DNA of 64,000 nucleotides from positions 124,001 through 188,000 of the forward strand of contig NZ_JACXAB010000004.1 in NCBI RefSeq assembly GCF_014699075.1. The letters run 5' to 3'. The stretch is from Microvirga sp. (GTDB lineage Bacteria > Pseudomonadota > Alphaproteobacteria > Rhizobiales > Beijerinckiaceae). The notes under the pieces were generated by a model. The model was not told where the DNA came from. It made no database searches and worked only from the letters and a program-made list of their open reading frames with translations. The translations under genes were made by a program, and so were the position numbers. Positions within the stretch are counted from its first letter, which is position 1; each line of letters opens with the position of its first letter. Below, one piece after another: positions 1 through 64,000 of the stretch.

Positions 1-619
1 CAAATGCCTCCAGATCGGTGGTGAGCAGGCGCACCACCTCCCGCTTGGAGATCGACAGGCCGATGCCATTAAGCAGATCGGTCAGGCGCTCGGTGGTCAC
101 CTGGCCTTGTGTGTGCAGGGCGAGGCAGAACCGGCGCACGCCGGGCCCATACCCGCCGGCAATCCCCGCCGGCAGCGGCGCGACGAGGGTCTGGCCCTCG
201 GGCGTCACCCAGCGTTCCCGCCTGTAGCGCACCACCTCGGCGGTGAGCACCAGTTCTCGGCGCACCACCGTCTTGTAGCCTTTGAAGCGCGAGCCAGGGG
301 GAGCCTCGATCGGGATCGTGACCTCGCGGGTGACCCGATCCTGTTTGGCCCCGCGTCCAGGACGCCGGCCCGGACCCACGGGCCGCGGCTGGGTGGCTTT
401 CTCCATGCCAGAGGGTTTGAACGGTGGACGTGGCGGCAGGTTCTTGAGCCGGGCGATCTCGTCCTTCAGGGCCTGGTTGTCGATGCGCAGGTTGCTGTTC
501 TCGAGGCGCAGCCGCTCGACCTCTTGCTCCAGCCGATCAATCCTGCCGGCCAGATCTGAGACCAGCTCGCGCAGGGCCTTCTGAGACAGCGGCTTGTTGG
601 AACCACCAGGCGAGGTCAT
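1..619 (-). CDS. IS66-like transposase, N-terminal part (cut by window edge)
   Basis: An open frame reads leftward from an ATG at 617-619 and is still open at base 1, so about 206 N-terminal residues are visible. The first ~60 residues form a leucine-rich coiled coil (LRELVSDL, RIDRLEQEVERLRLEN). A Pro/Arg/Gly-rich stretch (PPRPPFKPSGM, GRRPGRGAKQD) and a beta-rich segment ending in a helical region (TERLTDLLNGIGLSISK) follow. This layout, a leucine zipper before a zinc-binding-like and a DDE domain, is that of IS66-type TnpC proteins; the DDE part lies outside the window. No defect is visible. It marks the left boundary of a mobile-element-rich island, and it differs in sequence from the second IS66-like copy at 33.7-34.7 kb. 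The assignment rests on the N-terminal half only. Confidence 0.6.
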   Translation of the reverse strand, partial: MTSPGGSNKPLSQKALRELVSDLAGRIDRLEQEVERLRLENSNLRIDNQALKDEIARLKNLPPRPPFKPSGMEKATQPRPVGPGRRPGRGAKQDRVTREVTIPIEAPPGSRFKGYKTVVRRELVLTAEVVRYRRERWVTPEGQTLVAPLPAGIAGGYGPGVRRFCLALHTQGQVTTERLTDLLNGIGLSISKREVVRLLTTDLEAF

Positions 620-814
620 GCCGGGATTGAATCATGAATGCCCGAAGGGAGGAATCCCTCGTCCCCTAAAATGCCCCGGTTAGGAAGATACTCGCAATGG
701 AAGCGCCACAGCTTCCCGCAAGTGAGCAGAATTCTTGCCGGCACCGGAAAGTATCGGGCTTCGCTTGGTTGCGAGACAGTGTATAGTCTATGTCGCCTCA
801 TGGGAGGGATCTGC

Positions 815-1162
815 ATGACGAATGCCGATAGATCGAAGCAGATTGGCCTCGCAGACGCGATTGCCGGCCTCCGCGCAGAGCTTAGCCGTGCGCGTCGGGA
901 GAGCGAAGGCCAAGACATTCGGTTCGACGTTGAAAATGTTGAGGTCGAATTGTCTATCGACTTTGGTTTGGAGCGAGAAGCTAATGGCGGGTTCAAGCTC
1001 CTCTCGTTCGTCCAACTTGGCGGCAAAGTCGGCGACAGCACGAACACTGGTCACAAGGTAACACTGTCGCTTTCAGTGCACGCTGATGGCCGCGACTCCG
1101 AGCCGTTCCGCATCTCTGGCCGCGGCCCAGCGCCGGTTCTGGACGAAGACGTCGGACACTGA
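815..1162 (+). CDS. Trypco2-type small protein (trypsin-co-occurring domain)
   Basis: This is a 115-residue protein with the pattern of trypsin-co-occurring domain 2: a helix (IGLADAIAGLRAELSRAR), a short acidic linker (EGQDIRF), then beta strands (VENVEVELSIDF, ANGGFKLLSFVQLGGK, HKVTLSLSVHAD). I chose the ATG at 815 because GGGAGGG lies seven bases upstream; an ATG at 800 is possible but has no clear ribosome site. The gene ends six bases before a trypsin-like protease gene, the neighbour this domain is named for. Known biology: Aravind and colleagues described Trypco proteins as small partners of VMAP/MoxR NTP-dependent conflict systems. Inference: it is the first gene of the four-gene operon running to 7760, perhaps a protease substrate or regulator. 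No catalytic residues are apparent. Confidence 0.8.
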   Translation: MTNADRSKQIGLADAIAGLRAELSRARRESEGQDIRFDVENVEVELSIDFGLEREANGGFKLLSFVQLGGKVGDSTNTGHKVTLSLSVHADGRDSEPFRISGRGPAPVLDEDVGH

Positions 1163-1168
1163 TTTGCG

Positions 1169-3010
1169 ATGGCCAGAAGCGCCCTCGGACCTAATGGCTG
1201 GGCATTTCTCGATCTAGTGCAAATCCGCACCGATGATCCTTTTGGCTCTGGGCTGCTCGTAGGTCCCGGTATCGTTCTGACTGCGCTACACTGCGTAGCT
1301 GATAGTGAAAATGGGTGGCAACTCCGCAGCACCATTACTGTGAATCTCTGGCGCGATCTTTTCGGCCTTGATGGTGCCCGGCCGAACGAGCGTAGCTATC
1401 GCGCGAAGGTGATCTGGCAGCCGGAAATTCACCAAGACGTAGAACCGCCCGACATCGCGTTGCTGGAGTTCAAGGTGACGGAGGGTACGCCGGTGCCGTC
1501 ACCGCGTCGCCCTGGCCCGCTACTTTATGCAGAGCTCGGTCTGTATGATGCCGAAGTCGTGGCGACCGGCTTTCCGGCGCTTCTCGAAGGTGGTGTGCTG
1601 CCTGGCAAGAGATACGAAGGAGCATTCCCCGGCTTGGCCAATTTGCGTTCCCTTTCGATGCCTACGATCAGCTTTACTTCGAGGATTATCTCGTCGCGTG
1701 GCGGCAAGGAGGACTGGTCCGGGCTGTCCGGAGGACCGCTATTTCGAGGCGATGCGTTGGTCGGTGTAATGCGTGGCGGGCAGCCGCAGTTCAAGGTCGA
1801 CCGCAACTTAGAAGCGGAGCCATTGGCTCCGCTTCTGCGTGACCCTCGCTATAATGGCCTCACCCAATATCTCGACGCGCAAGCGGAAGCCTCCGGCCCA
1901 ATCAGTCCGGATGGATTGGCTGAATTAAAACGCATCATCGCCGCAGCACGCATCACCAGTGGAGCAATACGTGATGCCTATCTGGTTTCACATCTTGCGG
2001 CAGCGGCACCCTACAGCGACGTGCCAGATCTGTGCTCCCGTCTTATCGATGAGGTGGCCGCTCACGGCGTGTCTGCCATGCGGACGTTTCTGACCCACTT
2101 GGTCGTGGGCAATCCGAATGTCCGCAATGCAATCGATGGATGGGTTTCGAAGCAACCAGACATGGCGGGTCTTCCGGTAGGCCCCAACTCATCTCCCGTG
2201 TCGAATGATGAATCAGTCACTCTGATTAAGGTGATGCCCACGGCCGAGACCATGATTGCCGCTTCGCCCCGAGAGCGCAGTTATGAGGTTGAGGCGTGGG
2301 TGTTCCATGGTCCGGACCCCGCGCGGCGCATTGACCCTGGGCCCGCGATCCGTGAGCACAAACACAGTTTTACGAAGCTAGCCGAGGTGATTCAGACGTT
2401 CGTCACGCGCAGCCTCGATTATCTGCCGACCTCGACGGTGCCGGTTGTCGAGCTCGCGCTGCCTTTCGACTTGCTGGGCGAAGACGTCGAGCGCTGGCAG
2501 GTAAAGGTGACCCGGGCACTCCATCGGCCGCTCGGTCGGACATTTCCGCTGGCGTTGCGGTCCTACGACAGACTCTATGATCAACAGCTAAATAATTGTT
2601 GGTACGCCTGGAGGCAAAGCTGGAAATCTCTTCCGTCGGAAATCGGTGAGAGCACGCTCCATTGGATTGTCAACTCAGATGGATGGGGGGAACCACTGTT
2701 CGATGCCTTATCTGGGCGGCCATTGGTATGTGTGGCGCTTGCGTGCGGTGGAACGGACGGCATAGGTATACTCGTAGAAGCGGGTGCGCCAGTGGCAATC
2801 TGGCTTCGGGACGCCCCCCAAGACGAGAATGCTACACGGGCAGAACTCCGTGCATTGGTATGCGGGTATGGAGTTCACGGCTTGCCCAACCGCATCCAGA
2901 ACCAACGCCAGGAACGCACTGGGACTGCGTGGGAAGGGGTGGCGCTGTTCTATGATGATCCAAGCCGTTTGCCGCCAGATGCCAAGGTGCGCTTTCAATC
3001 AATGGAGTGA
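1169..3010 (+). CDS. Trypsin-like serine protease fused to a VMAP-C domain
   Basis: The protein has 613 residues. Residues 10-215 are a trypsin-like protease with a full triad: His41 in TALHC, Asp95 in PDIALLE, Ser187 in GLSGGP. Residues 245-330 are helical (AELKRIIAAARITSG...) and may be an adaptor or death-like domain. Residues ~348-613 match the VMAP-C pattern (vWA-MoxR-associated protein C-terminal domain): ELALPFDLLGEDVERW, HRPLGRTFPLALRS, WRQSWKSL and the late GAPVAIWLRD. There is no signal peptide, so it should act in the cytosol. It sits six bases behind the Trypco2 gene, and its stop codon lies 11 bases before the MoxR ATPase start. Known: VMAP proteins couple an effector such as trypsin to a MoxR-ATPase signalling module. 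Inference: the protease is the executioner or the activator of the system. Confidence 0.85.
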   Translation: MARSALGPNGWAFLDLVQIRTDDPFGSGLLVGPGIVLTALHCVADSENGWQLRSTITVNLWRDLFGLDGARPNERSYRAKVIWQPEIHQDVEPPDIALLEFKVTEGTPVPSPRRPGPLLYAELGLYDAEVVATGFPALLEGGVLPGKRYEGAFPGLANLRSLSMPTISFTSRIISSRGGKEDWSGLSGGPLFRGDALVGVMRGGQPQFKVDRNLEAEPLAPLLRDPRYNGLTQYLDAQAEASGPISPDGLAELKRIIAAARITSGAIRDAYLVSHLAAAAPYSDVPDLCSRLIDEVAAHGVSAMRTFLTHLVVGNPNVRNAIDGWVSKQPDMAGLPVGPNSSPVSNDESVTLIKVMPTAETMIAASPRERSYEVEAWVFHGPDPARRIDPGPAIREHKHSFTKLAEVIQTFVTRSLDYLPTSTVPVVELALPFDLLGEDVERWQVKVTRALHRPLGRTFPLALRSYDRLYDQQLNNCWYAWRQSWKSLPSEIGESTLHWIVNSDGWGEPLFDALSGRPLVCVALACGGTDGIGILVEAGAPVAIWLRDAPQDENATRAELRALVCGYGVHGLPNRIQNQRQERTGTAWEGVALFYDDPSRLPPDAKVRFQSME

Positions 3011-3021
3011 GGAAGGTTTCT

Positions 3022-4005
3022 ATGTCTCAGAGCGATGGACGTATCTTCCTTGGGAGCGGGAACCCACACGATCAAATCGACGATTTGCCACCGCCGCCCC
3101 CCTGGCGCGATTTCGGGCGCGATGCGCGCGCCCACAAGGGCAAGACGTACCTAGCCGGAAAGCGAGAGGTCGAGCTCGTGAACGCCGCCCTCTACCTCCG
3201 GCGACCGCTCCTTATTACTGGCCGCCCGGGCGTCGGCAAAACGTCGCTAGCCCATGCCGTCGCTTGGGAGCTCAAGCTTGGTGAGGTCCTCACCTGGCCA
3301 ATTAATACCCGCTCAACTCTCCAGCAGGGCCTATACGACTACGATGCAATCGGGCGAGTGCGCGACGCTTCAGTCCAGAGCGGGTTAGATCAAAGGGAAC
3401 GCGACGGCGAGGGTACGATCCTCGACATGGGAAGCTATATCCGTCTCGGCCCGCTAGGCACGGCACTGCTCGGTGGGGAATCTGGTCGACCGCGCGTTGT
3501 CCTCATCGATGAGATTGACAAAGGTGACGTCGACCTGCCGAACGACTTGCTGAATGCATTCGAAGAGGGCGAGTTTGAGATCCGTGAACTTGCGCGGGCC
3601 GGGGCAAACCGTGAGGCGGTGGTCAGCACACATGACCGGGTTAAGGCAAAAGTCGTCGGCGGCAAGGTAAGTTGTAATGTGTTTCCATTGGTATTTCTGA
3701 CCAGCAACGGCGAACGCGAATTTCCTCCAGCCTTTCTGCGGCGGTGCCTTCGGCTGGACATTGATCCACCCGGGGAGGGAGAACTAACAGCCATCGTCCG
3801 AAGCCATCTAAGCGCTGAACCACGGTACGAGGCTGCGGTCACTGGCCTTATTGCCGAGTTCGTTAAGCAACGTGACAAACAATCGAAGATGCTCGCCACT
3901 GATCAACTCCTCAACGCGATTTTTCTAACTGTCCAGGGCATCGATCTGACCGCACGGGAGACGCTGCACGAGGCGGTGATGCGCGCCTTGGACGAAGGTA
4001 ATTGA
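3022..4005 (+). CDS. MoxR-type AAA+ ATPase of the conflict system
   Basis: This 327-residue AAA+ ATPase has Walker A GRPGVGKT (67-74), Walker B VVLIDEID (159-166), a sensor-1-like FLTSNGERE and an arginine-rich FLRRCLRLD segment. The motif LITGRPGVGKTSLAHAVAWEL and the following TRSTLQQGLYDYDAIGR are characteristic of MoxR-like ATPases that accompany VMAP and SAV_2336 proteins. I chose the ATG at 3022, which has GAGGAAGG eight bases upstream; a GTG at 3007 overlapping the preceding stop would add five residues. The stop overlaps the next start (TGATG), so translation is coupled. Known: these ATPases work as NTP-dependent remodellers that license an effector. Inference: it controls the protease and the RES-domain protein encoded on either side. 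Confidence 0.88.
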   Translation: MSQSDGRIFLGSGNPHDQIDDLPPPPPWRDFGRDARAHKGKTYLAGKREVELVNAALYLRRPLLITGRPGVGKTSLAHAVAWELKLGEVLTWPINTRSTLQQGLYDYDAIGRVRDASVQSGLDQRERDGEGTILDMGSYIRLGPLGTALLGGESGRPRVVLIDEIDKGDVDLPNDLLNAFEEGEFEIRELARAGANREAVVSTHDRVKAKVVGGKVSCNVFPLVFLTSNGEREFPPAFLRRCLRLDIDPPGEGELTAIVRSHLSAEPRYEAAVTGLIAEFVKQRDKQSKMLATDQLLNAIFLTVQGIDLTARETLHEAVMRALDEGN

Positions 4006-7000
4006 TGCTTTCCGCTCTCCTCGATGCTTTAGAACGGCTCAAGCCATTTGCGAGCCTGGAACGGATCGGAGGACCGCCAGCCCCAGAGCATATAGCTGAC
4101 GCCCTCTGGCTGGCCTCACAGCTCCGTCTGATCGGGCCAGATGCGCCACAGAAGTCGGATGCTGCCTTGGTGGGAAGCGCCGACGGAGCACCGCAGCAGG
4201 CAGAGCTTCATTTTCCTTCGAGCAATGTGGCCGATGCCGCAGATGCCGAGCAAACGGTTCCGCTCGTCGCAACGAGGGGATCAGCGGCCACGGAGGGGGT
4301 GCTGCCGCTGCGGACGCCCGGTGCCGCCGCCTTGCCGCATCGCCTCGCACTGTGCCGAGCCCTACGGCCGCTCCGGCGTCGCGTGCCCTCGAAATTCCAA
4401 TTCACCTTGGATGAGGAAGCCACAGCGGAACACACTGCCGTAGAGGGACATTGGGACTTGGTGCTGCGGCCGGTAGGCGAGCGATGGCTCGACTTAGCCA
4501 TTATCATCGACGATGGTCCCTCAATGCAAATCTGGCGCGCCACAGCACAGGAGCTGAGGCGTCTGCTTGAGCGCCAGGGCATTGCACGGGATGTCCGCTC
4601 GTGGCGGATTGATACCGGAACGAGGGAGCGCGTCAGGTTGCTTGCCGCCTCACAGATCGGCGACGAGCGCCGTGCGGAGGAGGTATCCGACGTCAGCGGG
4701 CGGCGGCTCGTCGTCATCGTCTCTGACTGTGTCTCGCCTGCATGGTGGGGCTCAGCCATACCGAATCTCGTACAGCGTTGGGCGCAACACCAGCCAGTGT
4801 CTCTCGTCCAGATGCTTCCACAGCGACTTTGGGCCCAAACCGCACTCGGCGCAACAGCGGTCGTTCCGGCTCGGGCGCCACGCGCGGCGAGCCCAAGTCA
4901 TGTCCTTGCCCCGATGCTGCGCCGGAAAACGCGCTTTGGCCACAGCGCAAGGCAATTGGCGACAATGGCGCCGCTGGTGACTGTCACGACACTCGAGCCC
5001 GAGTTCGTGCGGGTTTGGGCACGATTCCTTGGGGCGCGGGCCGGCAGCGTCGGACCGACAGTCAGATTGGGTGATCTCCGCGCGGTTGAACCCACCCCTC
5101 AGCCAAGCCTGCCACTCGAGGCTACTGAAGCTGTCAAGCAGTTTCAGGCGCGCGCTTCTCCGCTCGCACACCAACTCGCGTGCCTGCTTGCCGCGGCCCC
5201 CCTTCGGCTGCCGGTAATGCGACTTGTCCAGCGCTCAATGCTACCAGAGTCTGACCAGGTTCATCTCGCTGAGGTATTCTCAAGCGGGCTCTTACGGCGC
5301 GACTCAACATCTGGGCAGGATCTTGAAGACGCGCTCTTTGATTTCCAGCCCGGCGTCCGCGACGCACTCCTTGATGCGGGTACATTTGCGAGCCATCTTG
5401 AAGTCCAACGGCGTGTTTCTCAGTTTATCGCATCGCGCTTTGGTCAGGCGCTGGACTTTAACGCTTACATCGCCAATCCGGATGCCCTTGCGGCAGCAAA
5501 GACCGATGCCGGCGCGAGGCCCTTCGCATCTGTCACCGCGTCCGTGCTGCGTCGGCTTGGCGGGAAATATCGCGATGCCGCCGACCAGTTCTTGAGTAGC
5601 GATAATCCAGAGCTGCGCACCAGTGATGATCACGAAGCGCGATCGGTTGGCGGCCTGTTACCCAAACACAGCGAGGGAGTCGTCTCTGGGCCGGCTTCGG
5701 CTACCATTGTGACTGGCGTTCGCTGGTGGCGATTCATACATAAACGGTATTCAGATGCATTGGGGGGAGGGCTCGAGCATTCCCGGTTCAGCGATCCTGC
5801 GTCAGATCGGAACGGGCCCCGTTGGCAGCCCCTATACTTGGCGGACAGTTTTCGGAGCTGCCTTCAGGAGATCTTCCTTCGCAACCTTGCAAATCCGGTC
5901 GGATCGGCGCTGCCTAGCGTGGATGAAGCCGCTTTAGCAAATTATGACTGCGTTGAAATTGAGACACTTAGGCCGGTAAAAGTTGCCGACCTGCGCGGTT
6001 CGGCGGGGATCCGCTCCGGCGTGCCGATTTCGCTGGGCGAAGAGCCTAGTTCAGAGTTACCGTGGCAGGTGGCAGAGGCTTGCTTCACGCATCCCGAGAA
6101 TTTCGAGGGGATCATTTATCCCTCCCGTCTCGACGAATCTACCACCCTTCTAGTCCTCTTTGAGGAACGCGCACGGGATGCTCTGAGTATTGTTCACCGC
6201 CGCGATCTTCTGCCCAGCCACAACGAACTCAGCACGGCTTTTCTTGAGCTAGCTGCTATACTAGAGCCTCTGACTAGCGATATTGGACGCGCATATCGGG
6301 CTAACGTTTACTTCGAGCTCGGGAACGTCACCTTGCTAAATGGCAAGCTCGAGGACGCGGAGCGCCATTACGCGGCGTCGGCCGAAATCTTCAATGCGCT
6401 TGGCGACCAGCGAAGTATAGCCAAGATCTACGTCAAGCAAGGGAGGCTCGCGCATCTCCGGCTTCAGTTCGTCCAGGCAGAGAGGCTGTATCAAACGGCA
6501 GCCGACATTTTTGAGCGACTTGGCGATCAGCCGCTCATGGCCAGCGCGTACTACCATCTCGGCTGGGTCACGTCTGATCAGGGTCGTCTCGAAGAGGCCG
6601 GGGAGTGGTACGAGCGAGGTCGCACCATCTTCGAAAAGCTCCATGATGCGAGGTGGACGGCCTTAACGTACAGCCGGCTCGCCGACATAGCGCAGAAGCA
6701 AGGGCGGCTTGACGAGGCGGAGAAGCGGTACGGGGAAGCCCTCACCATCCAGGAGACGCTCGGTCTCCGACCCAATGTAGCCAGAACCTACTACGAACTC
6801 GGCAAAATTGCCGAGCAGCGGGCGCAACTTGATGAAGCCGAAGCTTGGTACAAAAGGGCGCTTGCCATCTTCGAGGCGGTCGAGGACCGATCTTGGACAA
6901 TCTTCGTCGAATGTAGACTTGGTCGATTGGCGCGAGAACGTGGCCAACTCGAGGAAGCAGAGGGCCGGTACAAAAAGCTCGGCGATCATCCGGAAAGGGT

Positions 7001-7760
7001 AATGGTTGATCTCGGCTTGACGTCGCAGCGTCGTGGCGAGCTCGAGGATGCGGAGAACTGGTACAGGGAGGCGCTCGCGTTTTCGGAGGGGCTCCAGTCC
7101 GACGAACAGCCCTGGCTGGCTCTGATCTACTACCATCTCGGGACCGTGGCGCGGCAGCGTGGCGGCCTCGAGGAGGCCGAGAGCTGGTACCGGGCAATAC
7201 TTCAGATCGATGAGCCACGCCAAGAACCAGGCCAATTGGCTTCCACCTATTATGAGCTCGGCCAGACCACGCACGCGCTGGGCCGATTTGAGGAGGCTGT
7301 AAGCTGGTACGAGAAGGCCGCCTCTATTGAGGAGGCCGGCGCCGACCCACGGAGAGCAGCCTTGACGTACCATCACCTCGGCCTCGTCGAGGCCGAGCGG
7401 GGACGGCTCGACGAGGCCGAGCAATGGTTCAGGAAAGCGCTCGCGATCAGGGAGGAACTCCAGGACCTTCCTTACATGGCGACCGGCTATGGGCGCCTTG
7501 GGGTTCTCGCCGTGCAACGCAACAGGCCAGAGGAAGCGCTCGCCTGGATGATCCGCTGCGTTGCGCTGTTCCTGCCGAAGTTTCCACATCCCATGGCCGG
7601 GCCTGCGCCGGATTACCTTGCACGTCTGACGGCGGAGCTGGGATTTCCCATACTGGAAGCGGCATGGCAGCAGGCGACGGAGGACTCATTGCCGTTCTCG
7701 GTGCGCTCTTGGATTGAGTCCCGCATGCTGGTGCTAGGCAGAACTGGCGCACCTTCTTGA
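4005..7760 (+). CDS. SAV_2336/vWA-like - RES domain - TPR protein
   Basis: This is a 1251-residue multidomain protein. Residues ~105-300 follow the SAV_2336 N-terminal pattern (RRRVPSKFQFTLDEE, LDLAIIIDDGPSMQIW, RLVVIVSDCVSPAWW) with a degenerate vWA-like metal site. A helical/winged-helix part follows (HLAEVFSSGLLRRD, FDFQPGVRDALLDAG, ~410-450). Residues ~565-720 look like a RES domain: WWRFIH (Arg576), LYLADSFRSCLQEIFLR (Tyr611, Glu622) and IIYPSRLD (Ser707). From ~745 to ~1190 run about twelve TPRs of roughly 40 residues (for example AYYHLGWVTSDQGRLEEA). I chose the ATG at 4005, overlapping the ATPase stop, over a TTG at 4002. Known: RES domains of Xre-RES modules degrade NAD+. Inference: this is a sensor-scaffold carrying an NADase-like effector. 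The RES call rests on motif order and spacing only. Confidence 0.75.
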   Translation: MLSALLDALERLKPFASLERIGGPPAPEHIADALWLASQLRLIGPDAPQKSDAALVGSADGAPQQAELHFPSSNVADAADAEQTVPLVATRGSAATEGVLPLRTPGAAALPHRLALCRALRPLRRRVPSKFQFTLDEEATAEHTAVEGHWDLVLRPVGERWLDLAIIIDDGPSMQIWRATAQELRRLLERQGIARDVRSWRIDTGTRERVRLLAASQIGDERRAEEVSDVSGRRLVVIVSDCVSPAWWGSAIPNLVQRWAQHQPVSLVQMLPQRLWAQTALGATAVVPARAPRAASPSHVLAPMLRRKTRFGHSARQLATMAPLVTVTTLEPEFVRVWARFLGARAGSVGPTVRLGDLRAVEPTPQPSLPLEATEAVKQFQARASPLAHQLACLLAAAPLRLPVMRLVQRSMLPESDQVHLAEVFSSGLLRRDSTSGQDLEDALFDFQPGVRDALLDAGTFASHLEVQRRVSQFIASRFGQALDFNAYIANPDALAAAKTDAGARPFASVTASVLRRLGGKYRDAADQFLSSDNPELRTSDDHEARSVGGLLPKHSEGVVSGPASATIVTGVRWWRFIHKRYSDALGGGLEHSRFSDPASDRNGPRWQPLYLADSFRSCLQEIFLRNLANPVGSALPSVDEAALANYDCVEIETLRPVKVADLRGSAGIRSGVPISLGEEPSSELPWQVAEACFTHPENFEGIIYPSRLDESTTLLVLFEERARDALSIVHRRDLLPSHNELSTAFLELAAILEPLTSDIGRAYRANVYFELGNVTLLNGKLEDAERHYAASAEIFNALGDQRSIAKIYVKQGRLAHLRLQFVQAERLYQTAADIFERLGDQPLMASAYYHLGWVTSDQGRLEEAGEWYERGRTIFEKLHDARWTALTYSRLADIAQKQGRLDEAEKRYGEALTIQETLGLRPNVARTYYELGKIAEQRAQLDEAEAWYKRALAIFEAVEDRSWTIFVECRLGRLARERGQLEEAEGRYKKLGDHPERVMVDLGLTSQRRGELEDAENWYREALAFSEGLQSDEQPWLALIYYHLGTVARQRGGLEEAESWYRAILQIDEPRQEPGQLASTYYELGQTTHALGRFEEAVSWYEKAASIEEAGADPRRAALTYHHLGLVEAERGRLDEAEQWFRKALAIREELQDLPYMATGYGRLGVLAVQRNRPEEALAWMIRCVALFLPKFPHPMAGPAPDYLARLTAELGFPILEAAWQQATEDSLPFSVRSWIESRMLVLGRTGAPS

Positions 7761-8269
7761 GAAATGGGATGAGGAGCATCATTGGCACGTGGCCAGTTTT
7801 CAAGAAAGGGCCAGAACAAGATCTGCTCTCAAACACAGGCTAACGCAGTACGTAGCACGAACGTGTGTCTGTAAACTGACCAAAAGACCCGCGGAATGGC
7901 TGAATCCAGCTTGGATCTTGGTGTTTGTGCCGTCATTCAGAGCCGAACACGTGATTGGAAAACGTACTGCTCCCCAAAGTATCGTCTGTGAAACAATGAA
8001 GGTGTCGGGATAGGTTTGCCGAAGCCGATTGCGCAAGAGTTTCAACGGATACCAGTGCGACGTGAGGATCATCTAGCTTCAAATTGCAGTTCAGTCCTGA
8101 AGCCCGGTCGTGAAGGGTTGCCAATCCGTTCTATAGAATCGTGTCATTGAGAGCAACTCTTGTTCCGGCCCGTATCTCGGGGACCGGCTCGGACTGAATG
8201 GGGATCAGCCAAGGATCCCGCCGCTCGCCACCCTAGTCATTCAGTGAGCCGAAGGCTTGGCCCCCAAAC
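7761..8269. other. Gene-free stretch after the conflict operon
   Basis: About 500 bases hold no convincing gene on either strand. Short open frames here have no ribosome site and no recognisable motif. No terminator with a T-tract was seen directly behind the TPR gene. The stretch ends at a perfect hairpin next to an IS4-type remnant. Confidence 0.5.
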
Positions 8270-8302
8270 TGCCCCGCTTACCGGGCGGAGGTAAGCGGGG
8301 CA
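8270..8302. terminator. Perfect 13-bp inverted repeat, hairpin beside IS4 remnant
   Basis: TGCCCCGCTTACC (8270-8282) is matched perfectly by GGTAAGCGGGGCA (8290-8302) around a seven-base loop. It lies eight bases beyond the stop of the leftward IS4-type transposase remnant (8311-8313). It could terminate that gene or be an element-end structure. No run of T follows on either strand beyond short AAATT-type flanks, so its role is uncertain. Confidence 0.55.
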
Positions 8303-8310
8303 AATTACTT

Positions 8311-9539
8311 TCATTTACCCACAAGCCTCATGCCGGGGGAGGCGCCGAGTTCGATATCGGGCAGGCGCGAGAGGCCGCGCCACATGACCATGTTGCCGGG
8401 CGGCGGATCCTTGGCGCGCGTGAGAATAGCCGCCGAGCCGGGCAATCTTGGTCAGATAGTGTGCCAGCGTTAGCGCCGGTGACGACGTCTTATCTTTGAC
8501 CAGCTGATCGAGCAGGCGGATCTCGAGCGGGGTGAAGACTAGGCGTGGGGATGCTGTGGGTTCCGTCCGGTTGAGCATCGTCAGCCAGAACACCCGCCGC
8601 GCTAGGATGCAGAACAGCGCCAGCAGATTGACCCGCCGCTCGGCCGACCGGAGTTTCGCATCCTCGGCGCGGCAGCCCGATTTCAGGATCTTGTAAAGGA
8701 GCTCGATTTTTCCAGCGCAGGGCGTACCAGCCGATCTTCTCGACTGCCTCATCAACGCACGTGACGGGCAGATCGGTGATGAGGCGCCAGTGGATCGGCT
8801 GGCGGTTCTGGGGCGTCCCTCGCTCATCGGCGCGGATCACGGTGAGATCGAGAGCGGGATAGCGCTTCTGCTTGGCGGAGGGCGGCAACACATGAAGGCG
8901 CTGGTACTTGATGGTAAGGTCGGCCCGGCTGCTCTGGCCCTTGTCGCCGCGCACCGCGATCCAGTGCTCGCCTTGACCTGGCACCGCGTCCATGGCTGCG
9001 ATGATCGTCTGGGTGCCGTCATCCGCTCGCCGGTCGACAAAGCTGCGCACGAGAAAATGCGTGCCGAGTTCGTGCGCCGTGACGAACAGCTCATAGATGT
9101 CGCTCTCGCGATCGCCGATGTGGATGCACCGTGCCGGATCAGCAACCGGAGCCGATGACTGGCGCATGTTCGCGAGCCAGCGGAGGCTCTCCTTGTCCTC
9201 GATCGGCACGCGCGTCGGGTTGATATGCCGCTTGAGCTCAGTCGTGCCCTTGAAGCGGGTGCGCGTCCAGAACTTGATCGCACACAGCCCCAGCGGCAGC
9301 CCGTCCGGGGTGACGCCAAGGCTCGCGTGCATCAGAAGCCCGCAGACGGTAAAAAGCTGGCGCCGATCATAAGTGGGGCTGCGGCAGGGATACTGACCGA
9401 TCACACCGACCGGCTCGGGCCGGACACGATGATAGGTGAACTCGGTGGTGTCATGGAGGATGAGGATCGGCCCATCGGTTACGGCCACGCGACTGGCGGT
9501 TGCCGCGAAACGGATCGGCGTCGCAACCGAAAAGCTCAT
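8311..9539 (-). pseudogene. IS4-family (Tn5-type) transposase remnant, truncated and doubly frameshifted
   Basis: Reading leftward, the first frame carries typical Tn5-type transposase signatures: DGPILILHDTTEFTY with the first catalytic Asp region, CIHIGDRESDIYELF with the second, and PIHWRLITDLPV. Near 8715, in a run of five A/T pairs, it leaves frame: WKIELLYKILKSGCRAED (the YREK-type region with the catalytic Glu) continues in another frame. Near 8413 the frame breaks again; removing one T restores RAKDPPPGNMVMWRG and ends at TGA 8311-8313. The 5' end is also missing: upstream of ~9520 the sequence is unrelated and in-frame TGA occurs. The transposase is therefore dead. It separates the conflict operon from the hydrolase gene. 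Confidence 0.85.
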
Positions 9540-9795
9540 TGCAGTTCATGCCCAAAATCGCATGCTTGAGCTTGGGCATCCGAAGTCCATCCGCATCGCC
9601 TAAGAGAAATGAATAGGGTGGATAAAGTGCTTTCACCAACCCATGCAACACGGTCATATGTGACTTAACCCCCAGTACAATACGTTTGCATTGGATAGTG
9701 CCATCGGTTAGATTCGATATCTTCTTCCCGAGGGTCAGCATTCACATGAATAGCACGGTCCCCTCCAGCAAACCGTCTCAAGCGGAAAGTGGGAG

Positions 9796-11466
9796 ATGCC
9801 GAATGTGACTTCCTTCAAAGACTTCGGCCTGCACTGCATTCGCCAGCCGACCGAGGACACTGTAGTCATCTTTGTCCATGGCATTCTCTCTGACGGTGTC
9901 GGAGCCTGGGGCGAGCCGCCCTGGCCAAATTTGCTCTCCTTCGAGCCGGCGCTCAACAGCGTAGGAATATCCGTCTTCACATACCAGACCAGTTTGACGT
10001 CTCGTACATATGGCATCGCTGATATCGCCGATTACCTTCGTGAGCACTTGCGGCTGTCTAATCTCTTAAGGCTGCGGAACATCGTCTTCGTCTGCCACAG
10101 TATGGGCGGCATAGTTGTCCGGCGGTTTTTGGTCGCGAACCAAAAGGAGCTGATCGATCTTAAACCGAGAATCGGCCTGTTTCTGATCGCGTCACCTTCA
10201 CTCGGCTCGCGTGACGCTAACATGCTGTCGCTCTTGTCGTTCGCACTTCAGCATACGCAGGCTGCCGTACTTAGGTTTTCGCAAGCGAACACATCGCTTG
10301 ACGAGTTGCACAGGGATTTCAGGACGCTGCTGGCAGGCGGCCAACTTCACATGGAGGGACGAGAACTCATCGAAGATCGTCCAATTACCGTCAAACGGGG
10401 GCTCGGCCTCTGGAGGCAGGTTGTGGAGCCATTTTCGGCTTCTCAGTATTTCTACAAGCCGGGCTCGGAGCCGTTTCGGGTCCCGGGCTCCGATCACGTT
10501 ACCATTGTCAAGCCGTTGCATAGCGGCGCCATTCAGCACCTAATGTTGAAGAAGTTCATCCTTGAGTTGATTCATCCGTCCACCAACGATTCCCTCCTGC
10601 CTATCGAGGTGGAGGAGACCTCGAAGGCGTTAAGGGCCATAAAGGGCTTGCAGGAAGGTCTTGAAAAGGTTGTAAGTAAGCCCGAGGCTCTGGGAAACCT
10701 CCAGCAGGCGCTCTTCGAGACACGTCAATACGTCAAAGAACTGCGACGCGGAGTGCATCGCGACGGTGCGGCGGAACTGCGCCTTTCGCATCTTTGGAAC
10801 GACGCTGGGTACGCACTTCTAAAATTCGATCCCGAGTTAGCTTCGCTCTGTTGGCTCAAAGGACACGGCTGGGCCGATGAGCGGTTGTGGGCAGACTCGC
10901 GCTTCGCGCGTCTCCCTGTAGGACTCGACGACATGCTGCAACGCCTGCAGGAGGCGATGCGCCAGCAAGTCGATGACCTTCCGGGAATTCTGGAACAAGC
11001 ACGCAGGGCGCTCAGCGCCATGCCCGGTGTGCTCGACACCTTCGAGGAGGTGCGGCCCGCGATGGCTACTCTATTGGGCCAGCCGCCCGTGGTGAATGAT
11101 CAGCATGCAGTGACGCAGCGCATCACTGACTGGGGCAACGCTGTGGAATTCGTAGGTTTGGGTCAAACCGACAAGGTTACGATCGAGGACCTTCTCAACC
11201 TGCCAGCCGATGAGCGCCGAACGATCGAAGCGTCCCAAGAAGGCATGAACAAGCTGAAAGCCGAGTTCGAGGCAATCATCGCCCAGGGTCGGCGAACACA
11301 GCACGACGAGGAGGAATTGCTGACTATATCCTCGCAGATGGGAACGCTGTTGAAACTCGTCCTCGGAGTGATCGAGACGGCACTCGGCGGACCGCTCCAG
11401 GACCACTATGCAGCGCAGCGAAGAATTGCCGAGTACGCCGCATCCCGTGCCTCCCTTGGGACGTAG
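9796..11466 (+). CDS. Alpha/beta-hydrolase (DUF676/lipase-like) with helical C-terminal region
   Basis: The protein has 556 residues. The N-terminal ~260 form an alpha/beta-hydrolase: VIFVHGI (oxyanion region, His28-Gly29), the nucleophile elbow CHSMGG with Ser102, and a likely catalytic His234 in GSDHVTIVKP. The closest pattern is the DUF676/PGAP1/SesB-like serine esterases often used as effectors in NLR-like systems. Residues ~280-556 are helix-rich with coiled-coil character and match nothing I recognise. The start ATG at 9796 has GGAAAGTGGGAG just upstream. No signal peptide is present, so it is probably cytosolic. An IS4 remnant lies before it and an IS3 pseudogene behind it, so it has no operon partners. 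Inference: a lipase- or esterase-like toxin or effector; the substrate is unknown. Confidence 0.7.
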   Translation: MPNVTSFKDFGLHCIRQPTEDTVVIFVHGILSDGVGAWGEPPWPNLLSFEPALNSVGISVFTYQTSLTSRTYGIADIADYLREHLRLSNLLRLRNIVFVCHSMGGIVVRRFLVANQKELIDLKPRIGLFLIASPSLGSRDANMLSLLSFALQHTQAAVLRFSQANTSLDELHRDFRTLLAGGQLHMEGRELIEDRPITVKRGLGLWRQVVEPFSASQYFYKPGSEPFRVPGSDHVTIVKPLHSGAIQHLMLKKFILELIHPSTNDSLLPIEVEETSKALRAIKGLQEGLEKVVSKPEALGNLQQALFETRQYVKELRRGVHRDGAAELRLSHLWNDAGYALLKFDPELASLCWLKGHGWADERLWADSRFARLPVGLDDMLQRLQEAMRQQVDDLPGILEQARRALSAMPGVLDTFEEVRPAMATLLGQPPVVNDQHAVTQRITDWGNAVEFVGLGQTDKVTIEDLLNLPADERRTIEASQEGMNKLKAEFEAIIAQGRRTQHDEEELLTISSQMGTLLKLVLGVIETALGGPLQDHYAAQRRIAEYAASRASLGT

Positions 11467-11479
11467 CGGGTCAGAGCAG

Positions 11480-12520
11480 GAATATAGACAGACCTCCTGC
11501 TACCTTTGAGCCTGCGGTCGAGCGTGCTTAGCGGCGATGAGCGAATGGAAGATCTCCCGGTCGAGCAACTCATCCCTACGCCGCGCATCGAAGCTCTCGA
11601 TGAACCTGTTGTTCCAGGGTTTACTTGGCACAAGGTATGCCGTCTTCGCTCCTGCAGCCGTAATCGATTTTGTGATGGCTTTGGCAATGAAATGCGCGCC
11701 GAAGCACGACAAAATGTGCTGGCGCAGGATGAACAGATCCGAGAGCACATCATTTACATCATTGGCGTTGAGCTTTTGGCTCTGGCCATGTATTCATGCG
11801 TGAACACATTGTTCTCGTCCAGCATCCGGCACTTTCTCCCGTCCTGGGTGCGGTCCTCGACAAAGTCATAGCTCCCGACATGGTTCGGCCTCTCGCTCGA
11901 AGATGAATGCGCGATCCGTCAGAAAGCCACAGACACCCTCTTTTGGGTTGTTTGGGGAACTCTTAGCCCCTCCCGTCGCTCGACCCGCTCGTCGTTGACG
12001 ATACGGCCGGGGGGCGACCGAAGGAGTTGTGCGATCTTCCGGTAACCATGGCGGACGTACTGGCGGGCGAGGTCAATGATCCCGATGGTGAGCCGCTCCT
12101 CACCACTCTCTTACGTGGGACACGCTCTTGCGTCGAGCGATGCTGCCGGAGCACGCGCTGGACCCGCCGTTCGGATAGTTTCAGGTGAGATTACACATGC
12201 TCAATGCAAGCACGGCGACGGGCGGGGCTCAGACGTTTCCCGAGGCGGCTTCCTTCAGGACTTGCTTAACCCATATCCGATCAGCCACTGCGCGGGGGAG
12301 CCGAGCATGCTCCCCTTCCAGATCCCTCAGGCGCTTGACTTGATCCGATTTGAACTCGCCGAACTCGGATCACCAGCCGTAGTACGTCACCTCCGTCACG
12401 CCGACGGCCCGAACGGCATCAGATGGACTGGTCTTGTTAGACCATCATATTGACCTGACGTAACTTAGCAACAACCTCTTCGGGCTTTTGATGCTTCTTG
12501 AACAAGGGGGAAACCTCCCT
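11480..12520 (-). pseudogene. IS3-family transposase remnant (OrfA and OrfB, decayed)
   Basis: The reverse strand carries pieces of an IS3-family element in order. Near 12,260-12,500 are OrfA pieces (KKHQKPEEVVAKLRQV; VGVTEVTYYGW; QVKRLRDLEGEHARL). Near 11,960-12,150 is the OrfB start (LRQHRSTQERVP). At 11,500-11,748 is the integrase core (VLSDLFILR, AKAITKSITAAGAKTAYLVP, PWNNRFIESFDARRRDELLDREIFHSL). The pieces fall in different frames and the DDE region is interrupted, so no functional transposase can be made. The sequence runs from just after the hydrolase stop to about 50 bases before the end of the TcA gene. Confidence 0.82.
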
Positions 12521-12571
12521 TGAGCGCCAGGAAAACCTTCAGGGTGGACCAATTCAATAGGGGCGGATCAA

Positions 12572-15500
12572 TCATGTGATCCGAAAAGTTACAACCACGA
12601 TCAGATCCTTCAGCTTATTTGGAAGGGCTGTCTCCAGGGTCACAGGAACGTCTAGCTGCAGGTTGAGCGCGGAACTGGATAACAATCCTCCGAGTTCAGC
12701 CTCCGCCGGTGGGTTCAGCACGATTGACGTGCCGTCGGATTTAATCGAATAGCTCCCTGCCACTCCATCCACTCGCGCAAGCACCCGCGACGCCGAGAAA
12801 GCCACGGCCCGACCGGCGGTGAAATAGGGTAACTCGTCCGCCGTAACGGTGAACTGCGCCGATCCGGAGGATGTGAGCTGATACCAGAGATCGGGCCGGT
12901 CGCGCCGGATGTCGATTGCCATGAAAAGGCCGGTGCGACCCACCTTCAGCACCATAGTGTTCAACATCTCGCGTACGCTGTTGGCGACCATGGTCTGGAA
13001 GCTGCCACCGCCGTCGCGTGCAGTATAGCGGATGTTGAAGATGATATCTGAGATTGTGCCGTAGTCGAATGGCCGCAGTGACTGCGGCAATTCGAGTACA
13101 AATGTGCTGCACAGCCCGCTGCCCTCGAATGGGAAGTAGCGCTCATCATACACATCCGGAGAGAAGACGCCCGCGTCCGACTGGCCGGTACTTGTCGCTA
13201 TAGTCTGGATGGAGCCGACATTGTAGCGGAACCGAGGGTCGCCACTGGCGTCCTCGGCATAGGCATCGACATCCGGCGCTGCTCCCACTTTGCGGGCAGT
13301 CTCCACACGGACCCGGTTCGAGATCTGCGTGACCTTGACAGGTATTGAGCCGTAAGGGCCAGCGACGCATGGGACCGATAGGCCGAGCGAGACAATGCGG
13401 CGGAAGTAGTGCCCAGGGTGCTCCAAGTCGAACACCGCTTCCGGAAACTGAATCGTGCAGCGGCCGGATGTGCGCAGCTCAATGAGCGCCAGTGGATCCA
13501 GTCGCATGAGCGAGAGGCTCTTGGTGAGTTCGAACTCGCGCTTGTTCCTGGAGTAATACGCATTCTCCATTTTGCGAAGATCGAGGATCAGGTTCTCGGC
13601 AGCTAACAGGCCGCGTCTCGAATCGTCCCATTTGTTGGGCCGCACGAAGCTTTCCGCCAGCCCGAGTTCGAAGTTGAAGCACCGCTCGGCCGCCGCGCCC
13701 GCCGCACTGGCGAGGCGGTAGGCCTGCTTAGCTACGCCAATGAGCTGCTGGGCCTGCCACTCGAACATTTCTCGACTGGTGAACTTCGATTTATGGAACG
13801 TCTCTTCCGCAGTAGTCTGCTGTCGCCTCACACCATGGACACGCAGTTGTTCTTTGGCAATCGCATGGCGGATTTCAGCGATTCTAACTTCCAAATCAGC
13901 TCGATCCATTTCGGTCTGTGCCGATTGGGCGGAGTGATCCCAGTCAGCCTTGCGCACCTCATAGCTTCCTTGGCGCTCCAACATGGCTCCCGCCTTATCC
14001 AGCGCTGCCGCTGATGCGCCGACCGCGCCTACCACGAAATCACGCGCGCTTGAGGCAAATCCCTCTCCGCTCACCTGCACGTTGGCGGTTGGGCTGCCGC
14101 CAAAGCCAGCGGCTCCTGCCATGAATGCAGGTACGAGCGCCAGTCCGCCGGAGGCCGCGTAGCCGATGGCGACCACAGCCTGCAGGGCGAAGGAAACGCC
14201 ATAGGCCGCGGTGGCTGATATCTCCCAAGCGTTCATGTAAGGACGATTCTCGTAGAAGGTTTTGTGGTCGGTATGCAGCTGCTTAACCTTGCTCGCCGAT
14301 TGTATGGCAAGGCCGGTCGCGGTCACCTCCTGCTTCAGCGCCTCCAACTGTTCGTCAAGCAACTTGCCTTCCTGCTCTACCTTCAGCCGGAATAGCGCTT
14401 CCGTATCGCGTGAGGCGAGCGCGGCCCGCAGCGTCGCGGAAAAGCTGTTCGCGACCTCTGCCAGTTCAATAGCGTGGCGCACCATGACGCGGAACCGATA
14501 GGGCGGGCGCGGCGCGCTTAGGCCAGCGAGAAGTGCAGAGGTAGAAAGCCCGGCGGCGGCGGCCTTGATCAATTCCTCTACCGAAAGCGGTGGCGCGAAG
14601 ATCGAGAGCGAGCGCTCCACCCCTTCGATCGTGCGGCTGTTGCGTAGGTTGAACTGCCGCTCCTCAAGCGTATCCCACAATTCGTAGAGCTTTTCGCTCG
14701 GTGGAATGCAGAAATAAAGGCTTTCCAGCTTCAGCGGCGGTGGAGGCAGTTCCGCGCCGTCATGCGGTAGGACGGAAAGATCCGGCAGCATGTTCTCGAT
14801 GGAGCGAAGCGCATTGCCGAAGATGTCGAGTTCGCTGTCCAGTTGGTTTAGCGTCTCCGGCGGCGGCTCGACCGCCGGCGGCACGATCTTCGGTCGCGGT
14901 CCCAGCAACCGCTCCGCCCGAGAATAGTCGAGCGAGGCCATTACTAAGTCTTCCAACGAATCGCGGCGGAAATACTGGTCGCCGCGCCCGATATACAGAC
15001 GGGCCGTCAGGTGGACAATCGCATACTGGAACGTGACCGTCCGAGCGCGCGCCACGACATAGGGCTTGAACGGGTTGCGCCGCCAGTCGAGCACTGCGTC
15101 GGCAAGTTCCGTTTCGATTGCGCCTCCCGGGTCGCTGGCCAGCCGCTCCATAATGGAGTCGATAAGCTGTTCGCCATATTCCGACGTGTCGCGCTCGTAG
15201 AACGGTTTAGTATTCCAGAAGCGCTTTGGGGCGGGGTCGTTGGAACTGCCGCGCGGATCAAAGATGTATCGCAGCCAAGCTTCAGCCTCGTCGAATCGCT
15301 CCTCGTCGATAAGTTTGCTTGCGATCATATGCGGCGCGTGGAACGCGAGTTCCCAATTGTAAACGCCGTAAGCGCTGTCCCGTCCGAACTCCATTTCCTG
15401 AACGGGGTAAGGCTTCTGGATGAAGGGGGTAGGCGCGAAGCCCGCCGTTGGATCCTCGAACAAGAAGGACCCCTTCTCACGCTGGGTCGATCGAGCGAGG

Positions 15501-18500
15501 AGTTCCGGAATACCGCCCGCAAAGAAATGTTCTCGCAGACGGCACGACATCGGATGATAGAAGTTGCGCACCACCGTGCTGAATTGCGTACCGCGATAGA
15601 CGTCGATCTCAGCCAGGATGCGCGCGTACTCGTCATCGGCCGCGAGGCTGTTCATCACCACCTGCTTGTCAGCTGCGGTGGACGCTGCGGCGAGCTTCTG
15701 CAGATACTTGGCCGCTAGCGCGACGATGTCGATCAACAACTGCCGCACATTAGAGAATGTCTTCGACGTCTGCCGCGTGCCTGTGTGTGGGTCCAGATCA
15801 CCGTAGAAGCCCGGGATCAGGATGTAGCCGCGCTGGTTGTCCTCGAAGAAGTAGGGCATCAGTGTACCGAAGAAGAGGAAGACCCGGTCGCGGGACAAAT
15901 TCCCGATGGCACCGTTCAAGAACAGCGTGAGAAGGCGATCTATTTCCGACGCCTGGAACGGATAGGTAACCCTGAACGTGCCAGGAGTGCGACCGAAGAG
16001 TGTCTGGAATCCGGGGCTTGCCGCTGTCAGGGAGACAGCCAGTTCGTCGTCATCGTCGGCGTTCGCCTCGACGAAGCGCTGGCCGACTAGCCACGCATCC
16101 TTGAACTGCGGCAGCACCATGATCCTCGCGGAGTTACCTTGCGCAGCTTCTGGATAGCCCTTGCAGCCAGTCAGCAGGAAATAGCCGATGCGGCGCAGGC
16201 CTTCATAGTTCAAATAGAGGTCGACTGAGAAGCGCTCCGGATCGGGTGTCACGCTAAGGAAAAGCTGCTTCGTGTTGAACACCGCCGTGGTCAGCGGTGT
16301 TGTTACCACGCCGTCGGAGACGCGGCGCGGCAGCCATTTCTTGCCCGTATACTCGCTGATCGCGAGGCTGATTTCAGAGTACCTCTCGGCCTTCGGCATC
16401 TGGGTGTTCGGCGCCGGATAGGGCGGGTTCTGGTCCTCATTGCCCTTTTCTACGAAGGTCGCCCAGGCGAGATACAAGCGGTTGTTGCGGAAGAAAGCGA
16501 TGAGGTGCTCGCCGGTGATGTCGAGTTCAATCTTCGTCCATGCTGTCCATACTCGCTCCCGTTGGAACACACGATGGAAATACGTGCGAGGCTCGCCGCC
16601 CTTGGTGCAAGCAAAGACGTGCATATCTTGCTTTTTGAAGTCGTAGCAGGTGGCGAGAACATCGAGAAACGCGATCTGGTCCAATTGGTCAAGGTAGTTC
16701 TCGAATGCGGCCTCAATATTCTCCTCGTTCAGCTCGTTCTGCATCAACATGTTTTCCATGTCGGCAAAAGGTTCAGTTTTATCGTCCCGCCATTCTGGGC
16801 GAATGTAGTACTGCGCCTCCACGAAGACCTTTCGGTTCACTTCCCAGACACGATAGTTTCTCATCCAGTCCCACCAGCTCCAGTCGGGATCCCCGTCGAG
16901 ATCGGCGGTGGCTGCTGGCTCCAGCCCAGCAGTGCAGCGTTCGATGAACAGTTGCAGCGTTCCGTGTGCGTGGACGATCCGCGATGAGGGCATCTTTGGC
17001 GACCACTCGGTATCTGTCAGCAGGTAGTCGTAGACGTCAGCCTTAGAGTTGACGGCAGGATTGTTCGCCAGCACGTAGGACATCAACGCATCGCGTTTTT
17101 TGGAGCGAATCGGATCCATGATCGCCCTCAGCGCCGGCAACCAATCCGCCTCGCCATAGCGTGCGCGCAGCATGCGCCGGGCGTTCTTACGGTCCGCGTC
17201 GCCGAGCAATTCCGCCGTGTACGCGACCGCTTCCGCGATAGGTACGCCAAGCAGGTTCAGCAACTCCACGCCACGGCCGATCGCCCGCCAAGCGGCGGGC
17301 TTCTTGTAGCTCGCGACAGAGTATCCAAGCCAACTGTCGAGTTCGTCCAGCCTCGTTCTCGGCCAGTTGGACACGAGGGTGAGCGCATCGAGGAGCGACG
17401 GCTTGGTTGTCGCGCCCGATACGGTCATCGCTAGAACGTCGGTGCCGGAGATCGTATCGTTCGGACTTGCTGGCAGGGCTACCGCCGGGGTCTCAGCGAT
17501 CAGCGCGAAGCCATCCGCCAGTTCCAGCCAGCGGGGCAGCGCGATGGGCGGCACGGAGTTCTCGTATCGGACAGCGTCGAGCGGCAGCCAGCCCAGATCT
17601 CCCGCACTTTCGAGCAGGAAGGCGACAGTGGCAGGCTCCGGAGCGAACGGCGCGATCAGACCTGCCATGCAGACGGATAGGCGCAGCGCGCGGAACAGGT
17701 CTGGCGCCGTCGCGAATGTCAATGCGATCGCGGTATTGGCGATGTCGCCTTGCGTCAGCAGTTCACCGAGGTTCTTTGATACGCCGCCGACGGAAAGGTG
17801 CGCCCCGCGCCACTGCGGCTCGCGTCCGCGAAGCATATAATCGGCCGTCTCGAGCGGTAGTTGCAGAAGCCTAGCGAGCTCGCTTCGTGCGACATCGAAG
17901 CTCGCAGTGCGCAGTCCGGAGGCAGCGAGTCCGTCCAGGATGAGACGAAGATAGGTCTTGCGCGCATTTAGGTCCGCCGGTGAGGCGACGATGGCGTCAA
18001 TCGCGATCTTCACGGGTACGCCGTCGACCAGCCCGGCCAACGTCTGATCGACGGCCGTATTGGCGCGAGTTCCGGCCGCGGCATTCGGCGTCGCAAGCCT
18101 GATCATATCCACGAGGAAGACCGCCGAGGCGGCGTCGACGGTCGTCTGCGAGGAAAGCGCCGCCTCGAGGGCGGCAATCTGCTCGCTGGCGGCGAGGGCA
18201 TCGTTATAGGCGGAGACGTTCGTCGCGGCGGCCGCGATCAATCCCTCGCGGATCGTCAATAGCACCGTTTGGGCGGTCGCGTCGGGCAGATCGTAGCTTG
18301 CTATGTCATTTGCGCGCCGCGCCAGACGGTATTCAAGGTCGGCGACGCTGACGCCGATCTCCTGGATGGCCCGTGTCGCAGAAACGAACTCTCGTAGCCG
18401 TTCAGCCGATTTCAGCACATCGAACCCGAGCAGGCGTTCGATCCCGACGAGCTCCGACGCTCTCAGTCCGAGAATCCGGGCGACTTCGACGCGGCCGTAC

Positions 18501-21500
18501 AGCGCACCGAGCGCGCGGAAGGTGAGAGGTGGGTTCGCACCGAGCAGGCTCGGCTCCTCGATCCGCGCCAGAAGGATGTCGAGGTCAGCGGCCTTCACAC
18601 CGAAGGCGGTGGCGATGTCACTCTTGTAGGCGGCGAGCCTCACGCCGCTGCCGGGTGACGCCAGTTCGTCCGCCTCGTTGGCGACGATTGCTGCCACCGA
18701 CAGGTCAGGGCTGAGCGGCCCCGTGATCGCCGGCGTTTCGAACAGCTGCGCGTGTTGGGAGCGCTCCCCCTCCCAAGGGATTACGTCGAGCCAGGTGATC
18801 AGCCGCGCCGGCAGGCAGCCGAGATCGCCTGATAGTCGCATGATGATCGCCAGGGTCTTCAGCGCGCGGTCGGCGAGGTCGCCCGCGCCGAGCTTCCAGC
18901 CGAATGCGAGTCGATCGATGTCGGCGGTCGCAATGCCGGTCCTCCGCGCAAGCCGCAGGACGCGGTGCATCCTGTCGAGGATCGTGTCGTCCAGGTTGAC
19001 GATGATCTTAGCGTCCAGATTGCAGCTGTTGTCTAGGTGACGGATGAATAGGTCGACTTGCTTGCGCACATAGCTGCCGGCGATGAGCTTTTCTATGCCG
19101 TCGAATTCGAGTTCGGTCTTGCGTGTGAAGACGTCGAGTCGCTCCATCGAGTTAGCGGCTGGCGCGGCGACGCCCCAGATCGTCGGTTGCGCGGCAACCG
19201 AGGCCGTGAAAATGAGGTCGCGCTCGGTCGCCGAAAGCCCTAGGATCTCCCCGGCGATCACCATTTCGCTCGGAACCCCGCCGGCCGCCAGTGCCTCCAT
19301 CAACGTGGCGCGGTCCACGTTGGCGGCTTTCAGGAAGCCGCGCGTTTCCTCGTGGAACAAGTCGAACGGCTGTCCGAAGGCGGTCTTACCGTTCTTCAGC
19401 AACGCATAGGCGGCGGAGTTCACGTACTCCGGCGTCGCTCCGCGCTCCTCGGAGGTCCCATGTGTTTGGCGCAGCCGGCGAAGCGTCCAATTTGGCCCGG
19501 GCCCTTCGATCGCAATGGTGAAGGCCCTGTCGCGCAGCATGAACCGGCCGGAGTCGTACGGTCCGTAGACAAGCGCGTCGTCACCCACGTCGAATCCTGC
19601 GGCACGTACTGCTGCCAGGATGCCCGATGAGGCGGCGCCGGCGACGACGACCCCGGTGAAGCCGACGCCAACGTCGGGCGACACCGACTCCTCCAGAAGC
19701 TCGCACACGATATCGATATGCGGCACCTCGACGAGGGCGTTGTCGCAGTTGAGGTCAATCTCGCCGAGGTCCGGGCGGCGTGCCAGCAGCACGTCCCGCG
19801 CGGTCTTCGTGCTCGGTCCCCCCAATACGGTGTTCCTGACCAGCCGGTTGCGCAGGAACTGCCAGACGTCGGCTAGATAGGCGGCAGGACTATAGATCGA
19901 CCGGCAGTGCTCGCATGTGCAGGCGTCGGCCGCGAGACCAAGCGATTGCAGATTGGGCTGTTCCGCGACGATCTGGGCGAGATGCTTCCGGAACGTGACT
20001 GCGCTGGCCCCTTCGAGCGCGGTCGGCCAGGCGAGCGTGCGCAGGGTCGAGGCGACTGTGACGGTGGCGAAGTTGATATTCTGGGCCTGCTCGAAGACCC
20101 TACCGGCCTCGTCCGCGCTCATGCCAGCCCGCTTTATGGCGTCGGCCTTAAATCGCTCCTTGCCGGTGTCGACGATGTCGGCGGCGGACCCGTAGCCCGC
20201 CTCCAGCAGGCCTTCGGTCTTGGCGTATTCGCCGGTCAGCCGGAACACGCGCTGCAGTTTCTCCACCCCACGTAGGACATTTGGAGCAATGCTCTTTGGA
20301 TCGACGCCGGAAGCCTTGAGAAACGGCACCACCCGATGTTCGCGAAGCTCCAGCGCCGGATGCGTGTCGAAAAACTTGACGATGTCCTTGCGGTTTGACA
20401 AAGCCTTGGGGTTGCGTCGCGCCAGTTGGGCGGCAAAGGCGGTCGTAGGATACACCTTCTCGAAGCGGCGTACTATGATCGACGCATGCCTGTGCGCCAT
20501 CGCTTTTGAGATCGACGCGCCGCCAAGCCGCACTTTCGCGTCGCCCCCTGTGATGATATTGGTCCATTCGGCGCGCTGCAGCTTGGCCAGCCGTCGTATG
20601 TCCTCGGGCGTCTTCACGCCGAGGCTCTCACTCACTTCCCTGACCAAGCCGGAGTTGAAGCCCAGCAGAGCGCCGAGCTTCAGACGGGCGGCCGCCGCCG
20701 GCCGGGTCGCAGTGGAGAAGGCTCCGGCTTGGTCCAGCGCAGCGAAAATGACGTCGGGATTGTTGAGGTCGAGCGGACGCAGCAGGGCAAGCACGCTGGC
20801 TTCCTGACCGTCCTCGACGAGCTTCTCAACGAAATCGAATATCGTATGCGGCAATTCGTTCTTCACGTATTGCTGCGCGTCCTCGCGAAAGGACTGTGAT
20901 ATCCTCCAGCTCTCGCTCGCCTCTTTGGCTGTAGCGCGCGGTACCAGGAATTTGGCCGCCGCCCGCTGCACCGCCGCGACGGCCTCATTGGAGGACATCA
21001 GCGACGCTTCGTAGAGCGCCAGCCGCGTCGAGGTCGTGAAGCCGACGGGTGCCTGAATGACGTGCGTACGGTTGGGCGAGATGCCGAACAGCCCGTCCTC
21101 CCGTAAGAGCGCGTAAAAGTACTCAGGCTGAATCTCCGACTCCGCCCACAGGCGGTGCGCCACGAGGAAATGCGCTATCTTGCCGACTTCGATGCCGCTT
21201 TCGCGCGCGAGGAACACACCCTCATCCTGGTTTTCACCGATTGCGATTCCCTCGAACGCAGCGTCGCCGATGAGGGGCCGGAGTTCTCGAGCGATATCCT
21301 CGAACTCATTCGGCAGCTCACCGTCCACCACGGTGATTTTGACGTCGAAGACGGCGTCGTAAGGCGCATTCATCATCAGGTCGCGGCTGGGTGTGTAGAA
21401 CAGCGGGGCGTCCCGCTCCTTGCCGAAGATTCGAAGGCCGATGTCGGCTGAGCCCTTCTCGACGCGTGCCATCATTTCGGCGTCGTAGCGGATGCGATAC

Positions 21501-22159
21501 TTGCCGCGGCGGTCGGTAACGGCCTCGCCAAGCTCCTGATCGTTGCGGAAATCGCGGTCGAACGCGAGAACCAGCAGGCCGGGCACGTGTCTCCCCTCGC
21601 TCGTCCGCACGGTGCCGCGAACGCTGCGCGCAATCGTCCGCTCCAGGGCCGCGAGGAGCTTCAACGTTTCCGCATCCGCTACGCCGGTGTCCGGCAGCTT
21701 GCGACTGCGCTGAAAGGCGATGAGTGCCTGCCGTGTTGTGCCGCCGAAAAATGCCTCAGACGCCTCCCGATCACCGAGCGTGAAGCCTAGGCCAAGAAGG
21801 ATCTTTTGAAGATGTGCCACCTCGTCGCCCTGCGAGCCCTCATCGAGGGGACTAGCTTCGCCAATCACACCTTTACTGACGTCGGCTGGTGCGTTCAGGG
21901 CAGCGGCGGTCGCCTCGTCGACATTCCCGGTCTGCGCCAAGCCGCGATCTTTCTGGTAGGCCTTGACCGTTTCAGCGGTGGCCCTGCCGTAGGTCGATGC
22001 GGCGCGCTCCTCGCTCAGGGAGGCGATCAGCGCAACGGCCCTGCGCTTGCTAACCGATGTGATGCCACGATCCTTGAGAAGCGCGAGCAGCGCGTCCTGA
22101 AGCGCGGTCACCGCCTTGCCGGTCTGCTGCGAGGTGAGCGGGAAAACTATCTTTTCCAC
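12572..22159 (-). CDS. TcA-type toxin complex subunit with N-terminal peptidoglycan-binding repeats
   Basis: This 3195-residue protein resembles the pore-forming, receptor-binding A subunit of Tc toxins. Residues ~1-90 and ~105-172 are two peptidoglycan-binding-like repeats (KAYQKDRGLAQTG; LIAFQRSRKLPDTG). A transthyretin-like beta domain follows (GTVRTSEGRHVPGLLVLAFD). The middle shows VRP1/ABC-toxin-type features (CTCEHCRSIYSPAAYLADVWQFL) and a neuraminidase-like region. The C-terminal ~350 residues match the TcB-binding domain (FDLEHPGHYFRRI, SVPCVAGPYGSIPV). Canonical TcdA1 is about 2500 residues, so this is some 700 longer. It starts at GTG 22,157-22,159 with GGAGG seven bases upstream, 57 bases behind the TcB-TcC stop: one leftward operon. 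Known: TcA forms a pentameric injection channel. Target host unknown. Confidence 0.88.
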   Translation of the reverse strand: MEKIVFPLTSQQTGKAVTALQDALLALLKDRGITSVSKRRAVALIASLSEERAASTYGRATAETVKAYQKDRGLAQTGNVDEATAAALNAPADVSKGVIGEASPLDEGSQGDEVAHLQKILLGLGFTLGDREASEAFFGGTTRQALIAFQRSRKLPDTGVADAETLKLLAALERTIARSVRGTVRTSEGRHVPGLLVLAFDRDFRNDQELGEAVTDRRGKYRIRYDAEMMARVEKGSADIGLRIFGKERDAPLFYTPSRDLMMNAPYDAVFDVKITVVDGELPNEFEDIARELRPLIGDAAFEGIAIGENQDEGVFLARESGIEVGKIAHFLVAHRLWAESEIQPEYFYALLREDGLFGISPNRTHVIQAPVGFTTSTRLALYEASLMSSNEAVAAVQRAAAKFLVPRATAKEASESWRISQSFREDAQQYVKNELPHTIFDFVEKLVEDGQEASVLALLRPLDLNNPDVIFAALDQAGAFSTATRPAAAARLKLGALLGFNSGLVREVSESLGVKTPEDIRRLAKLQRAEWTNIITGGDAKVRLGGASISKAMAHRHASIIVRRFEKVYPTTAFAAQLARRNPKALSNRKDIVKFFDTHPALELREHRVVPFLKASGVDPKSIAPNVLRGVEKLQRVFRLTGEYAKTEGLLEAGYGSAADIVDTGKERFKADAIKRAGMSADEAGRVFEQAQNINFATVTVASTLRTLAWPTALEGASAVTFRKHLAQIVAEQPNLQSLGLAADACTCEHCRSIYSPAAYLADVWQFLRNRLVRNTVLGGPSTKTARDVLLARRPDLGEIDLNCDNALVEVPHIDIVCELLEESVSPDVGVGFTGVVVAGAASSGILAAVRAAGFDVGDDALVYGPYDSGRFMLRDRAFTIAIEGPGPNWTLRRLRQTHGTSEERGATPEYVNSAAYALLKNGKTAFGQPFDLFHEETRGFLKAANVDRATLMEALAAGGVPSEMVIAGEILGLSATERDLIFTASVAAQPTIWGVAAPAANSMERLDVFTRKTELEFDGIEKLIAGSYVRKQVDLFIRHLDNSCNLDAKIIVNLDDTILDRMHRVLRLARRTGIATADIDRLAFGWKLGAGDLADRALKTLAIIMRLSGDLGCLPARLITWLDVIPWEGERSQHAQLFETPAITGPLSPDLSVAAIVANEADELASPGSGVRLAAYKSDIATAFGVKAADLDILLARIEEPSLLGANPPLTFRALGALYGRVEVARILGLRASELVGIERLLGFDVLKSAERLREFVSATRAIQEIGVSVADLEYRLARRANDIASYDLPDATAQTVLLTIREGLIAAAATNVSAYNDALAASEQIAALEAALSSQTTVDAASAVFLVDMIRLATPNAAAGTRANTAVDQTLAGLVDGVPVKIAIDAIVASPADLNARKTYLRLILDGLAASGLRTASFDVARSELARLLQLPLETADYMLRGREPQWRGAHLSVGGVSKNLGELLTQGDIANTAIALTFATAPDLFRALRLSVCMAGLIAPFAPEPATVAFLLESAGDLGWLPLDAVRYENSVPPIALPRWLELADGFALIAETPAVALPASPNDTISGTDVLAMTVSGATTKPSLLDALTLVSNWPRTRLDELDSWLGYSVASYKKPAAWRAIGRGVELLNLLGVPIAEAVAYTAELLGDADRKNARRMLRARYGEADWLPALRAIMDPIRSKKRDALMSYVLANNPAVNSKADVYDYLLTDTEWSPKMPSSRIVHAHGTLQLFIERCTAGLEPAATADLDGDPDWSWWDWMRNYRVWEVNRKVFVEAQYYIRPEWRDDKTEPFADMENMLMQNELNEENIEAAFENYLDQLDQIAFLDVLATCYDFKKQDMHVFACTKGGEPRTYFHRVFQRERVWTAWTKIELDITGEHLIAFFRNNRLYLAWATFVEKGNEDQNPPYPAPNTQMPKAERYSEISLAISEYTGKKWLPRRVSDGVVTTPLTTAVFNTKQLFLSVTPDPERFSVDLYLNYEGLRRIGYFLLTGCKGYPEAAQGNSARIMVLPQFKDAWLVGQRFVEANADDDDELAVSLTAASPGFQTLFGRTPGTFRVTYPFQASEIDRLLTLFLNGAIGNLSRDRVFLFFGTLMPYFFEDNQRGYILIPGFYGDLDPHTGTRQTSKTFSNVRQLLIDIVALAAKYLQKLAAASTAADKQVVMNSLAADDEYARILAEIDVYRGTQFSTVVRNFYHPMSCRLREHFFAGGIPELLARSTQREKGSFLFEDPTAGFAPTPFIQKPYPVQEMEFGRDSAYGVYNWELAFHAPHMIASKLIDEERFDEAEAWLRYIFDPRGSSNDPAPKRFWNTKPFYERDTSEYGEQLIDSIMERLASDPGGAIETELADAVLDWRRNPFKPYVVARARTVTFQYAIVHLTARLYIGRGDQYFRRDSLEDLVMASLDYSRAERLLGPRPKIVPPAVEPPPETLNQLDSELDIFGNALRSIENMLPDLSVLPHDGAELPPPPLKLESLYFCIPPSEKLYELWDTLEERQFNLRNSRTIEGVERSLSIFAPPLSVEELIKAAAAGLSTSALLAGLSAPRPPYRFRVMVRHAIELAEVANSFSATLRAALASRDTEALFRLKVEQEGKLLDEQLEALKQEVTATGLAIQSASKVKQLHTDHKTFYENRPYMNAWEISATAAYGVSFALQAVVAIGYAASGGLALVPAFMAGAAGFGGSPTANVQVSGEGFASSARDFVVGAVGASAAALDKAGAMLERQGSYEVRKADWDHSAQSAQTEMDRADLEVRIAEIRHAIAKEQLRVHGVRRQQTTAEETFHKSKFTSREMFEWQAQQLIGVAKQAYRLASAAGAAAERCFNFELGLAESFVRPNKWDDSRRGLLAAENLILDLRKMENAYYSRNKREFELTKSLSLMRLDPLALIELRTSGRCTIQFPEAVFDLEHPGHYFRRIVSLGLSVPCVAGPYGSIPVKVTQISNRVRVETARKVGAAPDVDAYAEDASGDPRFRYNVGSIQTIATSTGQSDAGVFSPDVYDERYFPFEGSGLCSTFVLELPQSLRPFDYGTISDIIFNIRYTARDGGGSFQTMVANSVREMLNTMVLKVGRTGLFMAIDIRRDRPDLWYQLTSSGSAQFTVTADELPYFTAGRAVAFSASRVLARVDGVAGSYSIKSDGTSIVLNPPAEAELGGLLSSSALNLQLDVPVTLETALPNKLKDLIVVVTFRIT

Positions 22160-22166
22160 AGTTTGT

Positions 22167-22171
22167 CCTCC
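22167..22171 (-). promoter_or_regulatory. Ribosome binding site fixing the GTG start of TcA
   Basis: GGAGG on the minus strand lies seven bases before GTG at 22,157-22,159. It is the only strong site near the start and supports a GTG rather than a downstream ATG. Confidence 0.75.
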
Positions 22172-22216
22172 AATCCAAGCTTGCGGTTCTTGTGTTAGGT
22201 CTCATTTTCGCTGCGC

Positions 22217-25200
22217 CTACCACCAGTCGAAGTAGCGGCCGACGTGGAAAATGCCGACGCCGATGGCGAGTATCGCCCCGGCGGCTATCAGAACGGGCGC
22301 GGCTGCGACGAGGGCAGGCGCCATCGCCACGCCCGCCGCGCTCGCCATCGCAATCCCGCCGCCCGCTGCAAGCGCCGTCCCGGCGACGACGCCGACTGCG
22401 CCTGCAACGGCGCCGGCCGTGTCGCCACGCTCGTAAGCGCGGTAGCCGCTCACGCCGGAGGTGATTGCGAGCGCCGCGCCGCTGAGCGCGATGCCCAGCG
22501 GCAGGGCCGCGACCCCGCCGACGGTCGCGCCCCCGACCAGCGTGCCTGAGTTCGCGAGCGCGTAAAGTTCGAGACCGCCGCCGGCGACGCCGAGCGCATC
22601 GCCGATGCCCATCGGCACGTCGCCTTCCTTGATGTCGTTGTAGAGCCCGTATCCCGACAGCCCTACGCCGGCTGCGGCGAGCGCACCGCCTGCGGCGCGC
22701 ATGCTGCCTCTGAAGCGAGGTGTGTCGGTGAAGCGGCCGGTCTCCGAGGCGCGTGAGACGCCGCCGGCGGGCACCCCCTGCGGCTCGCCCCGGAGCCGAC
22801 GGTAGCCCTCAAAGCCGTCATTGGTGTTGGTGGGGCCATTCTCCCAGATGTAGTCACGCCAGTGTTCACCAACGCGTCCAGTTAGATCGTACTGCATGTC
22901 GATGCGATGGCCCGCGGCGGACGTGGGCGTTGGACGAGGAGAACGCGCATTGAAATCGGCGAGGGCCCGTTGCTGGGCTGGCAGGGCGCGGCGTACCCGG
23001 GTTGGGTTAGCCGGTCCTGTGTTTCGGCCGACGGTGCGCTGGCGCGTGCCCTCACGCAGCCGCGCGAGCTTCTGGTCGTCGACCGAGTCGGGAACCGTGA
23101 TCGTATTGCCGGCAGGATTGTTGCGAATGACGGTGCCACCGACGGAACTGGCCGTGCTTCCCTCGGGGCCGGAGCTGTTGGAACTCTCGTTGCCTGGGGG
23201 AGCTCTTGGACCGAGAATGCCCAGGGGATCGCTGGCGGGTATCTGATCTGGATCGAACTCGCCGAAATTCCAGTTGCCGCCGGTATAAACAGGAGCCGGA
23301 TTTACCTCTCCCCCGCGGCTCCAGCCGTACCCGAGGTTGGCAACATAGTCCCGCAGCTGCTGGGCGCGGCGCGCGATATCGTCCGCCGATGCGTTCGCCG
23401 GTACATTCGCGATGTTTGGCGGTAGGCCGAAACTCCTTGTTGTATCGTACATGCCGTCCGGATCGACGCGCATCACCGGATTGTTGGCGCAGTAGCGGAA
23501 GAGGTTGGTGCCGCTGGCGAAGCCCGCGGGGTCGGTGTTGATCCAGCGCCCTAGCCAAGTCGCCATGTAGCGCATGCCGAAATACTGGAGGCCAGTTTCG
23601 CTGTCGCGCTCGGTTCCGCTGAAGCGGAAGCGCTTCAAGCTGATGCCGTAGCCGGGTGTCGCCGAGCGGTACGCCGTCGTGCCGAATGGATGATAGGACT
23701 CGTAAGAGACCACATTGCCGCCCGCGTCGGTTTCCAGTGCCGACGAGCCGAGATGGTCCTCATACTGGTAGCGGATTAGCGGAACGCCAAGCGGATTAGC
23801 GGCGTCTTCGTTAAGGTCGTCCTGGGTCTTGGTGTCGGATTGAGCGATGTTGCCGTGCTTGTCGCCGACATGCAGCGTCCACCGCTCGAAGCGGCGTGCA
23901 CCGGTACTGCGTCGGCGACGACGGAAGATCATCACGGGGCCGAGGAAGATCCAGTCGAGGTTGAGGTCGCCCGGCCGCTCGATTACCTTGCGCATGCGCT
24001 GGCCGCCACTGCCATAGACGTAGAAGGCGGTTCCGCCTCCGCCGAGGTCTACCCGCTGCAACATGTCGAGCGTGTTCCAGTCCATCGTCGGCAGATGCGG
24101 CATCGAAGTCATGTTGCCGTAGGCGTCGTATGTATACGTGCCGGAGTACGGGCCGCCGTCCGGGTCGCCGGGCATGCTAGCGGAGGTCAGCCGGTTCGTC
24201 CGGTCGCCGGGTACATCGTCGAATGCGTAGCGATAGCGTCGTGTCCAGCCATTGCCGGCGCCGGGCTGGGCCGGGAATGTATGGCGCAGCTCCGTCAGGT
24301 TGCCGAGTAAGTCGTAGTCGTAGGTTTCTGTATAGGCTCGCACCGCGTTCGCGGCGTTCACATGTGGAAGCTGCGGAATGGCGTCCGTATCAACATGTGT
24401 ACGCACAGCGTTGTTTGGAAGCCCGGCGAGCTCTCGTCCCGTCGCACGGATCAGCTGATAGAGTGCGTCGTATTCATAGCGGTTCCCCGGCGGTACGACC
24501 GCATTGCGGAAGAAGAATGTCGACTGCGCCGCGTCCTCCGCATCGGTGACGTTGCCTACTGGATCGTAGTGATAGGTGACGTTCCGCAGGGCCTGCGTGG
24601 CGGGATCCGTACCAGTCCTGAACGTCACATAGTTGGTCAAGCGGAAGGACTTTGGATCGTAAAGATAACGGACGATCAGATCGTTGCCGTGGTGGGCGGA
24701 CAGACGTCGGCCCTTTGCGTCATAGTCCTGCTCCCGGAGCAGCGTGACCGCCGAGCCTTGTCCCATGATCTTTGCTGACAGCGACTGCAGCTGGTTGGCC
24801 TCGTCGAAGGTGGGCGTCAGCTCAGTGGCATCCGGCAGCGTCACATGCACCGGACGATTAAGCGCGTCGTGGCGCGCCGTTGCGGTGAAGGTCTCGGTGT
24901 CGAGCAACGGCGCGGCAGCCACCTGCACAGCGGCATAGTCCTCTTGCGCTGCCAATGCCGACCAGTCAGGGTCAGCGCGGTAGTCCAGTAAGAGCACTCG
25001 CTCTACCGCAAGCGGGTTCCCCTTGAAGTCGTATCCGGGGATACAGATCATTCCCGCCGGATCGAATATCTGGTGCGGTGCGCCGAGCAGGTTCTGTTGC
25101 GCGGCGAGCGGCGCTCGGTCGCCATAGACCACATAGGTGAGCAGCCGTTCGGCCTGGGCGCCGTCCTTGACCGCCGTGGCGACAGGCCGGTGCAGCGGAT

Positions 25201-28200
25201 CGAAGAGCGTGCGGAACTGCCGGCCATGCTCGTCCCAGGTCTTCACTAGCGCGCCGAGTGCGTCGTGGAAGCTCCAGCGTCGGCCCTTCTCCGCGCTACC
25301 GGCCACGACCGACATGCCGCCGATCGAGGTGACGCTGTGGGACACCTCCCGCCCGAGTTGGTCGAATACCTTGACGGTACGCCCAGTCAGGTCGGCCACC
25401 GAGCGCATCGTCGCGCGCTTGCCGCCACCATAGTCTGTGACCGTGTAGATCGGCCGCCCGGATACGTCGGAATGCACGACGCCCGGCGTGTTGTCATGCT
25501 TGGCGGCGAGCCATGCCGCGCGGCGTTGCGGATTGTTCAGCGGTTCCGGCTCGACAGACGGATTGGGGCTGCCCCGATCGATATACCACTGGCTTTGTTT
25601 GACCGTGTCGTTGCCATCGAAGAGCCGCTGCAGCCACGGCGTGAACTCGATACGGGAGAGGATCCCTTCAGGTGAAACGACCTTCATCAGCCGTCCAGGC
25701 GGGTCGTAGAAACTCACCGCCGTCGTGCCAATCTCGCGCAGGACCTTCTCGTCCTCGTACTCGTGCGTCTTGCTAAAGTACGGCTGGTAACTCTTGACCG
25801 GCGCTCCCTTGTTGTTGCTGATGACCCTGCCGTTTCCGACCCAGCGCGGGTCGGCGTTGACTTCGCTTACCGAGCCGTCGGGCGCCACCGCAAGCGCCTT
25901 GCCGGCGCGTGCCTGCGCCTTGACGAGCGCAACGCCGCCGCCGCCGTTGAAGTAGACGAAGCTCTCCTGCCAGCGCGGGTTGGCGGCGCCGTGCTGTTCG
26001 CGCACGAAGCTGCGGACATAGTTCGGCTTACCATTGTTCATCCACTCGAACAGTGTGTATTCCAGCCGCGTCGTGGGGTCGGAGAGCGTGTCGCCTTCGC
26101 CTGCTCCGGCCTTGCTCATGACAGCGGTCTTGACCACCATACCCAGTTCATCGACCTCGACGGCCGAGCGGTTGCCATTAGGGTCGGTAGTGGAAGTCGC
26201 ACCCAGCGTTCGGTAGTCGTTGACCGCGGAGATGGTGCTCCATGGAGCGCCAACTGTCTCGGTCTTCTGGACCAGAAGCTGGTACGCATCGCGGACGACG
26301 CGTGTCTCCAGTCCGAGCGCATCGCGCGAGCCGGACGGCAGGAAGAAGTGGGAGGATGGGTTGGCCGGGTAGGTGGCGGTGCCGGACGGGATCCACCAGT
26401 CCGATCCGCCATCAAGTTTTACATAGCCTGCCGTAAGGAATTCCGCATCTGTGATCTGGCTTGCATAGTGCGCCGCCGCGTGCGTGGCGGTAATAGCCAA
26501 GCCGTAGCTCTCATGGCCAAGGCCAAGCGAATCCTGCTGGCCGGCGGGCAGGGGCGCCAAGCTATTGCTGGCAAAGAGCGCACGGCTGCTGCCGATGAGC
26601 CGGCGCTGCGGGGTCACGTCGTCGGCGTCGGCCTCGTAGGCGATAGGCGTCGTGCCTGCCACGGCAGGCGCGATCTCCGTGAAGCTGAAGAGCGCACCGC
26701 TTGGCGTGATACCTGTGATCTCGTAGCTGCGCGACTGGTAAGGCACGCGCAGCCTGTAGGCCGTGAGCGGCGCGCCAACCGCGACGTCATTGGTGAAATC
26801 GGTTTCGGAATAGGTGATCCGTGTCTTCGCCTGCTCCGCCCTGACCTCCGGCGGCAGGCTCGCATCAACGGTTCGCCGACCGTAGACGACGGCGCAGCTC
26901 TTTTTGAGGTTGCCGTAATCGTCGAGTTCGAGTCCGAAGGAGTGTGAGATGCGTGGATCGGAAGGATCGCGTTCGAGGATCAAGGATAGGGATTCGTGGC
27001 CGATCGGAAGGTAGACGCCATGACGCTGGCCGCCGCGCGGCTGCACGAGTCGTACCGAATAGCTGTTTTCGGCGATGCTATAGGGATGGGCCGCGGCCAG
27101 CGATCCATCGAAACTGTAAACCTCCTCGCGGAGCGGCAAGCCCTTGAAGGCGCGCAGGCACTCACGCGCTTCATCCTCGGTAAGCCCAGGTGGGAGGGAA
27201 ATGCCGGTGAGGAACGCCTTTTGGTCATAATATTCTCGGTGATAATGATCGAGGATCGCATCGTACTCGGAGTACGCGCCAGTATGGAACCATGTGCGTG
27301 TCGTGACCGGAGGCTGGTTGAGCTCCGGCGCTTGGTCCTGCAGCCCGCCGATCGCGGCGACGCCTAACACGTAGTCCTCGAAGGCTTCTGTGTCCCACTG
27401 CTCGACCATTCCGAAACCGCGGAACTCGCGCTCTGCCTTGTCGAAATAGCCGTGATGGTACGCATAGCGGCGCACTAGGCGGCGCCTGCTCACATGGTCA
27501 ATCGTCTCGACCCTCTCTACGACATGCACGGGGAATGGCAGGCGCGTCGCCCATGGCCTGCCTTCCTGGCGGTCGCTGAGATAGAATTTCGTCGACGGCG
27601 CATAGTCGATCCGGGTTTCGCCGCCGCAATTGTTGAACGAGCGAACCATCAGATGCGGCTTGCGATCGCCCATCAGGTTCACGTAGCGCATCGGCCGCCT
27701 TTCATCCGGCGGCAGCGCGGACGACCACACTAGGCAGGCGGTACCATTGCCCAGCAGATCCGTGACGACGATATCCGTCACATCGCTGAATCCAGGGAAC
27801 ACCTTCAGCACATGTGGCTCGCTCCAGCTGTTCCCGCTCTGGTTGAAATAAAGGCGCACGCCGTCACGATGCAGGTAAACGATGTCCGTCGTCCCGCTGC
27901 CGTCGAGGTCCGCCAACCGGATGCGCGCATGGCTGAACTGGTCATCACGCTCGAAACGAGGCGCGTTATCCATCGTGACCTTTGCGCCGAACTGGCAGTA
28001 GCCGAGATTGGGCCAGTAGCAGACCTCACCGTTGCGGATTCGCACAATGTCGGGAAGGCCGTCGCCGCAAAGGTCGGCGAGGTAGATCGATTGCGTCCCG
28101 TCGGAGAAGACGACGCGCGGACCCCGCTCCTCGTCGCGTGGGAGGCTCACCCGCGCCGCCGGCCCGAAGCCGTTCATGCCGTGGGACGGGTGCCACACCA

Positions 28201-29965
28201 GCGCATCATCCTCGGTGATCAGGACGTCGGCGAAGCCATCTCCGTTGAGATCGAGGAACCGGATGTTCGGGTCGCGCAGATCACGGTTCAGGCGTTGTTC
28301 TATCGGTTCGAAGTCAAGCCATCCGTCTTGGCTGTCATGCCTGTAGACGCCAGCGACGCCCCGCCGTTCGACCAATACATCGGTGCCGCCGTCGCTGCCG
28401 AAGTCGAGCAGTTCCGCGCCGTCCGCGAGCATCACGTTTGGCTTGCCCCGCACCAGCTCCAGCGGAGCGAAGCGCGCCGCTACAGTCTGGGTGCCTGGCC
28501 CGCCCGCGACAGGGAGCGGGCTCAGATTGCGCTTGTAATACCAGCCCCGGCCCTGTTCCGAGAGGAGGCCCGGCAGGCCCTCTCCATGCAGATCGATAAG
28601 CCTGACCCGGCTGCCGTCGAGGCCGGCGGGCAGGTTCTCTAGGCTAGATTGCGCGACGGTCTCAACCTTGTCCTGGACGATAGGCTCGGAGTACTGGAAC
28701 GTTACTGGCGGGAGGGATTTGGAGCTGTATTTCCCCGCCGGCAGTTTTTTAAATCCGGTCTGCGTCGCCGAGCGCAGGAAGCTGTAGGTCGCGTTGCGCG
28801 GATCGGCCGGTAGGGCGTCGGACGAGTAGGAGAAGCTCGTCGATCCAACCAGGCAATCGGCGCCGACGCCGGGCTCGCCGGGAAAGTGGTGGAACATCAG
28901 CGTACGACGGCACAGCCGGCTGGTGCGCACTTCGAACCCAGCGCGGTGGTTCGAGAATGCGTCGGCCCGGTGCGCCCATGGGTATTTCGGCCGCCCGTCG
29001 GGCCCGGTCAGTTCGTTGTCTCGCGGGCGCGGATCGGAAGGGTCATGGTCGCCATAGTCGAACACGAGCTCGAACATCCAACCGGCGCCGTCGATCTGCG
29101 CCTGGCTGATCTGGAGTGGACGTTCGCCGCTGCTATCCAACAAGGGAAAGCGGTTACCGTAGCGAACGCGCTTCGGATAGAGGTTTGCGCCGCGCGCGCC
29201 GCGGTTCCGCTCGTGCGGCAGGTTGGTGGCCACGCCGGTCGCGTCTTCCCGACGATAGCCGTAGATGATCGCATTCCCTCGATCGTCACGCGTCTCCGAA
29301 ATCAGCCAGCTGAATACGCGCTCCGGGCAGCCTGGGGCGCTGATGCGAGAATCGGTGTCCGCGCCGAAAATCGTCAGCAGGTTGTCACGACCAAGCACGC
29401 GCCAGTGCGTGTCGCCGTCGTCTCGGGTCCAGCGTTCGATACGAGCGAACTGCTGCTCGACGCGCGGACGGTAGCGCCTGACAGTGTAAATGCGCCCCGA
29501 GACGGTGTGCTGCGTATCGACTACCGCATAAGAGCCGCCCGATCGAACCCAGTCGCCCGCTGCGTTCTCGGCGAACTCAGGCACCAAGTCCTCAATACCG
29601 GAGAGCATGAACACGTCGGATTCTTCCGCGTCACGGTAGAGCGGCAGCCCCAGGGTAGTTTTCCGGGTGATGGCGGAGAGGCCGAGCGCCCAGCCGAAGC
29701 CAAACGGTCCATTGCCGCCGCCGCTGTCATACGAAATCGAAAGGACTGGCCCGAACCCGCCGCGCCCAGGGCTAGCGGCGATCGGTATGCTGAGGGTCGA
29801 TGTGCCGGTGACGGCGCTGACTGAGAACTTCTCGTCTATGCCGCGGATAGCTCCGCCACCCTTTGGCAAAGCAATCGGCGCGCTCTCGGTTCGCGACAAT
29901 CGATCTCCACGTGCGGACTCCGTGCCCACGAAGACCGCCTGAACGCTTGCAACCGGCTCGTGCAT
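22217..29965 (-). CDS. TcB-TcC fusion: SpvB/RHS toxin cocoon with variable C-terminal toxin
   Basis: This 2582-residue protein combines Tc subunits B and C. Residues ~30-330 are SpvB-like (ALPKGGGAIRGIDEKFSV, GFGPVLSISYDSG, GPFGFGWALGL). FG-GAP/VCBS-type Asp-rich repeats (FLDLNGDGFADVL, LADLDGSGTTDIVYL) and the TcdB mid regions follow (FNNCGGETRIDYAPST). YD/RHS repeats lead to the RHS core (YQYEDHLGSSALE, LQYFGMRYMATWLGRWIN, NNPVMRVDPDGM). DPDG at 2168-2171 marks the end of the conserved shell. Residues 2172-2582 are the cargo: a Pro/Asn-rich linker, a motif GHRIDMQYDLTG (His2353, Asp2356) with WRDYIWENG, then a ~180-residue Gly/Ala-rich hydrophobic tail ending in FDWW. Known: RHS shells enclose and autoproteolytically release the toxin. 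The cargo activity is not recognised. A plausible GGCGGAA site precedes the start. Confidence 0.88.
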   Translation of the reverse strand: MHEPVASVQAVFVGTESARGDRLSRTESAPIALPKGGGAIRGIDEKFSVSAVTGTSTLSIPIAASPGRGGFGPVLSISYDSGGGNGPFGFGWALGLSAITRKTTLGLPLYRDAEESDVFMLSGIEDLVPEFAENAAGDWVRSGGSYAVVDTQHTVSGRIYTVRRYRPRVEQQFARIERWTRDDGDTHWRVLGRDNLLTIFGADTDSRISAPGCPERVFSWLISETRDDRGNAIIYGYRREDATGVATNLPHERNRGARGANLYPKRVRYGNRFPLLDSSGERPLQISQAQIDGAGWMFELVFDYGDHDPSDPRPRDNELTGPDGRPKYPWAHRADAFSNHRAGFEVRTSRLCRRTLMFHHFPGEPGVGADCLVGSTSFSYSSDALPADPRNATYSFLRSATQTGFKKLPAGKYSSKSLPPVTFQYSEPIVQDKVETVAQSSLENLPAGLDGSRVRLIDLHGEGLPGLLSEQGRGWYYKRNLSPLPVAGGPGTQTVAARFAPLELVRGKPNVMLADGAELLDFGSDGGTDVLVERRGVAGVYRHDSQDGWLDFEPIEQRLNRDLRDPNIRFLDLNGDGFADVLITEDDALVWHPSHGMNGFGPAARVSLPRDEERGPRVVFSDGTQSIYLADLCGDGLPDIVRIRNGEVCYWPNLGYCQFGAKVTMDNAPRFERDDQFSHARIRLADLDGSGTTDIVYLHRDGVRLYFNQSGNSWSEPHVLKVFPGFSDVTDIVVTDLLGNGTACLVWSSALPPDERRPMRYVNLMGDRKPHLMVRSFNNCGGETRIDYAPSTKFYLSDRQEGRPWATRLPFPVHVVERVETIDHVSRRRLVRRYAYHHGYFDKAEREFRGFGMVEQWDTEAFEDYVLGVAAIGGLQDQAPELNQPPVTTRTWFHTGAYSEYDAILDHYHREYYDQKAFLTGISLPPGLTEDEARECLRAFKGLPLREEVYSFDGSLAAAHPYSIAENSYSVRLVQPRGGQRHGVYLPIGHESLSLILERDPSDPRISHSFGLELDDYGNLKKSCAVVYGRRTVDASLPPEVRAEQAKTRITYSETDFTNDVAVGAPLTAYRLRVPYQSRSYEITGITPSGALFSFTEIAPAVAGTTPIAYEADADDVTPQRRLIGSSRALFASNSLAPLPAGQQDSLGLGHESYGLAITATHAAAHYASQITDAEFLTAGYVKLDGGSDWWIPSGTATYPANPSSHFFLPSGSRDALGLETRVVRDAYQLLVQKTETVGAPWSTISAVNDYRTLGATSTTDPNGNRSAVEVDELGMVVKTAVMSKAGAGEGDTLSDPTTRLEYTLFEWMNNGKPNYVRSFVREQHGAANPRWQESFVYFNGGGGVALVKAQARAGKALAVAPDGSVSEVNADPRWVGNGRVISNNKGAPVKSYQPYFSKTHEYEDEKVLREIGTTAVSFYDPPGRLMKVVSPEGILSRIEFTPWLQRLFDGNDTVKQSQWYIDRGSPNPSVEPEPLNNPQRRAAWLAAKHDNTPGVVHSDVSGRPIYTVTDYGGGKRATMRSVADLTGRTVKVFDQLGREVSHSVTSIGGMSVVAGSAEKGRRWSFHDALGALVKTWDEHGRQFRTLFDPLHRPVATAVKDGAQAERLLTYVVYGDRAPLAAQQNLLGAPHQIFDPAGMICIPGYDFKGNPLAVERVLLLDYRADPDWSALAAQEDYAAVQVAAAPLLDTETFTATARHDALNRPVHVTLPDATELTPTFDEANQLQSLSAKIMGQGSAVTLLREQDYDAKGRRLSAHHGNDLIVRYLYDPKSFRLTNYVTFRTGTDPATQALRNVTYHYDPVGNVTDAEDAAQSTFFFRNAVVPPGNRYEYDALYQLIRATGRELAGLPNNAVRTHVDTDAIPQLPHVNAANAVRAYTETYDYDLLGNLTELRHTFPAQPGAGNGWTRRYRYAFDDVPGDRTNRLTSASMPGDPDGGPYSGTYTYDAYGNMTSMPHLPTMDWNTLDMLQRVDLGGGGTAFYVYGSGGQRMRKVIERPGDLNLDWIFLGPVMIFRRRRRSTGARRFERWTLHVGDKHGNIAQSDTKTQDDLNEDAANPLGVPLIRYQYEDHLGSSALETDAGGNVVSYESYHPFGTTAYRSATPGYGISLKRFRFSGTERDSETGLQYFGMRYMATWLGRWINTDPAGFASGTNLFRYCANNPVMRVDPDGMYDTTRSFGLPPNIANVPANASADDIARRAQQLRDYVANLGYGWSRGGEVNPAPVYTGGNWNFGEFDPDQIPASDPLGILGPRAPPGNESSNSSGPEGSTASSVGGTVIRNNPAGNTITVPDSVDDQKLARLREGTRQRTVGRNTGPANPTRVRRALPAQQRALADFNARSPRPTPTSAAGHRIDMQYDLTGRVGEHWRDYIWENGPTNTNDGFEGYRRLRGEPQGVPAGGVSRASETGRFTDTPRFRGSMRAAGGALAAAGVGLSGYGLYNDIKEGDVPMGIGDALGVAGGGLELYALANSGTLVGGATVGGVAALPLGIALSGAALAITSGVSGYRAYERGDTAGAVAGAVGVVAGTALAAGGGIAMASAAGVAMAPALVAAAPVLIAAGAILAIGVGIFHVGRYFDWW

Positions 29966-30278
29966 CGCATTTCCGCCGTGCTTGGTGACAGAACCTTGGA
30001 TATTTCGATGTTTAATTCACGGGCTGTTCGTGAACTAGTGAACATTGACGTCTTGAGTGATGCAAGGTGGTTACGCGGCCGCGCCAACGGCCCTTGAAGT
30101 GATCATACGCGTTCTGCCTACGGGGGATAGAAACGCTGGTACGCTCGACTAAACGGCGCAACGGATTAGATAGCTACAGACAACACCAACAAAAATTAGA
30201 GTAGAAATCTTTTCGTTACTTACAAGAATAAATCATTCTTGGACTGAAAGCAATCTGCTGTGACGCTCCGGCCGAGCA
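29966..30278. other. Upstream region of the Tc toxin operon
   Basis: No gene is supported here. The stretch is AT-richer than its neighbours and should hold the promoter of the leftward toxin operon, but I could not assign -35/-10 boxes with confidence. No clear operator palindrome was seen. Confidence 0.4.
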
Positions 30279-30464
30279 ATGCCGATCAAAGGAAATTTCC
30301 AGTCTCAAATGACGGATACGGACAGCGCACTCATCGCGGGCGCATCTGCTGGCATCGGAGCGGTCTGTGCGGACAGCCTCGCGCACCGCGGATATGACCT
30401 CGTTCTCGGTACCCACAGTGAGGCGAATCTGAAAGCTCTCGCGGCCTACCTCCAATGCGCTTAG
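30279..30464 (+). pseudogene. N-terminal stub of a short-chain dehydrogenase
   Basis: A 61-codon frame encodes SALIAGASAGIGAVCADSLAHRGYDLVL and then EANLKALAAYL. This is the first beta-alpha-beta unit of a classical SDR, whose glycine motif is normally TGASxGIG; here Ala replaces the usual Thr. It stops at TAG right after the LKALAAYL helix, where a full SDR would continue for ~190 residues. No Ser-Tyr-Lys catalytic part is found downstream in any frame. It is a broken remnant. Confidence 0.7.
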
Positions 30465-30906
30465 ACCGCTGGGTTGCCCTTCAGAAGGAAGGCATCTCTA
30501 TAAGCGTTCGCAGAGTTTTCACTGCCCATGCTTTAGCGCTGCTTTGCCTCATGCGGAAACTCACAATCTGGCTTGCGGCCGATGACTTCTGCGATGAAGT
30601 GGCCCTCAGCTCTCGCGCCTGGTTTCAGGTGACCGCGGAACAGGCAAGCTGGGAGGAGGGGACCATCACAACCTGACGATATGTAGCCACTGCCTTGACC
30701 CTGCTGAGAACTGGACCAATTCAAGTGGGTGCGCCATCGCTCTAAGGTCGCTTTCATGGCTTCAAGCTCATTGAGACGATCCAGGACGTGACGGAACAGC
30801 TCACTGTTCTCATGATCGCTCTCAGCCAGTTTCCTGATTTTCCCCTGAGATGTCGCTCAAGCCAAGTTCTTCATAAGCGATAGTGTCATTCGGTCTGCGA
30901 CAGCCA
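30465..30906. other. Gene-poor stretch with a possible coiled-coil fragment on the minus strand
   Basis: No intact gene is supported. On the minus strand (about 30,720-30,870) a fragment reads KLAESDHENSELFRHVLDRLNELEAMKATLERW, which looks coiled-coil-like but has no start or family match. The rest shows nothing recognisable. ACTGGACCAATTC near 30,711 resembles an IS terminal sequence. Confidence 0.35.
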
Positions 30907-31689
30907 TTACTCCAGCCCAGGATTCTTCCAGGGAACGTAAGAAACATAGTTGAAGGTGAAAATTAGCAGCGACAGTGACCTCTGCGCAGCAATGCGCAGT
31001 TCCTCAGGTTCGTTCGTCGGACTGTCGTACGTGAGCAGGCAACTCAATCCCGCCTGATCTGCCTTGGTGTCAGCCCACATCAACTCGATGTTGATCGAGC
31101 CGGATGCGCCGCTGCCGGTCGGCGTCAGCTCGCTCTCGGTCGGTCTTGATCTGCTCCGCATGGCGCTGTGTGGCTATTTCAGCCTGACGGGTAGAGTTCC
31201 TTGCCTGCCTCAGGGCAGCCCAAGCCAAGATGCTCGCTCCGATGAACGTTGGCAAAGGAGCAATATCCGGGCGGATCGTTTTGTATGTATCCCAAACCCA
31301 GAGCCAGAACTCGCTACTCAAGAGCGATGCGGTTATCGAAGCCTCCTCACCAGTCTGCCAGTCTAGGTCAGGTGAAGGTGTACCTTGCGAGAATAGTGAA
31401 GTAACTGCGCCGAGGCGCAAGTCCCCGTCGGAGCCAGTTTTACTGAACCGGAATGGTCGCCAATGGTTGAATTGTTTTGAGTAATTTTTACAACTGAAAG
31501 AGGCGCGGAACAAAAACACTCAAAGAAATATGCTAATACAGCGAACATAGAACTCACAGGTAAATGTATTAATTGCTTGCCAATATCCTGAACTATCGGT
31601 GTATCCTTATGATCCTTCACAAGCGTCAAAACACCAAACAGCACGGCTGTATTCATGAGCAAAAGATACACTGCCGATTGCATCGCCAT
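30907..31689 (-). pseudogene. Broken small membrane/coiled-coil gene (unknown family)
   Basis: Three overlapping minus-strand frames look like pieces of one or two genes. The upstream piece (to 31,689) has two hydrophobic segments (AVYLLLMNTAVLFGVLTLV; VSSMFAVLAYFF). The next has WVWDTYKTIRP, a membrane-like IAPLPTFIGASILAWAAL and a charged helix RQAEIATQRHAEQIKTDRERADADRQRR. The last carries INIELMWADTKADQAGLSCLL to a stop at 30,907. Such a membrane anchor followed by a basic/acidic coiled coil is common in small phage or island proteins. The frame changes suggest decay. I do not recognise a family. Confidence 0.35.
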
Positions 31690-31700
31690 TTGAGCATGCT

Positions 31701-32091
31701 GTGCCCTGGGGCAACTGGCTCGCGGGGCCGGCCAGCGAGCACCCGAAGGAGATCGCCATCGCCGTGAAGGTCGCCCTTTGCCGGAAGGTGCTCTACTCTC
31801 TGCCGCTCTCGCTCTTTGCTGTGCTGCAGACCCTACGGCTGGAGCAACTCCTGGAGCGTGGCAGCGAGGATGGCTTCAACGTGGTGGCTGGCGCGTAACG
31901 GGATAAGGTGCTGAGCATCGAGCTCGCCAATCAGGTGATCGCCGAGGTTCTGCAGTATGCGGTCGACAACGCTCCGGCGCTGGTGCGCTGGGCAGGCGGT
32001 GCCGAGAAGCTCAAGAAGATCATCGCGCGTCTCACCATCGAGCCGGAGGCTTCGGCCTTCAATTTCGGTAGCGTCGCCTAAGCGGCTTCAA
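31701..32091 (+). pseudogene. Phage-like fragments (unknown)
   Basis: Two consecutive plus-strand reading stretches have coding-like composition but no proper starts. One ends in KVLYSLPLSLFAVLQTLRLEQLLERG...VVAGA at 31,898. The other reads LANQVIAEVLQYAVDNAPALVRW...FNFGSVA and stops near 32,081. They precede the holin-like frame at 32,117 and share its orientation, which suggests remnants of one phage operon. No function is assigned. Confidence 0.35.
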
Positions 32092-32116
32092 TGGCAATCA
32101 ACTAGCGGGGGCAACG

Positions 32117-32469
32117 ATGGCCGATCCCATCATCAATGATCCGTTACAGGCAATCGTCGGTGTGAAGGCATCGGTCGTCGTGGCTTCCCTTTTTGGGGGC
32201 GTCGTTTCAGCCATGCTTTCAAGCAGTTCCATCCTGCAGCGCACGGACACGACCGTGGACGGCTGCATCACATCCATTTACCTGACACCCTTCGCGATCG
32301 CCTATGTGGCGCCGCACTTCGCCACCGTGAGCACCCGCAGCTCGAGCACGCATCCGCCTTCATGTGCGGGCTGCTCGGGATGTCGATCTCGAAAGGTCTT
32401 TGCAACATCGGACGGTACTTCCAGCGCCGACCGCTGGAAGTCATCGGGCGCGCCAAGGCGCAGGCTTGA
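32117..32469 (+). pseudogene. Frameshifted holin-like / phage membrane protein
   Basis: The frame opens with MADPIINDPLQAIVGVKASVVVASLFGGVVSAML, a hydrophobic segment, then a second one (SIYLTPFAIAYVAPHFATVST). After ATVST, near 32,337, the listed frame turns into Ser/Cys/Arg-rich nonsense. The next frame instead continues sensibly as LEHASAFMCGLLGMSISKGL and IGRYFQRRPLEVIG, ending at TGA 32,467-32,469. Size, two or three membrane segments and the phage-like neighbourhood suggest a holin-type protein of ~117 residues broken by a one-base indel. The family is inferred, the frameshift is seen. Confidence 0.55.
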
Positions 32470-32645
32470 GACCCCAATTTATAGACGATTGTAAGATTGA
32501 TCAGCCTCGCGACAACGAGGCTGATCAATGGTGTTACGGCAAAATAGTCATTGGAATGCCGCGTCCTCGGCTTCATTCTGCATTGACGTCTGTTGATCAC
32601 TCGATCGCAGGTACAGCCCTCTTTTCATAGAGTCCTGCGGGATGG

Positions 32646-33542
32646 ATGAGACGAATGCGGACCGCCGTTCTAGGATGTCTTCTTGCAATTTTCGTTTCGG
32701 ACGCTCAGGCACAAGACAGGCGGTGGACCTGTGTCGAAGTCAATTACACGGATGGCATCATTCGCGAGACTGTTAATATACCGGAGCGCGAGATTCAGAG
32801 GCTACCTCGTGAGAACCTTGGTAACAGTCTCTCCCGCATGTTCCGGCCGTTCAAGGCGACTTACACTCAGAAGAGCTCTGAGGGACGATGCCGGACACAC
32901 TACCGTTCATTGAAGCTCCGTCCCTTGTTCATGACGGAAGAAGTGCTGGCCATGAATGACCAGCAAGTCGAAGCCGATCGTAAGCAGCAAGCGCTAGAAA
33001 GGGAGCGGCAGGCGCGAGAAAGGGATCGGAGGCGCGGCTACTCGCTGTCCACATGGCTTTACCAGTATGTGAACGATAACGACTGGTATTGGAAGGATTT
33101 CGGTGGGCCGATTGTTCAGAATCGAGTCTATCGGCTCAACCCGCCGCGTGCTGGCTTGGAGTTCTGTGGATACCGTTATGAGCCCGTGGAGCTAACCGGC
33201 GACGCATTGATATCAGTCTATAATATCGACAAATCAGGCGCGACTGTGCGCACTCACACTTACACGACCTTGGATAGTGGCGGCTCTACAGCTTCTGGGG
33301 GCATCCGCTATAGGTGGGTTGAACGTCTTAGGCCAGGGGTCCTCGTAAACTGCGAAAGCAACGGGTTTTCCATGAAACCTTTCACCCGAAGGAATGGCGA
33401 CCCCAATCCGCCGTCCGGATACGACCCAGATAACAACTACGACCCATCTTGCTGGTGCTCACCAACGGGTGTGCGCTACTGCCGTGGACAACCATACGGA
33501 ACTTGCGGGTGGCGGCGTCCCGGTCGCATCTCCACATTGTAG
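32646..33542 (+). CDS. Secreted protein of unknown function
   Basis: The 298-residue product begins with a typical signal peptide (MRTAVLGCLLAIFVSDAQAQD, cleavage likely after AQA), so it should be exported. The mature part has a highly charged helix near residues 100-130 (QVEADRKQQALERERQARERDRRR). The beta-rich C-terminal half carries several cysteines (FCGYRYEPVEL, LVNCESNGF, DPSCWCSPTGVRYCRG, YGTCGW) that may form disulfides. I cannot place it in a family. The ATG at 32,655, preceded by GGATGAG, is an equally good start. It stands alone between phage-like fragments and an IS66 remnant and looks intact. Confidence 0.6.
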   Translation: MRRMRTAVLGCLLAIFVSDAQAQDRRWTCVEVNYTDGIIRETVNIPEREIQRLPRENLGNSLSRMFRPFKATYTQKSSEGRCRTHYRSLKLRPLFMTEEVLAMNDQQVEADRKQQALERERQARERDRRRGYSLSTWLYQYVNDNDWYWKDFGGPIVQNRVYRLNPPRAGLEFCGYRYEPVELTGDALISVYNIDKSGATVRTHTYTTLDSGGSTASGGIRYRWVERLRPGVLVNCESNGFSMKPFTRRNGDPNPPSGYDPDNNYDPSCWCSPTGVRYCRGQPYGTCGWRRPGRISTL

Positions 33543-33660
33543 AACTTTGTTTCCAGGCTTGTTGATGTAGTGGATTGGCCGCCCAACCAAGACGGAGGCC
33601 GGCATCATCAACGGCCGAAGACTTAATCTGCTCCAGACAGCAACCTGTTTGTCCCCGCTA

Positions 33661-34729
33661 TCAATGGGCGAAGATCAGGAGCTGATCGCGGGCGTGTCGG
33701 AACTTGCTCTGAAGGGCGCGGGCGAGGTCGAATAATGTCGGCGTGGCCAGGATGGCATCGAGACTGCGCTCCAGCGCCCGGCGCTTGCGGGCGAGGGTCG
33801 AGGCGGCGGGGGGCCCAATCCCGTCAGTCCGGGCGAAGGCCCGGTGCAGCCACAGCTTGAGACGCGAGGGCAGGACATCCGCGCTCGCCTCATCGACATC
33901 GGCGACGTTGCGGGCAAGATAAGCCAGGCAGGTCTGATGGGCGTCGGCATGGCCCTGTTGCGCGCTGTAGCGGTCGGAGCACCAGACCTCGGGCCGGTGC
34001 CCGTTCATTACACTCCGAACCACGATGGCGCCTTGGGTCGGCGAGGCGTGATGGACCACCGCCTCGGCGCAGCGAAAGACCAGTGAAGGCGTTGCTGCCC
34101 TCGATCCGCACGCCGGTCTCATCGCAGGCGACGACCCGGGCCTGGGGCAACGCCATGATGGCCCTGTCGCGCTCGCCCGCGAAGGTACGCTGCGCCCTGC
34201 GCAGCAGGTTCATCAGGCCACCCTGGCTGAGCGTCAGGTCGAAGAGATCGCCGAATGCGCTTTGCAGCCGTTCGTAGGACAGAGCCTGGAAGGTCTTGAG
34301 ATAGGTAGCCACGGCATGGACGCGTGGTCCGAACGGCGTCCCCTTGGCGGCATCCGGCACAGGAGCGACGGCCCGCGTGCCGCAGGCGGGGCAGTGCACC
34401 GCCAGGCGCCGATGCTGGGTGATGCGGGGTACCACCCGCGGCAGGTCGATCTGCTCGTGGAGGCTGATCGTCTCCCCCGACAGGTCCGCCTTCAGAATAG
34501 CCGAAGAGCCCGAGCACCGGGCAGGACGGTGCTCGACCACCTCATCCGGCGTGGCGCTGATGATCCGGCTGTGGCCTTCATGCCCCGGCTTGGCACCGCC
34601 GAGCCTGGCCTGATCCCGACGCCCCTTGCGACCGGTCGAGGACGGCTTTGAGGACGGGCGCGAGATCTTGTGCGGACGCTGCATCCGCAGCACCACCTCG
34701 ATCAGTTCTTCCTTCGTCAGGCGCTGCAA
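33661..34729 (-). pseudogene. IS66-family transposase remnant, frameshifted and truncated
   Basis: Leftward reading gives IS66 TnpC features: GAKPGHEGHSR, a CPACGTRA zinc-binding-like knuckle, ATYLKTFQALSYERLQ, and VACDETGVRIEGSNAFTG with the first catalytic Asp. Near 34,080 the frame shifts: the expected continuation VFRCAEAVVHHASPTQGA and DAHQTCLAYLARNVA is read in another frame. It then stops at 33,661 after RDQLLIFAH, where an intact protein would continue with the last catalytic region. It is therefore a non-functional relic. It differs from the IS66-like gene at the left edge of the window. Confidence 0.82.
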
Positions 34730-34902
34730 ATCAGTGCGATCGCTTTATGGATTCAGGAATTGCGCCTCCTGACAAGAGCGTGGGTAATTACAAGCTGCTT
34801 ACTGATTGCTGAGGCTTGTATATGGGAAGGCAGTCAGGGTCATAGAATTCTCCCTAGAATCCCGTCTAATATCTAGCAGTCTGCCCGAATAGAGAATCAA
34901 GA

Positions 34903-37900
34903 GTGACACAGAATAACGATTTCGACATCAAACGTTTTTGGGTGCGGGAGGGTGACCATCCTATAATCCGACACGGATATCTCGATAATCCAGAGAATGA
35001 AGTGGCTGCCTACTTTGGACAGGCTCCTAAAACACTGGATGACCTGTCGCAACTTCCCTGTTTGTTTCTCCTCGGCTTGCCAGGAATGGGAAAGACAGAG
35101 GAGCTGCGAAGGGCGGCTGAAAGAGCAACTGCTCGCAACGAGAACGCTCAGCTTATTGCTCTCGGCCGAATTCGAAGCGCAGAAGAATTAGCATCTGCAA
35201 TTCTCTCGAGCCCCAATTATGCGGCTTGGAGAGGTAACGCTCAGCCCTGGAGCATATTCCTCGATGGCCTAGATGAGGCTCTAGCAAGGGAGAGCCAAAT
35301 CCAAGATAGCCTTTTGGGCGCTCTCAAAGCTCTCCAAACTGAGGTGCCAGATTTACGGAACTTGCGGCTTAGAATTTCATGCCGCTCGGCGGAGTGGCCT
35401 AAGCAGCTAGAGATTCAATTGGGCCAAATTTGGAATGAGGAGACCGCAACTTATTTCCTTGCCCCGTTGAGAGAGGTCGACGTTGAGGAGGCTGCCAGAG
35501 TTCTGCTTCCCCAGAACGTAGACGAATTTCTGCAGCAGATCCGCCGATATGAGGTGCAGGCACTGGCGGCGCGTCCGATCACACTATTAATGCTTCTGAA
35601 CATCTTTGTTCATGACGGTGAGCTCCCGCAGTTCCAAGCCCATTTGTACCGAAAGGGCTTGCTGGCAACGATTGAAGAGGCAAACAAGCTGCGCCGAACC
35701 AGTCTGCAAACTGGACGACTGGATAACCAATCAAAGCTGATGATAGCAGCTCGTATCGCTGCTTCGACTGTGTTCTCTGGCAGTACGCAGGTTTGGACGG
35801 GGCTGCAGGCCGAGATAGCTCCTCCGCGGGCAGTAGTCTTATCAGAGATTACCGGAGGATCTGAAATCGCGCTTGGTTCGCGGTTTCATGTTGGTGAGGC
35901 TGAGATATACGAAGTAATTCTAAGTCACATTTTTACACCAGTTGAAAATGACACGTATATTTGGACTCATCAAACATTCAGCGAGTTTCTCGCGGCTTAT
36001 TATCTAGTTGAGCATGGTTTAACTGCCGAACAAATTGCACGATTCTTCTTTTCGGATCCTGCCGGCCCTGTGCCTCCTCAGCTGCGTGAGGTAGCTGCCT
36101 GGACAGCAACTCTTAGCCCCGACTTTTTTCGTCTGCTGTTAGACAAAGATCCAACGATCTTGCTCCGGAGCGATGTCGCAAGTGCTGGTCCAGCCGACCG
36201 CCTGAGGCTTGTTCAGGAACTTTTAGACAGACTTTGCCGCGGTGAGCTGTTGGACGAGGATACCGAGCATCCTCTTCGCTACGATCGACTTAACCATCCA
36301 GGATTGTCACAACAACTTGGCTCGGTTCTTGAGAATAGGGACAATCCAATCCTCGCACAAAGGATCGCGATACAAATTGCGATCGAAAATGCAGTGGTCG
36401 ATCTGATTCCGCTTCTCGTGAGATTAGCGCTAGACCCAAAAGTAGAGATTTTTATCAGATCCCGCGCAGCCAGGGCCGTAGCTAGAATCGGTGCGCCTGA
36501 GGATGCAGTAGCTCTTCGCCCTATACTGGACCAAGAGCAATCCAACGATATAGAGGATGAACTAAAGGGCGCTGTGCTTGAGGCTTTGTGGCCAACCAGC
36601 ATTAGCTTCAAGGAGCTTTTATCGCATATTACGCCCCGGAAAAAACAAAGCTTCTTCGGAAATTATTGGCGCTTTCTTTTTCAATTCGATCCTGGCGCTT
36701 TGAGTGAAAGGGATATCGGCTCGGTCATTGAGTGGCTTCTGCGGTATTCCACTAACGCTGATGCGATCGAGTACGAACGGGTCGCCCCAAAGCTACTTCT
36801 GGCTGCGTGGCGTTCTGCGGACACGAGCAAATCTATCGGACAGTTTGTGCAAATAATTGCAAAATGTTTCGATAGTCCTTACTCATTTTTTCGCCAAACG
36901 GATCTCAACGATTTCATTCGGGAGTACAGAAATGAAACCAACAAAGAGAAAAGGACGTTTCTAGTTCGGGCAATACTAGATTGTGCAATACGAGGCGATA
37001 CCGAAGTCTCGAGTATCGAACTGATTGCTATGGTCCCCTGGCCCATTGTTTCTCAAGACGATCTGCCTTGGTTGATTGACGAGTTGAAAGCAGGCGATGG
37101 TGCCGTTCAGGGACTCCTTGCGCCGCTCATCGCCAAACTCACGCAAAACGGGGATCTGAATCCATTTGAGTACATCTGGGAAGCTGCAGTTTCATCTAGG
37201 GACCTGTCGTCTGCTCTCCGCAAAGCTCACAGTATCGATCTCGACAGCCCTATCGCAAGGTGGCGGCGAGACGAATATACGTCTGAACAAGAGGCCAAGC
37301 GCTCCGACAAAGAGGTGCCAAAGCTTGAGAGCCTGATCGAGCAGCTGCTGCAGAAGATAGAGACCGGAAAAGCGTTAGACTGGTGGCAGCTCGACTCCTT
37401 ACTATTGCGATGGGAAGGTGATCGCCGGACGGTCCGTGATTATGTAGGACATTTGGGTAGCACCGCATCCTGGCACTCACTTCCTGATCATCAGAAGCTT
37501 CGGACTATCAAGACTGCTCAGCGATTTTTGCAGGAAGCGCTCATCAAGTCCCGGCCCTGGTTCGGGAGTGCAAACGAGATCTTTCGCCCTGCGCAGTCTG
37601 CCTATCGAGCGTTTCGCCTGCTCCGAGCTGAGGCGCCTGACATCTATGCTGAGCTTGAGCCACGAGTATGGAGTAAGTGGATTCCCGCATTGCTCAACTT
37701 CCGGTCAAATGACGGGGGCGAGGAGCACCATATTTGGCAGCAGATTATTCTCGATGCATACCAACACGCGCCAGATCGCGTTATCCTGGCTCTTAAACGC
37801 ATTATTACGTCTGACCAGAGTGACAGTGTCATTCGACGCACTCTCGAAGCGGTCGACGAGTGCTATGACCAGCGTCTTGGTGACCTGTTGTGGAGTCGGA

Positions 37901-39885
37901 TCTCTCTCGACAAGTCGACCGAATCTGAACTCGAGATCGTAAGCTTATTAGTTCGAAAAGGCTACGAGCCAGCCGTTCAAGCTTCGCTCAGTGTTCTTGA
38001 TCAGGAAACTGAAACAACGGAGGCAAGCCAGAAGGCTCGGGTTGGCGGCTTAGCGAATCTTCTAACGTCCGATCCTCAGCGTGTAATCCCGCAACTGCTG
38101 GAACGAAGGGACACGCACTCGGAAACTGTCCGAGCTGTTTGGGCTAGATATGCAAGCCTAGGTTGTGACGATCACGCAGCGTTACTCAATATTGAAGAAA
38201 GCGATCTGGGTCGGGTTTACAAGTATCTGGACGAATCATTTCCAATGCCAGAGCGTGACGAGGAGTCTCTCGTTCATAGTTACACAATTTCTGATGAGAT
38301 CGACGATATCAGAAATGCCATCATCAAGCGGTTGACTGAAGCTGGCACACTAGCTGCCGTCCGAACTCTCGAGCAAATTGCTAGTAATATACCGAAACTT
38401 GGTGGTCTACGGTGGAGTGCACATCTTGCCCGTAGGAACCTTAGCGAGAAGCAGTGGCAGGCTCGCACGCCAGCTGAAATAATACAGATGGTTTCCGCAG
38501 TCGGCGTAAACCCAGGACTGAGGAGCGAGATTCAGACAACTCGTGCCGCTGTCGCGGAGGCTGAAGCACCAATCCTTCAGTCAAGAGGTCAGGACGGTGA
38601 CGCTAACGAGACCGAACTCTCGGTAGATCTTTCAATACAGGTGTCTGACCCGACTAACTTGCCTCCTCTTAAGTTGCTTTTCGTTGGCACAGAGTGGAGA
38701 TCGGGCCACGGCGGGATCTCAACACTCAATCGGGAACTTTGCAATGCTCTTGCCCAGCTTGGGCATCAAGTCTTCTGCTTACTGGTTTCATGTTCCGATG
38801 CCGACATCAAAGATGCGAAGAAGATGGGTGTCACGCTCATTACGGCACCAGACGATCCAATAGGAAGTGATACTGAGCGCTTACTCCTCGTGACGAAGTC
38901 CGCTCTTGGGGATCTTGAGCCTGACGCTGTAGTCGGGCACGACAATAAGACCGGCTTCGCCGGTCGTCATATTGCAAGTCGTGTCTTAGATGAGGTTCCC
39001 TACATTCACTTTCTTCACACACTTCCCGAAGAGATAGAGCCCTTCAAGACCCGAGTAGACCGGGGGGTTTTTGGCGGGGCTGATAGGGCAAAAATGCAGG
39101 ATTGGCTCTGTCAAAGATCCGAGCTAGTCGTCGCTGTGGGGCCTCGTATTGAGCGAGTGGCAGGGATGCGTCTTGCTCTCACTGGTAAAACCGTTGCTCG
39201 TTTTGTTCCAGGATTGAGCACCCGCCTTGTAGATTTCAACCACGATCTTAGCAGGCCGCGCATCAATCAGTGCCTGCTGTTCGGACGCTTGGAAGATTAC
39301 AAGCTGAAAGGTGTTGGCATGGCCTGCGAGATCATCCGCAAGGCCAATGATAGTTGGCGCGGTGCTGCGGCTAACCGCCCATCCTTGATACTACGAGGCC
39401 TGGATCGATCCACTAGAGCTGAGGAAGTCCGGGCGATCGCGGAGTCAGCTGGTATAGAAAGACATGTGACTTACAGACCCTATACGGATAATGCTGATGA
39501 TATTGAGCAAGATATCACTCAGACCTCTGTAGTACTAATGCCGTCAGAGTTCGAGGCATTTGGCTTAGCAGCTCTGGAAGCAATCTCAGCAGGCGTGCCA
39601 GTGATACTTACTGCAACAAGCGGACTTGCCGAATTGCTTGTCGAGTATGAGGGCTTGATTGGGCGATCCGCACTTGAAGCTATCACCGCAGAAGTTGGCG
39701 ATGCTGATGGACCCCAATGTTCGGAATGGGCGGAGCGTGTTTCAATCATCTTCTCAGATTTAAATGCAGCGTTTGCGCGTGCTCATCAAATACGTGAGCG
39801 CTTGAAATCAGTAATGACCTGGGACGCTTCCGCCAGAAAACTGGCGCAGGACATATCCCAAGTAGTCCAAGGTAGCAAAGACTAG
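34903..39885 (+). CDS. STAND/NACHT-type ATPase - HEAT-like repeats - GT4 glycosyltransferase fusion
   Basis: This 1660-residue protein starts with GTG at 34,903. Residues ~45-365 form a STAND/NACHT-like P-loop NTPase: Walker A GLPGMGKT (58-65), Walker B SIFLDGLDEA with Asp121 and Asp124-Glu125, sensor-like LRISCRSAEWP, and the post-NACHT motif WTHQTFSEFLAAYYL. Residues ~470-1230 are helical repeats of HEAT type (SRAARAVARIGAPEDAVALRP). Residues ~1255-1655 are a GT4 glycosyltransferase: LLFVGTEWRSGHGGIST, GRLEDYKLKG and EFEAFGLAALE with the E-x7-E pair Glu1551/Glu1559. No signal peptide or membrane segment is evident. Base composition looks AT-richer than the flanks, suggesting transfer. Known: NACHT/STAND proteins include anti-phage sensors. 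Inference: the GT4 part is the effector, perhaps glycosylating a host target. No partner gene is adjacent. Confidence 0.82.
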   Translation: MTQNNDFDIKRFWVREGDHPIIRHGYLDNPENEVAAYFGQAPKTLDDLSQLPCLFLLGLPGMGKTEELRRAAERATARNENAQLIALGRIRSAEELASAILSSPNYAAWRGNAQPWSIFLDGLDEALARESQIQDSLLGALKALQTEVPDLRNLRLRISCRSAEWPKQLEIQLGQIWNEETATYFLAPLREVDVEEAARVLLPQNVDEFLQQIRRYEVQALAARPITLLMLLNIFVHDGELPQFQAHLYRKGLLATIEEANKLRRTSLQTGRLDNQSKLMIAARIAASTVFSGSTQVWTGLQAEIAPPRAVVLSEITGGSEIALGSRFHVGEAEIYEVILSHIFTPVENDTYIWTHQTFSEFLAAYYLVEHGLTAEQIARFFFSDPAGPVPPQLREVAAWTATLSPDFFRLLLDKDPTILLRSDVASAGPADRLRLVQELLDRLCRGELLDEDTEHPLRYDRLNHPGLSQQLGSVLENRDNPILAQRIAIQIAIENAVVDLIPLLVRLALDPKVEIFIRSRAARAVARIGAPEDAVALRPILDQEQSNDIEDELKGAVLEALWPTSISFKELLSHITPRKKQSFFGNYWRFLFQFDPGALSERDIGSVIEWLLRYSTNADAIEYERVAPKLLLAAWRSADTSKSIGQFVQIIAKCFDSPYSFFRQTDLNDFIREYRNETNKEKRTFLVRAILDCAIRGDTEVSSIELIAMVPWPIVSQDDLPWLIDELKAGDGAVQGLLAPLIAKLTQNGDLNPFEYIWEAAVSSRDLSSALRKAHSIDLDSPIARWRRDEYTSEQEAKRSDKEVPKLESLIEQLLQKIETGKALDWWQLDSLLLRWEGDRRTVRDYVGHLGSTASWHSLPDHQKLRTIKTAQRFLQEALIKSRPWFGSANEIFRPAQSAYRAFRLLRAEAPDIYAELEPRVWSKWIPALLNFRSNDGGEEHHIWQQIILDAYQHAPDRVILALKRIITSDQSDSVIRRTLEAVDECYDQRLGDLLWSRISLDKSTESELEIVSLLVRKGYEPAVQASLSVLDQETETTEASQKARVGGLANLLTSDPQRVIPQLLERRDTHSETVRAVWARYASLGCDDHAALLNIEESDLGRVYKYLDESFPMPERDEESLVHSYTISDEIDDIRNAIIKRLTEAGTLAAVRTLEQIASNIPKLGGLRWSAHLARRNLSEKQWQARTPAEIIQMVSAVGVNPGLRSEIQTTRAAVAEAEAPILQSRGQDGDANETELSVDLSIQVSDPTNLPPLKLLFVGTEWRSGHGGISTLNRELCNALAQLGHQVFCLLVSCSDADIKDAKKMGVTLITAPDDPIGSDTERLLLVTKSALGDLEPDAVVGHDNKTGFAGRHIASRVLDEVPYIHFLHTLPEEIEPFKTRVDRGVFGGADRAKMQDWLCQRSELVVAVGPRIERVAGMRLALTGKTVARFVPGLSTRLVDFNHDLSRPRINQCLLFGRLEDYKLKGVGMACEIIRKANDSWRGAAANRPSLILRGLDRSTRAEEVRAIAESAGIERHVTYRPYTDNADDIEQDITQTSVVLMPSEFEAFGLAALEAISAGVPVILTATSGLAELLVEYEGLIGRSALEAITAEVGDADGPQCSEWAERVSIIFSDLNAAFARAHQIRERLKSVMTWDASARKLAQDISQVVQGSKD

Positions 39886-39887
39886 CG

Positions 39888-40336
39888 TTTAAAAAGATCA
39901 GCTTGAGCATTGTAGGGCAGGGTGATGCGCCGATAGCCGTTGCGGCCAAACCGGGTTGCGAGGGCAATGAGGTCGGCCGTCAGCGCTACCTCACTCTCTG
40001 GCAGTTTGGGGATCTTGCGCTGTGGGGAACGATGCTGGCCCAGGATCCGGCAGGCCAGCCATTCCGAGACACCATACTTGGTGATCACGTGATCCACACA
40101 GGCGCGTCGGCGGGCGAGGCTCAGTAGTTTCGCGAAGCGGCCTCCTTAAGGATCAGCTTCTCCAAGGTGAGGTCCGAGACGCCTCGGCGCAGCCGGGCGT
40201 TCCCCATCTCCAGATCTTTGAGCCGCTTGTCTTGCGGGGAAGTGATCTTTGAGCCGAAGACCGCGCTTGAATATGCAGCTGTCCACGAACTCTGCGACCT
40301 CCGACACCGCACCCTTGACCGTTCATTCTGGAGTTT
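39888..40336 (-). pseudogene. IS3-family remnant truncated by the IS6 element
   Basis: On the minus strand an OrfA end (DKRLKDLEMGNARLRRGVSDLTLEKLILKEAA) is followed by an OrfB beginning (VDHVITKYGVSEWLACRILGQHRSPQRKIP ... ALTADLIALATRFGRNGYRRI), ending at 39,882-39,890. The 3' three quarters of OrfB are missing at the end of the NACHT-GT4 gene. The 5' part of OrfA is cut at the IS6 inverted repeat. It is a second, independent IS3-type relic in the window. Confidence 0.8.
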
Positions 40337-40337
40337 G

Positions 40338-40349
40338 GGTTCTGTTGCA
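40338..40349 (+). repeat. Left inverted repeat of the IS6-family element
   Basis: GGTTCTGTTGCA, perfect inverse of the right end at 41,165-41,176. It abuts an IS3-type OrfA relic. Confidence 0.85.
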
Positions 40350-40391
40350 CGCCGCGAGGTAGGTTGATCGGAAGCCAAATGATGCCTCAAA

Positions 40392-41108
40392 TCAGGCGGC
40401 AGCGCTGAACAGAGCAGCGATGAAGTCGCTCTGGGCCCTCATGTCGTTCGCTGGTACGCTCGCCACTTGACCCTTGCGGACCATTGCCATGATCTCGTAG
40501 CCCGCAATTGTTCGGGAGGCCGTCATGAAGCTCTTGAAGCCCAGCCCAGGCCGAACCAGCCGCTTGATGCGCCGGTGATCCTGCTCGACGATGTTGTTCA
40601 GAAATTTCACCTGGCGGAGTTTGGCAAACCGCCAGAGTTCGCCGGTACGTTTCATAGCCTTCGTGGCAACTGGATAGGCGGCGTTCTTATCGACCGTGAT
40701 GGACCGCGGATTGACCGTATGTGGCTGCCCTAAAGCCTTCCGGAAGAACCGTCGGGCGGCAGCTGCATCCCGCTTGGGCGAGAGCAGAAAGTCAATCGTC
40801 TGGCCGAAAGCATCGACGGCACGGTACAGATAGACCCATTTGCCTTTCACCTGGATGTATGTCTCGTCGACCCTCCAGGATCCATTTGTCATCCGGAGAT
40901 GCAGACGGATGCGCTTGTCCAGCTCGGGTGCATAAGCCTGGATCCAACGAAAGAGGGTCGTGTGATCCACCGTGATGCCACGATCGGCGAGCATGCGCTC
41001 CAGATCGCGGTAGCTGATGGGGAACTGCAGATACCAGCGGACCGCCCACAGAATGATCTCCGCCGTGAATTGTCGACCCTTGAACGGGTTCTTGCTTCCT
41101 TGCTTCAC
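40392..41108 (-). CDS. IS6-family transposase
   Basis: The 238-residue protein has the usual IS6/IS26-type length. It has an N-terminal helix-turn-helix region (ISYRDLERMLADRGITVDHTTLFRWIQ) and a DDE catalytic core: Asp81 in WRVDETYI, Asp140 in ITVDKNAAYP, and Glu175 in NNIVEQDHRRIK, giving the DD(34)E spacing typical of the family. The conserved basic stretch RIKRLVRPGLGFKSF follows. No stop or frameshift interrupts it and both inverted repeats are present, so the element may be active. It probably promoted deletion of the neighbouring genes. Confidence 0.92.
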   Translation of the reverse strand: MKQGSKNPFKGRQFTAEIILWAVRWYLQFPISYRDLERMLADRGITVDHTTLFRWIQAYAPELDKRIRLHLRMTNGSWRVDETYIQVKGKWVYLYRAVDAFGQTIDFLLSPKRDAAAARRFFRKALGQPHTVNPRSITVDKNAAYPVATKAMKRTGELWRFAKLRQVKFLNNIVEQDHRRIKRLVRPGLGFKSFMTASRTIAGYEIMAMVRKGQVASVPANDMRAQSDFIAALFSAAA

Positions 41109-41164
41109 TGCCAGCCCCTCTTTACGCCCTCACTTCATAGCTGGGGTAGGCGAAGCCTCAAAGC

Positions 41165-41176
41165 TGCAACAGAACC
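41165..41176 (-). repeat. Right inverted repeat of the IS6-family element
   Basis: TGCAACAGAACC, perfect inverse of the left end at 40,338-40,349. Coding sequence of a truncated gene resumes directly after it. Confidence 0.85.
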
Positions 41177-41342
41177 GCTTCTCCTTCGAGCTCTCGAGGC
41201 GAGAAAACCCGAGGGCGCTCAGGCAGCTGCCGCAACGGTATTTGCGACAATCCAGGCAGCCGTCGTTTCGAATTCGGCTCTCGAGGCGCGCTCAATGGGT
41301 ATTCTGAGGCAAAGCGATGAGATCGTGATGCATCGTCGGTAG
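41177..41342 (+). pseudogene. C-terminal stub of a possible regulator (FCD/TetR-like)
   Basis: Directly after the IS6 end the frame reads LLRALEARKPEGAQAAAATVFATIQAAV...ALEARSMGILRQSDEIVMHRR and stops at 41,342. The pattern of a helix with ALEARKPEGAQAAA resembles the last helices of FCD-type GntR regulators. The N-terminal DNA-binding part is missing, evidently lost with the IS6 insertion. The family assignment is tentative. Confidence 0.35.
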
Positions 41343-41345
41343 CTT

Positions 41346-41684
41346 TTGCCAGCAGCGAGGGAGCGAGCTTTGTTGATGATTGAGGGCTACAAGCCGCCTG
41401 AGCCCGCGCTTCTTCGCGTTGAAGGATCACCTGGTCAGCTCGACCTCTTAGCTCCGGTGACAGCGGCGGCTCAGGCCGGTCGCATCACCAAGGTAGATGA
41501 GGCAATCGCAGCTATGCTGGCCTCAGTCCTGACAGGAGCTCCCAAGAACGAACAGGCCGGGTTTGTGACGGAGTCCGACATGATGGAGCTTGAGCGGGAT
41601 GCATTGCTCAAATTGGCTGCGCTGCCGACAACACGTGCCCGAATGGAGCACATGCTGAAGGTCGGAAAGCCCTTGAGAAACTGA
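41346..41684 (+). pseudogene. C-terminal fragment of a FadB-like 3-hydroxyacyl-CoA dehydrogenase
   Basis: A 112-codon frame reads LPAARERALLMIEGYKPPEPALLRVEG, then AAQAGRITKVDEAIAAMLASVLTG and LERDALLKLAALPTTRARMEHMLKVGKPLRN. The pattern GYKPP ... HMLKTGKPLRN is the extreme C-terminus of multifunctional enoyl-CoA hydratase / 3-hydroxyacyl-CoA dehydrogenases (~700-800 residues), which act in fatty-acid beta-oxidation. The first six hundred or more residues are absent, so it cannot be functional. It shows that a housekeeping beta-oxidation gene once stood at the edge of the island. Confidence 0.7.
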
Positions 41685-42042
41685 CGACGCAAGCTTTGTC
41701 AGTTGACACTCGCCGCATCTGAGCATGCAGCTTGAGCCTACGTGGAGCAAACCCATGTCCGATCTGCGCGACTATCCGCTCACGCTCGACAAGCTCATCG
41801 ACCGCCTGCCCGAGGCGGTCTGAGACGCGCCTCACATTCACGCTGCAATAGCCGGCGGCCGGGGAGTCATTGCTGCCGGAGGCAGGATCCTGAAGGCTAC
41901 AAAATCAAGATTTTTGTAGAAAGAGAGATACCTTGAGTGATACCCATCCATCAAAGTTCTGACTTCAAGGACAGACTCGCGCCTATCTCTGCCACCAATC
42001 CTGCGGGTCAGAACTTCTTCACTTGGGTATGAGTCGTCTGCT
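41685..42042. other. Gene-free stretch at the island's right edge
   Basis: No intact gene is visible. A short frame from ATG 41,756 (MSDLRDYPLTLDKLIDRLPEAV) stops after 22 codons and may be another gene stub. The rest shows nothing recognisable. Confidence 0.4.
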
Positions 42043-43197
42043 TCAGCGTAATGTCCTGAACAGGGCGCGTACCTCGTGCGCCAGAGCGTCTGGCTGTTCC
42101 ATGGCGGCGAAGTGACCGCCACGCTCCATCACGCTCCAGCGCTGAAGGTTCGTAAACGTTCGCTCGGCCAAAGAGCGCGGCGGCCTCAGCATCTCACGCG
42201 GGAACTCACAATAGCCAGTCGGGACCGTCACAGTCTCTCCTGCCGGGATCGGCCAAGGACCATGCATCCGAGCATAATAAGGCCAGAAGGACGAGCCGAT
42301 CGCACCCGTGAACCAATAGAGGCTGATGTTCGCCAGCAGGTGATCCCGGGAGAAAACGGCCTCGATGTCTCCGCCGCAATCCGACCACGCCCGGAACTTC
42401 TCCACGATCCAGGCTGCCAACCCGGCGGGGGAGTCCGTCAGGGCAAAGGCCAGCGTCTGGGGCCGGGTGCCCTGGATCCACTGATAGCCGGTCTCCTCTT
42501 TGAGCCAGAGTTGAAGCTCATCCAGGAAGCGGCTCTCCTCAGGTGTGGGGTTTGACACCGTCTTCGGGTCCCGCCGGACCGGCATCATATTGAGATGAAT
42601 GGCAGACAGGCGCTCCGGGTAGGCGTAGCCGAGCCGAGCAGTGACGAACGAGCCCCAGTCGCCTCCCTGAGCTCCAAAGCGGCGATAGCCCAGCACCTCG
42701 CTCATCAGCGCGGCAAAGCAGTCCGCGATGGCCTCAACCCCGAACCGCGGCTGATTGGGCGTGAAGGAGAGGCCGTAGCCGGGCAGAGAGGGGGCAATGA
42801 CCGTGAATGCATCGGCGGGATCGCCTCCGAACCGCCCTGGATCGGTGAGCCGTGGGATCAGCTCGAGAAACTCGAACACAGAGCCCGGCCATCCATGAGA
42901 GAGGAGGAGGGGGTGGGGATCAGGCCCCTTTCCCGGCACATGAAGGAAGTGCAGATCGATGCCATGGAGCTGGACCTTGTACTGCGGGAAGGCATTGAGC
43001 CTTGCCTCCTGGGCGCGCCAGTCGAAGCGATCACGCCAATACTCGACGAGGGTGCTCAGGTAGGCGACATCAGTGCCGTACGCCCACGGCTCGCCCGGTG
43101 CTTGGTCAGGAAGTCGCGAGCGTAACAAGCGCTCCCGCAGATCAATTATGGCTGCATCCGGGACTTGCAATTTGAAAGGCTGTGGCTGGATGTTCAT
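42043..43197 (-). CDS. Epoxide hydrolase (EHN-type alpha/beta-hydrolase)
   Basis: The 384-residue protein has the N-terminal epoxide hydrolase segment (FKLQVPDAAIIDLRERLLRSRLPDQ ... WRDRFDWRAQEARLN). An alpha/beta-hydrolase core follows: HGWPGS oxyanion motif, nucleophile Asp180 in GGDWGSFV, and catalytic His362 in ERGGHFAAMEQP. Such enzymes open epoxides by forming an ester on the Asp. It is cytosolic, with no signal peptide. I chose the ATG at 43,195-43,197; a TTG nine bases upstream lies too close to the GGAGG site. It runs in the same direction as the SDR and MocR genes but is separated from them by 280 bases. The substrate is unknown, and some homologues work on other esters. Confidence 0.87.
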   Translation of the reverse strand: MNIQPQPFKLQVPDAAIIDLRERLLRSRLPDQAPGEPWAYGTDVAYLSTLVEYWRDRFDWRAQEARLNAFPQYKVQLHGIDLHFLHVPGKGPDPHPLLLSHGWPGSVFEFLELIPRLTDPGRFGGDPADAFTVIAPSLPGYGLSFTPNQPRFGVEAIADCFAALMSEVLGYRRFGAQGGDWGSFVTARLGYAYPERLSAIHLNMMPVRRDPKTVSNPTPEESRFLDELQLWLKEETGYQWIQGTRPQTLAFALTDSPAGLAAWIVEKFRAWSDCGGDIEAVFSRDHLLANISLYWFTGAIGSSFWPYYARMHGPWPIPAGETVTVPTGYCEFPREMLRPPRSLAERTFTNLQRWSVMERGGHFAAMEQPDALAHEVRALFRTLR

Positions 43198-43477
43198 TGC
43201 CGTCAAATACCTCCATTAAAGCAGAGACTCATGGCCTGATCCGATTCGTACGGAGCCGTTCCCAAGTGGCAGCATAGACGCATGCGCTGGGCCGCTACAC
43301 GAGCAGGAGAGTGATCCTCGCCCAAGCGGGATAGATTGAATCGGCTCTGGCCCGCCATAAATCGATTGCCGAGTATGATGCTAATGCTGGGTGGTCTTGG
43401 CGGCAGCTTTGAAGCCAAACCTGGGAATCCGATGCAGATGGTCGATAGCCCTGGGATGACCGCCGCCGCATTACCGG

Positions 43478-44566
43478 TCAACACGGGAGGATCTTAGCCT
43501 CTTGTAGCCGCGTGAAGATGGCATCGAACATCTCTTCGGTGTCCATGCAGTCATGGAAGCCGTGCTTCCGTGCCTTGATCGTTGAGACAAGCGAATGGTG
43601 CGCATAGTTGCGACCATGTCGCAGCAAATAATCCATGAACTGCCACGATGAGACGATCTCCCCATAACTATACGGAACTAGGCTGTACTTCTGGACAATG
43701 CGATCCCAAACGGGTGCCTTGTCTAGCATCACCTCGGCCAGCGAAAATGGATGGGCGAGACCCGGCTCAACACCGAAGCGCTTCGCAAAGCGTGGCCAGA
43801 GATTAGGCCAGGAGAAGCAATCTCCATTGGCGATATTGTAGATCTCGCCCGCGCAGAGCGGCTCCTGTCCGGCCCACAGGATGGCTCGCGCCAAGAGGTT
43901 AGCATCGACGGCCTCCTGAAAGCATGGGGCGCCACCGGGAAACCGCATAGGCTGCCCCAGTTCCCGGCAAATGGATGCATAAACCCCGATAGCTGTAACG
44001 GCATTCATAGGATTACCGAGCGCGAAGCCGCAGACGATCTGCGGCCTAAGTACGGTGAAGGCCCATCCCTCCCGACCGCTTCTCTCCCGAACTAGATCCT
44101 CCTGGTCGTAGTAGAAGTTGGATGCAATGAAGCGCGGATCGCTCTCTTTGGCGGGCATCTTGTAGGGCCCATGATGAACGCCATAGGCCTTCGTGCCCTG
44201 CATCAGGGTGAGATGTGAAAAGCCCATGCTCAAATCGGAGAGCGCTGTGAGCAAATTGCTCAGCATCAGTACATTGGACCGGATCTGCTCTTGCGCGTTC
44301 CAGCCTTTCACCAGGCTCTGCTCTTCATGAAGCGCGGCATAGACCACGTGCGATATTTTGCCTTGTTGGGCAAGTTGCTCCCGCAGTCCGACGAGATCCT
44401 TGAGATTAGCGCTGATCCAGCGAGCGCTCGTCTCAAAGTCAGGCTTTCGACGCGACAGACCTATGACGGACCAGCCCGGCGTCTGAGTAAAGAGGTCGAG
44501 AGCGGCGCGCCCGACTACGCCCAGTGCACCGACGATCAGAACGACTCGGTCCCGCCCCTCCGTCAT
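43478..44566 (-). CDS. PRISE-type SDR oxidoreductase (progesterone 5-beta-reductase/iridoid-synthase-like)
   Basis: The 362-residue NAD(P)-binding protein has a glycine motif near the start (VLIVGALGVVGRAAL) and the extended-SDR features of the PRISE family: SRRKPDF, LMQGTKAYGVHHGPY, the NFYYDQEDLV segment with its active-site Tyr region, and WAFTVLRPQIVCGFALGNPMN. PRISE enzymes reduce enone C=C bonds of varied small molecules using NADPH. Its ATG overlaps the stop of the MocR-type regulator (ATGA), so the two are translationally coupled and probably work together. The substrate cannot be read from the sequence. Confidence 0.82.
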   Translation of the reverse strand: MTEGRDRVVLIVGALGVVGRAALDLFTQTPGWSVIGLSRRKPDFETSARWISANLKDLVGLREQLAQQGKISHVVYAALHEEQSLVKGWNAQEQIRSNVLMLSNLLTALSDLSMGFSHLTLMQGTKAYGVHHGPYKMPAKESDPRFIASNFYYDQEDLVRERSGREGWAFTVLRPQIVCGFALGNPMNAVTAIGVYASICRELGQPMRFPGGAPCFQEAVDANLLARAILWAGQEPLCAGEIYNIANGDCFSWPNLWPRFAKRFGVEPGLAHPFSLAEVMLDKAPVWDRIVQKYSLVPYSYGEIVSSWQFMDYLLRHGRNYAHHSLVSTIKARKHGFHDCMDTEEMFDAIFTRLQEAKILPC

Positions 44567-45957
44567 GCAGTATCTCCATGGATGCGAGGTTGGGTATTCA
44601 GGAGGCGCTCCAGGCGCTCACAGGCGGTCTCTAAAAGGTCCATGGAAGGCGGCGAGGCGATGACCAACCGTACCGCATGCGGCACCGAACGGCGGCCGAC
44701 CACGAAGCTGTGCGATGGCGCGATGGTGACCCCGTGAGCGGCGGCTGCCGCGACGAATTCCTCCGCCCGCCAAGGCTCTGGCAGGGTGAGCCAGACATGG
44801 GAGGAGGTTGGGATGGCGCGAGCTTGCCCGAGTACCGGAAACGTAGCGATGAGCGATACTCGGCGCAGCATCTCCGCCTGCTGCCAACGGATCATCTCGT
44901 CGATCCGGCCTTCTGTAATCCAGCGGGAGCCTAGCTCGGCCATGATTAGGGTTGCGGCGCCTGTTGACATGCCGACCCCCGATTGCGTCTGAGCGACCTT
45001 GTCGGGGGGCGACACGAGACAGCCAATCTTCATCCCTGGGCCAGCGATACGGCCGAGACTGGAGATGAAGTGCGTACGCTCGGGAGCTAAGGCGAAAATC
45101 GGAGGGTCGACATCCGCCATGATCGTCCCGTAAACATCGCTTTCGATTACAGGCAGATCATAACGGCGGGCGATTTCCGCGATCGCTTGGCGTCGCTCAA
45201 GGCGCAAGGTGATGTTGGTGGGATTTTGGCTGCGCGTGGTGCAGTAGATGGCCGCGATGGTCTGCGTTCTGCAGATTTGATCGAGCGCCTCAGGCAAAAG
45301 ACCGTGCTGATCGACCGGAATGCCGACAAGTTGCCTGTCGAGGTGGCTGACGACCATCTTCATCCGTGGGTCGGTGAACTCCTCGGTTGCAATGACCTCA
45401 CCGGGATGAGTGATCGTCGAGATTGCGGACATCATAGCGTGCTGGCCGCCATTGGTGAGGACGATCTGGTCCGGTGTCGCGAACACCCCGAAGCGCTTCA
45501 GCCAATGAGCGAAGGCCTCCCGATGCTCGAAGCGTCCGGCCGCGGGTGCGCTGCCGAGGATCTGGTCGGGCCGATGCTCCGCAGCCATAGCCTTCAAGGT
45601 ATCGCCAAAGACATCGTCCAGCGGGGGTACGGGCACCCGATAAACCGCCATGTCGATGGGTTCTGACAATTGTAGCGCGTTCTGGGTACGTGCCGTCCTC
45701 ATGTCCGCAATGAAGGTGCCGCGGCCCACGTGGCTGATCACGAAGCCTTGGGTCTCCAACTCCGCGTAAGCGCGGCCTACAGTGCCGACCGCAACCCCGA
45801 GGTGATGGGCAAGATCGCGTTGAGGCGGCAGCTTCTCCCCAGGGGCAAGCTTGCGGCGCGCGATGCCATCGATCACAGCGCTGACGATAGACTGCCTACG
45901 GGCTTTTGTTCCTGATTGTATCAGTTGTTCGATCATATCTTTGCTACAATTTTCCAT
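44563..45957 (-). CDS. MocR/PdxR-type GntR regulator with aminotransferase-like domain (PLP lysine replaced)
   Basis: The 464-residue protein has a GntR winged helix (residues ~20-85: RRKLAPGEKLPPQRDLAHHLGV, VGRAYAELETQGFVISHVGRGTF) and a fold-type-I aminotransferase-like domain (VLTNGGQHAMMSAI, SQNPTNITL, ESDVYGTIMADVD). Where MocR proteins carry the PLP-binding Lys in S-x-S-K-x-x-x-P-G, this one reads SSLGRIAGPGMKIG: Arg303 stands in the lysine place. It may therefore sense a ligand without a Schiff base. I use the ATG at 45,957; a TTG at 45,972 would overlap a direct repeat. It is divergent from the transporter operon and coupled to the SDR gene. Inference: it regulates both directions through the repeats at 45,964-46,008. 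Confidence 0.88.
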   Translation of the reverse strand: MENCSKDMIEQLIQSGTKARRQSIVSAVIDGIARRKLAPGEKLPPQRDLAHHLGVAVGTVGRAYAELETQGFVISHVGRGTFIADMRTARTQNALQLSEPIDMAVYRVPVPPLDDVFGDTLKAMAAEHRPDQILGSAPAAGRFEHREAFAHWLKRFGVFATPDQIVLTNGGQHAMMSAISTITHPGEVIATEEFTDPRMKMVVSHLDRQLVGIPVDQHGLLPEALDQICRTQTIAAIYCTTRSQNPTNITLRLERRQAIAEIARRYDLPVIESDVYGTIMADVDPPIFALAPERTHFISSLGRIAGPGMKIGCLVSPPDKVAQTQSGVGMSTGAATLIMAELGSRWITEGRIDEMIRWQQAEMLRRVSLIATFPVLGQARAIPTSSHVWLTLPEPWRAEEFVAAAAAHGVTIAPSHSFVVGRRSVPHAVRLVIASPPSMDLLETACERLERLLNTQPRIHGDTA

Positions 45958-45963
45958 ATTGTC

Positions 45964-46008
45964 ATAAAACAATCTGCGAGTTAGCGTCTACAAAAATAAA
46001 ACAATCTG
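45964..46008. promoter_or_regulatory. Direct-repeat operator candidate for the MocR-type regulator
   Basis: ATAAAACAATCTG occurs twice in the same orientation (45,964-45,976 and 45,996-46,008), 32 bp apart, about three helical turns. MocR-type regulators such as GabR and PdxR bind direct repeats with similar spacing. The second copy overlaps where the -35 box of the downstream promoter would be. The regulator identity of the binder is inferred from divergence. Confidence 0.65.
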
Positions 46009-46019
46009 TCGCAAGTGAA

Positions 46020-46025
46020 TATAAT
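46020..46025 (+). promoter_or_regulatory. -10 box of the transporter operon promoter
   Basis: TATAAT lies 60 bases before the solute-binding-protein start. A -35 at the usual spacing would fall at ~45,997-46,002, inside the second direct repeat, and it does not resemble TTGACA, which fits a promoter needing an activator. Confidence 0.5.
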
Positions 46026-46085
46026 AACACTCAGCGATGCGGGTTAAAACAAGCGGACGCTTGGTCCGCACCAGGGAGAAGAAAC

Positions 46086-47582
46086 ATGGTACGGCTGCCC
46101 AAACGCCCGAAAACCGAGGAATTCGCTCTCGATCAGCTTGCAAGCATGGATACGGCGGGTCTCATCTCTCGCCGCGAATTGTTAAGACGAAGCTCAATCT
46201 TCGGCGCGGCCGCCACGCTGGCTACATTCAGCGGTGTGCTTGGCGCCGCCGCTCAGTCCGGCGGAGGCAAGGTGACGGTGGGCGTGGACAGCGGCGCCTT
46301 CACGCCGATCCTCAAGACCTTCACGCCCGAGTTCAAGCAAGCGACGGGCATCGATGTCGAGTTCGTGTCCTATCCGCTTGGCAACATGTACGACCAGAAC
46401 CTGCTTGCGTTGAGGCAGGGAACAGCACGGTTTGATGCGTTCGACTTCTGGCCCAACTTCGTCGGCGATTTCGGTCCGTTCCTCACGCCGCTGGAAGAGG
46501 TTGGCACCCTGCAGGAACTCAACTTCAGCGATATCGCGAAGCCGTTCCAGCAGCTCAACATCTATGAGGGCAAGATCGTCGGCGTCATGATCGATGGCGA
46601 CATGTTTATCAACACCTATCGGTCTGACCTCTTCGAGAGCGCAGAGGAGCAGGCGGCTTTCCGGCAGAAATACGGCTACGACCTCGCGCCCGCAAAGAAC
46701 TACAAGGAATATCGGGATACTGCTGAGTTCTTCACCCGCCCTGACAAGAGCCTCTATGGCGCCGTAGAGGTCACGAGCTTCTTCGTCTACGCGTTCTTCA
46801 TCAACCAACTCGTCCAGGCGGGAGCCGAGAAGGGCGAGCGTTACGGTGAGCTCTTCGATGAGCAGATGAGGCCCAAGCTCGTCAATGATACTGCTATCGA
46901 GGCCTTGCGCCGCTACAAGGAAATGACGAATTTCATGCCGGCGGATCTGGCCAAGGCCATGCCGTGGGATGTGGGCCGGCAGGTGTTCTTCGAGGGCCGC
47001 ATCGCGCAGGCCAATTGGTGGACCGACATGCCGAAGGGCGCGGCGGATCCGTCTGTCTCCAAGGTGGCGGGCAAGATCAAATGCGCGCGCAACTGGGGAC
47101 CGGTGACCATTCTGCCCTATGGGCGCGCCATGGGCATCGCCAAGAATTCCAAGAACAAGCGCGGGGCGTTCCAGGCTATCGCTTGGCTGCAGCAATCGGC
47201 TAATGCGAACCGGTGGGTTGCGGAAACTTTCTCGCAGTCCCTCATGGATCCGTGGCGGACCAGCATGTTCGACAATCCGAAGAGCACCTTCCCGCTGCAG
47301 GCGGAGTCCGGTTTCGCCGAGAACTTCGCATCCGTCAGCAAGGAGCTTCTCGCAAACCCGAAAGCCTACCTGGATATTTCGATCCCGGGCACGAACCGTT
47401 ACCTCGCGTCGATGATCCAGCATGTTCAGCGCGCCGTCACCGGGCAGGCTACGCCTGAAGAGGCCCTGAAGGCGATGACCTCCGAGTTCGAGGAAACGAC
47501 GAAAACCTATAACCGGGACCGGCAGATCACGCATTACAACGAGTACCGCCAGCGCATGATCAAACAGGGCTACTGGTCCTGA
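46086..47582 (+). CDS. ABC transporter solute-binding protein (sugar type, Tat signal)
   Basis: The 498-residue protein has a long N-terminus ending in a twin-arginine-type signal (SRRELLRRSSIFGAAATLATF, Arg29-Arg30), then the mature periplasmic binding protein (VTVGVDSGAFTPILKTFTPEFKQATGIDVEFV; LEEVGTLQELNFSDIAKPF; IVGVMIDGDMFINTYRSDLF). This is the family-1 carbohydrate-type extracellular binding protein pattern. The ATG at 46,086 has GGGAGAAG just upstream. It is the first gene of a rightward operon with two permeases, an ATPase, sugar kinases and a transketolase, so it should bind a sugar or polyol. A small inverted repeat (GCGGAC/GTCCGC, 46,053-46,069) precedes its ribosome site. Confidence 0.87.
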   Translation: MVRLPKRPKTEEFALDQLASMDTAGLISRRELLRRSSIFGAAATLATFSGVLGAAAQSGGGKVTVGVDSGAFTPILKTFTPEFKQATGIDVEFVSYPLGNMYDQNLLALRQGTARFDAFDFWPNFVGDFGPFLTPLEEVGTLQELNFSDIAKPFQQLNIYEGKIVGVMIDGDMFINTYRSDLFESAEEQAAFRQKYGYDLAPAKNYKEYRDTAEFFTRPDKSLYGAVEVTSFFVYAFFINQLVQAGAEKGERYGELFDEQMRPKLVNDTAIEALRRYKEMTNFMPADLAKAMPWDVGRQVFFEGRIAQANWWTDMPKGAADPSVSKVAGKIKCARNWGPVTILPYGRAMGIAKNSKNKRGAFQAIAWLQQSANANRWVAETFSQSLMDPWRTSMFDNPKSTFPLQAESGFAENFASVSKELLANPKAYLDISIPGTNRYLASMIQHVQRAVTGQATPEEALKAMTSEFEETTKTYNRDRQITHYNEYRQRMIKQGYWS

Positions 47583-47593
47583 TGCCTAGACCT

Positions 47594-47619
47594 GGCGATG
47601 GCGGTTTCCCGCCATCGCC
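47594..47619 (+). promoter_or_regulatory. Intercistronic hairpin between binding protein and permease genes
   Basis: A perfect 11-bp stem (GGCGATGGCGG / CCGCCATCGCC) with a TTTC loop starts 12 bases after the binding-protein stop. No T-tract follows, so it is more likely an RNA-stabilising or partial-termination element that raises binding-protein levels over permeases, as in other sugar ABC operons. Confidence 0.65.
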
Positions 47620-47680
47620 GATACGGCGGCTGAATTCCGCCCTCCCGTCATTGCAGATACGAGATTGATGAGGCGCAGGC

Positions 47681-48670
47681 ATGAGCACATCGGCCGTGAT
47701 CCCCAATGCCGTTCGGTCACCCCGGAGCGCATCCCAGAAAAGACAGCAGGCTCAGGAAAAACGCGCGACCTTGATCCTGTTGGCGCCGGCGCTCCTGTTC
47801 CTCTTCCTGCTCTCGATCTGGCCGGTGGCCTATCTGCTGTACGCCTCCTTCACGTCCTACCAGCTCGCCATTCCCATCCCGATCGAGTGGGTGGGTCTGG
47901 GCAATTTTGAGAGCATCGTGACGAACCCCAGATTCTGGTCGAGCCTTTCGATCACGCTGGTGTTCGCCCTTATGGCGGTGCCGCTGCAAATCCTTGTCGG
48001 TCTTGGGCTTGCGCTCCTCCTCAACGGGTACAGCCGCGGGCGCGAAATCTATACCTCGCTTTTCCTGATCCCCATGATGCTGGCTCCCATCGTGGTGGGT
48101 TTCTCCTGGAACCTGTTCCTGAATCCCATCTATGGACCGCTGAACTCCGTCCTACGCGGCGTCGGGATAAGTCCGCCGGCCTGGGCCTCATCCCCCGAAT
48201 GGGCGCTTCCCACGCTGGTGCTGGTCGACATTTGGCAATGGACGCCGTTCGTGATGATCGTCCTGCTGGCTGGACTTCGCTCGATCCCGCCGCGCGTCTT
48301 CGAGGCCGCGAAGGTCGATGGATCGAACCGGATGCAGACCTTCATCCACATCGTGCTGCCCATGCTCGTGCCCTACATGACCGTGGCGTTCGTGCTGCGC
48401 TTCATCGACAGCTTCAAGGTGTTCGACATCATCTACATCCTCACCCGGGGCGGGCCAGGCACGAGTACGCAGAATCTTGCCTACTACACCTACGATCTCG
48501 GCTTCGGGCGCTTCGAGTTCGGCGCGGCGGGCGCGCTCAGCATCATTCAGCTGATCCTGCTCACGTTCGGAACCATGGCCATTCTGGCCCTCGTGAAGAG
48601 ACGGGACAAGGCTCCCGCATCCGCCGCCCCGGCCGCTACGCACCGCCTTGCAGAAGGAAGCGCCGCATGA
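47681..48670 (+). CDS. ABC transporter permease (UgpA/MalF type)
   Basis: The 329-residue inner-membrane protein has about six hydrophobic helices (LILLAPALLFLFLLSIWPVAYLL is the first) and the cytoplasmic EAA loop FEAAKVDGSNRMQTFIHIVLPMLVP that docks the ATPase. It belongs to the sugar-type binding-protein-dependent permeases. The gene begins 98 bases behind the binding-protein gene, beyond a hairpin, and its stop overlaps the next start (ATGA). It should form a heterodimer with the following permease. Confidence 0.9.
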   Translation: MSTSAVIPNAVRSPRSASQKRQQAQEKRATLILLAPALLFLFLLSIWPVAYLLYASFTSYQLAIPIPIEWVGLGNFESIVTNPRFWSSLSITLVFALMAVPLQILVGLGLALLLNGYSRGREIYTSLFLIPMMLAPIVVGFSWNLFLNPIYGPLNSVLRGVGISPPAWASSPEWALPTLVLVDIWQWTPFVMIVLLAGLRSIPPRVFEAAKVDGSNRMQTFIHIVLPMLVPYMTVAFVLRFIDSFKVFDIIYILTRGGPGTSTQNLAYYTYDLGFGRFEFGAAGALSIIQLILLTFGTMAILALVKRRDKAPASAAPAATHRLAEGSAA

Positions 48671-49530
48671 GCTCGGTCACCGCCTCTCGTCCTCCCGTCG
48701 ATCGCGTTCCCCTCAGCGAGGTCCTTCGGGAAGTGCTCAAGCACGTGGTTATGGTGGCGCTGCTCCTGCTCTTTCTTTGCCCTCTGCTCTGGCTGCTGCT
48801 GACTGCCTTCAAGCCCTATGCGGAGCTGTTCAATTCGCCTCCGACCGTGCTGCCGGTCAACGGTACGCTCGCGAACTTCACGGAGGGCTGGGCCGTCGGC
48901 GGAGGAAAGGGCATCGGTGACAGCCTCATCGTCGCGTCTCTTTCCACCGCCATCTGCCTGGTTCTCGGGTTCCCGGCAGCCTATGCGCTGGCGCGCCGGT
49001 TTCCTCCGCATGGGCAGCTGAGCTTCACCATCCTTTCACTGCGGATGATGCCGCCGATCGTGCCCGTGATCGGCTTCTACCTCCTGTTTCAGGAACTGTC
49101 CCTGTTCGACACCTATACAGGCCTCGTCATCATCTACACCTTCATGAACCTGCCGCTGGTGATCTGGCTTCTGTCTGAGTTCATCCGCCAAATCCCCAAA
49201 TCCTACGAGGAGGCCGCCCGCATCGACGGCGCGCCCTGGTACAGGTTGTTCTGGGATGTGCTCTTGCCGCTGAGCGCCCCAGGTGTGCTGACGGCAGGCA
49301 TCCTGTCCATGATCTTTGCCTGGAACGAGTTCCTGTTCGCGCTGGTGCTCACGGGCGAGAACGTCATTACCCTGCCGAAGGCGCTGGCGAGCTTCTTCCT
49401 CTTCCAGCAGCCCAACTGGGGGCAGCTTGGGGCCATCGGCATCGCGGCCGTGGGGCCGCTCCTCATCATCTCCTATTACATGCAGCGGTCGCTGATCCGC
49501 AGCTTCTCCATCGAACTCGGCGGCCGATAA
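48667..49530 (+). CDS. ABC transporter permease (UgpE/MalG type)
   Basis: The 287-residue partner permease has an N-terminal hydrophobic helix (VVMVALLLLFLCPLLWLLLTAF) typical of the MalG/UgpE side. It also has the EAA loop YEEAARIDGAPWYRLFWDVLLPLSAPG. The ATG at 48,667 overlaps the preceding stop, so the two permeases are co-translated. With the solute-binding protein and the ATPase at 49,543 it completes a sugar ABC importer. Confidence 0.9.
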   Translation: MSSVTASRPPVDRVPLSEVLREVLKHVVMVALLLLFLCPLLWLLLTAFKPYAELFNSPPTVLPVNGTLANFTEGWAVGGGKGIGDSLIVASLSTAICLVLGFPAAYALARRFPPHGQLSFTILSLRMMPPIVPVIGFYLLFQELSLFDTYTGLVIIYTFMNLPLVIWLLSEFIRQIPKSYEEAARIDGAPWYRLFWDVLLPLSAPGVLTAGILSMIFAWNEFLFALVLTGENVITLPKALASFFLFQQPNWGQLGAIGIAAVGPLLIISYYMQRSLIRSFSIELGGR

Positions 49531-49542
49531 GGAACGACGATC

Positions 49543-50700
49543 ATGGCATCGATCACTCTCGCCAACATCAACAAATGGTACGGCCAGGCGGTTCATGCCG
49601 TTCGGGACGTCAGCTTCACTATCGAGGATGGAGAGTTCTTCGGGCTTCTGGGGCCGTCCGGATCGGGCAAGACCTCCGTGCTCAGGATGCTTGCAGGCCT
49701 TGAAAGCGCGACCTCCGGCTCGATCCTGTTCGATGGCGTACCAGTGGAGGATAAGTCTCCGCAGGAGCGCAACATCGCCATGGTATTCGAACAGAATGCG
49801 CTCTACCCCCACATGACGGCGCGGCAGAACATTTCGTATCCGCTCAAGATCAGGGGCATGTCCAAAGCCGACATCGACGCGAAGGTCGCCGAGGTCGCTG
49901 GGATGCTCAACATCGCGCACCTCATCGACCGTCGCGCATCGCAGATGTCCGGCGGCCAGCAGCAGCGTGTTGCCATCGCGCGGGCTCTGGTCCGCAACCC
50001 CAATCTGCTGTGCCTCGACGAGCCCATTGCTCACCTGGACACCTTGCTCCGGGCCAGGCTCCGCGGCGAGCTCAAGCGCCTCCAGCGCTCGCTGGGCACC
50101 ACCTCGGTCATCGTGACCCACGATCCCATCGAGGCCATGACCATGACGGATCGTCTGGCCGTGATGCGTGACGGCGTTCTGCAGCAGGTCGGCACGGCCG
50201 ATGAGATCCACAGTCGTCCCGTCAGCGCATTCGTGGCGCAGTTTTTCGGCCTGCACTCCATCAATCTGATGTCGATCGAAGGCGTGGTGGAGCTCCCCCG
50301 CCTCATGGGACGGTTCGGCGGCGAGACGGCGAATCTTCCCACGGCCCTGCGGCCCAATGTCTCTTCGGATGCGAAGCTCCTCCTGGGGTGCCGCCCGAGC
50401 GGTCTTGACGTGCGCCGCGCCGGCGAGGCGAAGCCGTCGACCGACACGCTGCAGGTGCGGGGCAAGGTCTATGTGTCCGAGCAGCTCGGCGACTCCCTCC
50501 TGGTGACGGTGCAGATCGGGCCTGACACGGTTCAGGCCCTCATCCCGAACGACCGAAAGTTCGGACTCGACGAACCGGTCGATGTGCTGGCGGACGAGGC
50601 GGCGCTCTACGTGTTCGATCCTAAAACCCAGAGCACGGTGCGCTTCGCCCCAAGAACCATATCGCCCGGTCTCGGCAATCCACCGGCGGTTTATGCCTGA
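49543..50700 (+). CDS. ABC transporter ATPase (UgpC/MsmX type)
   Basis: The 385-residue ATPase has Walker A GPSGSGKT, signature MSGGQQQRVAIARAL, Walker B LLCLDEP and H-loop VIVTHDPIEA. It carries the C-terminal regulatory OB-like domain (~250-380) typical of carbohydrate importers such as MalK, UgpC and MsmX. It starts 12 bases after the second permease. It should power uptake of the sugar recognised by the protein at 46,086. Confidence 0.92.
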   Translation: MASITLANINKWYGQAVHAVRDVSFTIEDGEFFGLLGPSGSGKTSVLRMLAGLESATSGSILFDGVPVEDKSPQERNIAMVFEQNALYPHMTARQNISYPLKIRGMSKADIDAKVAEVAGMLNIAHLIDRRASQMSGGQQQRVAIARALVRNPNLLCLDEPIAHLDTLLRARLRGELKRLQRSLGTTSVIVTHDPIEAMTMTDRLAVMRDGVLQQVGTADEIHSRPVSAFVAQFFGLHSINLMSIEGVVELPRLMGRFGGETANLPTALRPNVSSDAKLLLGCRPSGLDVRRAGEAKPSTDTLQVRGKVYVSEQLGDSLLVTVQIGPDTVQALIPNDRKFGLDEPVDVLADEAALYVFDPKTQSTVRFAPRTISPGLGNPPAVYA

Positions 50701-50708
50701 GGCATCCC

Positions 50709-52238
50709 ATGAGCTTCGTCATCGGCATCGATAAAGGCACATCCCTCATCAAGGCCGTTGTGTTCGACATCACCGGGCGCGACTGCGGGTCGAGCCAGCG
50801 GCGTATGGAGGTCCTGCGCGCCCAGCCCGGCTGGCACGAGGAGGATCCCGAGCGTACGTGGCGGCTCTGCGTCGAAACGATCAGGGAGGCCATCGCGGCG
50901 GCGGGGATTTCCGGGTCCGACATCAAGGGCGTCGGCATCGCGGCTCACATGGGCGGAGCCTGGATTCTGGATAAGGGCGGAGAGGCCGTCCGCAACGCGG
51001 TCTGCTGGCCCGACGAGCGTGCCCAGGACGAGCAGATGGCCTTGGAGCGGGCAGGCCTTCTCGACAGGATCTTCGCCATCTCCGGCAACGGCCTTATGCC
51101 GGGCATCACCCTGATGGTGCTCGCCTGGTTGTCGCGTCACGAACCGAGCGTCCTAGACCGGGCTCATGTGGTTCTCTGCGCGAAGGACTACCTGCGCTAC
51201 CGGCTGACCGGCGGGCTTGCGACGGACCCATCCGACGTATCCTTCGTGCCGGGCGACATCGACCGGCGGGAGCACTCGGCTGAACTCATGAGCCTGTGCG
51301 GCGCGGGCGACTGGATTGACCGGATGCCGCGCATCCTGGAATCCGGCGAAGTCGCCGGAGGCATCTCGGCCAGCGCCGCCGCGGAAACAGGCCTGAATGT
51401 GGGAACCCCGGTGGTTGCTGGGCTTGGTGACGCGTCTGCCAACGCCTTGGGCGTGGGGCGCATTCGCCCGGGTGAGGCGCTTACCGTCCTCGGCACGAGC
51501 TGCCTCAACTCGCTGATCCTGGCGAAGCCCGACCGCGACCCTCCGGGCCTTGGCTTCCTGTTCGCGATGCCGTGCGACCGCTACATCCGCATTCTGCCGA
51601 ACACCTCCGGCACCATCACCATGGATTGGTTCCTGGAGCGTTTCGGCGGCCCGAAGAAGCCTGACGGCGCTTGGGACTTCTCCGCCATGGAGCAACTCGC
51701 CGGCTCCGTACCGAGAGGTGCGGGCGGGGTGCTTCTGCTTCCTTACGTGAACGGCAGCGGCGTGCTCGCGCCATTCTTTGATGCCCGCGCCCGGGGATCG
51801 TTCTTCGGCGTGGGGAGCCACACGACCCGCGACCATCTGCTCCGGGCAGTCTATGAGGCGCTGTGCTTCTCCACCCGCGACTGCTTCGAGTCGATGCCGG
51901 CAAGGCCCTCGTCCTTGACGCTCACGGGCGGTGGAAGTCGCAGCGCCTTCTGGGCGCAGATGTTCGCCGACATCTGTGGGCTTCCCATCGAGATATCAAG
52001 CGCCAAGGAGTCGGGCGCTCTCGGCGTCGCGCTCCTGGCCGGGGTGGCCACGGGCCTCTGGCCGAACCTCGAGGTCGCCATCGATCAAACGGTTCAGACC
52101 GTGGCCCGGTACGAGCCTGATCCACGGGCGCAGTCGGAATACGAAGGCTGGTTCTCGCTCTTTCGGGAGGCGCGGGATGTCTATCGAGGCTACTCGGGCC
52201 GCAGGGCTGATTTGACCTCAGGAGCGCTGACCGCATGA
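50709..52238 (+). CDS. FGGY-family carbohydrate kinase (first copy)
   Basis: The 509-residue kinase begins with the phosphate-binding GIDKGTSLIKAVVFD and has the FGGY C-terminal ATP motif LTGGGSRSAFWAQMFADI. Features such as WHEEDPERTW, GIAAHMGGAWILD and CAKDYLRYRLTG are typical of xylulokinase- or erythritol-kinase-like FGGY enzymes, which phosphorylate pentoses or polyols with ATP. The gene lies eight bases behind the ATPase gene and overlaps the next kinase by four bases. Substrate specificity cannot be read from the sequence; the neighbouring transketolases suggest a pentose or ketose product. Confidence 0.88.
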   Translation: MSFVIGIDKGTSLIKAVVFDITGRDCGSSQRRMEVLRAQPGWHEEDPERTWRLCVETIREAIAAAGISGSDIKGVGIAAHMGGAWILDKGGEAVRNAVCWPDERAQDEQMALERAGLLDRIFAISGNGLMPGITLMVLAWLSRHEPSVLDRAHVVLCAKDYLRYRLTGGLATDPSDVSFVPGDIDRREHSAELMSLCGAGDWIDRMPRILESGEVAGGISASAAAETGLNVGTPVVAGLGDASANALGVGRIRPGEALTVLGTSCLNSLILAKPDRDPPGLGFLFAMPCDRYIRILPNTSGTITMDWFLERFGGPKKPDGAWDFSAMEQLAGSVPRGAGGVLLLPYVNGSGVLAPFFDARARGSFFGVGSHTTRDHLLRAVYEALCFSTRDCFESMPARPSSLTLTGGGSRSAFWAQMFADICGLPIEISSAKESGALGVALLAGVATGLWPNLEVAIDQTVQTVARYEPDPRAQSEYEGWFSLFREARDVYRGYSGRRADLTSGALTA

Positions 52239-53791
52239 GCTACGTTCTGGGCATCGACAAAGGCACGACTGCCACCAAGGCAGTGGTCATCAACGCCGAA
52301 ACCGGTCAGGCGCTCGGCACGGCGCGGCGGCAAACGCCCTCCTATCGTCCCAAGCCCGACTGGCATGAGGAGGATATGGAAGTCACGTTTGATGGAGTCG
52401 CGCTCGCCATTCGTGGAGCCATCGAAGCTTCCGGCGTCGATCCCGCAGAGATCGCGGCAGTCGGCGTGAGCGGGCACATGGGAGGATTGTGGGCGCTCGA
52501 CTCCGCGGGGAAGCCGGTGGGGCGTGCCATTGCTTGGCCGGATGCGCGAGCCGCCTCCATGCTGGAAGGGTGGAATGAAGACGGGCGAACGAAGCGCCTT
52601 TACGAGATCTGCGGCAATGCGCCGATCCCGGGCCTTCCCCTGGTGCTCTTGTCCTACATCAGGCAGCACGAGCCGGAGCGCTATGCGCGCATCGCGACCG
52701 TTTTCTGCGCCAAAGACTACATCAACTACCGGCTCACGGGCGAGATCGCCATGGACGAGTCCGACCTATCGTTCTTCCCGTGCGACATTCGCGGGCGCAA
52801 GGTCTCGCCGGAACTGCTCGAGCTCGCCGGGGTGCCGAAAATCAGGGGCCGCCTGCCGCGCATTCTCGGCATCGGTAATATCGTCGGGCGCGTCATGAGG
52901 GAAGCTGCCGCGCAGACGGGCCTTGCCGAGGGCACGCCGGTGGTCACCGGGGCAGGAGACGCGGTGGCTGCCGCCATCGGCGTCGGGGCGCTGGAGGCGG
53001 GCCAGGCCGTCACCGTAATTGGTACCAGCTTCATGAACAACCTGACGGTCGACCGTCCGATGATGGAGCCCGAGAATGTCGGGTTTCTGTTTCTCATGCC
53101 TGAAGGGCGATGGCAGCGGCTGATGTCGAACACGGGCGGAGGCTCGCTTTGCCTGGATTGGATCATCTCTGCCTTCTGTCAGGCTGAACCGGGATCGGGC
53201 AATGGAAATGCGGATGCCATCTTCGAGCGCATCGAGCAGGATGCCCGCGCAGTGCCGCCGCTGGCGCACGGGCTTTTGATCCATCCTTATTTCAATACCT
53301 CGGGCATGTCGGCCCCCCGGCACGAGCCTGCTGCCCGCGGCTCGATCTTCGGACTCGACATGGCCACCCAGCCCATGACGATGGTGCGCGCGGTAATGGA
53401 AGGCGTCGCCCTCTCCATGGTGGAATGCTACGCGGCGCTTGATGCGCCGGTGAACGAAATCCGCATCACAGGCGGTGGAGCACGAAGCAAACTGTGGCGC
53501 GAGATCTGCGCGGCAGCCATGAATCGCGAACTGATGGTGCCCGAGGTCGAGGAAACCGGAGCCCTGGGGGTCGCCATGCTAGGTGCGACCGCGGTCGGCG
53601 TCCATGACAGCCTCACATCGGCCGCCGAGCGCATGGTGCGCATTGCCGAACAGGTCACGCCCGATCCCGGGCTCGCTGAGCGCTACCAGGCAGCTTACCC
53701 GCTTTTCCGTGATCTCGGACGGGACCTCACCCCTCTTTGGAAACACCGCGCCGCGCTTCTTCAGGCTCAAGAACAGCAGGATTCCCGATGA
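52235..53791 (+). CDS. FGGY-family carbohydrate kinase (second copy)
   Basis: The 518-residue kinase is clearly paralogous to its neighbour: GIDKGTTATKAVVI at the start, WHEEDMEVTFDG, GVSGHMGGLWALD, CAKDYINYRLTG, and the ATP motif ITGGGARSKLWREICAAA. Two adjacent, diverged FGGY kinases suggest either two substrates or a heteromeric enzyme. Its ATG overlaps the stop of the first kinase, and its stop overlaps the phosphatase start, so all are co-translated. Confidence 0.88.
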   Translation: MSYVLGIDKGTTATKAVVINAETGQALGTARRQTPSYRPKPDWHEEDMEVTFDGVALAIRGAIEASGVDPAEIAAVGVSGHMGGLWALDSAGKPVGRAIAWPDARAASMLEGWNEDGRTKRLYEICGNAPIPGLPLVLLSYIRQHEPERYARIATVFCAKDYINYRLTGEIAMDESDLSFFPCDIRGRKVSPELLELAGVPKIRGRLPRILGIGNIVGRVMREAAAQTGLAEGTPVVTGAGDAVAAAIGVGALEAGQAVTVIGTSFMNNLTVDRPMMEPENVGFLFLMPEGRWQRLMSNTGGGSLCLDWIISAFCQAEPGSGNGNADAIFERIEQDARAVPPLAHGLLIHPYFNTSGMSAPRHEPAARGSIFGLDMATQPMTMVRAVMEGVALSMVECYAALDAPVNEIRITGGGARSKLWREICAAAMNRELMVPEVEETGALGVAMLGATAVGVHDSLTSAAERMVRIAEQVTPDPGLAERYQAAYPLFRDLGRDLTPLWKHRAALLQAQEQQDSR

Positions 53792-54465
53792 AAGAGATGT
53801 TGCACACACACGTCCTCTTCGATCTGGACGGCACCCTGGTCGACACCCGTGCCGCCGTAATGGAGTGCTATCGTCGCGTCTTCCGGGAATGCCTCGACGC
53901 GGGCTTTCCACCTGAATCGATCGATGCGCGCGAGCTTTTCGCCATGCGCCCGCGGGAGGTTTTCTCAGTGGTGGCTCCCGGCAGGGCGGAGGAGCTTTAT
54001 CTGGCCTATCACAACACTTATCCGCTCTGCGTTAAGCAAATCAAGGTTTTCGCGGGCGTCGCCGAACTCATCGGAGGTCTTGCCTTGAGCGGGCGCAAGC
54101 CGAGCGTCGTCACCAACAAGGGGCTGGAACGCACCCTTATCGATCTCTCGGTCGCAGGCATCGAGCCGGAATGTTTCGCCGCCATCGTGACTGCGGAAGA
54201 CACGGTGGAGCGCAAGCCCCATCCGGCGCCGATCCTGCTCGGGCTCAAGCGGGCCGGGGCTAAGCCTGAGGAGTCTGTCTATGTCGGCGATGGGCCCCAG
54301 GATGTTCTGGCGGCCCGCGCCTGCGGCATGGAGGCGATTGCGGTCAGCTACGGATTCTATGACCGGGAGGTTCTCGAGACCTACGATCCCGGCGCTCTCG
54401 CCGACAGCATCGAGGACTTGGGCCGCATCCTCGGGCTGCCGGTCGCACGGAAGGCCGCATCATGA
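53788..54465 (+). CDS. HAD-family phosphatase (phosphoglycolate-phosphatase-like)
   Basis: The 225-residue enzyme carries the HAD motifs in order: FDLDGTLVD with the nucleophile Asp, VVTNKG, RKPHPAPI with the conserved Lys, and YVGDGPQD. Its length and cap region fit the Gph/PGPase-like group, which removes phosphate from small phosphorylated metabolites. The chosen ATG at 53,788 overlaps the kinase stop; longer open frames upstream overlap the kinase and are not needed. In this operon it may remove a toxic or dead-end sugar phosphate. Confidence 0.85.
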   Translation: MKEMLHTHVLFDLDGTLVDTRAAVMECYRRVFRECLDAGFPPESIDARELFAMRPREVFSVVAPGRAEELYLAYHNTYPLCVKQIKVFAGVAELIGGLALSGRKPSVVTNKGLERTLIDLSVAGIEPECFAAIVTAEDTVERKPHPAPILLGLKRAGAKPEESVYVGDGPQDVLAARACGMEAIAVSYGFYDREVLETYDPGALADSIEDLGRILGLPVARKAAS

Positions 54466-55370
54466 GCGGCTTCACGGTTCTGGCGGAAGGGCTCGCTTTT
54501 CCTGAAGGCCCGGTCGTGATGCCCGGCGGCAGCCTTGTGGTCACGGAGATTGCGCGCGGCTGTCTGACGCTCATCGACAGCACAGGGAAGGTAACGCGTC
54601 TTGCCGACACCGGAGGCGGCCCGAACGGCGCGGCGCGCGGGCCCGACGGCTTTCTCTATGTCTGCAACAACGGCGGGTTCAGCTGGGACCAAAGCGCCGG
54701 CCTGAAGCCGGTGGGGCGGGCTGGGGACAATGCCGGCGGGCGCATTCAACGGGTGCATCCGGAAACCGGTAAGGTCGAGACCCTGTACGACCGTTGCGGG
54801 GACGTTGCCCTGTCGGCTCCCAACGACCTGGTTTTCGACGCCCATGGTGGATTCTATTTCACCGATCATGGCCACCGGCAGGAACGGCAACTGCAGTTCG
54901 GTGCGGTCTTCTATGCCAAAGCAGATGGCAGCGACATCGCCGAGGTGGCCTTTCCGCTCATCGGTCCCAATGGCATCGGCCTCTCGCCGGACGGGAGAAC
55001 GCTCTACGTGGCGGAGACATCCTCCGGCCGCCTCTGGGGCTACGGGGTCTTGGAGCCGGGGCGCTTGAACCGGCCCGACTGGCCATCGCCGACGGGCGGC
55101 GATTTGGTAGCGGGACTGTCTGGATTCCACCGCTACGACTCCCTCGCCGTCGAGGCAGGCGGCAATATCGCCATCGCGACGCTCAGGTTTGGTGGCATCG
55201 ATGTGGTGTCACCGTCGGGCGAGCTGGTGGAGCGGATCGACATGCCCGATCCCTACACCACCAACATCTGTTTCGGCGGGGAGGCTCACCGCACCGCCTA
55301 CATCACCCTCTCGAGCACCGGCTGTCTCGTGTCAATGCCTTGGGCGCGGCAAGGCCTGCCGGTCTCTTAA
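54462..55370 (+). CDS. SMP-30/gluconolactonase-like lactonase
   Basis: The 302-residue protein is a six-bladed beta-propeller of the SMP-30/gluconolactonase/LRE family. Metal-ligand motifs are visible: GLAFPEGPV with Glu, SAPNDLVFDAHGGFYFTDHG with Asn, and GIGLSPDGRTLYVAET with Asp. Such enzymes hydrolyse sugar lactones. It overlaps the phosphatase by four bases. It suggests that an aldonolactone is formed in the pathway, although no sugar-oxidising dehydrogenase is in this operon; the opposed operon has SDR and GldA-type dehydrogenases. Confidence 0.85.
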   Translation: MSGFTVLAEGLAFPEGPVVMPGGSLVVTEIARGCLTLIDSTGKVTRLADTGGGPNGAARGPDGFLYVCNNGGFSWDQSAGLKPVGRAGDNAGGRIQRVHPETGKVETLYDRCGDVALSAPNDLVFDAHGGFYFTDHGHRQERQLQFGAVFYAKADGSDIAEVAFPLIGPNGIGLSPDGRTLYVAETSSGRLWGYGVLEPGRLNRPDWPSPTGGDLVAGLSGFHRYDSLAVEAGGNIAIATLRFGGIDVVSPSGELVERIDMPDPYTTNICFGGEAHRTAYITLSSTGCLVSMPWARQGLPVS

Positions 55371-55397
55371 GCTGAACGTTCTGTCTGGAGTTCATTC

Positions 55398-56240
55398 ATG
55401 TCCACACTGAATCATCCCCCGGAGAACCCGGACATCAGAGCCCTGAAGGGCCGTGCGCTCAGCCTGCGGCGCAAGATGCTCAACATGGCAAGCGGAAAGG
55501 GCGAGGGCTACATCGCCCAAGGCCTTGGCATGGCCGATTGCCTGGCGGCTCTCTACTTTCATGAACTGCGCTACGACCCAGCCGATCCCAAGTGGCAGGA
55601 CCGGGACCGCTTTCTGCTGTCCACCGGACATTACTCGATCGCCATGTATGCGGTTCTGGCCGAGGCCGGATATCTCGACGAGACGGAGCTGCCCACCTAC
55701 GGGCTCAACGGCTCACGACTGCCCATGAGCACATTCGACGACATTCCGGGCGTGGAGATCGTCGGCGGATCCCTCGGGCACGGCTTGGGCCAGGCGGTCG
55801 GCATGTCCATGGCCCTGAAGGTGGATGGCTCGCCAGCCCGCGTGTTCTGCGAGTTCTCGGACGGCGAACTGCAGGAAGGCTCGACTTGGGAGGCCGCCAT
55901 GGGAGCGGCGACCTTCAAGTGCGACAACCTCGTGGGGCTCATCGATTGCAACGGCATCCAAGCCGACGGCCCGGTCACAGTGAAGATCGACCCCGTGGCC
56001 GACAAGTTCACTGCCTTTGGATGGGACACGGTCGAGGTCAACGGCAACGACATGGAGGCGCTTGTGTCGGCGCTGGCGAACGCCCGCGAGCAGGACGGAC
56101 GCCCCAAGGCCATCGTGATGCGCACCACCCCAGGGTTCGGCGTGCCGACCCTGATGGCTCGCGAGCGCGCCCATTTCGTGCGCGTCGACAACAGCGAATG
56201 GGATTCCCTCAAGGCTGAACTGGAGAAGGAAAATGGCTGA
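55398..56240 (+). CDS. Transketolase N-terminal subunit (first pair)
   Basis: The 280-residue protein carries the thiamine-diphosphate-binding half of transketolase: STGHYSIAMYAVLAEAGY, GGSLGHGLGQAVGMSMAL and the TPP/Mg motif FSDGELQEGSTWEAA ... LIDCNGIQADG. Normal transketolases are single chains of ~650 residues; here N and C halves are separate genes overlapping by eight bases. The pair should assemble into one enzyme moving two-carbon units between ketoses and aldoses. A paralogous pair sits on the opposite strand at 59,360-61,193. Confidence 0.9.
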   Translation: MSTLNHPPENPDIRALKGRALSLRRKMLNMASGKGEGYIAQGLGMADCLAALYFHELRYDPADPKWQDRDRFLLSTGHYSIAMYAVLAEAGYLDETELPTYGLNGSRLPMSTFDDIPGVEIVGGSLGHGLGQAVGMSMALKVDGSPARVFCEFSDGELQEGSTWEAAMGAATFKCDNLVGLIDCNGIQADGPVTVKIDPVADKFTAFGWDTVEVNGNDMEALVSALANAREQDGRPKAIVMRTTPGFGVPTLMARERAHFVRVDNSEWDSLKAELEKENG

Positions 56241-57219
56241 AGCTCTGCACGCCGTCGGCCGCACCCGCGGCATGGGTGAACTGATCGACGTGGAGGGCAA
56301 GGTCACGGAAATCGCTCCGTTCGGCCGCACCCTGGCAGAGCTCGCCCACGAGCGGCCCGAGATCGTGGGACTGACCGCCGACATGGGTCGCTACAGCGAT
56401 ATCCTTCCGTTCCGCGATGCGCATCCCAACCGCTTCTTCAACGTGGGCATGGCCGAGCAGGATCTGATCATGATCGCGGCGGGCATGTCGAAGGCCGGCA
56501 AGATCGCCTATTGCACCACCTATTCGGTCTTCATCACCCGGCGCGCCTACGACTTCGTGTCCATCGCCTGCGCGCACTCCATGGCCAACGTGAAGATCTT
56601 CGCCGGAATGCCGGGACTGGTGAACGGCTATGGGGCGACCCATCAGGCGACCGAGGACATCAACATGATGCGCGGCATCGCGGATCTGACGATCATCGAT
56701 CCTTGCGACGCCACCGAGCTGAAGCAGGTGGTTCGCGCGGTGGCCGATATCCCGGGAACGGTCTACGTGCGTAGCCTGCGCGGCAAGGTGCCCGTGGAGC
56801 TGGGATCCGACTACAAGTTCGAGGTGGGCAAGGCCAAAATTATCCGTGAGGGCCGGGACGTGGGCGTCATCTCCACGGGCTACATGTCGGCCCGGGCGCG
56901 CGATGCGGCGGACGCTGCCGCCGGTCAGGGCCTCGATGCGGCGGTTCTTCACGTATCGACGATCAAGCCCTTCGACAAGGAAACGGTGTTGTCCTTCGCC
57001 CAGCGCTTTGACCGGCTGATCGTGGCGGAAAACCACAAGACTACCGGCGGCCTCGCGACTCTCGTAATCGAAGCGCTGTACGAGGCAGGCATCATGAAGC
57101 CGCTCATCAAGATCGGCTTGGCGGACAGCTTCTTCGAGTGCGGCTCTCAGGAGTATCTTGAGGCGAAGTACCAGGTCGACCTGCCGCGCTTCGTGCGTGC
57201 TATCGTGGAGGGCCGCTGA
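56233..57219 (+). CDS. Transketolase C-terminal subunit (first pair)
   Basis: The 328-residue protein is the pyrimidine-binding and C-terminal half of transketolase: GLTADMGRYSDI, RFFNVGMAEQDLIMIAAGM with the catalytic Glu, GLVNGYGATHQATEDINMMR and IIDPCDATELKQ. It overlaps the N-terminal half gene by eight bases. Its TGA stop forms the left arm of a hairpin shared with the converging thioesterase gene. It is the last gene of the rightward operon. Confidence 0.9.
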   Translation: MAEALHAVGRTRGMGELIDVEGKVTEIAPFGRTLAELAHERPEIVGLTADMGRYSDILPFRDAHPNRFFNVGMAEQDLIMIAAGMSKAGKIAYCTTYSVFITRRAYDFVSIACAHSMANVKIFAGMPGLVNGYGATHQATEDINMMRGIADLTIIDPCDATELKQVVRAVADIPGTVYVRSLRGKVPVELGSDYKFEVGKAKIIREGRDVGVISTGYMSARARDAADAAAGQGLDAAVLHVSTIKPFDKETVLSFAQRFDRLIVAENHKTTGGLATLVIEALYEAGIMKPLIKIGLADSFFECGSQEYLEAKYQVDLPRFVRAIVEGR

Positions 57220-57235
57220 AAAACCGTCAGCGGCC
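57211..57235. terminator. Bidirectional hairpin between the convergent operons
   Basis: GGCCGCTGA (57,211-57,219) pairs perfectly with TCAGCGGCC (57,227-57,235) across a seven-base loop. The stop codon of the transketolase gene lies in the left arm and that of the thioesterase gene in the right arm. Located exactly where two operons converge, it should serve as a shared terminator, although T-tracts are weak. Confidence 0.7.
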
Positions 57236-57670
57236 GAAATAAGGAGTCAGCGCCGCGCGCTCGTTTTCCGTCAGGGCGCGGGCGCGCCGCTCCGGCCCAC
57301 TGGCCACGACCGTCACGGACGTGGCCGTGGCGGCGCAGCGGTCCCCCACGAAGATGCCCTGGCCCATGGCGATGGAACTGCCTCCGAGCCTCAGGATCGC
57401 GGTGCCGATCCTTGGAACCTCGCCAAAGCGGATTTCCGCATGGAAGTCGATGGCGACATTCGCCAGCGCGAGCACTTCGGCCGGGTCCAGAAGAGGTCTC
57501 AGGACGCGGACAAGGAGGGCATAGCGTCCGTCGTCGAACCAGGAGCAGATGACGCTGTTCGTCACATGATGGTTGGGGTCGAGGTCCGCATGGCGGACCA
57601 CCGCATCCTGCCAGGAGGGAAAGAACCCGACGTCGATCAGCCGGGGCTCTGCAGACAGGGTGGCTTTCAT
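57227..57670 (-). CDS. Acyl-CoA thioesterase (hot-dog fold)
   Basis: The 147-residue protein has the 4HBT/YbgC-like hot-dog motif HADLDPNHHVTNSVICSWFDDGRY, corresponding to the DxxxHVNN active-site region, followed by VAIDFHAEIRFGEVPRIGTAILRLGGSSI. The start is the ATG at 57,668-57,670 rather than the longer open frame. It is the last gene of the leftward operon, five bases after the cupin gene. Such enzymes hydrolyse acyl-CoA thioesters. Its place in a sugar operon is unexplained. Confidence 0.8.
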   Translation of the reverse strand: MKATLSAEPRLIDVGFFPSWQDAVVRHADLDPNHHVTNSVICSWFDDGRYALLVRVLRPLLDPAEVLALANVAIDFHAEIRFGEVPRIGTAILRLGGSSIAMGQGIFVGDRCAATATSVTVVASGPERRARALTENERAALTPYFGR

Positions 57671-57675
57671 CGGCG

Positions 57676-58221
57676 CTACCGGATGAACTGGTCGACGAAC
57701 TCTTCTCCCAAGCCCACCGAGGCATAGTGCCGGCGGCACAGGTCGATCTTGGTGAAGACATCCTCATGGCCGAGGGTGTTGCCGTCCGGGTCAACGTAGA
57801 TCATGGCACCGTTCACCTGGAAGAGCGTGATCATCTCTTCCACATGCTCGTCGACAACCAGCGTATGCGTCTCCCCCGGAGCCTCATAGACATAGCCCCC
57901 TTCCTGGGCGACCCAATCGTGCTCCAGGTAGCGCCAGCTTCCTTTCAGCACATAGGCGTGAACCGGCTGCGGGTGGCGGTGGCGCGAGAGCACGCCGGAC
58001 TTTCTCACCCGCAGCAAATTCATCCAATAGCCGCGGCTGGCGCAGAGCAGCAGGGGACGCATCCAGACATTGGTCTGCTGCGGCACCCAGAGGCGTTCGT
58101 CCTCTGGGATGACGCTCGGGATCACCAGCTCGGGCGGAGACTCCTTCGGCTGCGGGTGGCGATAGGGCAGGCGGGCCTGCTCATCCGGTTCTCTCTGCAA
58201 TGCGCGATCCACGACATTCAT
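57676..58221 (-). CDS. Cupin of the 2,4'-dihydroxyacetophenone dioxygenase type
   Basis: The 181-residue single-domain cupin has metal-binding motif HRHPQPVHAYVLKGSWRYLEHDW and a second motif YEAPGETHTLVV. The pattern WMRPLLLCASRGYWMNLLRV with this spacing is that of the 2,4'-dihydroxyacetophenone dioxygenase (DAD) family, iron enzymes that cleave C-C bonds next to a ketone. It could therefore act on an alpha-hydroxyketone rather than an aromatic one here. It follows the GldA-like gene by 26 bases in the leftward operon. Confidence 0.78.
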   Translation of the reverse strand: MNVVDRALQREPDEQARLPYRHPQPKESPPELVIPSVIPEDERLWVPQQTNVWMRPLLLCASRGYWMNLLRVRKSGVLSRHRHPQPVHAYVLKGSWRYLEHDWVAQEGGYVYEAPGETHTLVVDEHVEEMITLFQVNGAMIYVDPDGNTLGHEDVFTKIDLCRRHYASVGLGEEFVDQFIR

Positions 58222-58247
58222 GAAATCAACCTTTGAAACGGCTTTCG

Positions 58248-59360
58248 TTATGCGGCGCGGGCCGGGTAGTCGGCGCTGATCGCTTCAAGGCGCTTCATGG
58301 CCTCGACAAGATCGTCCGGGGTTAGTTCGCGCTCGAAGTTGCTCGTGTGTGGCGCGCGGTGCGTGAGAGTGGCAATGGTCTCTAGGTCCTGCGGGCTCGC
58401 GGATGTGAGGCCGAGATCGCCGAGGCTGATGGGAAGCCCGACCTGCCGGTAGAAGGCGAACTGCTCCCGCATGAAGTCGTCGCTCCTGCGCTCGAGCACA
58501 AACTGCACGAGCAGCGCGTAGGCCACCTGATAGCCATGGAGCGCCGCAGCGGTCTGCGGAACGGCGCTGAGCCCGCGGGTCATGGCATGCGCGATGGAAA
58601 GGCCGGAGCCCTCGAAGCCGAGGCCGGACAGGAGGAAGCAGGCCTCGATGATCTTCTCGAAGGATTCATCCGGCGTGCGTGCGCGCACGGCCGCGAGCGC
58701 CGCGACGGAGTTCTCGCGCAGGACGCGGTCGCACATCTCGGCCAGGAACGGGGACGTGAGGGTGGCTCGTCCGCCGAACATGTTGGGCCCGTTCGCCGCC
58801 ACGCACTGCGCCGCCTCGAAGCGCTTGACCAAAGCGTCGCCGATCCCGGACACGAGCAGGGCAGGGGGCGCATTGATGATGATGGAGGTATCCACCAGCA
58901 CCAGATCGGGATTGCGGGCGAGCTTCTCCACGGAGAGCAGCTTGTGGTTATCGTCGTAGAACACGAAGTTGCGGCTCGTGGGGCCATCGTTGGAGGCCGC
59001 CGTCGGCAGGCTGACCAGCCGTGCGCCGAACGCCCGGCATACGGCCTTGCCCGCATCCATGCCCTTGCCGCCGCCCGCGGCGATGACCACGTCGGGTGCG
59101 AAGTCTTGCTTCTCGTCCGTCATCCGCTCCACGTTCTGGGGCGTCACATCCCCCGTAAAACCGACCCAGGCGAACTCGACGCCCGCAGCAGCCAGAACCG
59201 GCTCGACTTTCGGGACGAGCAGGTTGCAGACCATCTCGTCCGAGACCAGCAGCGCTCGCTCGCCGATGCCTGCGATCAGCTGGCCAAGTTCCTGGATGGC
59301 TCCGGGGCCTTGCACATACAGACCGGGTGAGCCGAAAACCTTCAGGTCGCGCATGGTCAT
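58248..59360 (-). CDS. Glycerol-dehydrogenase-like iron/zinc alcohol dehydrogenase
   Basis: The 370-residue enzyme matches GldA-like dehydrogenases: NAD-binding AAGGGKGMDAGKAV, LPTAASNDGPTS, metal ligands in VSGIGDALVKRFEA (Asp), SIAHAMTRGL (His) and AALHGYQVAYALL (His). Such enzymes oxidise polyols or reduce hydroxyketones with NAD. The ATG at 59,358-59,360 overlaps the stop of the transketolase C-half (TGATG). Together with transketolase it suggests oxidation of a polyol to a ketose. Confidence 0.87.
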   Translation of the reverse strand: MTMRDLKVFGSPGLYVQGPGAIQELGQLIAGIGERALLVSDEMVCNLLVPKVEPVLAAAGVEFAWVGFTGDVTPQNVERMTDEKQDFAPDVVIAAGGGKGMDAGKAVCRAFGARLVSLPTAASNDGPTSRNFVFYDDNHKLLSVEKLARNPDLVLVDTSIIINAPPALLVSGIGDALVKRFEAAQCVAANGPNMFGGRATLTSPFLAEMCDRVLRENSVAALAAVRARTPDESFEKIIEACFLLSGLGFEGSGLSIAHAMTRGLSAVPQTAAALHGYQVAYALLVQFVLERRSDDFMREQFAFYRQVGLPISLGDLGLTSASPQDLETIATLTHRAPHTSNFERELTPDDLVEAMKRLEAISADYPARAA

Positions 59361-60358
59361 CACTCCGCTGCCTCTGCGCGCACGCCCAGCCAATCGGCCA
59401 CTGAGTCCCGAACCCGCTCAGCCGTGAGGCCGTACTTGTTCTGCAGATAGGGGATGGAGCCGCACTCGATGAAGCGGTCCGGAATGCCGATCTTGAGCAT
59501 CGGCTTCAGGATGGAGGCCTCCTGGAGCGCATCCAGCACCACCGAGGTGAGGCCCCCGATGAGCACGTGGTTTTCGGCGGTCACCACCTTGTCGACCGAT
59601 GCGGCGAACTCCGCCACGCCATCCCGGTCGAAGGGCTTGATTGTGGCGCAGTGAAGCACCGACGCTTTCACGCCCATGCGGGCGAGGTCGCGGGCGGCGT
59701 CCAGGCAGCGTTCCGTCATGAAGCCGGTGGAGATGAAGCCGATATCGGCTCCGTCGCCGAAGCGCTTGGCCTTGCCGAGTTCGAACTTGTAGGTGGCCGG
59801 ATCGAACACCACCGGTACGTTGCCGCGCAGGAGCCGGCAATAGACCGTGCCGTCGATCTCGCCTGCCTGCTCGGCGATCTGGCGCATCTCGGTCGCGTCG
59901 CACGGGTCGATCACGGTCATGTCCGGCACCGCGCGCATGAGGGCAAGATCCTCGATAGCCTGGTGCGTACCGCCATAACCCGTGGTCAGGCCGGGATTGC
60001 CGGCGAACATCTTGACGTTCGCCCCGCCATGCGCGCAGGCGATGGCCAGGAAGTCATGGGCGCGGCGCGTTGCGAACGCCCCATACGTAGTGCAATAGGC
60101 GGTCCAGCCGGTGCGGGAGAGACCGGCCGCCACCGTTACCAGCGCCTGCTCGGCCATGCCCACATTGTAGAACCGGTCGGGGAAGCGGTCCCGGAACGGG
60201 TAGACATCCGTATATTTGCCCAGGTCCGCCGTCAGCACCACGATGTCGTCGCGCTTTTCATTCGCCGCGATGGCCCCCTTGGCGAACGGAGCGGTTTCGA
60301 AAGGGCGGTTCTCGACGGTTTCGAGTTCACCCATTCCCAGCGTTTGGCCCTTAGGCAT
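59360..60358 (-). CDS. Transketolase C-terminal subunit (second pair)
   Basis: The 332-residue protein is paralogous to the one at 56,233: VLTADLGKYTDVYPF, RFYNVGMAEQALVTVAAGL with the catalytic Glu, GLTTGYGGTHQAIEDLALMR and VIDPCDATEMRQ. The ATG at 60,356-60,358 overlaps the end of the N-half gene by eight bases, the same overlap as in the first pair; the longer open frame upstream lies inside that gene. Confidence 0.9.
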   Translation of the reverse strand: MPKGQTLGMGELETVENRPFETAPFAKGAIAANEKRDDIVVLTADLGKYTDVYPFRDRFPDRFYNVGMAEQALVTVAAGLSRTGWTAYCTTYGAFATRRAHDFLAIACAHGGANVKMFAGNPGLTTGYGGTHQAIEDLALMRAVPDMTVIDPCDATEMRQIAEQAGEIDGTVYCRLLRGNVPVVFDPATYKFELGKAKRFGDGADIGFISTGFMTERCLDAARDLARMGVKASVLHCATIKPFDRDGVAEFAASVDKVVTAENHVLIGGLTSVVLDALQEASILKPMLKIGIPDRFIECGSIPYLQNKYGLTAERVRDSVADWLGVRAEAAE

Positions 60359-61193
60359 TTTCCTGCTCCAATTCACGAGAGATGAGGTCCCATTCATCCG
60401 CGTCGACGCGGATGAAGTGCGCCTGCTCGCGAGCCTCAAGCCGCGCGATGCCCTTGCCGGGCTTGGTGCGCATCACAACCATCTTGGGCTTTCCCCGGGT
60501 GGCGCGGGCCCATTGCATCGCGCCGACGAGCTGCTCGAGAGAATTTCCGTCGATCTCGAACACGTCCCAGCCGAAGGCGCGCCACTTGTCGGCCACGGGC
60601 TCGATGGGGACCACGAGCATGCCGTCCGCCTGGATGCCGTTGCAGTCGAGGAAGGCCACAAGGTTGTCGCACTTGAAGGCGGCGGCGGCGGTGGCGGCCT
60701 CCCAGGTCGAGCCTTCCTGCAGTTCGCCGTCGGAGGTTTCCACGAAGACTCGCGACTGGCTGCCCTTGAGCCGCAGGCCCAAAGCTGCCCCGACCGCGAT
60801 GCCGAGGCCATGGCCGAGGGAGCCGCCCGTCATCTCGACGCCGGGAACGCGGCCTTCGATGGTGCTCATCTCAAGCGGGCTCTCATCCGCTCCGTAGGTC
60901 GGCAGCATATCCTTGGGGATATATCCGATCTCCGCCAGCACCGCCCAGAGCGCGATCGAGTAATGGCCCGTGGACATGTAGAAGCGGTCACGGTTCTCTG
61001 CGTGAGGATCTTGCGGATCGTACTTCAGCTCATGGAAGTAGAGGACAGAGAAGAACTCCGCGAGCCCGAGCCCCTGGCCAAGATAGCCCTGTCCCTTCCC
61101 GGCGGCCTGAACCAGCATGTTGCGGCGCAGCTGATGCGCCTTCTCCTTCAGAAAAGCGAAAGACAGCGTGTCGTTCGATAAAGCCGGCGTCAC
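60351..61193 (-). CDS. Transketolase N-terminal subunit (second pair)
   Basis: The 280-residue TPP-binding half has MSTGHYSIALWAVLAEIGY, GGSLGHGLGIAVGAALGL and ETSDGELQEGSTWEAATAAAAFKCDN ... LDCNGIQADG. Its length is identical to the first pair's N-half (280), so the two pairs are duplicates that have since diverged. It follows the SDR gene by 36 bases in the leftward operon. Keeping two transketolases suggests two successive ketol transfers or two substrates. Confidence 0.9.
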   Translation of the reverse strand: MTPALSNDTLSFAFLKEKAHQLRRNMLVQAAGKGQGYLGQGLGLAEFFSVLYFHELKYDPQDPHAENRDRFYMSTGHYSIALWAVLAEIGYIPKDMLPTYGADESPLEMSTIEGRVPGVEMTGGSLGHGLGIAVGAALGLRLKGSQSRVFVETSDGELQEGSTWEAATAAAAFKCDNLVAFLDCNGIQADGMLVVPIEPVADKWRAFGWDVFEIDGNSLEQLVGAMQWARATRGKPKMVVMRTKPGKGIARLEAREQAHFIRVDADEWDLISRELEQENA

Positions 61194-61229
61194 GGTTTTC
61201 TCCCAATGAAACTTGTCAGGTCAGCGCAA

Positions 61230-61949
61230 TCAGGCAATGGAGTAGCCGCCGTCGATGGGCAGCATGACGCCAGTGATGTAGCGGGCCTCGGGCGAGATAA
61301 GGAACCAGGCTGCGGCGGCCACGTCCTCCGGGTCGCCCCAGTAGCCCAGGGGAACGCGGCGCATGATGGCCTCGCTGCGCACAGGATCGCTCATGGCATT
61401 CACGGACATGCGCGTCTTGATCCATCCTGGCGCGACCGCATTCACGCGAATGCCGTCCTCCGCCCATGCGACGGCGAGCGAGCGGGTTAGCTGAAGCACG
61501 GCGCCTTTGCTCGCGGAGTAGGCCGGATTGCGACCCGAGCCGAAGACGGACCACATGGAGGCGAAATTGAGTACCGATCCCTTCCTGGCCTTCAGGTTCG
61601 CGTGCAGGGCGGAGGCCATGATCTGTGTGCCATGGAGGTTGACGTCGACAACCCGGCGGAATCCCTCGGTGGAGAACTCCCGGCGATCGTGCAGGATGAT
61701 GCCGGCGGCATTCACCAGCGTGTCGACCTCCCCGATGGATGCAGCGAAGTCGAGAGCCGCGGCCTCGTTCGTCACGTCGAAATCTGTGAAGGTGATGGAG
61801 GGGGCGCGAAGATCCTCCTCGGTATCCTTGCCGAGCACATGCACCTGATAACCCTCGCGCATGAGGCGCTTGACGCAGGCAAGGCCCAGGCCTGTTCCGC
61901 CGCCTGTCACGACAGCGGTCTTCCGGGATGAGTCGTTTGTAGGGGACAT
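61230..61949 (-). CDS. Classical short-chain dehydrogenase
   Basis: The 239-residue SDR has TGGGTGLGLA (cofactor binding), VNAAGI, the catalytic set Ser in LNFASMWS, Tyr-x-x-x-Lys in AYSASKGA, and the C-terminal GVMLPIDGGYSIA. Such enzymes oxidise or reduce alcohol/ketone pairs with NAD(P). I chose ATG 61,947-61,949 with a GGAAAA site upstream; an alternative start at 61,967 overlaps the LivF stop. It lies between the Liv-type ATPases and the second transketolase pair. Confidence 0.88.
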   Translation of the reverse strand: MSPTNDSSRKTAVVTGGGTGLGLACVKRLMREGYQVHVLGKDTEEDLRAPSITFTDFDVTNEAAALDFAASIGEVDTLVNAAGIILHDRREFSTEGFRRVVDVNLHGTQIMASALHANLKARKGSVLNFASMWSVFGSGRNPAYSASKGAVLQLTRSLAVAWAEDGIRVNAVAPGWIKTRMSVNAMSDPVRSEAIMRRVPLGYWGDPEDVAAAAWFLISPEARYITGVMLPIDGGYSIA

Positions 61950-61963
61950 GACGGTTTTCCTGA

Positions 61964-62680
61964 TCAAAGGCCGAGATAGGTGGCGCGCAGATGCGAGTTG
62001 CCGAGCAGTTCGGCTCCCGTGCCGGAGAGGCTGATCTGGCCATTTTCCAGCACGTAGCCGTAATCCGCCATTTCGAGCACCTGGAACACGTTCTGCTCGA
62101 TGATGAGGATGGAGAGATTGCGCTCGCGGATCTTCGCAATCGACTCGAAGAGTCGGTCCACCATGATGGGCGCAAGACCCAGCGACGGCTCGTCGAGGGC
62201 AAGCACCTTGGGTAGGGCCATCAGCGCTCGGCCGACGGCCACCATCTGCTGCTGTCCGCCCGACAGGGTGGAAGCCCTCTGGTAGCGGCGCTCGGCCAGG
62301 ATGGGAAAGAGCTCATAGACCTCTTCTAGCGTTTCATTGCGCCGCTCGTAGGCTCGCTTGCTGTGCGCGCCGACCATCAGGTTTTCCAGGATGGTCATGT
62401 CGGCGAACAGCTGCTTGCCTTCGGGCGATTGAACGAAGCCGGCCTGAACCACCCTGTGAGGCGCAAGGCCGTGGATGGACTCTCCATAGAGTTCCGAGAA
62501 GCCGGAGTCCGCCTTCACGAGGCCGGAGATAGTACGCAGCAGAGTGGTCTTGCCTGCGCCGTTCGCGCCGATGAGGGCCACGATGGTGCCCGGCTTCAGC
62601 TCAAGGTCAACGCCGCGCAGGACACGGATGTCACCATAGCCCGAGGTGAGCCCGGCAATCTTAAGTGCGGGCTTGTACAT
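61964..62680 (-). CDS. Branched-chain-amino-acid-type ABC ATPase (LivF-like)
   Basis: The 238-residue ATPase has Walker A GANGAGKT, signature LSGGQQQMVAVGRALM and Walker B VLALDEPSLGLAP, typical of LivF. The ATG at 62,678-62,680 overlaps the LivG-like gene by 20 bases. It pairs with LivG and LivM upstream to form a Liv/HAAT-type importer. Such importers take amino acids but also urea, amides and other small compounds, so the operon's catabolic genes may indicate a different solute. Confidence 0.9.
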   Translation of the reverse strand: MYKPALKIAGLTSGYGDIRVLRGVDLELKPGTIVALIGANGAGKTTLLRTISGLVKADSGFSELYGESIHGLAPHRVVQAGFVQSPEGKQLFADMTILENLMVGAHSKRAYERRNETLEEVYELFPILAERRYQRASTLSGGQQQMVAVGRALMALPKVLALDEPSLGLAPIMVDRLFESIAKIRERNLSILIIEQNVFQVLEMADYGYVLENGQISLSGTGAELLGNSHLRATYLGL

Positions 62681-63398
62681 AACGCTCTCCAAAGTATGCC
62701 TTGAGGACTTCGGGGGAGGTGACGACGTCTTTCGGCTTGCCGTCTGCGATGAGGGAGCCATAGTCGAGCACGATCACCCGGTCACTGAGCGCCATGATCA
62801 CCTTCATGACGTGCTCGACGATGAGCACGCTGACGCCGCGCGCCCTTACCTTCTTCACCAACTCGACCATCTCGCTGGCTTCGTTGGGGGTAGCACCCGC
62901 TACGACCTCGTCCATGAGGAGTAGGCGCGGCTGCGTGGACAGGGCGCGTCCCAGTTCAAGCTTGCGGCGGTCAAAGGCTGTCAGGTTGTGGGCTTCCGTA
63001 TCACCTTTCCGCTCGAGGCCGAGGAACGCCGCAATCTCCTCGGCGGCCGCGCGGATGCGCTTCCGATCAGAGCTGCGGGAAAAGCCGCCTACCATGAGGT
63101 TCTCCACCACGGTGAGGTCACCAAAGGGCTTGGAGAGCTGAAAGGTGCGGCCGATGCCGGCGCGGCACACTTCCCAGGGCTTGGAACCTGCGATGTTGTG
63201 GCCACCGAGCTTGATCGTGCCCTCGTCAGGCTTGTGGAATCCAGCAATCATGTTGAAGGCGGTGGTCTTGCCTGCGCCATTCGGACCGAGCAAGCCGAGG
63301 ATCTCGCCCTCGTTTACGTTGAACGAAAGCTTCTTGACGGCCTGCAATCCGCCAAAGCGTTTGGAGATGCCGTTGACTTCGAGAAGCGACCCGCTCAT
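62661..63398 (-). CDS. Branched-chain-amino-acid-type ABC ATPase (LivG-like)
   Basis: The 245-residue ATPase has Walker A GPNGAGKT, the LivG-specific GIGRTFQLSKPF, and Walker B LLLMDEVVAG. Its signature region reads LTAFDRRKLELGRALS rather than LSYGQQRRLEIARAL, a variant seen in one LivG branch. Its start at 63,398 overlaps the LivM stop by four bases. It works with LivF and LivM as the ATPase pair of the importer. Confidence 0.9.
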   Translation of the reverse strand: MSGSLLEVNGISKRFGGLQAVKKLSFNVNEGEILGLLGPNGAGKTTAFNMIAGFHKPDEGTIKLGGHNIAGSKPWEVCRAGIGRTFQLSKPFGDLTVVENLMVGGFSRSSDRKRIRAAAEEIAAFLGLERKGDTEAHNLTAFDRRKLELGRALSTQPRLLLMDEVVAGATPNEASEMVELVKKVRARGVSVLIVEHVMKVIMALSDRVIVLDYGSLIADGKPKDVVTSPEVLKAYFGERYVQART

Positions 63399-64000
63399 GC
63401 CGGATTCCTCCTGCGGAAGAGGCCCACCGCCAAGTTCTTCAGGGGCTCCAGGACGCCCTTCGGGAAGTAGAGCACCGCGAGCATCAACACGATGCCGTAG
63501 ATGACGAGGTGCAGACCCAAGAAGGTGCCACCGAGATAGCCCCGCGTGACTTCTGCTAACGGCGTGAGGATCAGCGCGCCGATCAGTGGTCCGAAGGCCG
63601 TGCCCTGACCGCCGATGATGCTCATCAGGGCCATGTCGATGGAGAGCTCGGTGCCCATGTTTCGCTCGGGATTGATGTAGCGGAAGAACTGCGCGTAGAA
63701 GCTGCCGCCCAGCGCCGTCATGAACGCGCTGATGGCGAAGGCCGTCAGCGTGTAGCGGGTGGGGGAGATCCCAAGCGCCTCCGCTGCGTCGCGGTCTCCC
63801 CGGATCGCTTTGAGGCAGTAGCCCAGCTTCGAGCGCTCCATGATCAGGGTCGCAAGAATAGCGAGCGCCAGCATGCCGAGGATGATGTAGTAGTAGGGAA
63901 TCTTGCCGCCAAACTGGAAGGCCGCGAAGCTTTCGCCGACCATCGGCACCACCAGGCCTTCGGCCCCTTTGATGTGGAAGCCCAGGAAGGTGTCGGTGTT
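63395..64000 (-). CDS. Branched-chain-amino-acid-type ABC permease (LivM-like), partial
   Basis: The last ~200 residues of a LivM-type permease are visible and the frame is open at the right edge. Hydrophobic helices (YYYIILGMLALAILATLIM; LTPLAEVTRGYLGGTF; LHLVIYGIVLMLAVLYF) and the conserved LGYCLKAIRGDRDAAEALGISPTRYTLTAFAISAF, IGGQGTAFGPLIGA identify it. LivH and the binding protein should lie beyond base 64,000 on the same strand if the operon is complete. Confidence 0.88.
   Translation of the reverse strand, partial: NTDTFLGFHIKGAEGLVVPMVGESFAAFQFGGKIPYYYIILGMLALAILATLIMERSKLGYCLKAIRGDRDAAEALGISPTRYTLTAFAISAFMTALGGSFYAQFFRYINPERNMGTELSIDMALMSIIGGQGTAFGPLIGALILTPLAEVTRGYLGGTFLGLHLVIYGIVLMLAVLYFPKGVLEPLKNLAVGLFRRRNPA

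Follow-up and report, generated by a model that had tools for sequence, protein, structure and literature searches.

A NACHT-type STAND ATPase with a C-terminal conflict-type GT4 domain in Microvirga: a candidate phage-defence switch with an exchangeable output position

A single gene in the 64,000-nucleotide stretch of Microvirga sp. DNA analysed here (the window) raises the question of whether a glycosyltransferase can serve as the output of an NLR-like protein. GT4 glycosyltransferases fused, often at the C-terminus, to AP-ATPase, NACHT and SWACOS STANDs were predicted to be conflict effectors by Kaur et al. 2021, and the main-text section of that paper considered here proposes that conflict GT4 domains modify invader molecules or block interactions (PMC8195603). 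Glycosyltransferases are also named among conflict effectors in passages of PMC7159879. The window protein resembles the proteins described in that section of PMC8195603 in carrying a C-terminal conflict-type GT4 domain on a NACHT-STAND ATPase. A sequence-only reading of the window had proposed a glycosyltransferase output for this gene; the proposal is supported by our analysis, and the idea itself had already been predicted in the same section (PMC8195603).

The open reading frame at 34903-39885 on the plus strand is intact, starts with GTG and encodes 1660 amino acids; when the 6.6-Mb genome was searched with this protein, the single match was the protein itself. The intact frame, Pfam, NCBIfam and the predicted folds confirm that an ATPase, a HEAT-like region and a GT4 domain with an E-x7-E pair lie in one chain, as the sequence-only reading had claimed, and the letters place K64 (in GMGKT), E1551 and E1559 at the positions that it gave. 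Structure prediction of the protein covered residues 1-500 and 1197-1660. The domain search of both ends that had been suggested identified the N-terminal end as NACHT-type, by way of relatives, NCBIfam and structure, and the C-terminal end as PF20706. The features of the gene are as follows.

34903..39885, plus strand: single gene of 1660 aa encoding a NACHT-STAND ATPase, a HEAT-like body, a linker and a GT4-conflict glycosyltransferase
35032..36102, plus strand: NACHT-type STAND ATPase module, residues 44-400
35074..35097, plus strand: Walker A GLPGMGKT, residues 58-65, including K64; sequence letters confirmed
35251..35277, plus strand: Walker B region ending in DGLDE, residues 117-125
35962..36003, plus strand: WTHQTFSEFLAAYY, residues 354-367, winged-helix-like NACHT motif with H356 and Y367 invariant
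36103..38496, plus strand: HEAT-like alpha-helical body, residues 401-1198, probable sensor
38497..38676, plus strand: variable linker, residues 1199-1258, with the domain-swap junction of the relatives near its start
38677..39843, plus strand: GT4-conflict glycosyltransferase domain, residues 1259-1647
39553..39579, plus strand: E-x7-E catalytic-type pair, Glu1551 and Glu1559, invariant in the alignment

Conservation was assessed in an alignment of 29 rows that includes the window protein. In this alignment, G63 and K64 of Walker A are conserved in at least 90% of the rows, and D121, D124 and E125 of Walker B (D121-E125 being DGLDE) are invariant, as are H356 and Y367 of WTHQTFSEFLAAYY, a stretch that we take to resemble the winged-helix motif of NACHT proteins. 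The Pfam scan of the window protein itself gave no NACHT row at E up to 1, and its ATPase region drew AAA- and STAND-type rows only, all below their cut-offs. PF05729 (NACHT) was matched at E up to 0.01 by 12 of the 29 aligned rows, the best at 1.3e-6. The predicted fold of residues 1-500 found its best matches in NLRC4, NLRP3 and NOD2, and a NACHT fold with helical and winged-helix subdomains was present in the predicted structure. The NACHT status is thus derived from the PF05729 matches of the relatives, the NCBIfam models of NACHT antiphage proteins and the predicted structure. STAND features, on whose presence the sequence-only reading depended, are found through the same three sources; by Pfam alone they would nearly have been missed, since the window protein has no NACHT row there. 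Compared with the animal NLRs (NLRC4, NLRP3, NOD2) and the bacterial Avs4, the window protein has its ATPase at the N-terminus with nothing effector-like before it, and its probable output domain, of glycosyltransferase type, is C-terminal.

Behind the ATPase module, HEAT_2 was matched at residues 471-549 with E 2.6e-4 and 21.6 bits, below the cut-off of 27.7, and 14 of the 29 aligned rows match it at E up to 0.01. The body of the window protein is similar to two NCBIfam models of NACHT domain-containing antiphage proteins. antiphage_EruA (NF058535) matches residues 44-1196 (E 1.4e-54, model positions 17-1137 of 1318) with 185.8 bits against a cut-off of 1000 bits, and antiphage_HyoA (NF058534) matches part of the body (E 3.5e-40) with 137.6 bits against a cut-off of 1200. 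Because both scores are below the cut-offs, the window protein is a relative of EruA and HyoA and not a member of either family. It differs from EruA in that the match stops at residue 1196, ahead of the GT4 domain. An E. coli regulator that also bears the name EruA is a different protein from the NACHT antiphage EruA. A search of PADLOC-DB 2.0.0 at E up to 0.1 returned only PDC-M37B (E 0.077, 10.1 bits), which is not a good match. In the linker that follows the body, zero columns of residues 1199-1258 are conserved in at least 95% of 60 rows.

The C-terminal domain, residues 1259-1647, matches PF20706 (GT4-conflict) at E 6.2e-102, with 341.9 bits against a cut-off of 26 and over positions 1-385 of 385, and both E1551 and E1559 are invariant in the 29-row alignment. 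The model responds to generic GT4 enzymes, so that a scan found PF20706 matches in 148 of 150 genomes, that of Microvirga included, and in all 14 control genomes; since every control passes the cut-off, the score carries more weight than the cut-off does. The best match outside the Microvirga genome had E 1.0e-18 against 4.2e-103 within it, and so nothing close occurs in the scanned sample. A scan of genome contigs gave one weak 40-residue match, which was not used. Among solved folds, the best matches to the predicted fold of residues 1197-1660 were MshA and BshA; the corresponding NCBIfam models scored below their equivalog cut-offs (BshA 41.8 of 273.7 bits, MshA 35 of 462.5 bits).

Relatives were collected by searches with the whole protein (best 120 of 437), with the GT4 region (42) and with the first 600 residues of the relative P0139 (best 120 of 2029). 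These protein searches scored only candidates sharing most words, and the counts of C-terminal tails describe the resulting lists and not natural frequencies. Alignment to P0139 gave 240 rows, 215 of which reach its residue 1190. The tails of these 215 listed rows were nuclease-like in 141, GT4 in 59 (that of the window protein included) and SLFN_AlbA_2 in three; three others are a short hydrophobic stretch (P0125, P0129 and P0145, assigned by eye), five are single types, including TIR (P0172) and a weak alpha/beta-hydrolase match (P0239), and four are too short to class. P0139, which carries AlbA_2, and P0150, which carries the nuclease-like tail, are 69-92% identical per 100-residue block up to about residue 1200, after which identity drops to 35% and 20%; P0139 and P0149, both with AlbA_2, are at least 95% identical beyond residue 1200. 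P0172 has TIR_2 at E 1.2e-13 on a body that is 50-73% identical to that of P0139 per block. The swap junction lies near residue 1205-1220 of P0139. Since one body occurs with differing C-termini and identity falls so sharply between P0139 and P0150, the C-terminus of this NACHT-HEAT body is likely an effector slot. Furthermore, because close bodies carry unlike outputs (AlbA_2 in P0139 and P0149, the nuclease-like tail in P0150 and, on a more distant body, TIR in P0172), the family provides natural comparisons by which the sensor can be told apart from the effector.

The most common of these tails has about 200 residues, with D98 and E120-x-K122 invariant in seven aligned tails and TDI and EvKG conserved in 53. 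By this motif only, which we presume to be of nuclease type, the tail is called nuclease-like; Pfam and solved-structure searches of the tail gave no support for that reading. PF28130 is precomputed for some of the proteins bearing it, and the tail is found in two named plasmid genes, of Dolichospermum and Bradyrhizobium. In P0239, the region from about residue 1187 to the end gives an alpha/beta-hydrolase match at E 9e-4, below the cut-off, and has a hydrophobic C-terminal end; it may represent a further output type.

A quick tree was built from 126 bodies. In it, a branch with an SH-aLRT of 100 has 61 of the 62 GT4 rows on one side, along with four short rows. The one GT4-bearing row outside this main clade, P0092, sits on a long branch, and its placement in a quick tree is unsure. 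Six rows that extend little past the body were labelled short and were not counted as GT4 losses; those inside the GT4 clade include P0071, P0079, P0080 and P0084. Because the GT4 rows lie almost wholly on one side of the tree, the exchange that involved GT4 itself is old, and the association of GT4 with the body, as judged from these sequences, is old and stable. Recent tail exchange was seen only among relatives without GT4. Within the GT4 clade, identities were compared in 28 close pairs from nine groups chosen from the tree. GT4 identity exceeded that of HEAT2 in 27 of the 28, the exception being P0064/P0068 (0.74 vs 0.76), and was equal to or higher than that of NACHT in 20, NACHT being the more conserved in eight. 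Body identity in these pairs, residues 1-50 aside, was lowest at residues 1001-1100 and 601-700. The pattern is consistent with a sensor that varies and an enzyme under constraint, though NACHT leads in eight pairs.

On balance, we lean towards the view that the protein is a phage-defence switch, in which a NACHT-STAND ATPase has a sugar-transferring GT4 domain as its output in an exchangeable C-terminal position. The HEAT-like body would bind either a component of the phage or a change that the phage brings about, upon which the NACHT module would swap ADP for ATP and the protein would oligomerise. Clustering would release or activate the GT4 domains, and these, with a nucleotide-sugar (probably a UDP-sugar) as donor, would transfer sugar to an essential host molecule or protein, so that the infected cell is stopped. 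More tentatively, we propose that the family is an NLR chassis with interchangeable effector cassettes at a fixed junction, and that the cassette of the GT4 clade halts infection by glycosylating its target, with a coral GT4-NACHT protein as a parallel. The same domain pair occurs in reverse order in at least one coral protein, P0041 of Acropora millepora, in which GT4-conflict (E 6.7e-82) and NACHT (E 5.8e-24) are found in one chain. P0041 is 28% identical to the window protein over the GT4 domain and differs from it in that GT4 is N-terminal and NACHT/NB-ARC comes later; this order is probably an independent arrangement.

It is unlikely, in our view, that the same switch acts on the phage, with GT4 glycosylating a phage component (virion protein, replication protein or DNA) so that the phage is neutralised and the cell survives. 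The occupants of the slot in relatives, TIR and nuclease-like domains, usually act on host metabolites or nucleic acids, which argues against a phage target; the conserved catalytic-type residues agree with one, as does the modification of invader molecules by conflict GT4 domains proposed in the section of PMC8195603 considered here. That GT4 is instead a sensor or glycan-binding module with no working enzyme, the output being elsewhere in the protein, is improbable. NLR-like sensors are usually C-terminal, and the eight pairs in which GT4 is less conserved than NACHT would agree with such a role, but this reading was set aside because the catalytic-type residues are invariant in the 29 aligned rows, GT4 varies less than HEAT2 in all but one of the close pairs, TIR and AlbA_2 occupy its position in relatives, and coral P0041 carries GT4-conflict N-terminal to NACHT. 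If the favoured mechanism, a defence switch with GT4 acting on a host target, is true, sugar transfer would join nucleotide depletion, nucleic-acid cutting and membrane damage as an NLR-like execution step, and the 2021 prediction of conflict-type GT4 effectors would become directly testable. Relative to the main-text section of PMC8195603, the present analysis adds the link of the body to the EruA/HyoA-related NACHT-HEAT family, a C-terminal exchange with its swap junction on close bodies, and a SIR2-HerA neighbour beside a plasmid-borne relative.

The gene is rare. None of the 384 other genomes in a sample of the class matched at E 1e-20 (its own genome aside); in a sample of 397 from the order, three other genomes matched at E 1e-30, over the ATPase and early body only, to profile position 548 of 1664. 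Among plasmids, 20 records matched, and the six with at least 80% cover are five of Rhizobium, with near-equal scores, and one of Sinorhizobium. Phage records gave zero matches. The absence from the 384 genomes and the six plasmid records are not what would be expected of core cell-envelope genes, the kind of homologue that would have counted against the sequence-only reading. It is very improbable that the protein is a signalling or envelope-polysaccharide enzyme with the ATPase as a regulatory part and without a phage role. Three points would suit such an enzyme: GT4 domains often take part in the glycosylation of envelopes and small molecules, the closest solved folds are those of MshA and BshA, and within the 64-kb window no recognised defence gene adjoins the gene. 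Against it stand the envelope and thiol GT4 models of NCBIfam, which score far below their cut-offs (as for BshA above), the rarity of the gene, the plasmid-borne state of some relatives, the defence genes near the relative in two of the three loci opened among the six plasmid records, and a body related to antiphage-named models.

The AT-richer composition and the position among insertion sequences, both remarked on in the sequence-only reading, are real. At 0.514, the GC content of the gene is lower than that of the remaining window sequence (0.614), and its GC3 of 0.497 is below the range of 0.61-0.84 measured for eight other genes of the window. The gene is flanked on either side by insertion sequences.

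33890..34729, minus strand: IS66-family transposase remnant, upstream flank (DDE_Tnp_IS66, E 2.4e-6)
40338..41176, minus strand: IS6-family element, downstream flank, with perfect 12-bp terminal inverted repeats (DDE_Tnp_IS240, E 4.3e-44)

The IS66 remnant shares 84.9% identity with an IS66 transposase carried by a Microvirga ossetica plasmid, and the matches of the insertion sequences on plasmid records were to Microvirga in one of one and seven of eight cases in two comparisons, the eighth being a Paracoccaceae plasmid. That the gene is a silent relic of insertion-sequence activity, as its two flanks might suggest, is hardly credible given an intact 1660-aa frame with conserved functional residues.

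As to the plasmid loci of the relatives, the next frames of at least 200 aa after the NACHT-GT4 gene on Sinorhizobium medicae pSymA are SIR2 and HerA. On pTiB21_90, the second gene upstream encodes an integrase, and LmuB-like and SspF genes are located within 15 kb; the Rhizobium plasmid pTi932 has the same integrase unit, and none of the genes in the 25.5 kb inspected there is annotated as a defence gene.

The pSymA locus (L035, 17292-20314 and 22977-24377) forms a compact defence cluster, in which the SIR2-HerA pair is followed by an Argonaute-associated-type TIR/REase gene. On the pTi-labelled plasmids, the NACHT-GT4 gene of L033 is part of a unit (12933-23999) that also comprises a site-specific integrase, DfrB and a Tn3-family transposase, and L034 carries the same integrase/DfrB/Tn3 unit.

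The conflict-type operon closest to the NACHT-GT4 gene in the window lies about 27 kb from it. The four genes of this operon, at 638-7760 on the plus strand, encode Trypco2, trypsin with VMAP-C, a MoxR-like AAA ATPase and a RES-domain protein with TPRs, and it appears to be a VMAP-type conflict operon, both this name and the term MoxR-like being our own reading of the sequence. In addition, two intact large frames on the minus strand, at 12572-22159 and 22217-29965, carry domains of Tc toxin complexes; one is TcA-type (TcB-binding domain, ABC_toxin_N, PG_binding_1) and the other TcB/C-type (SpvB, TcdB mid, RHS).
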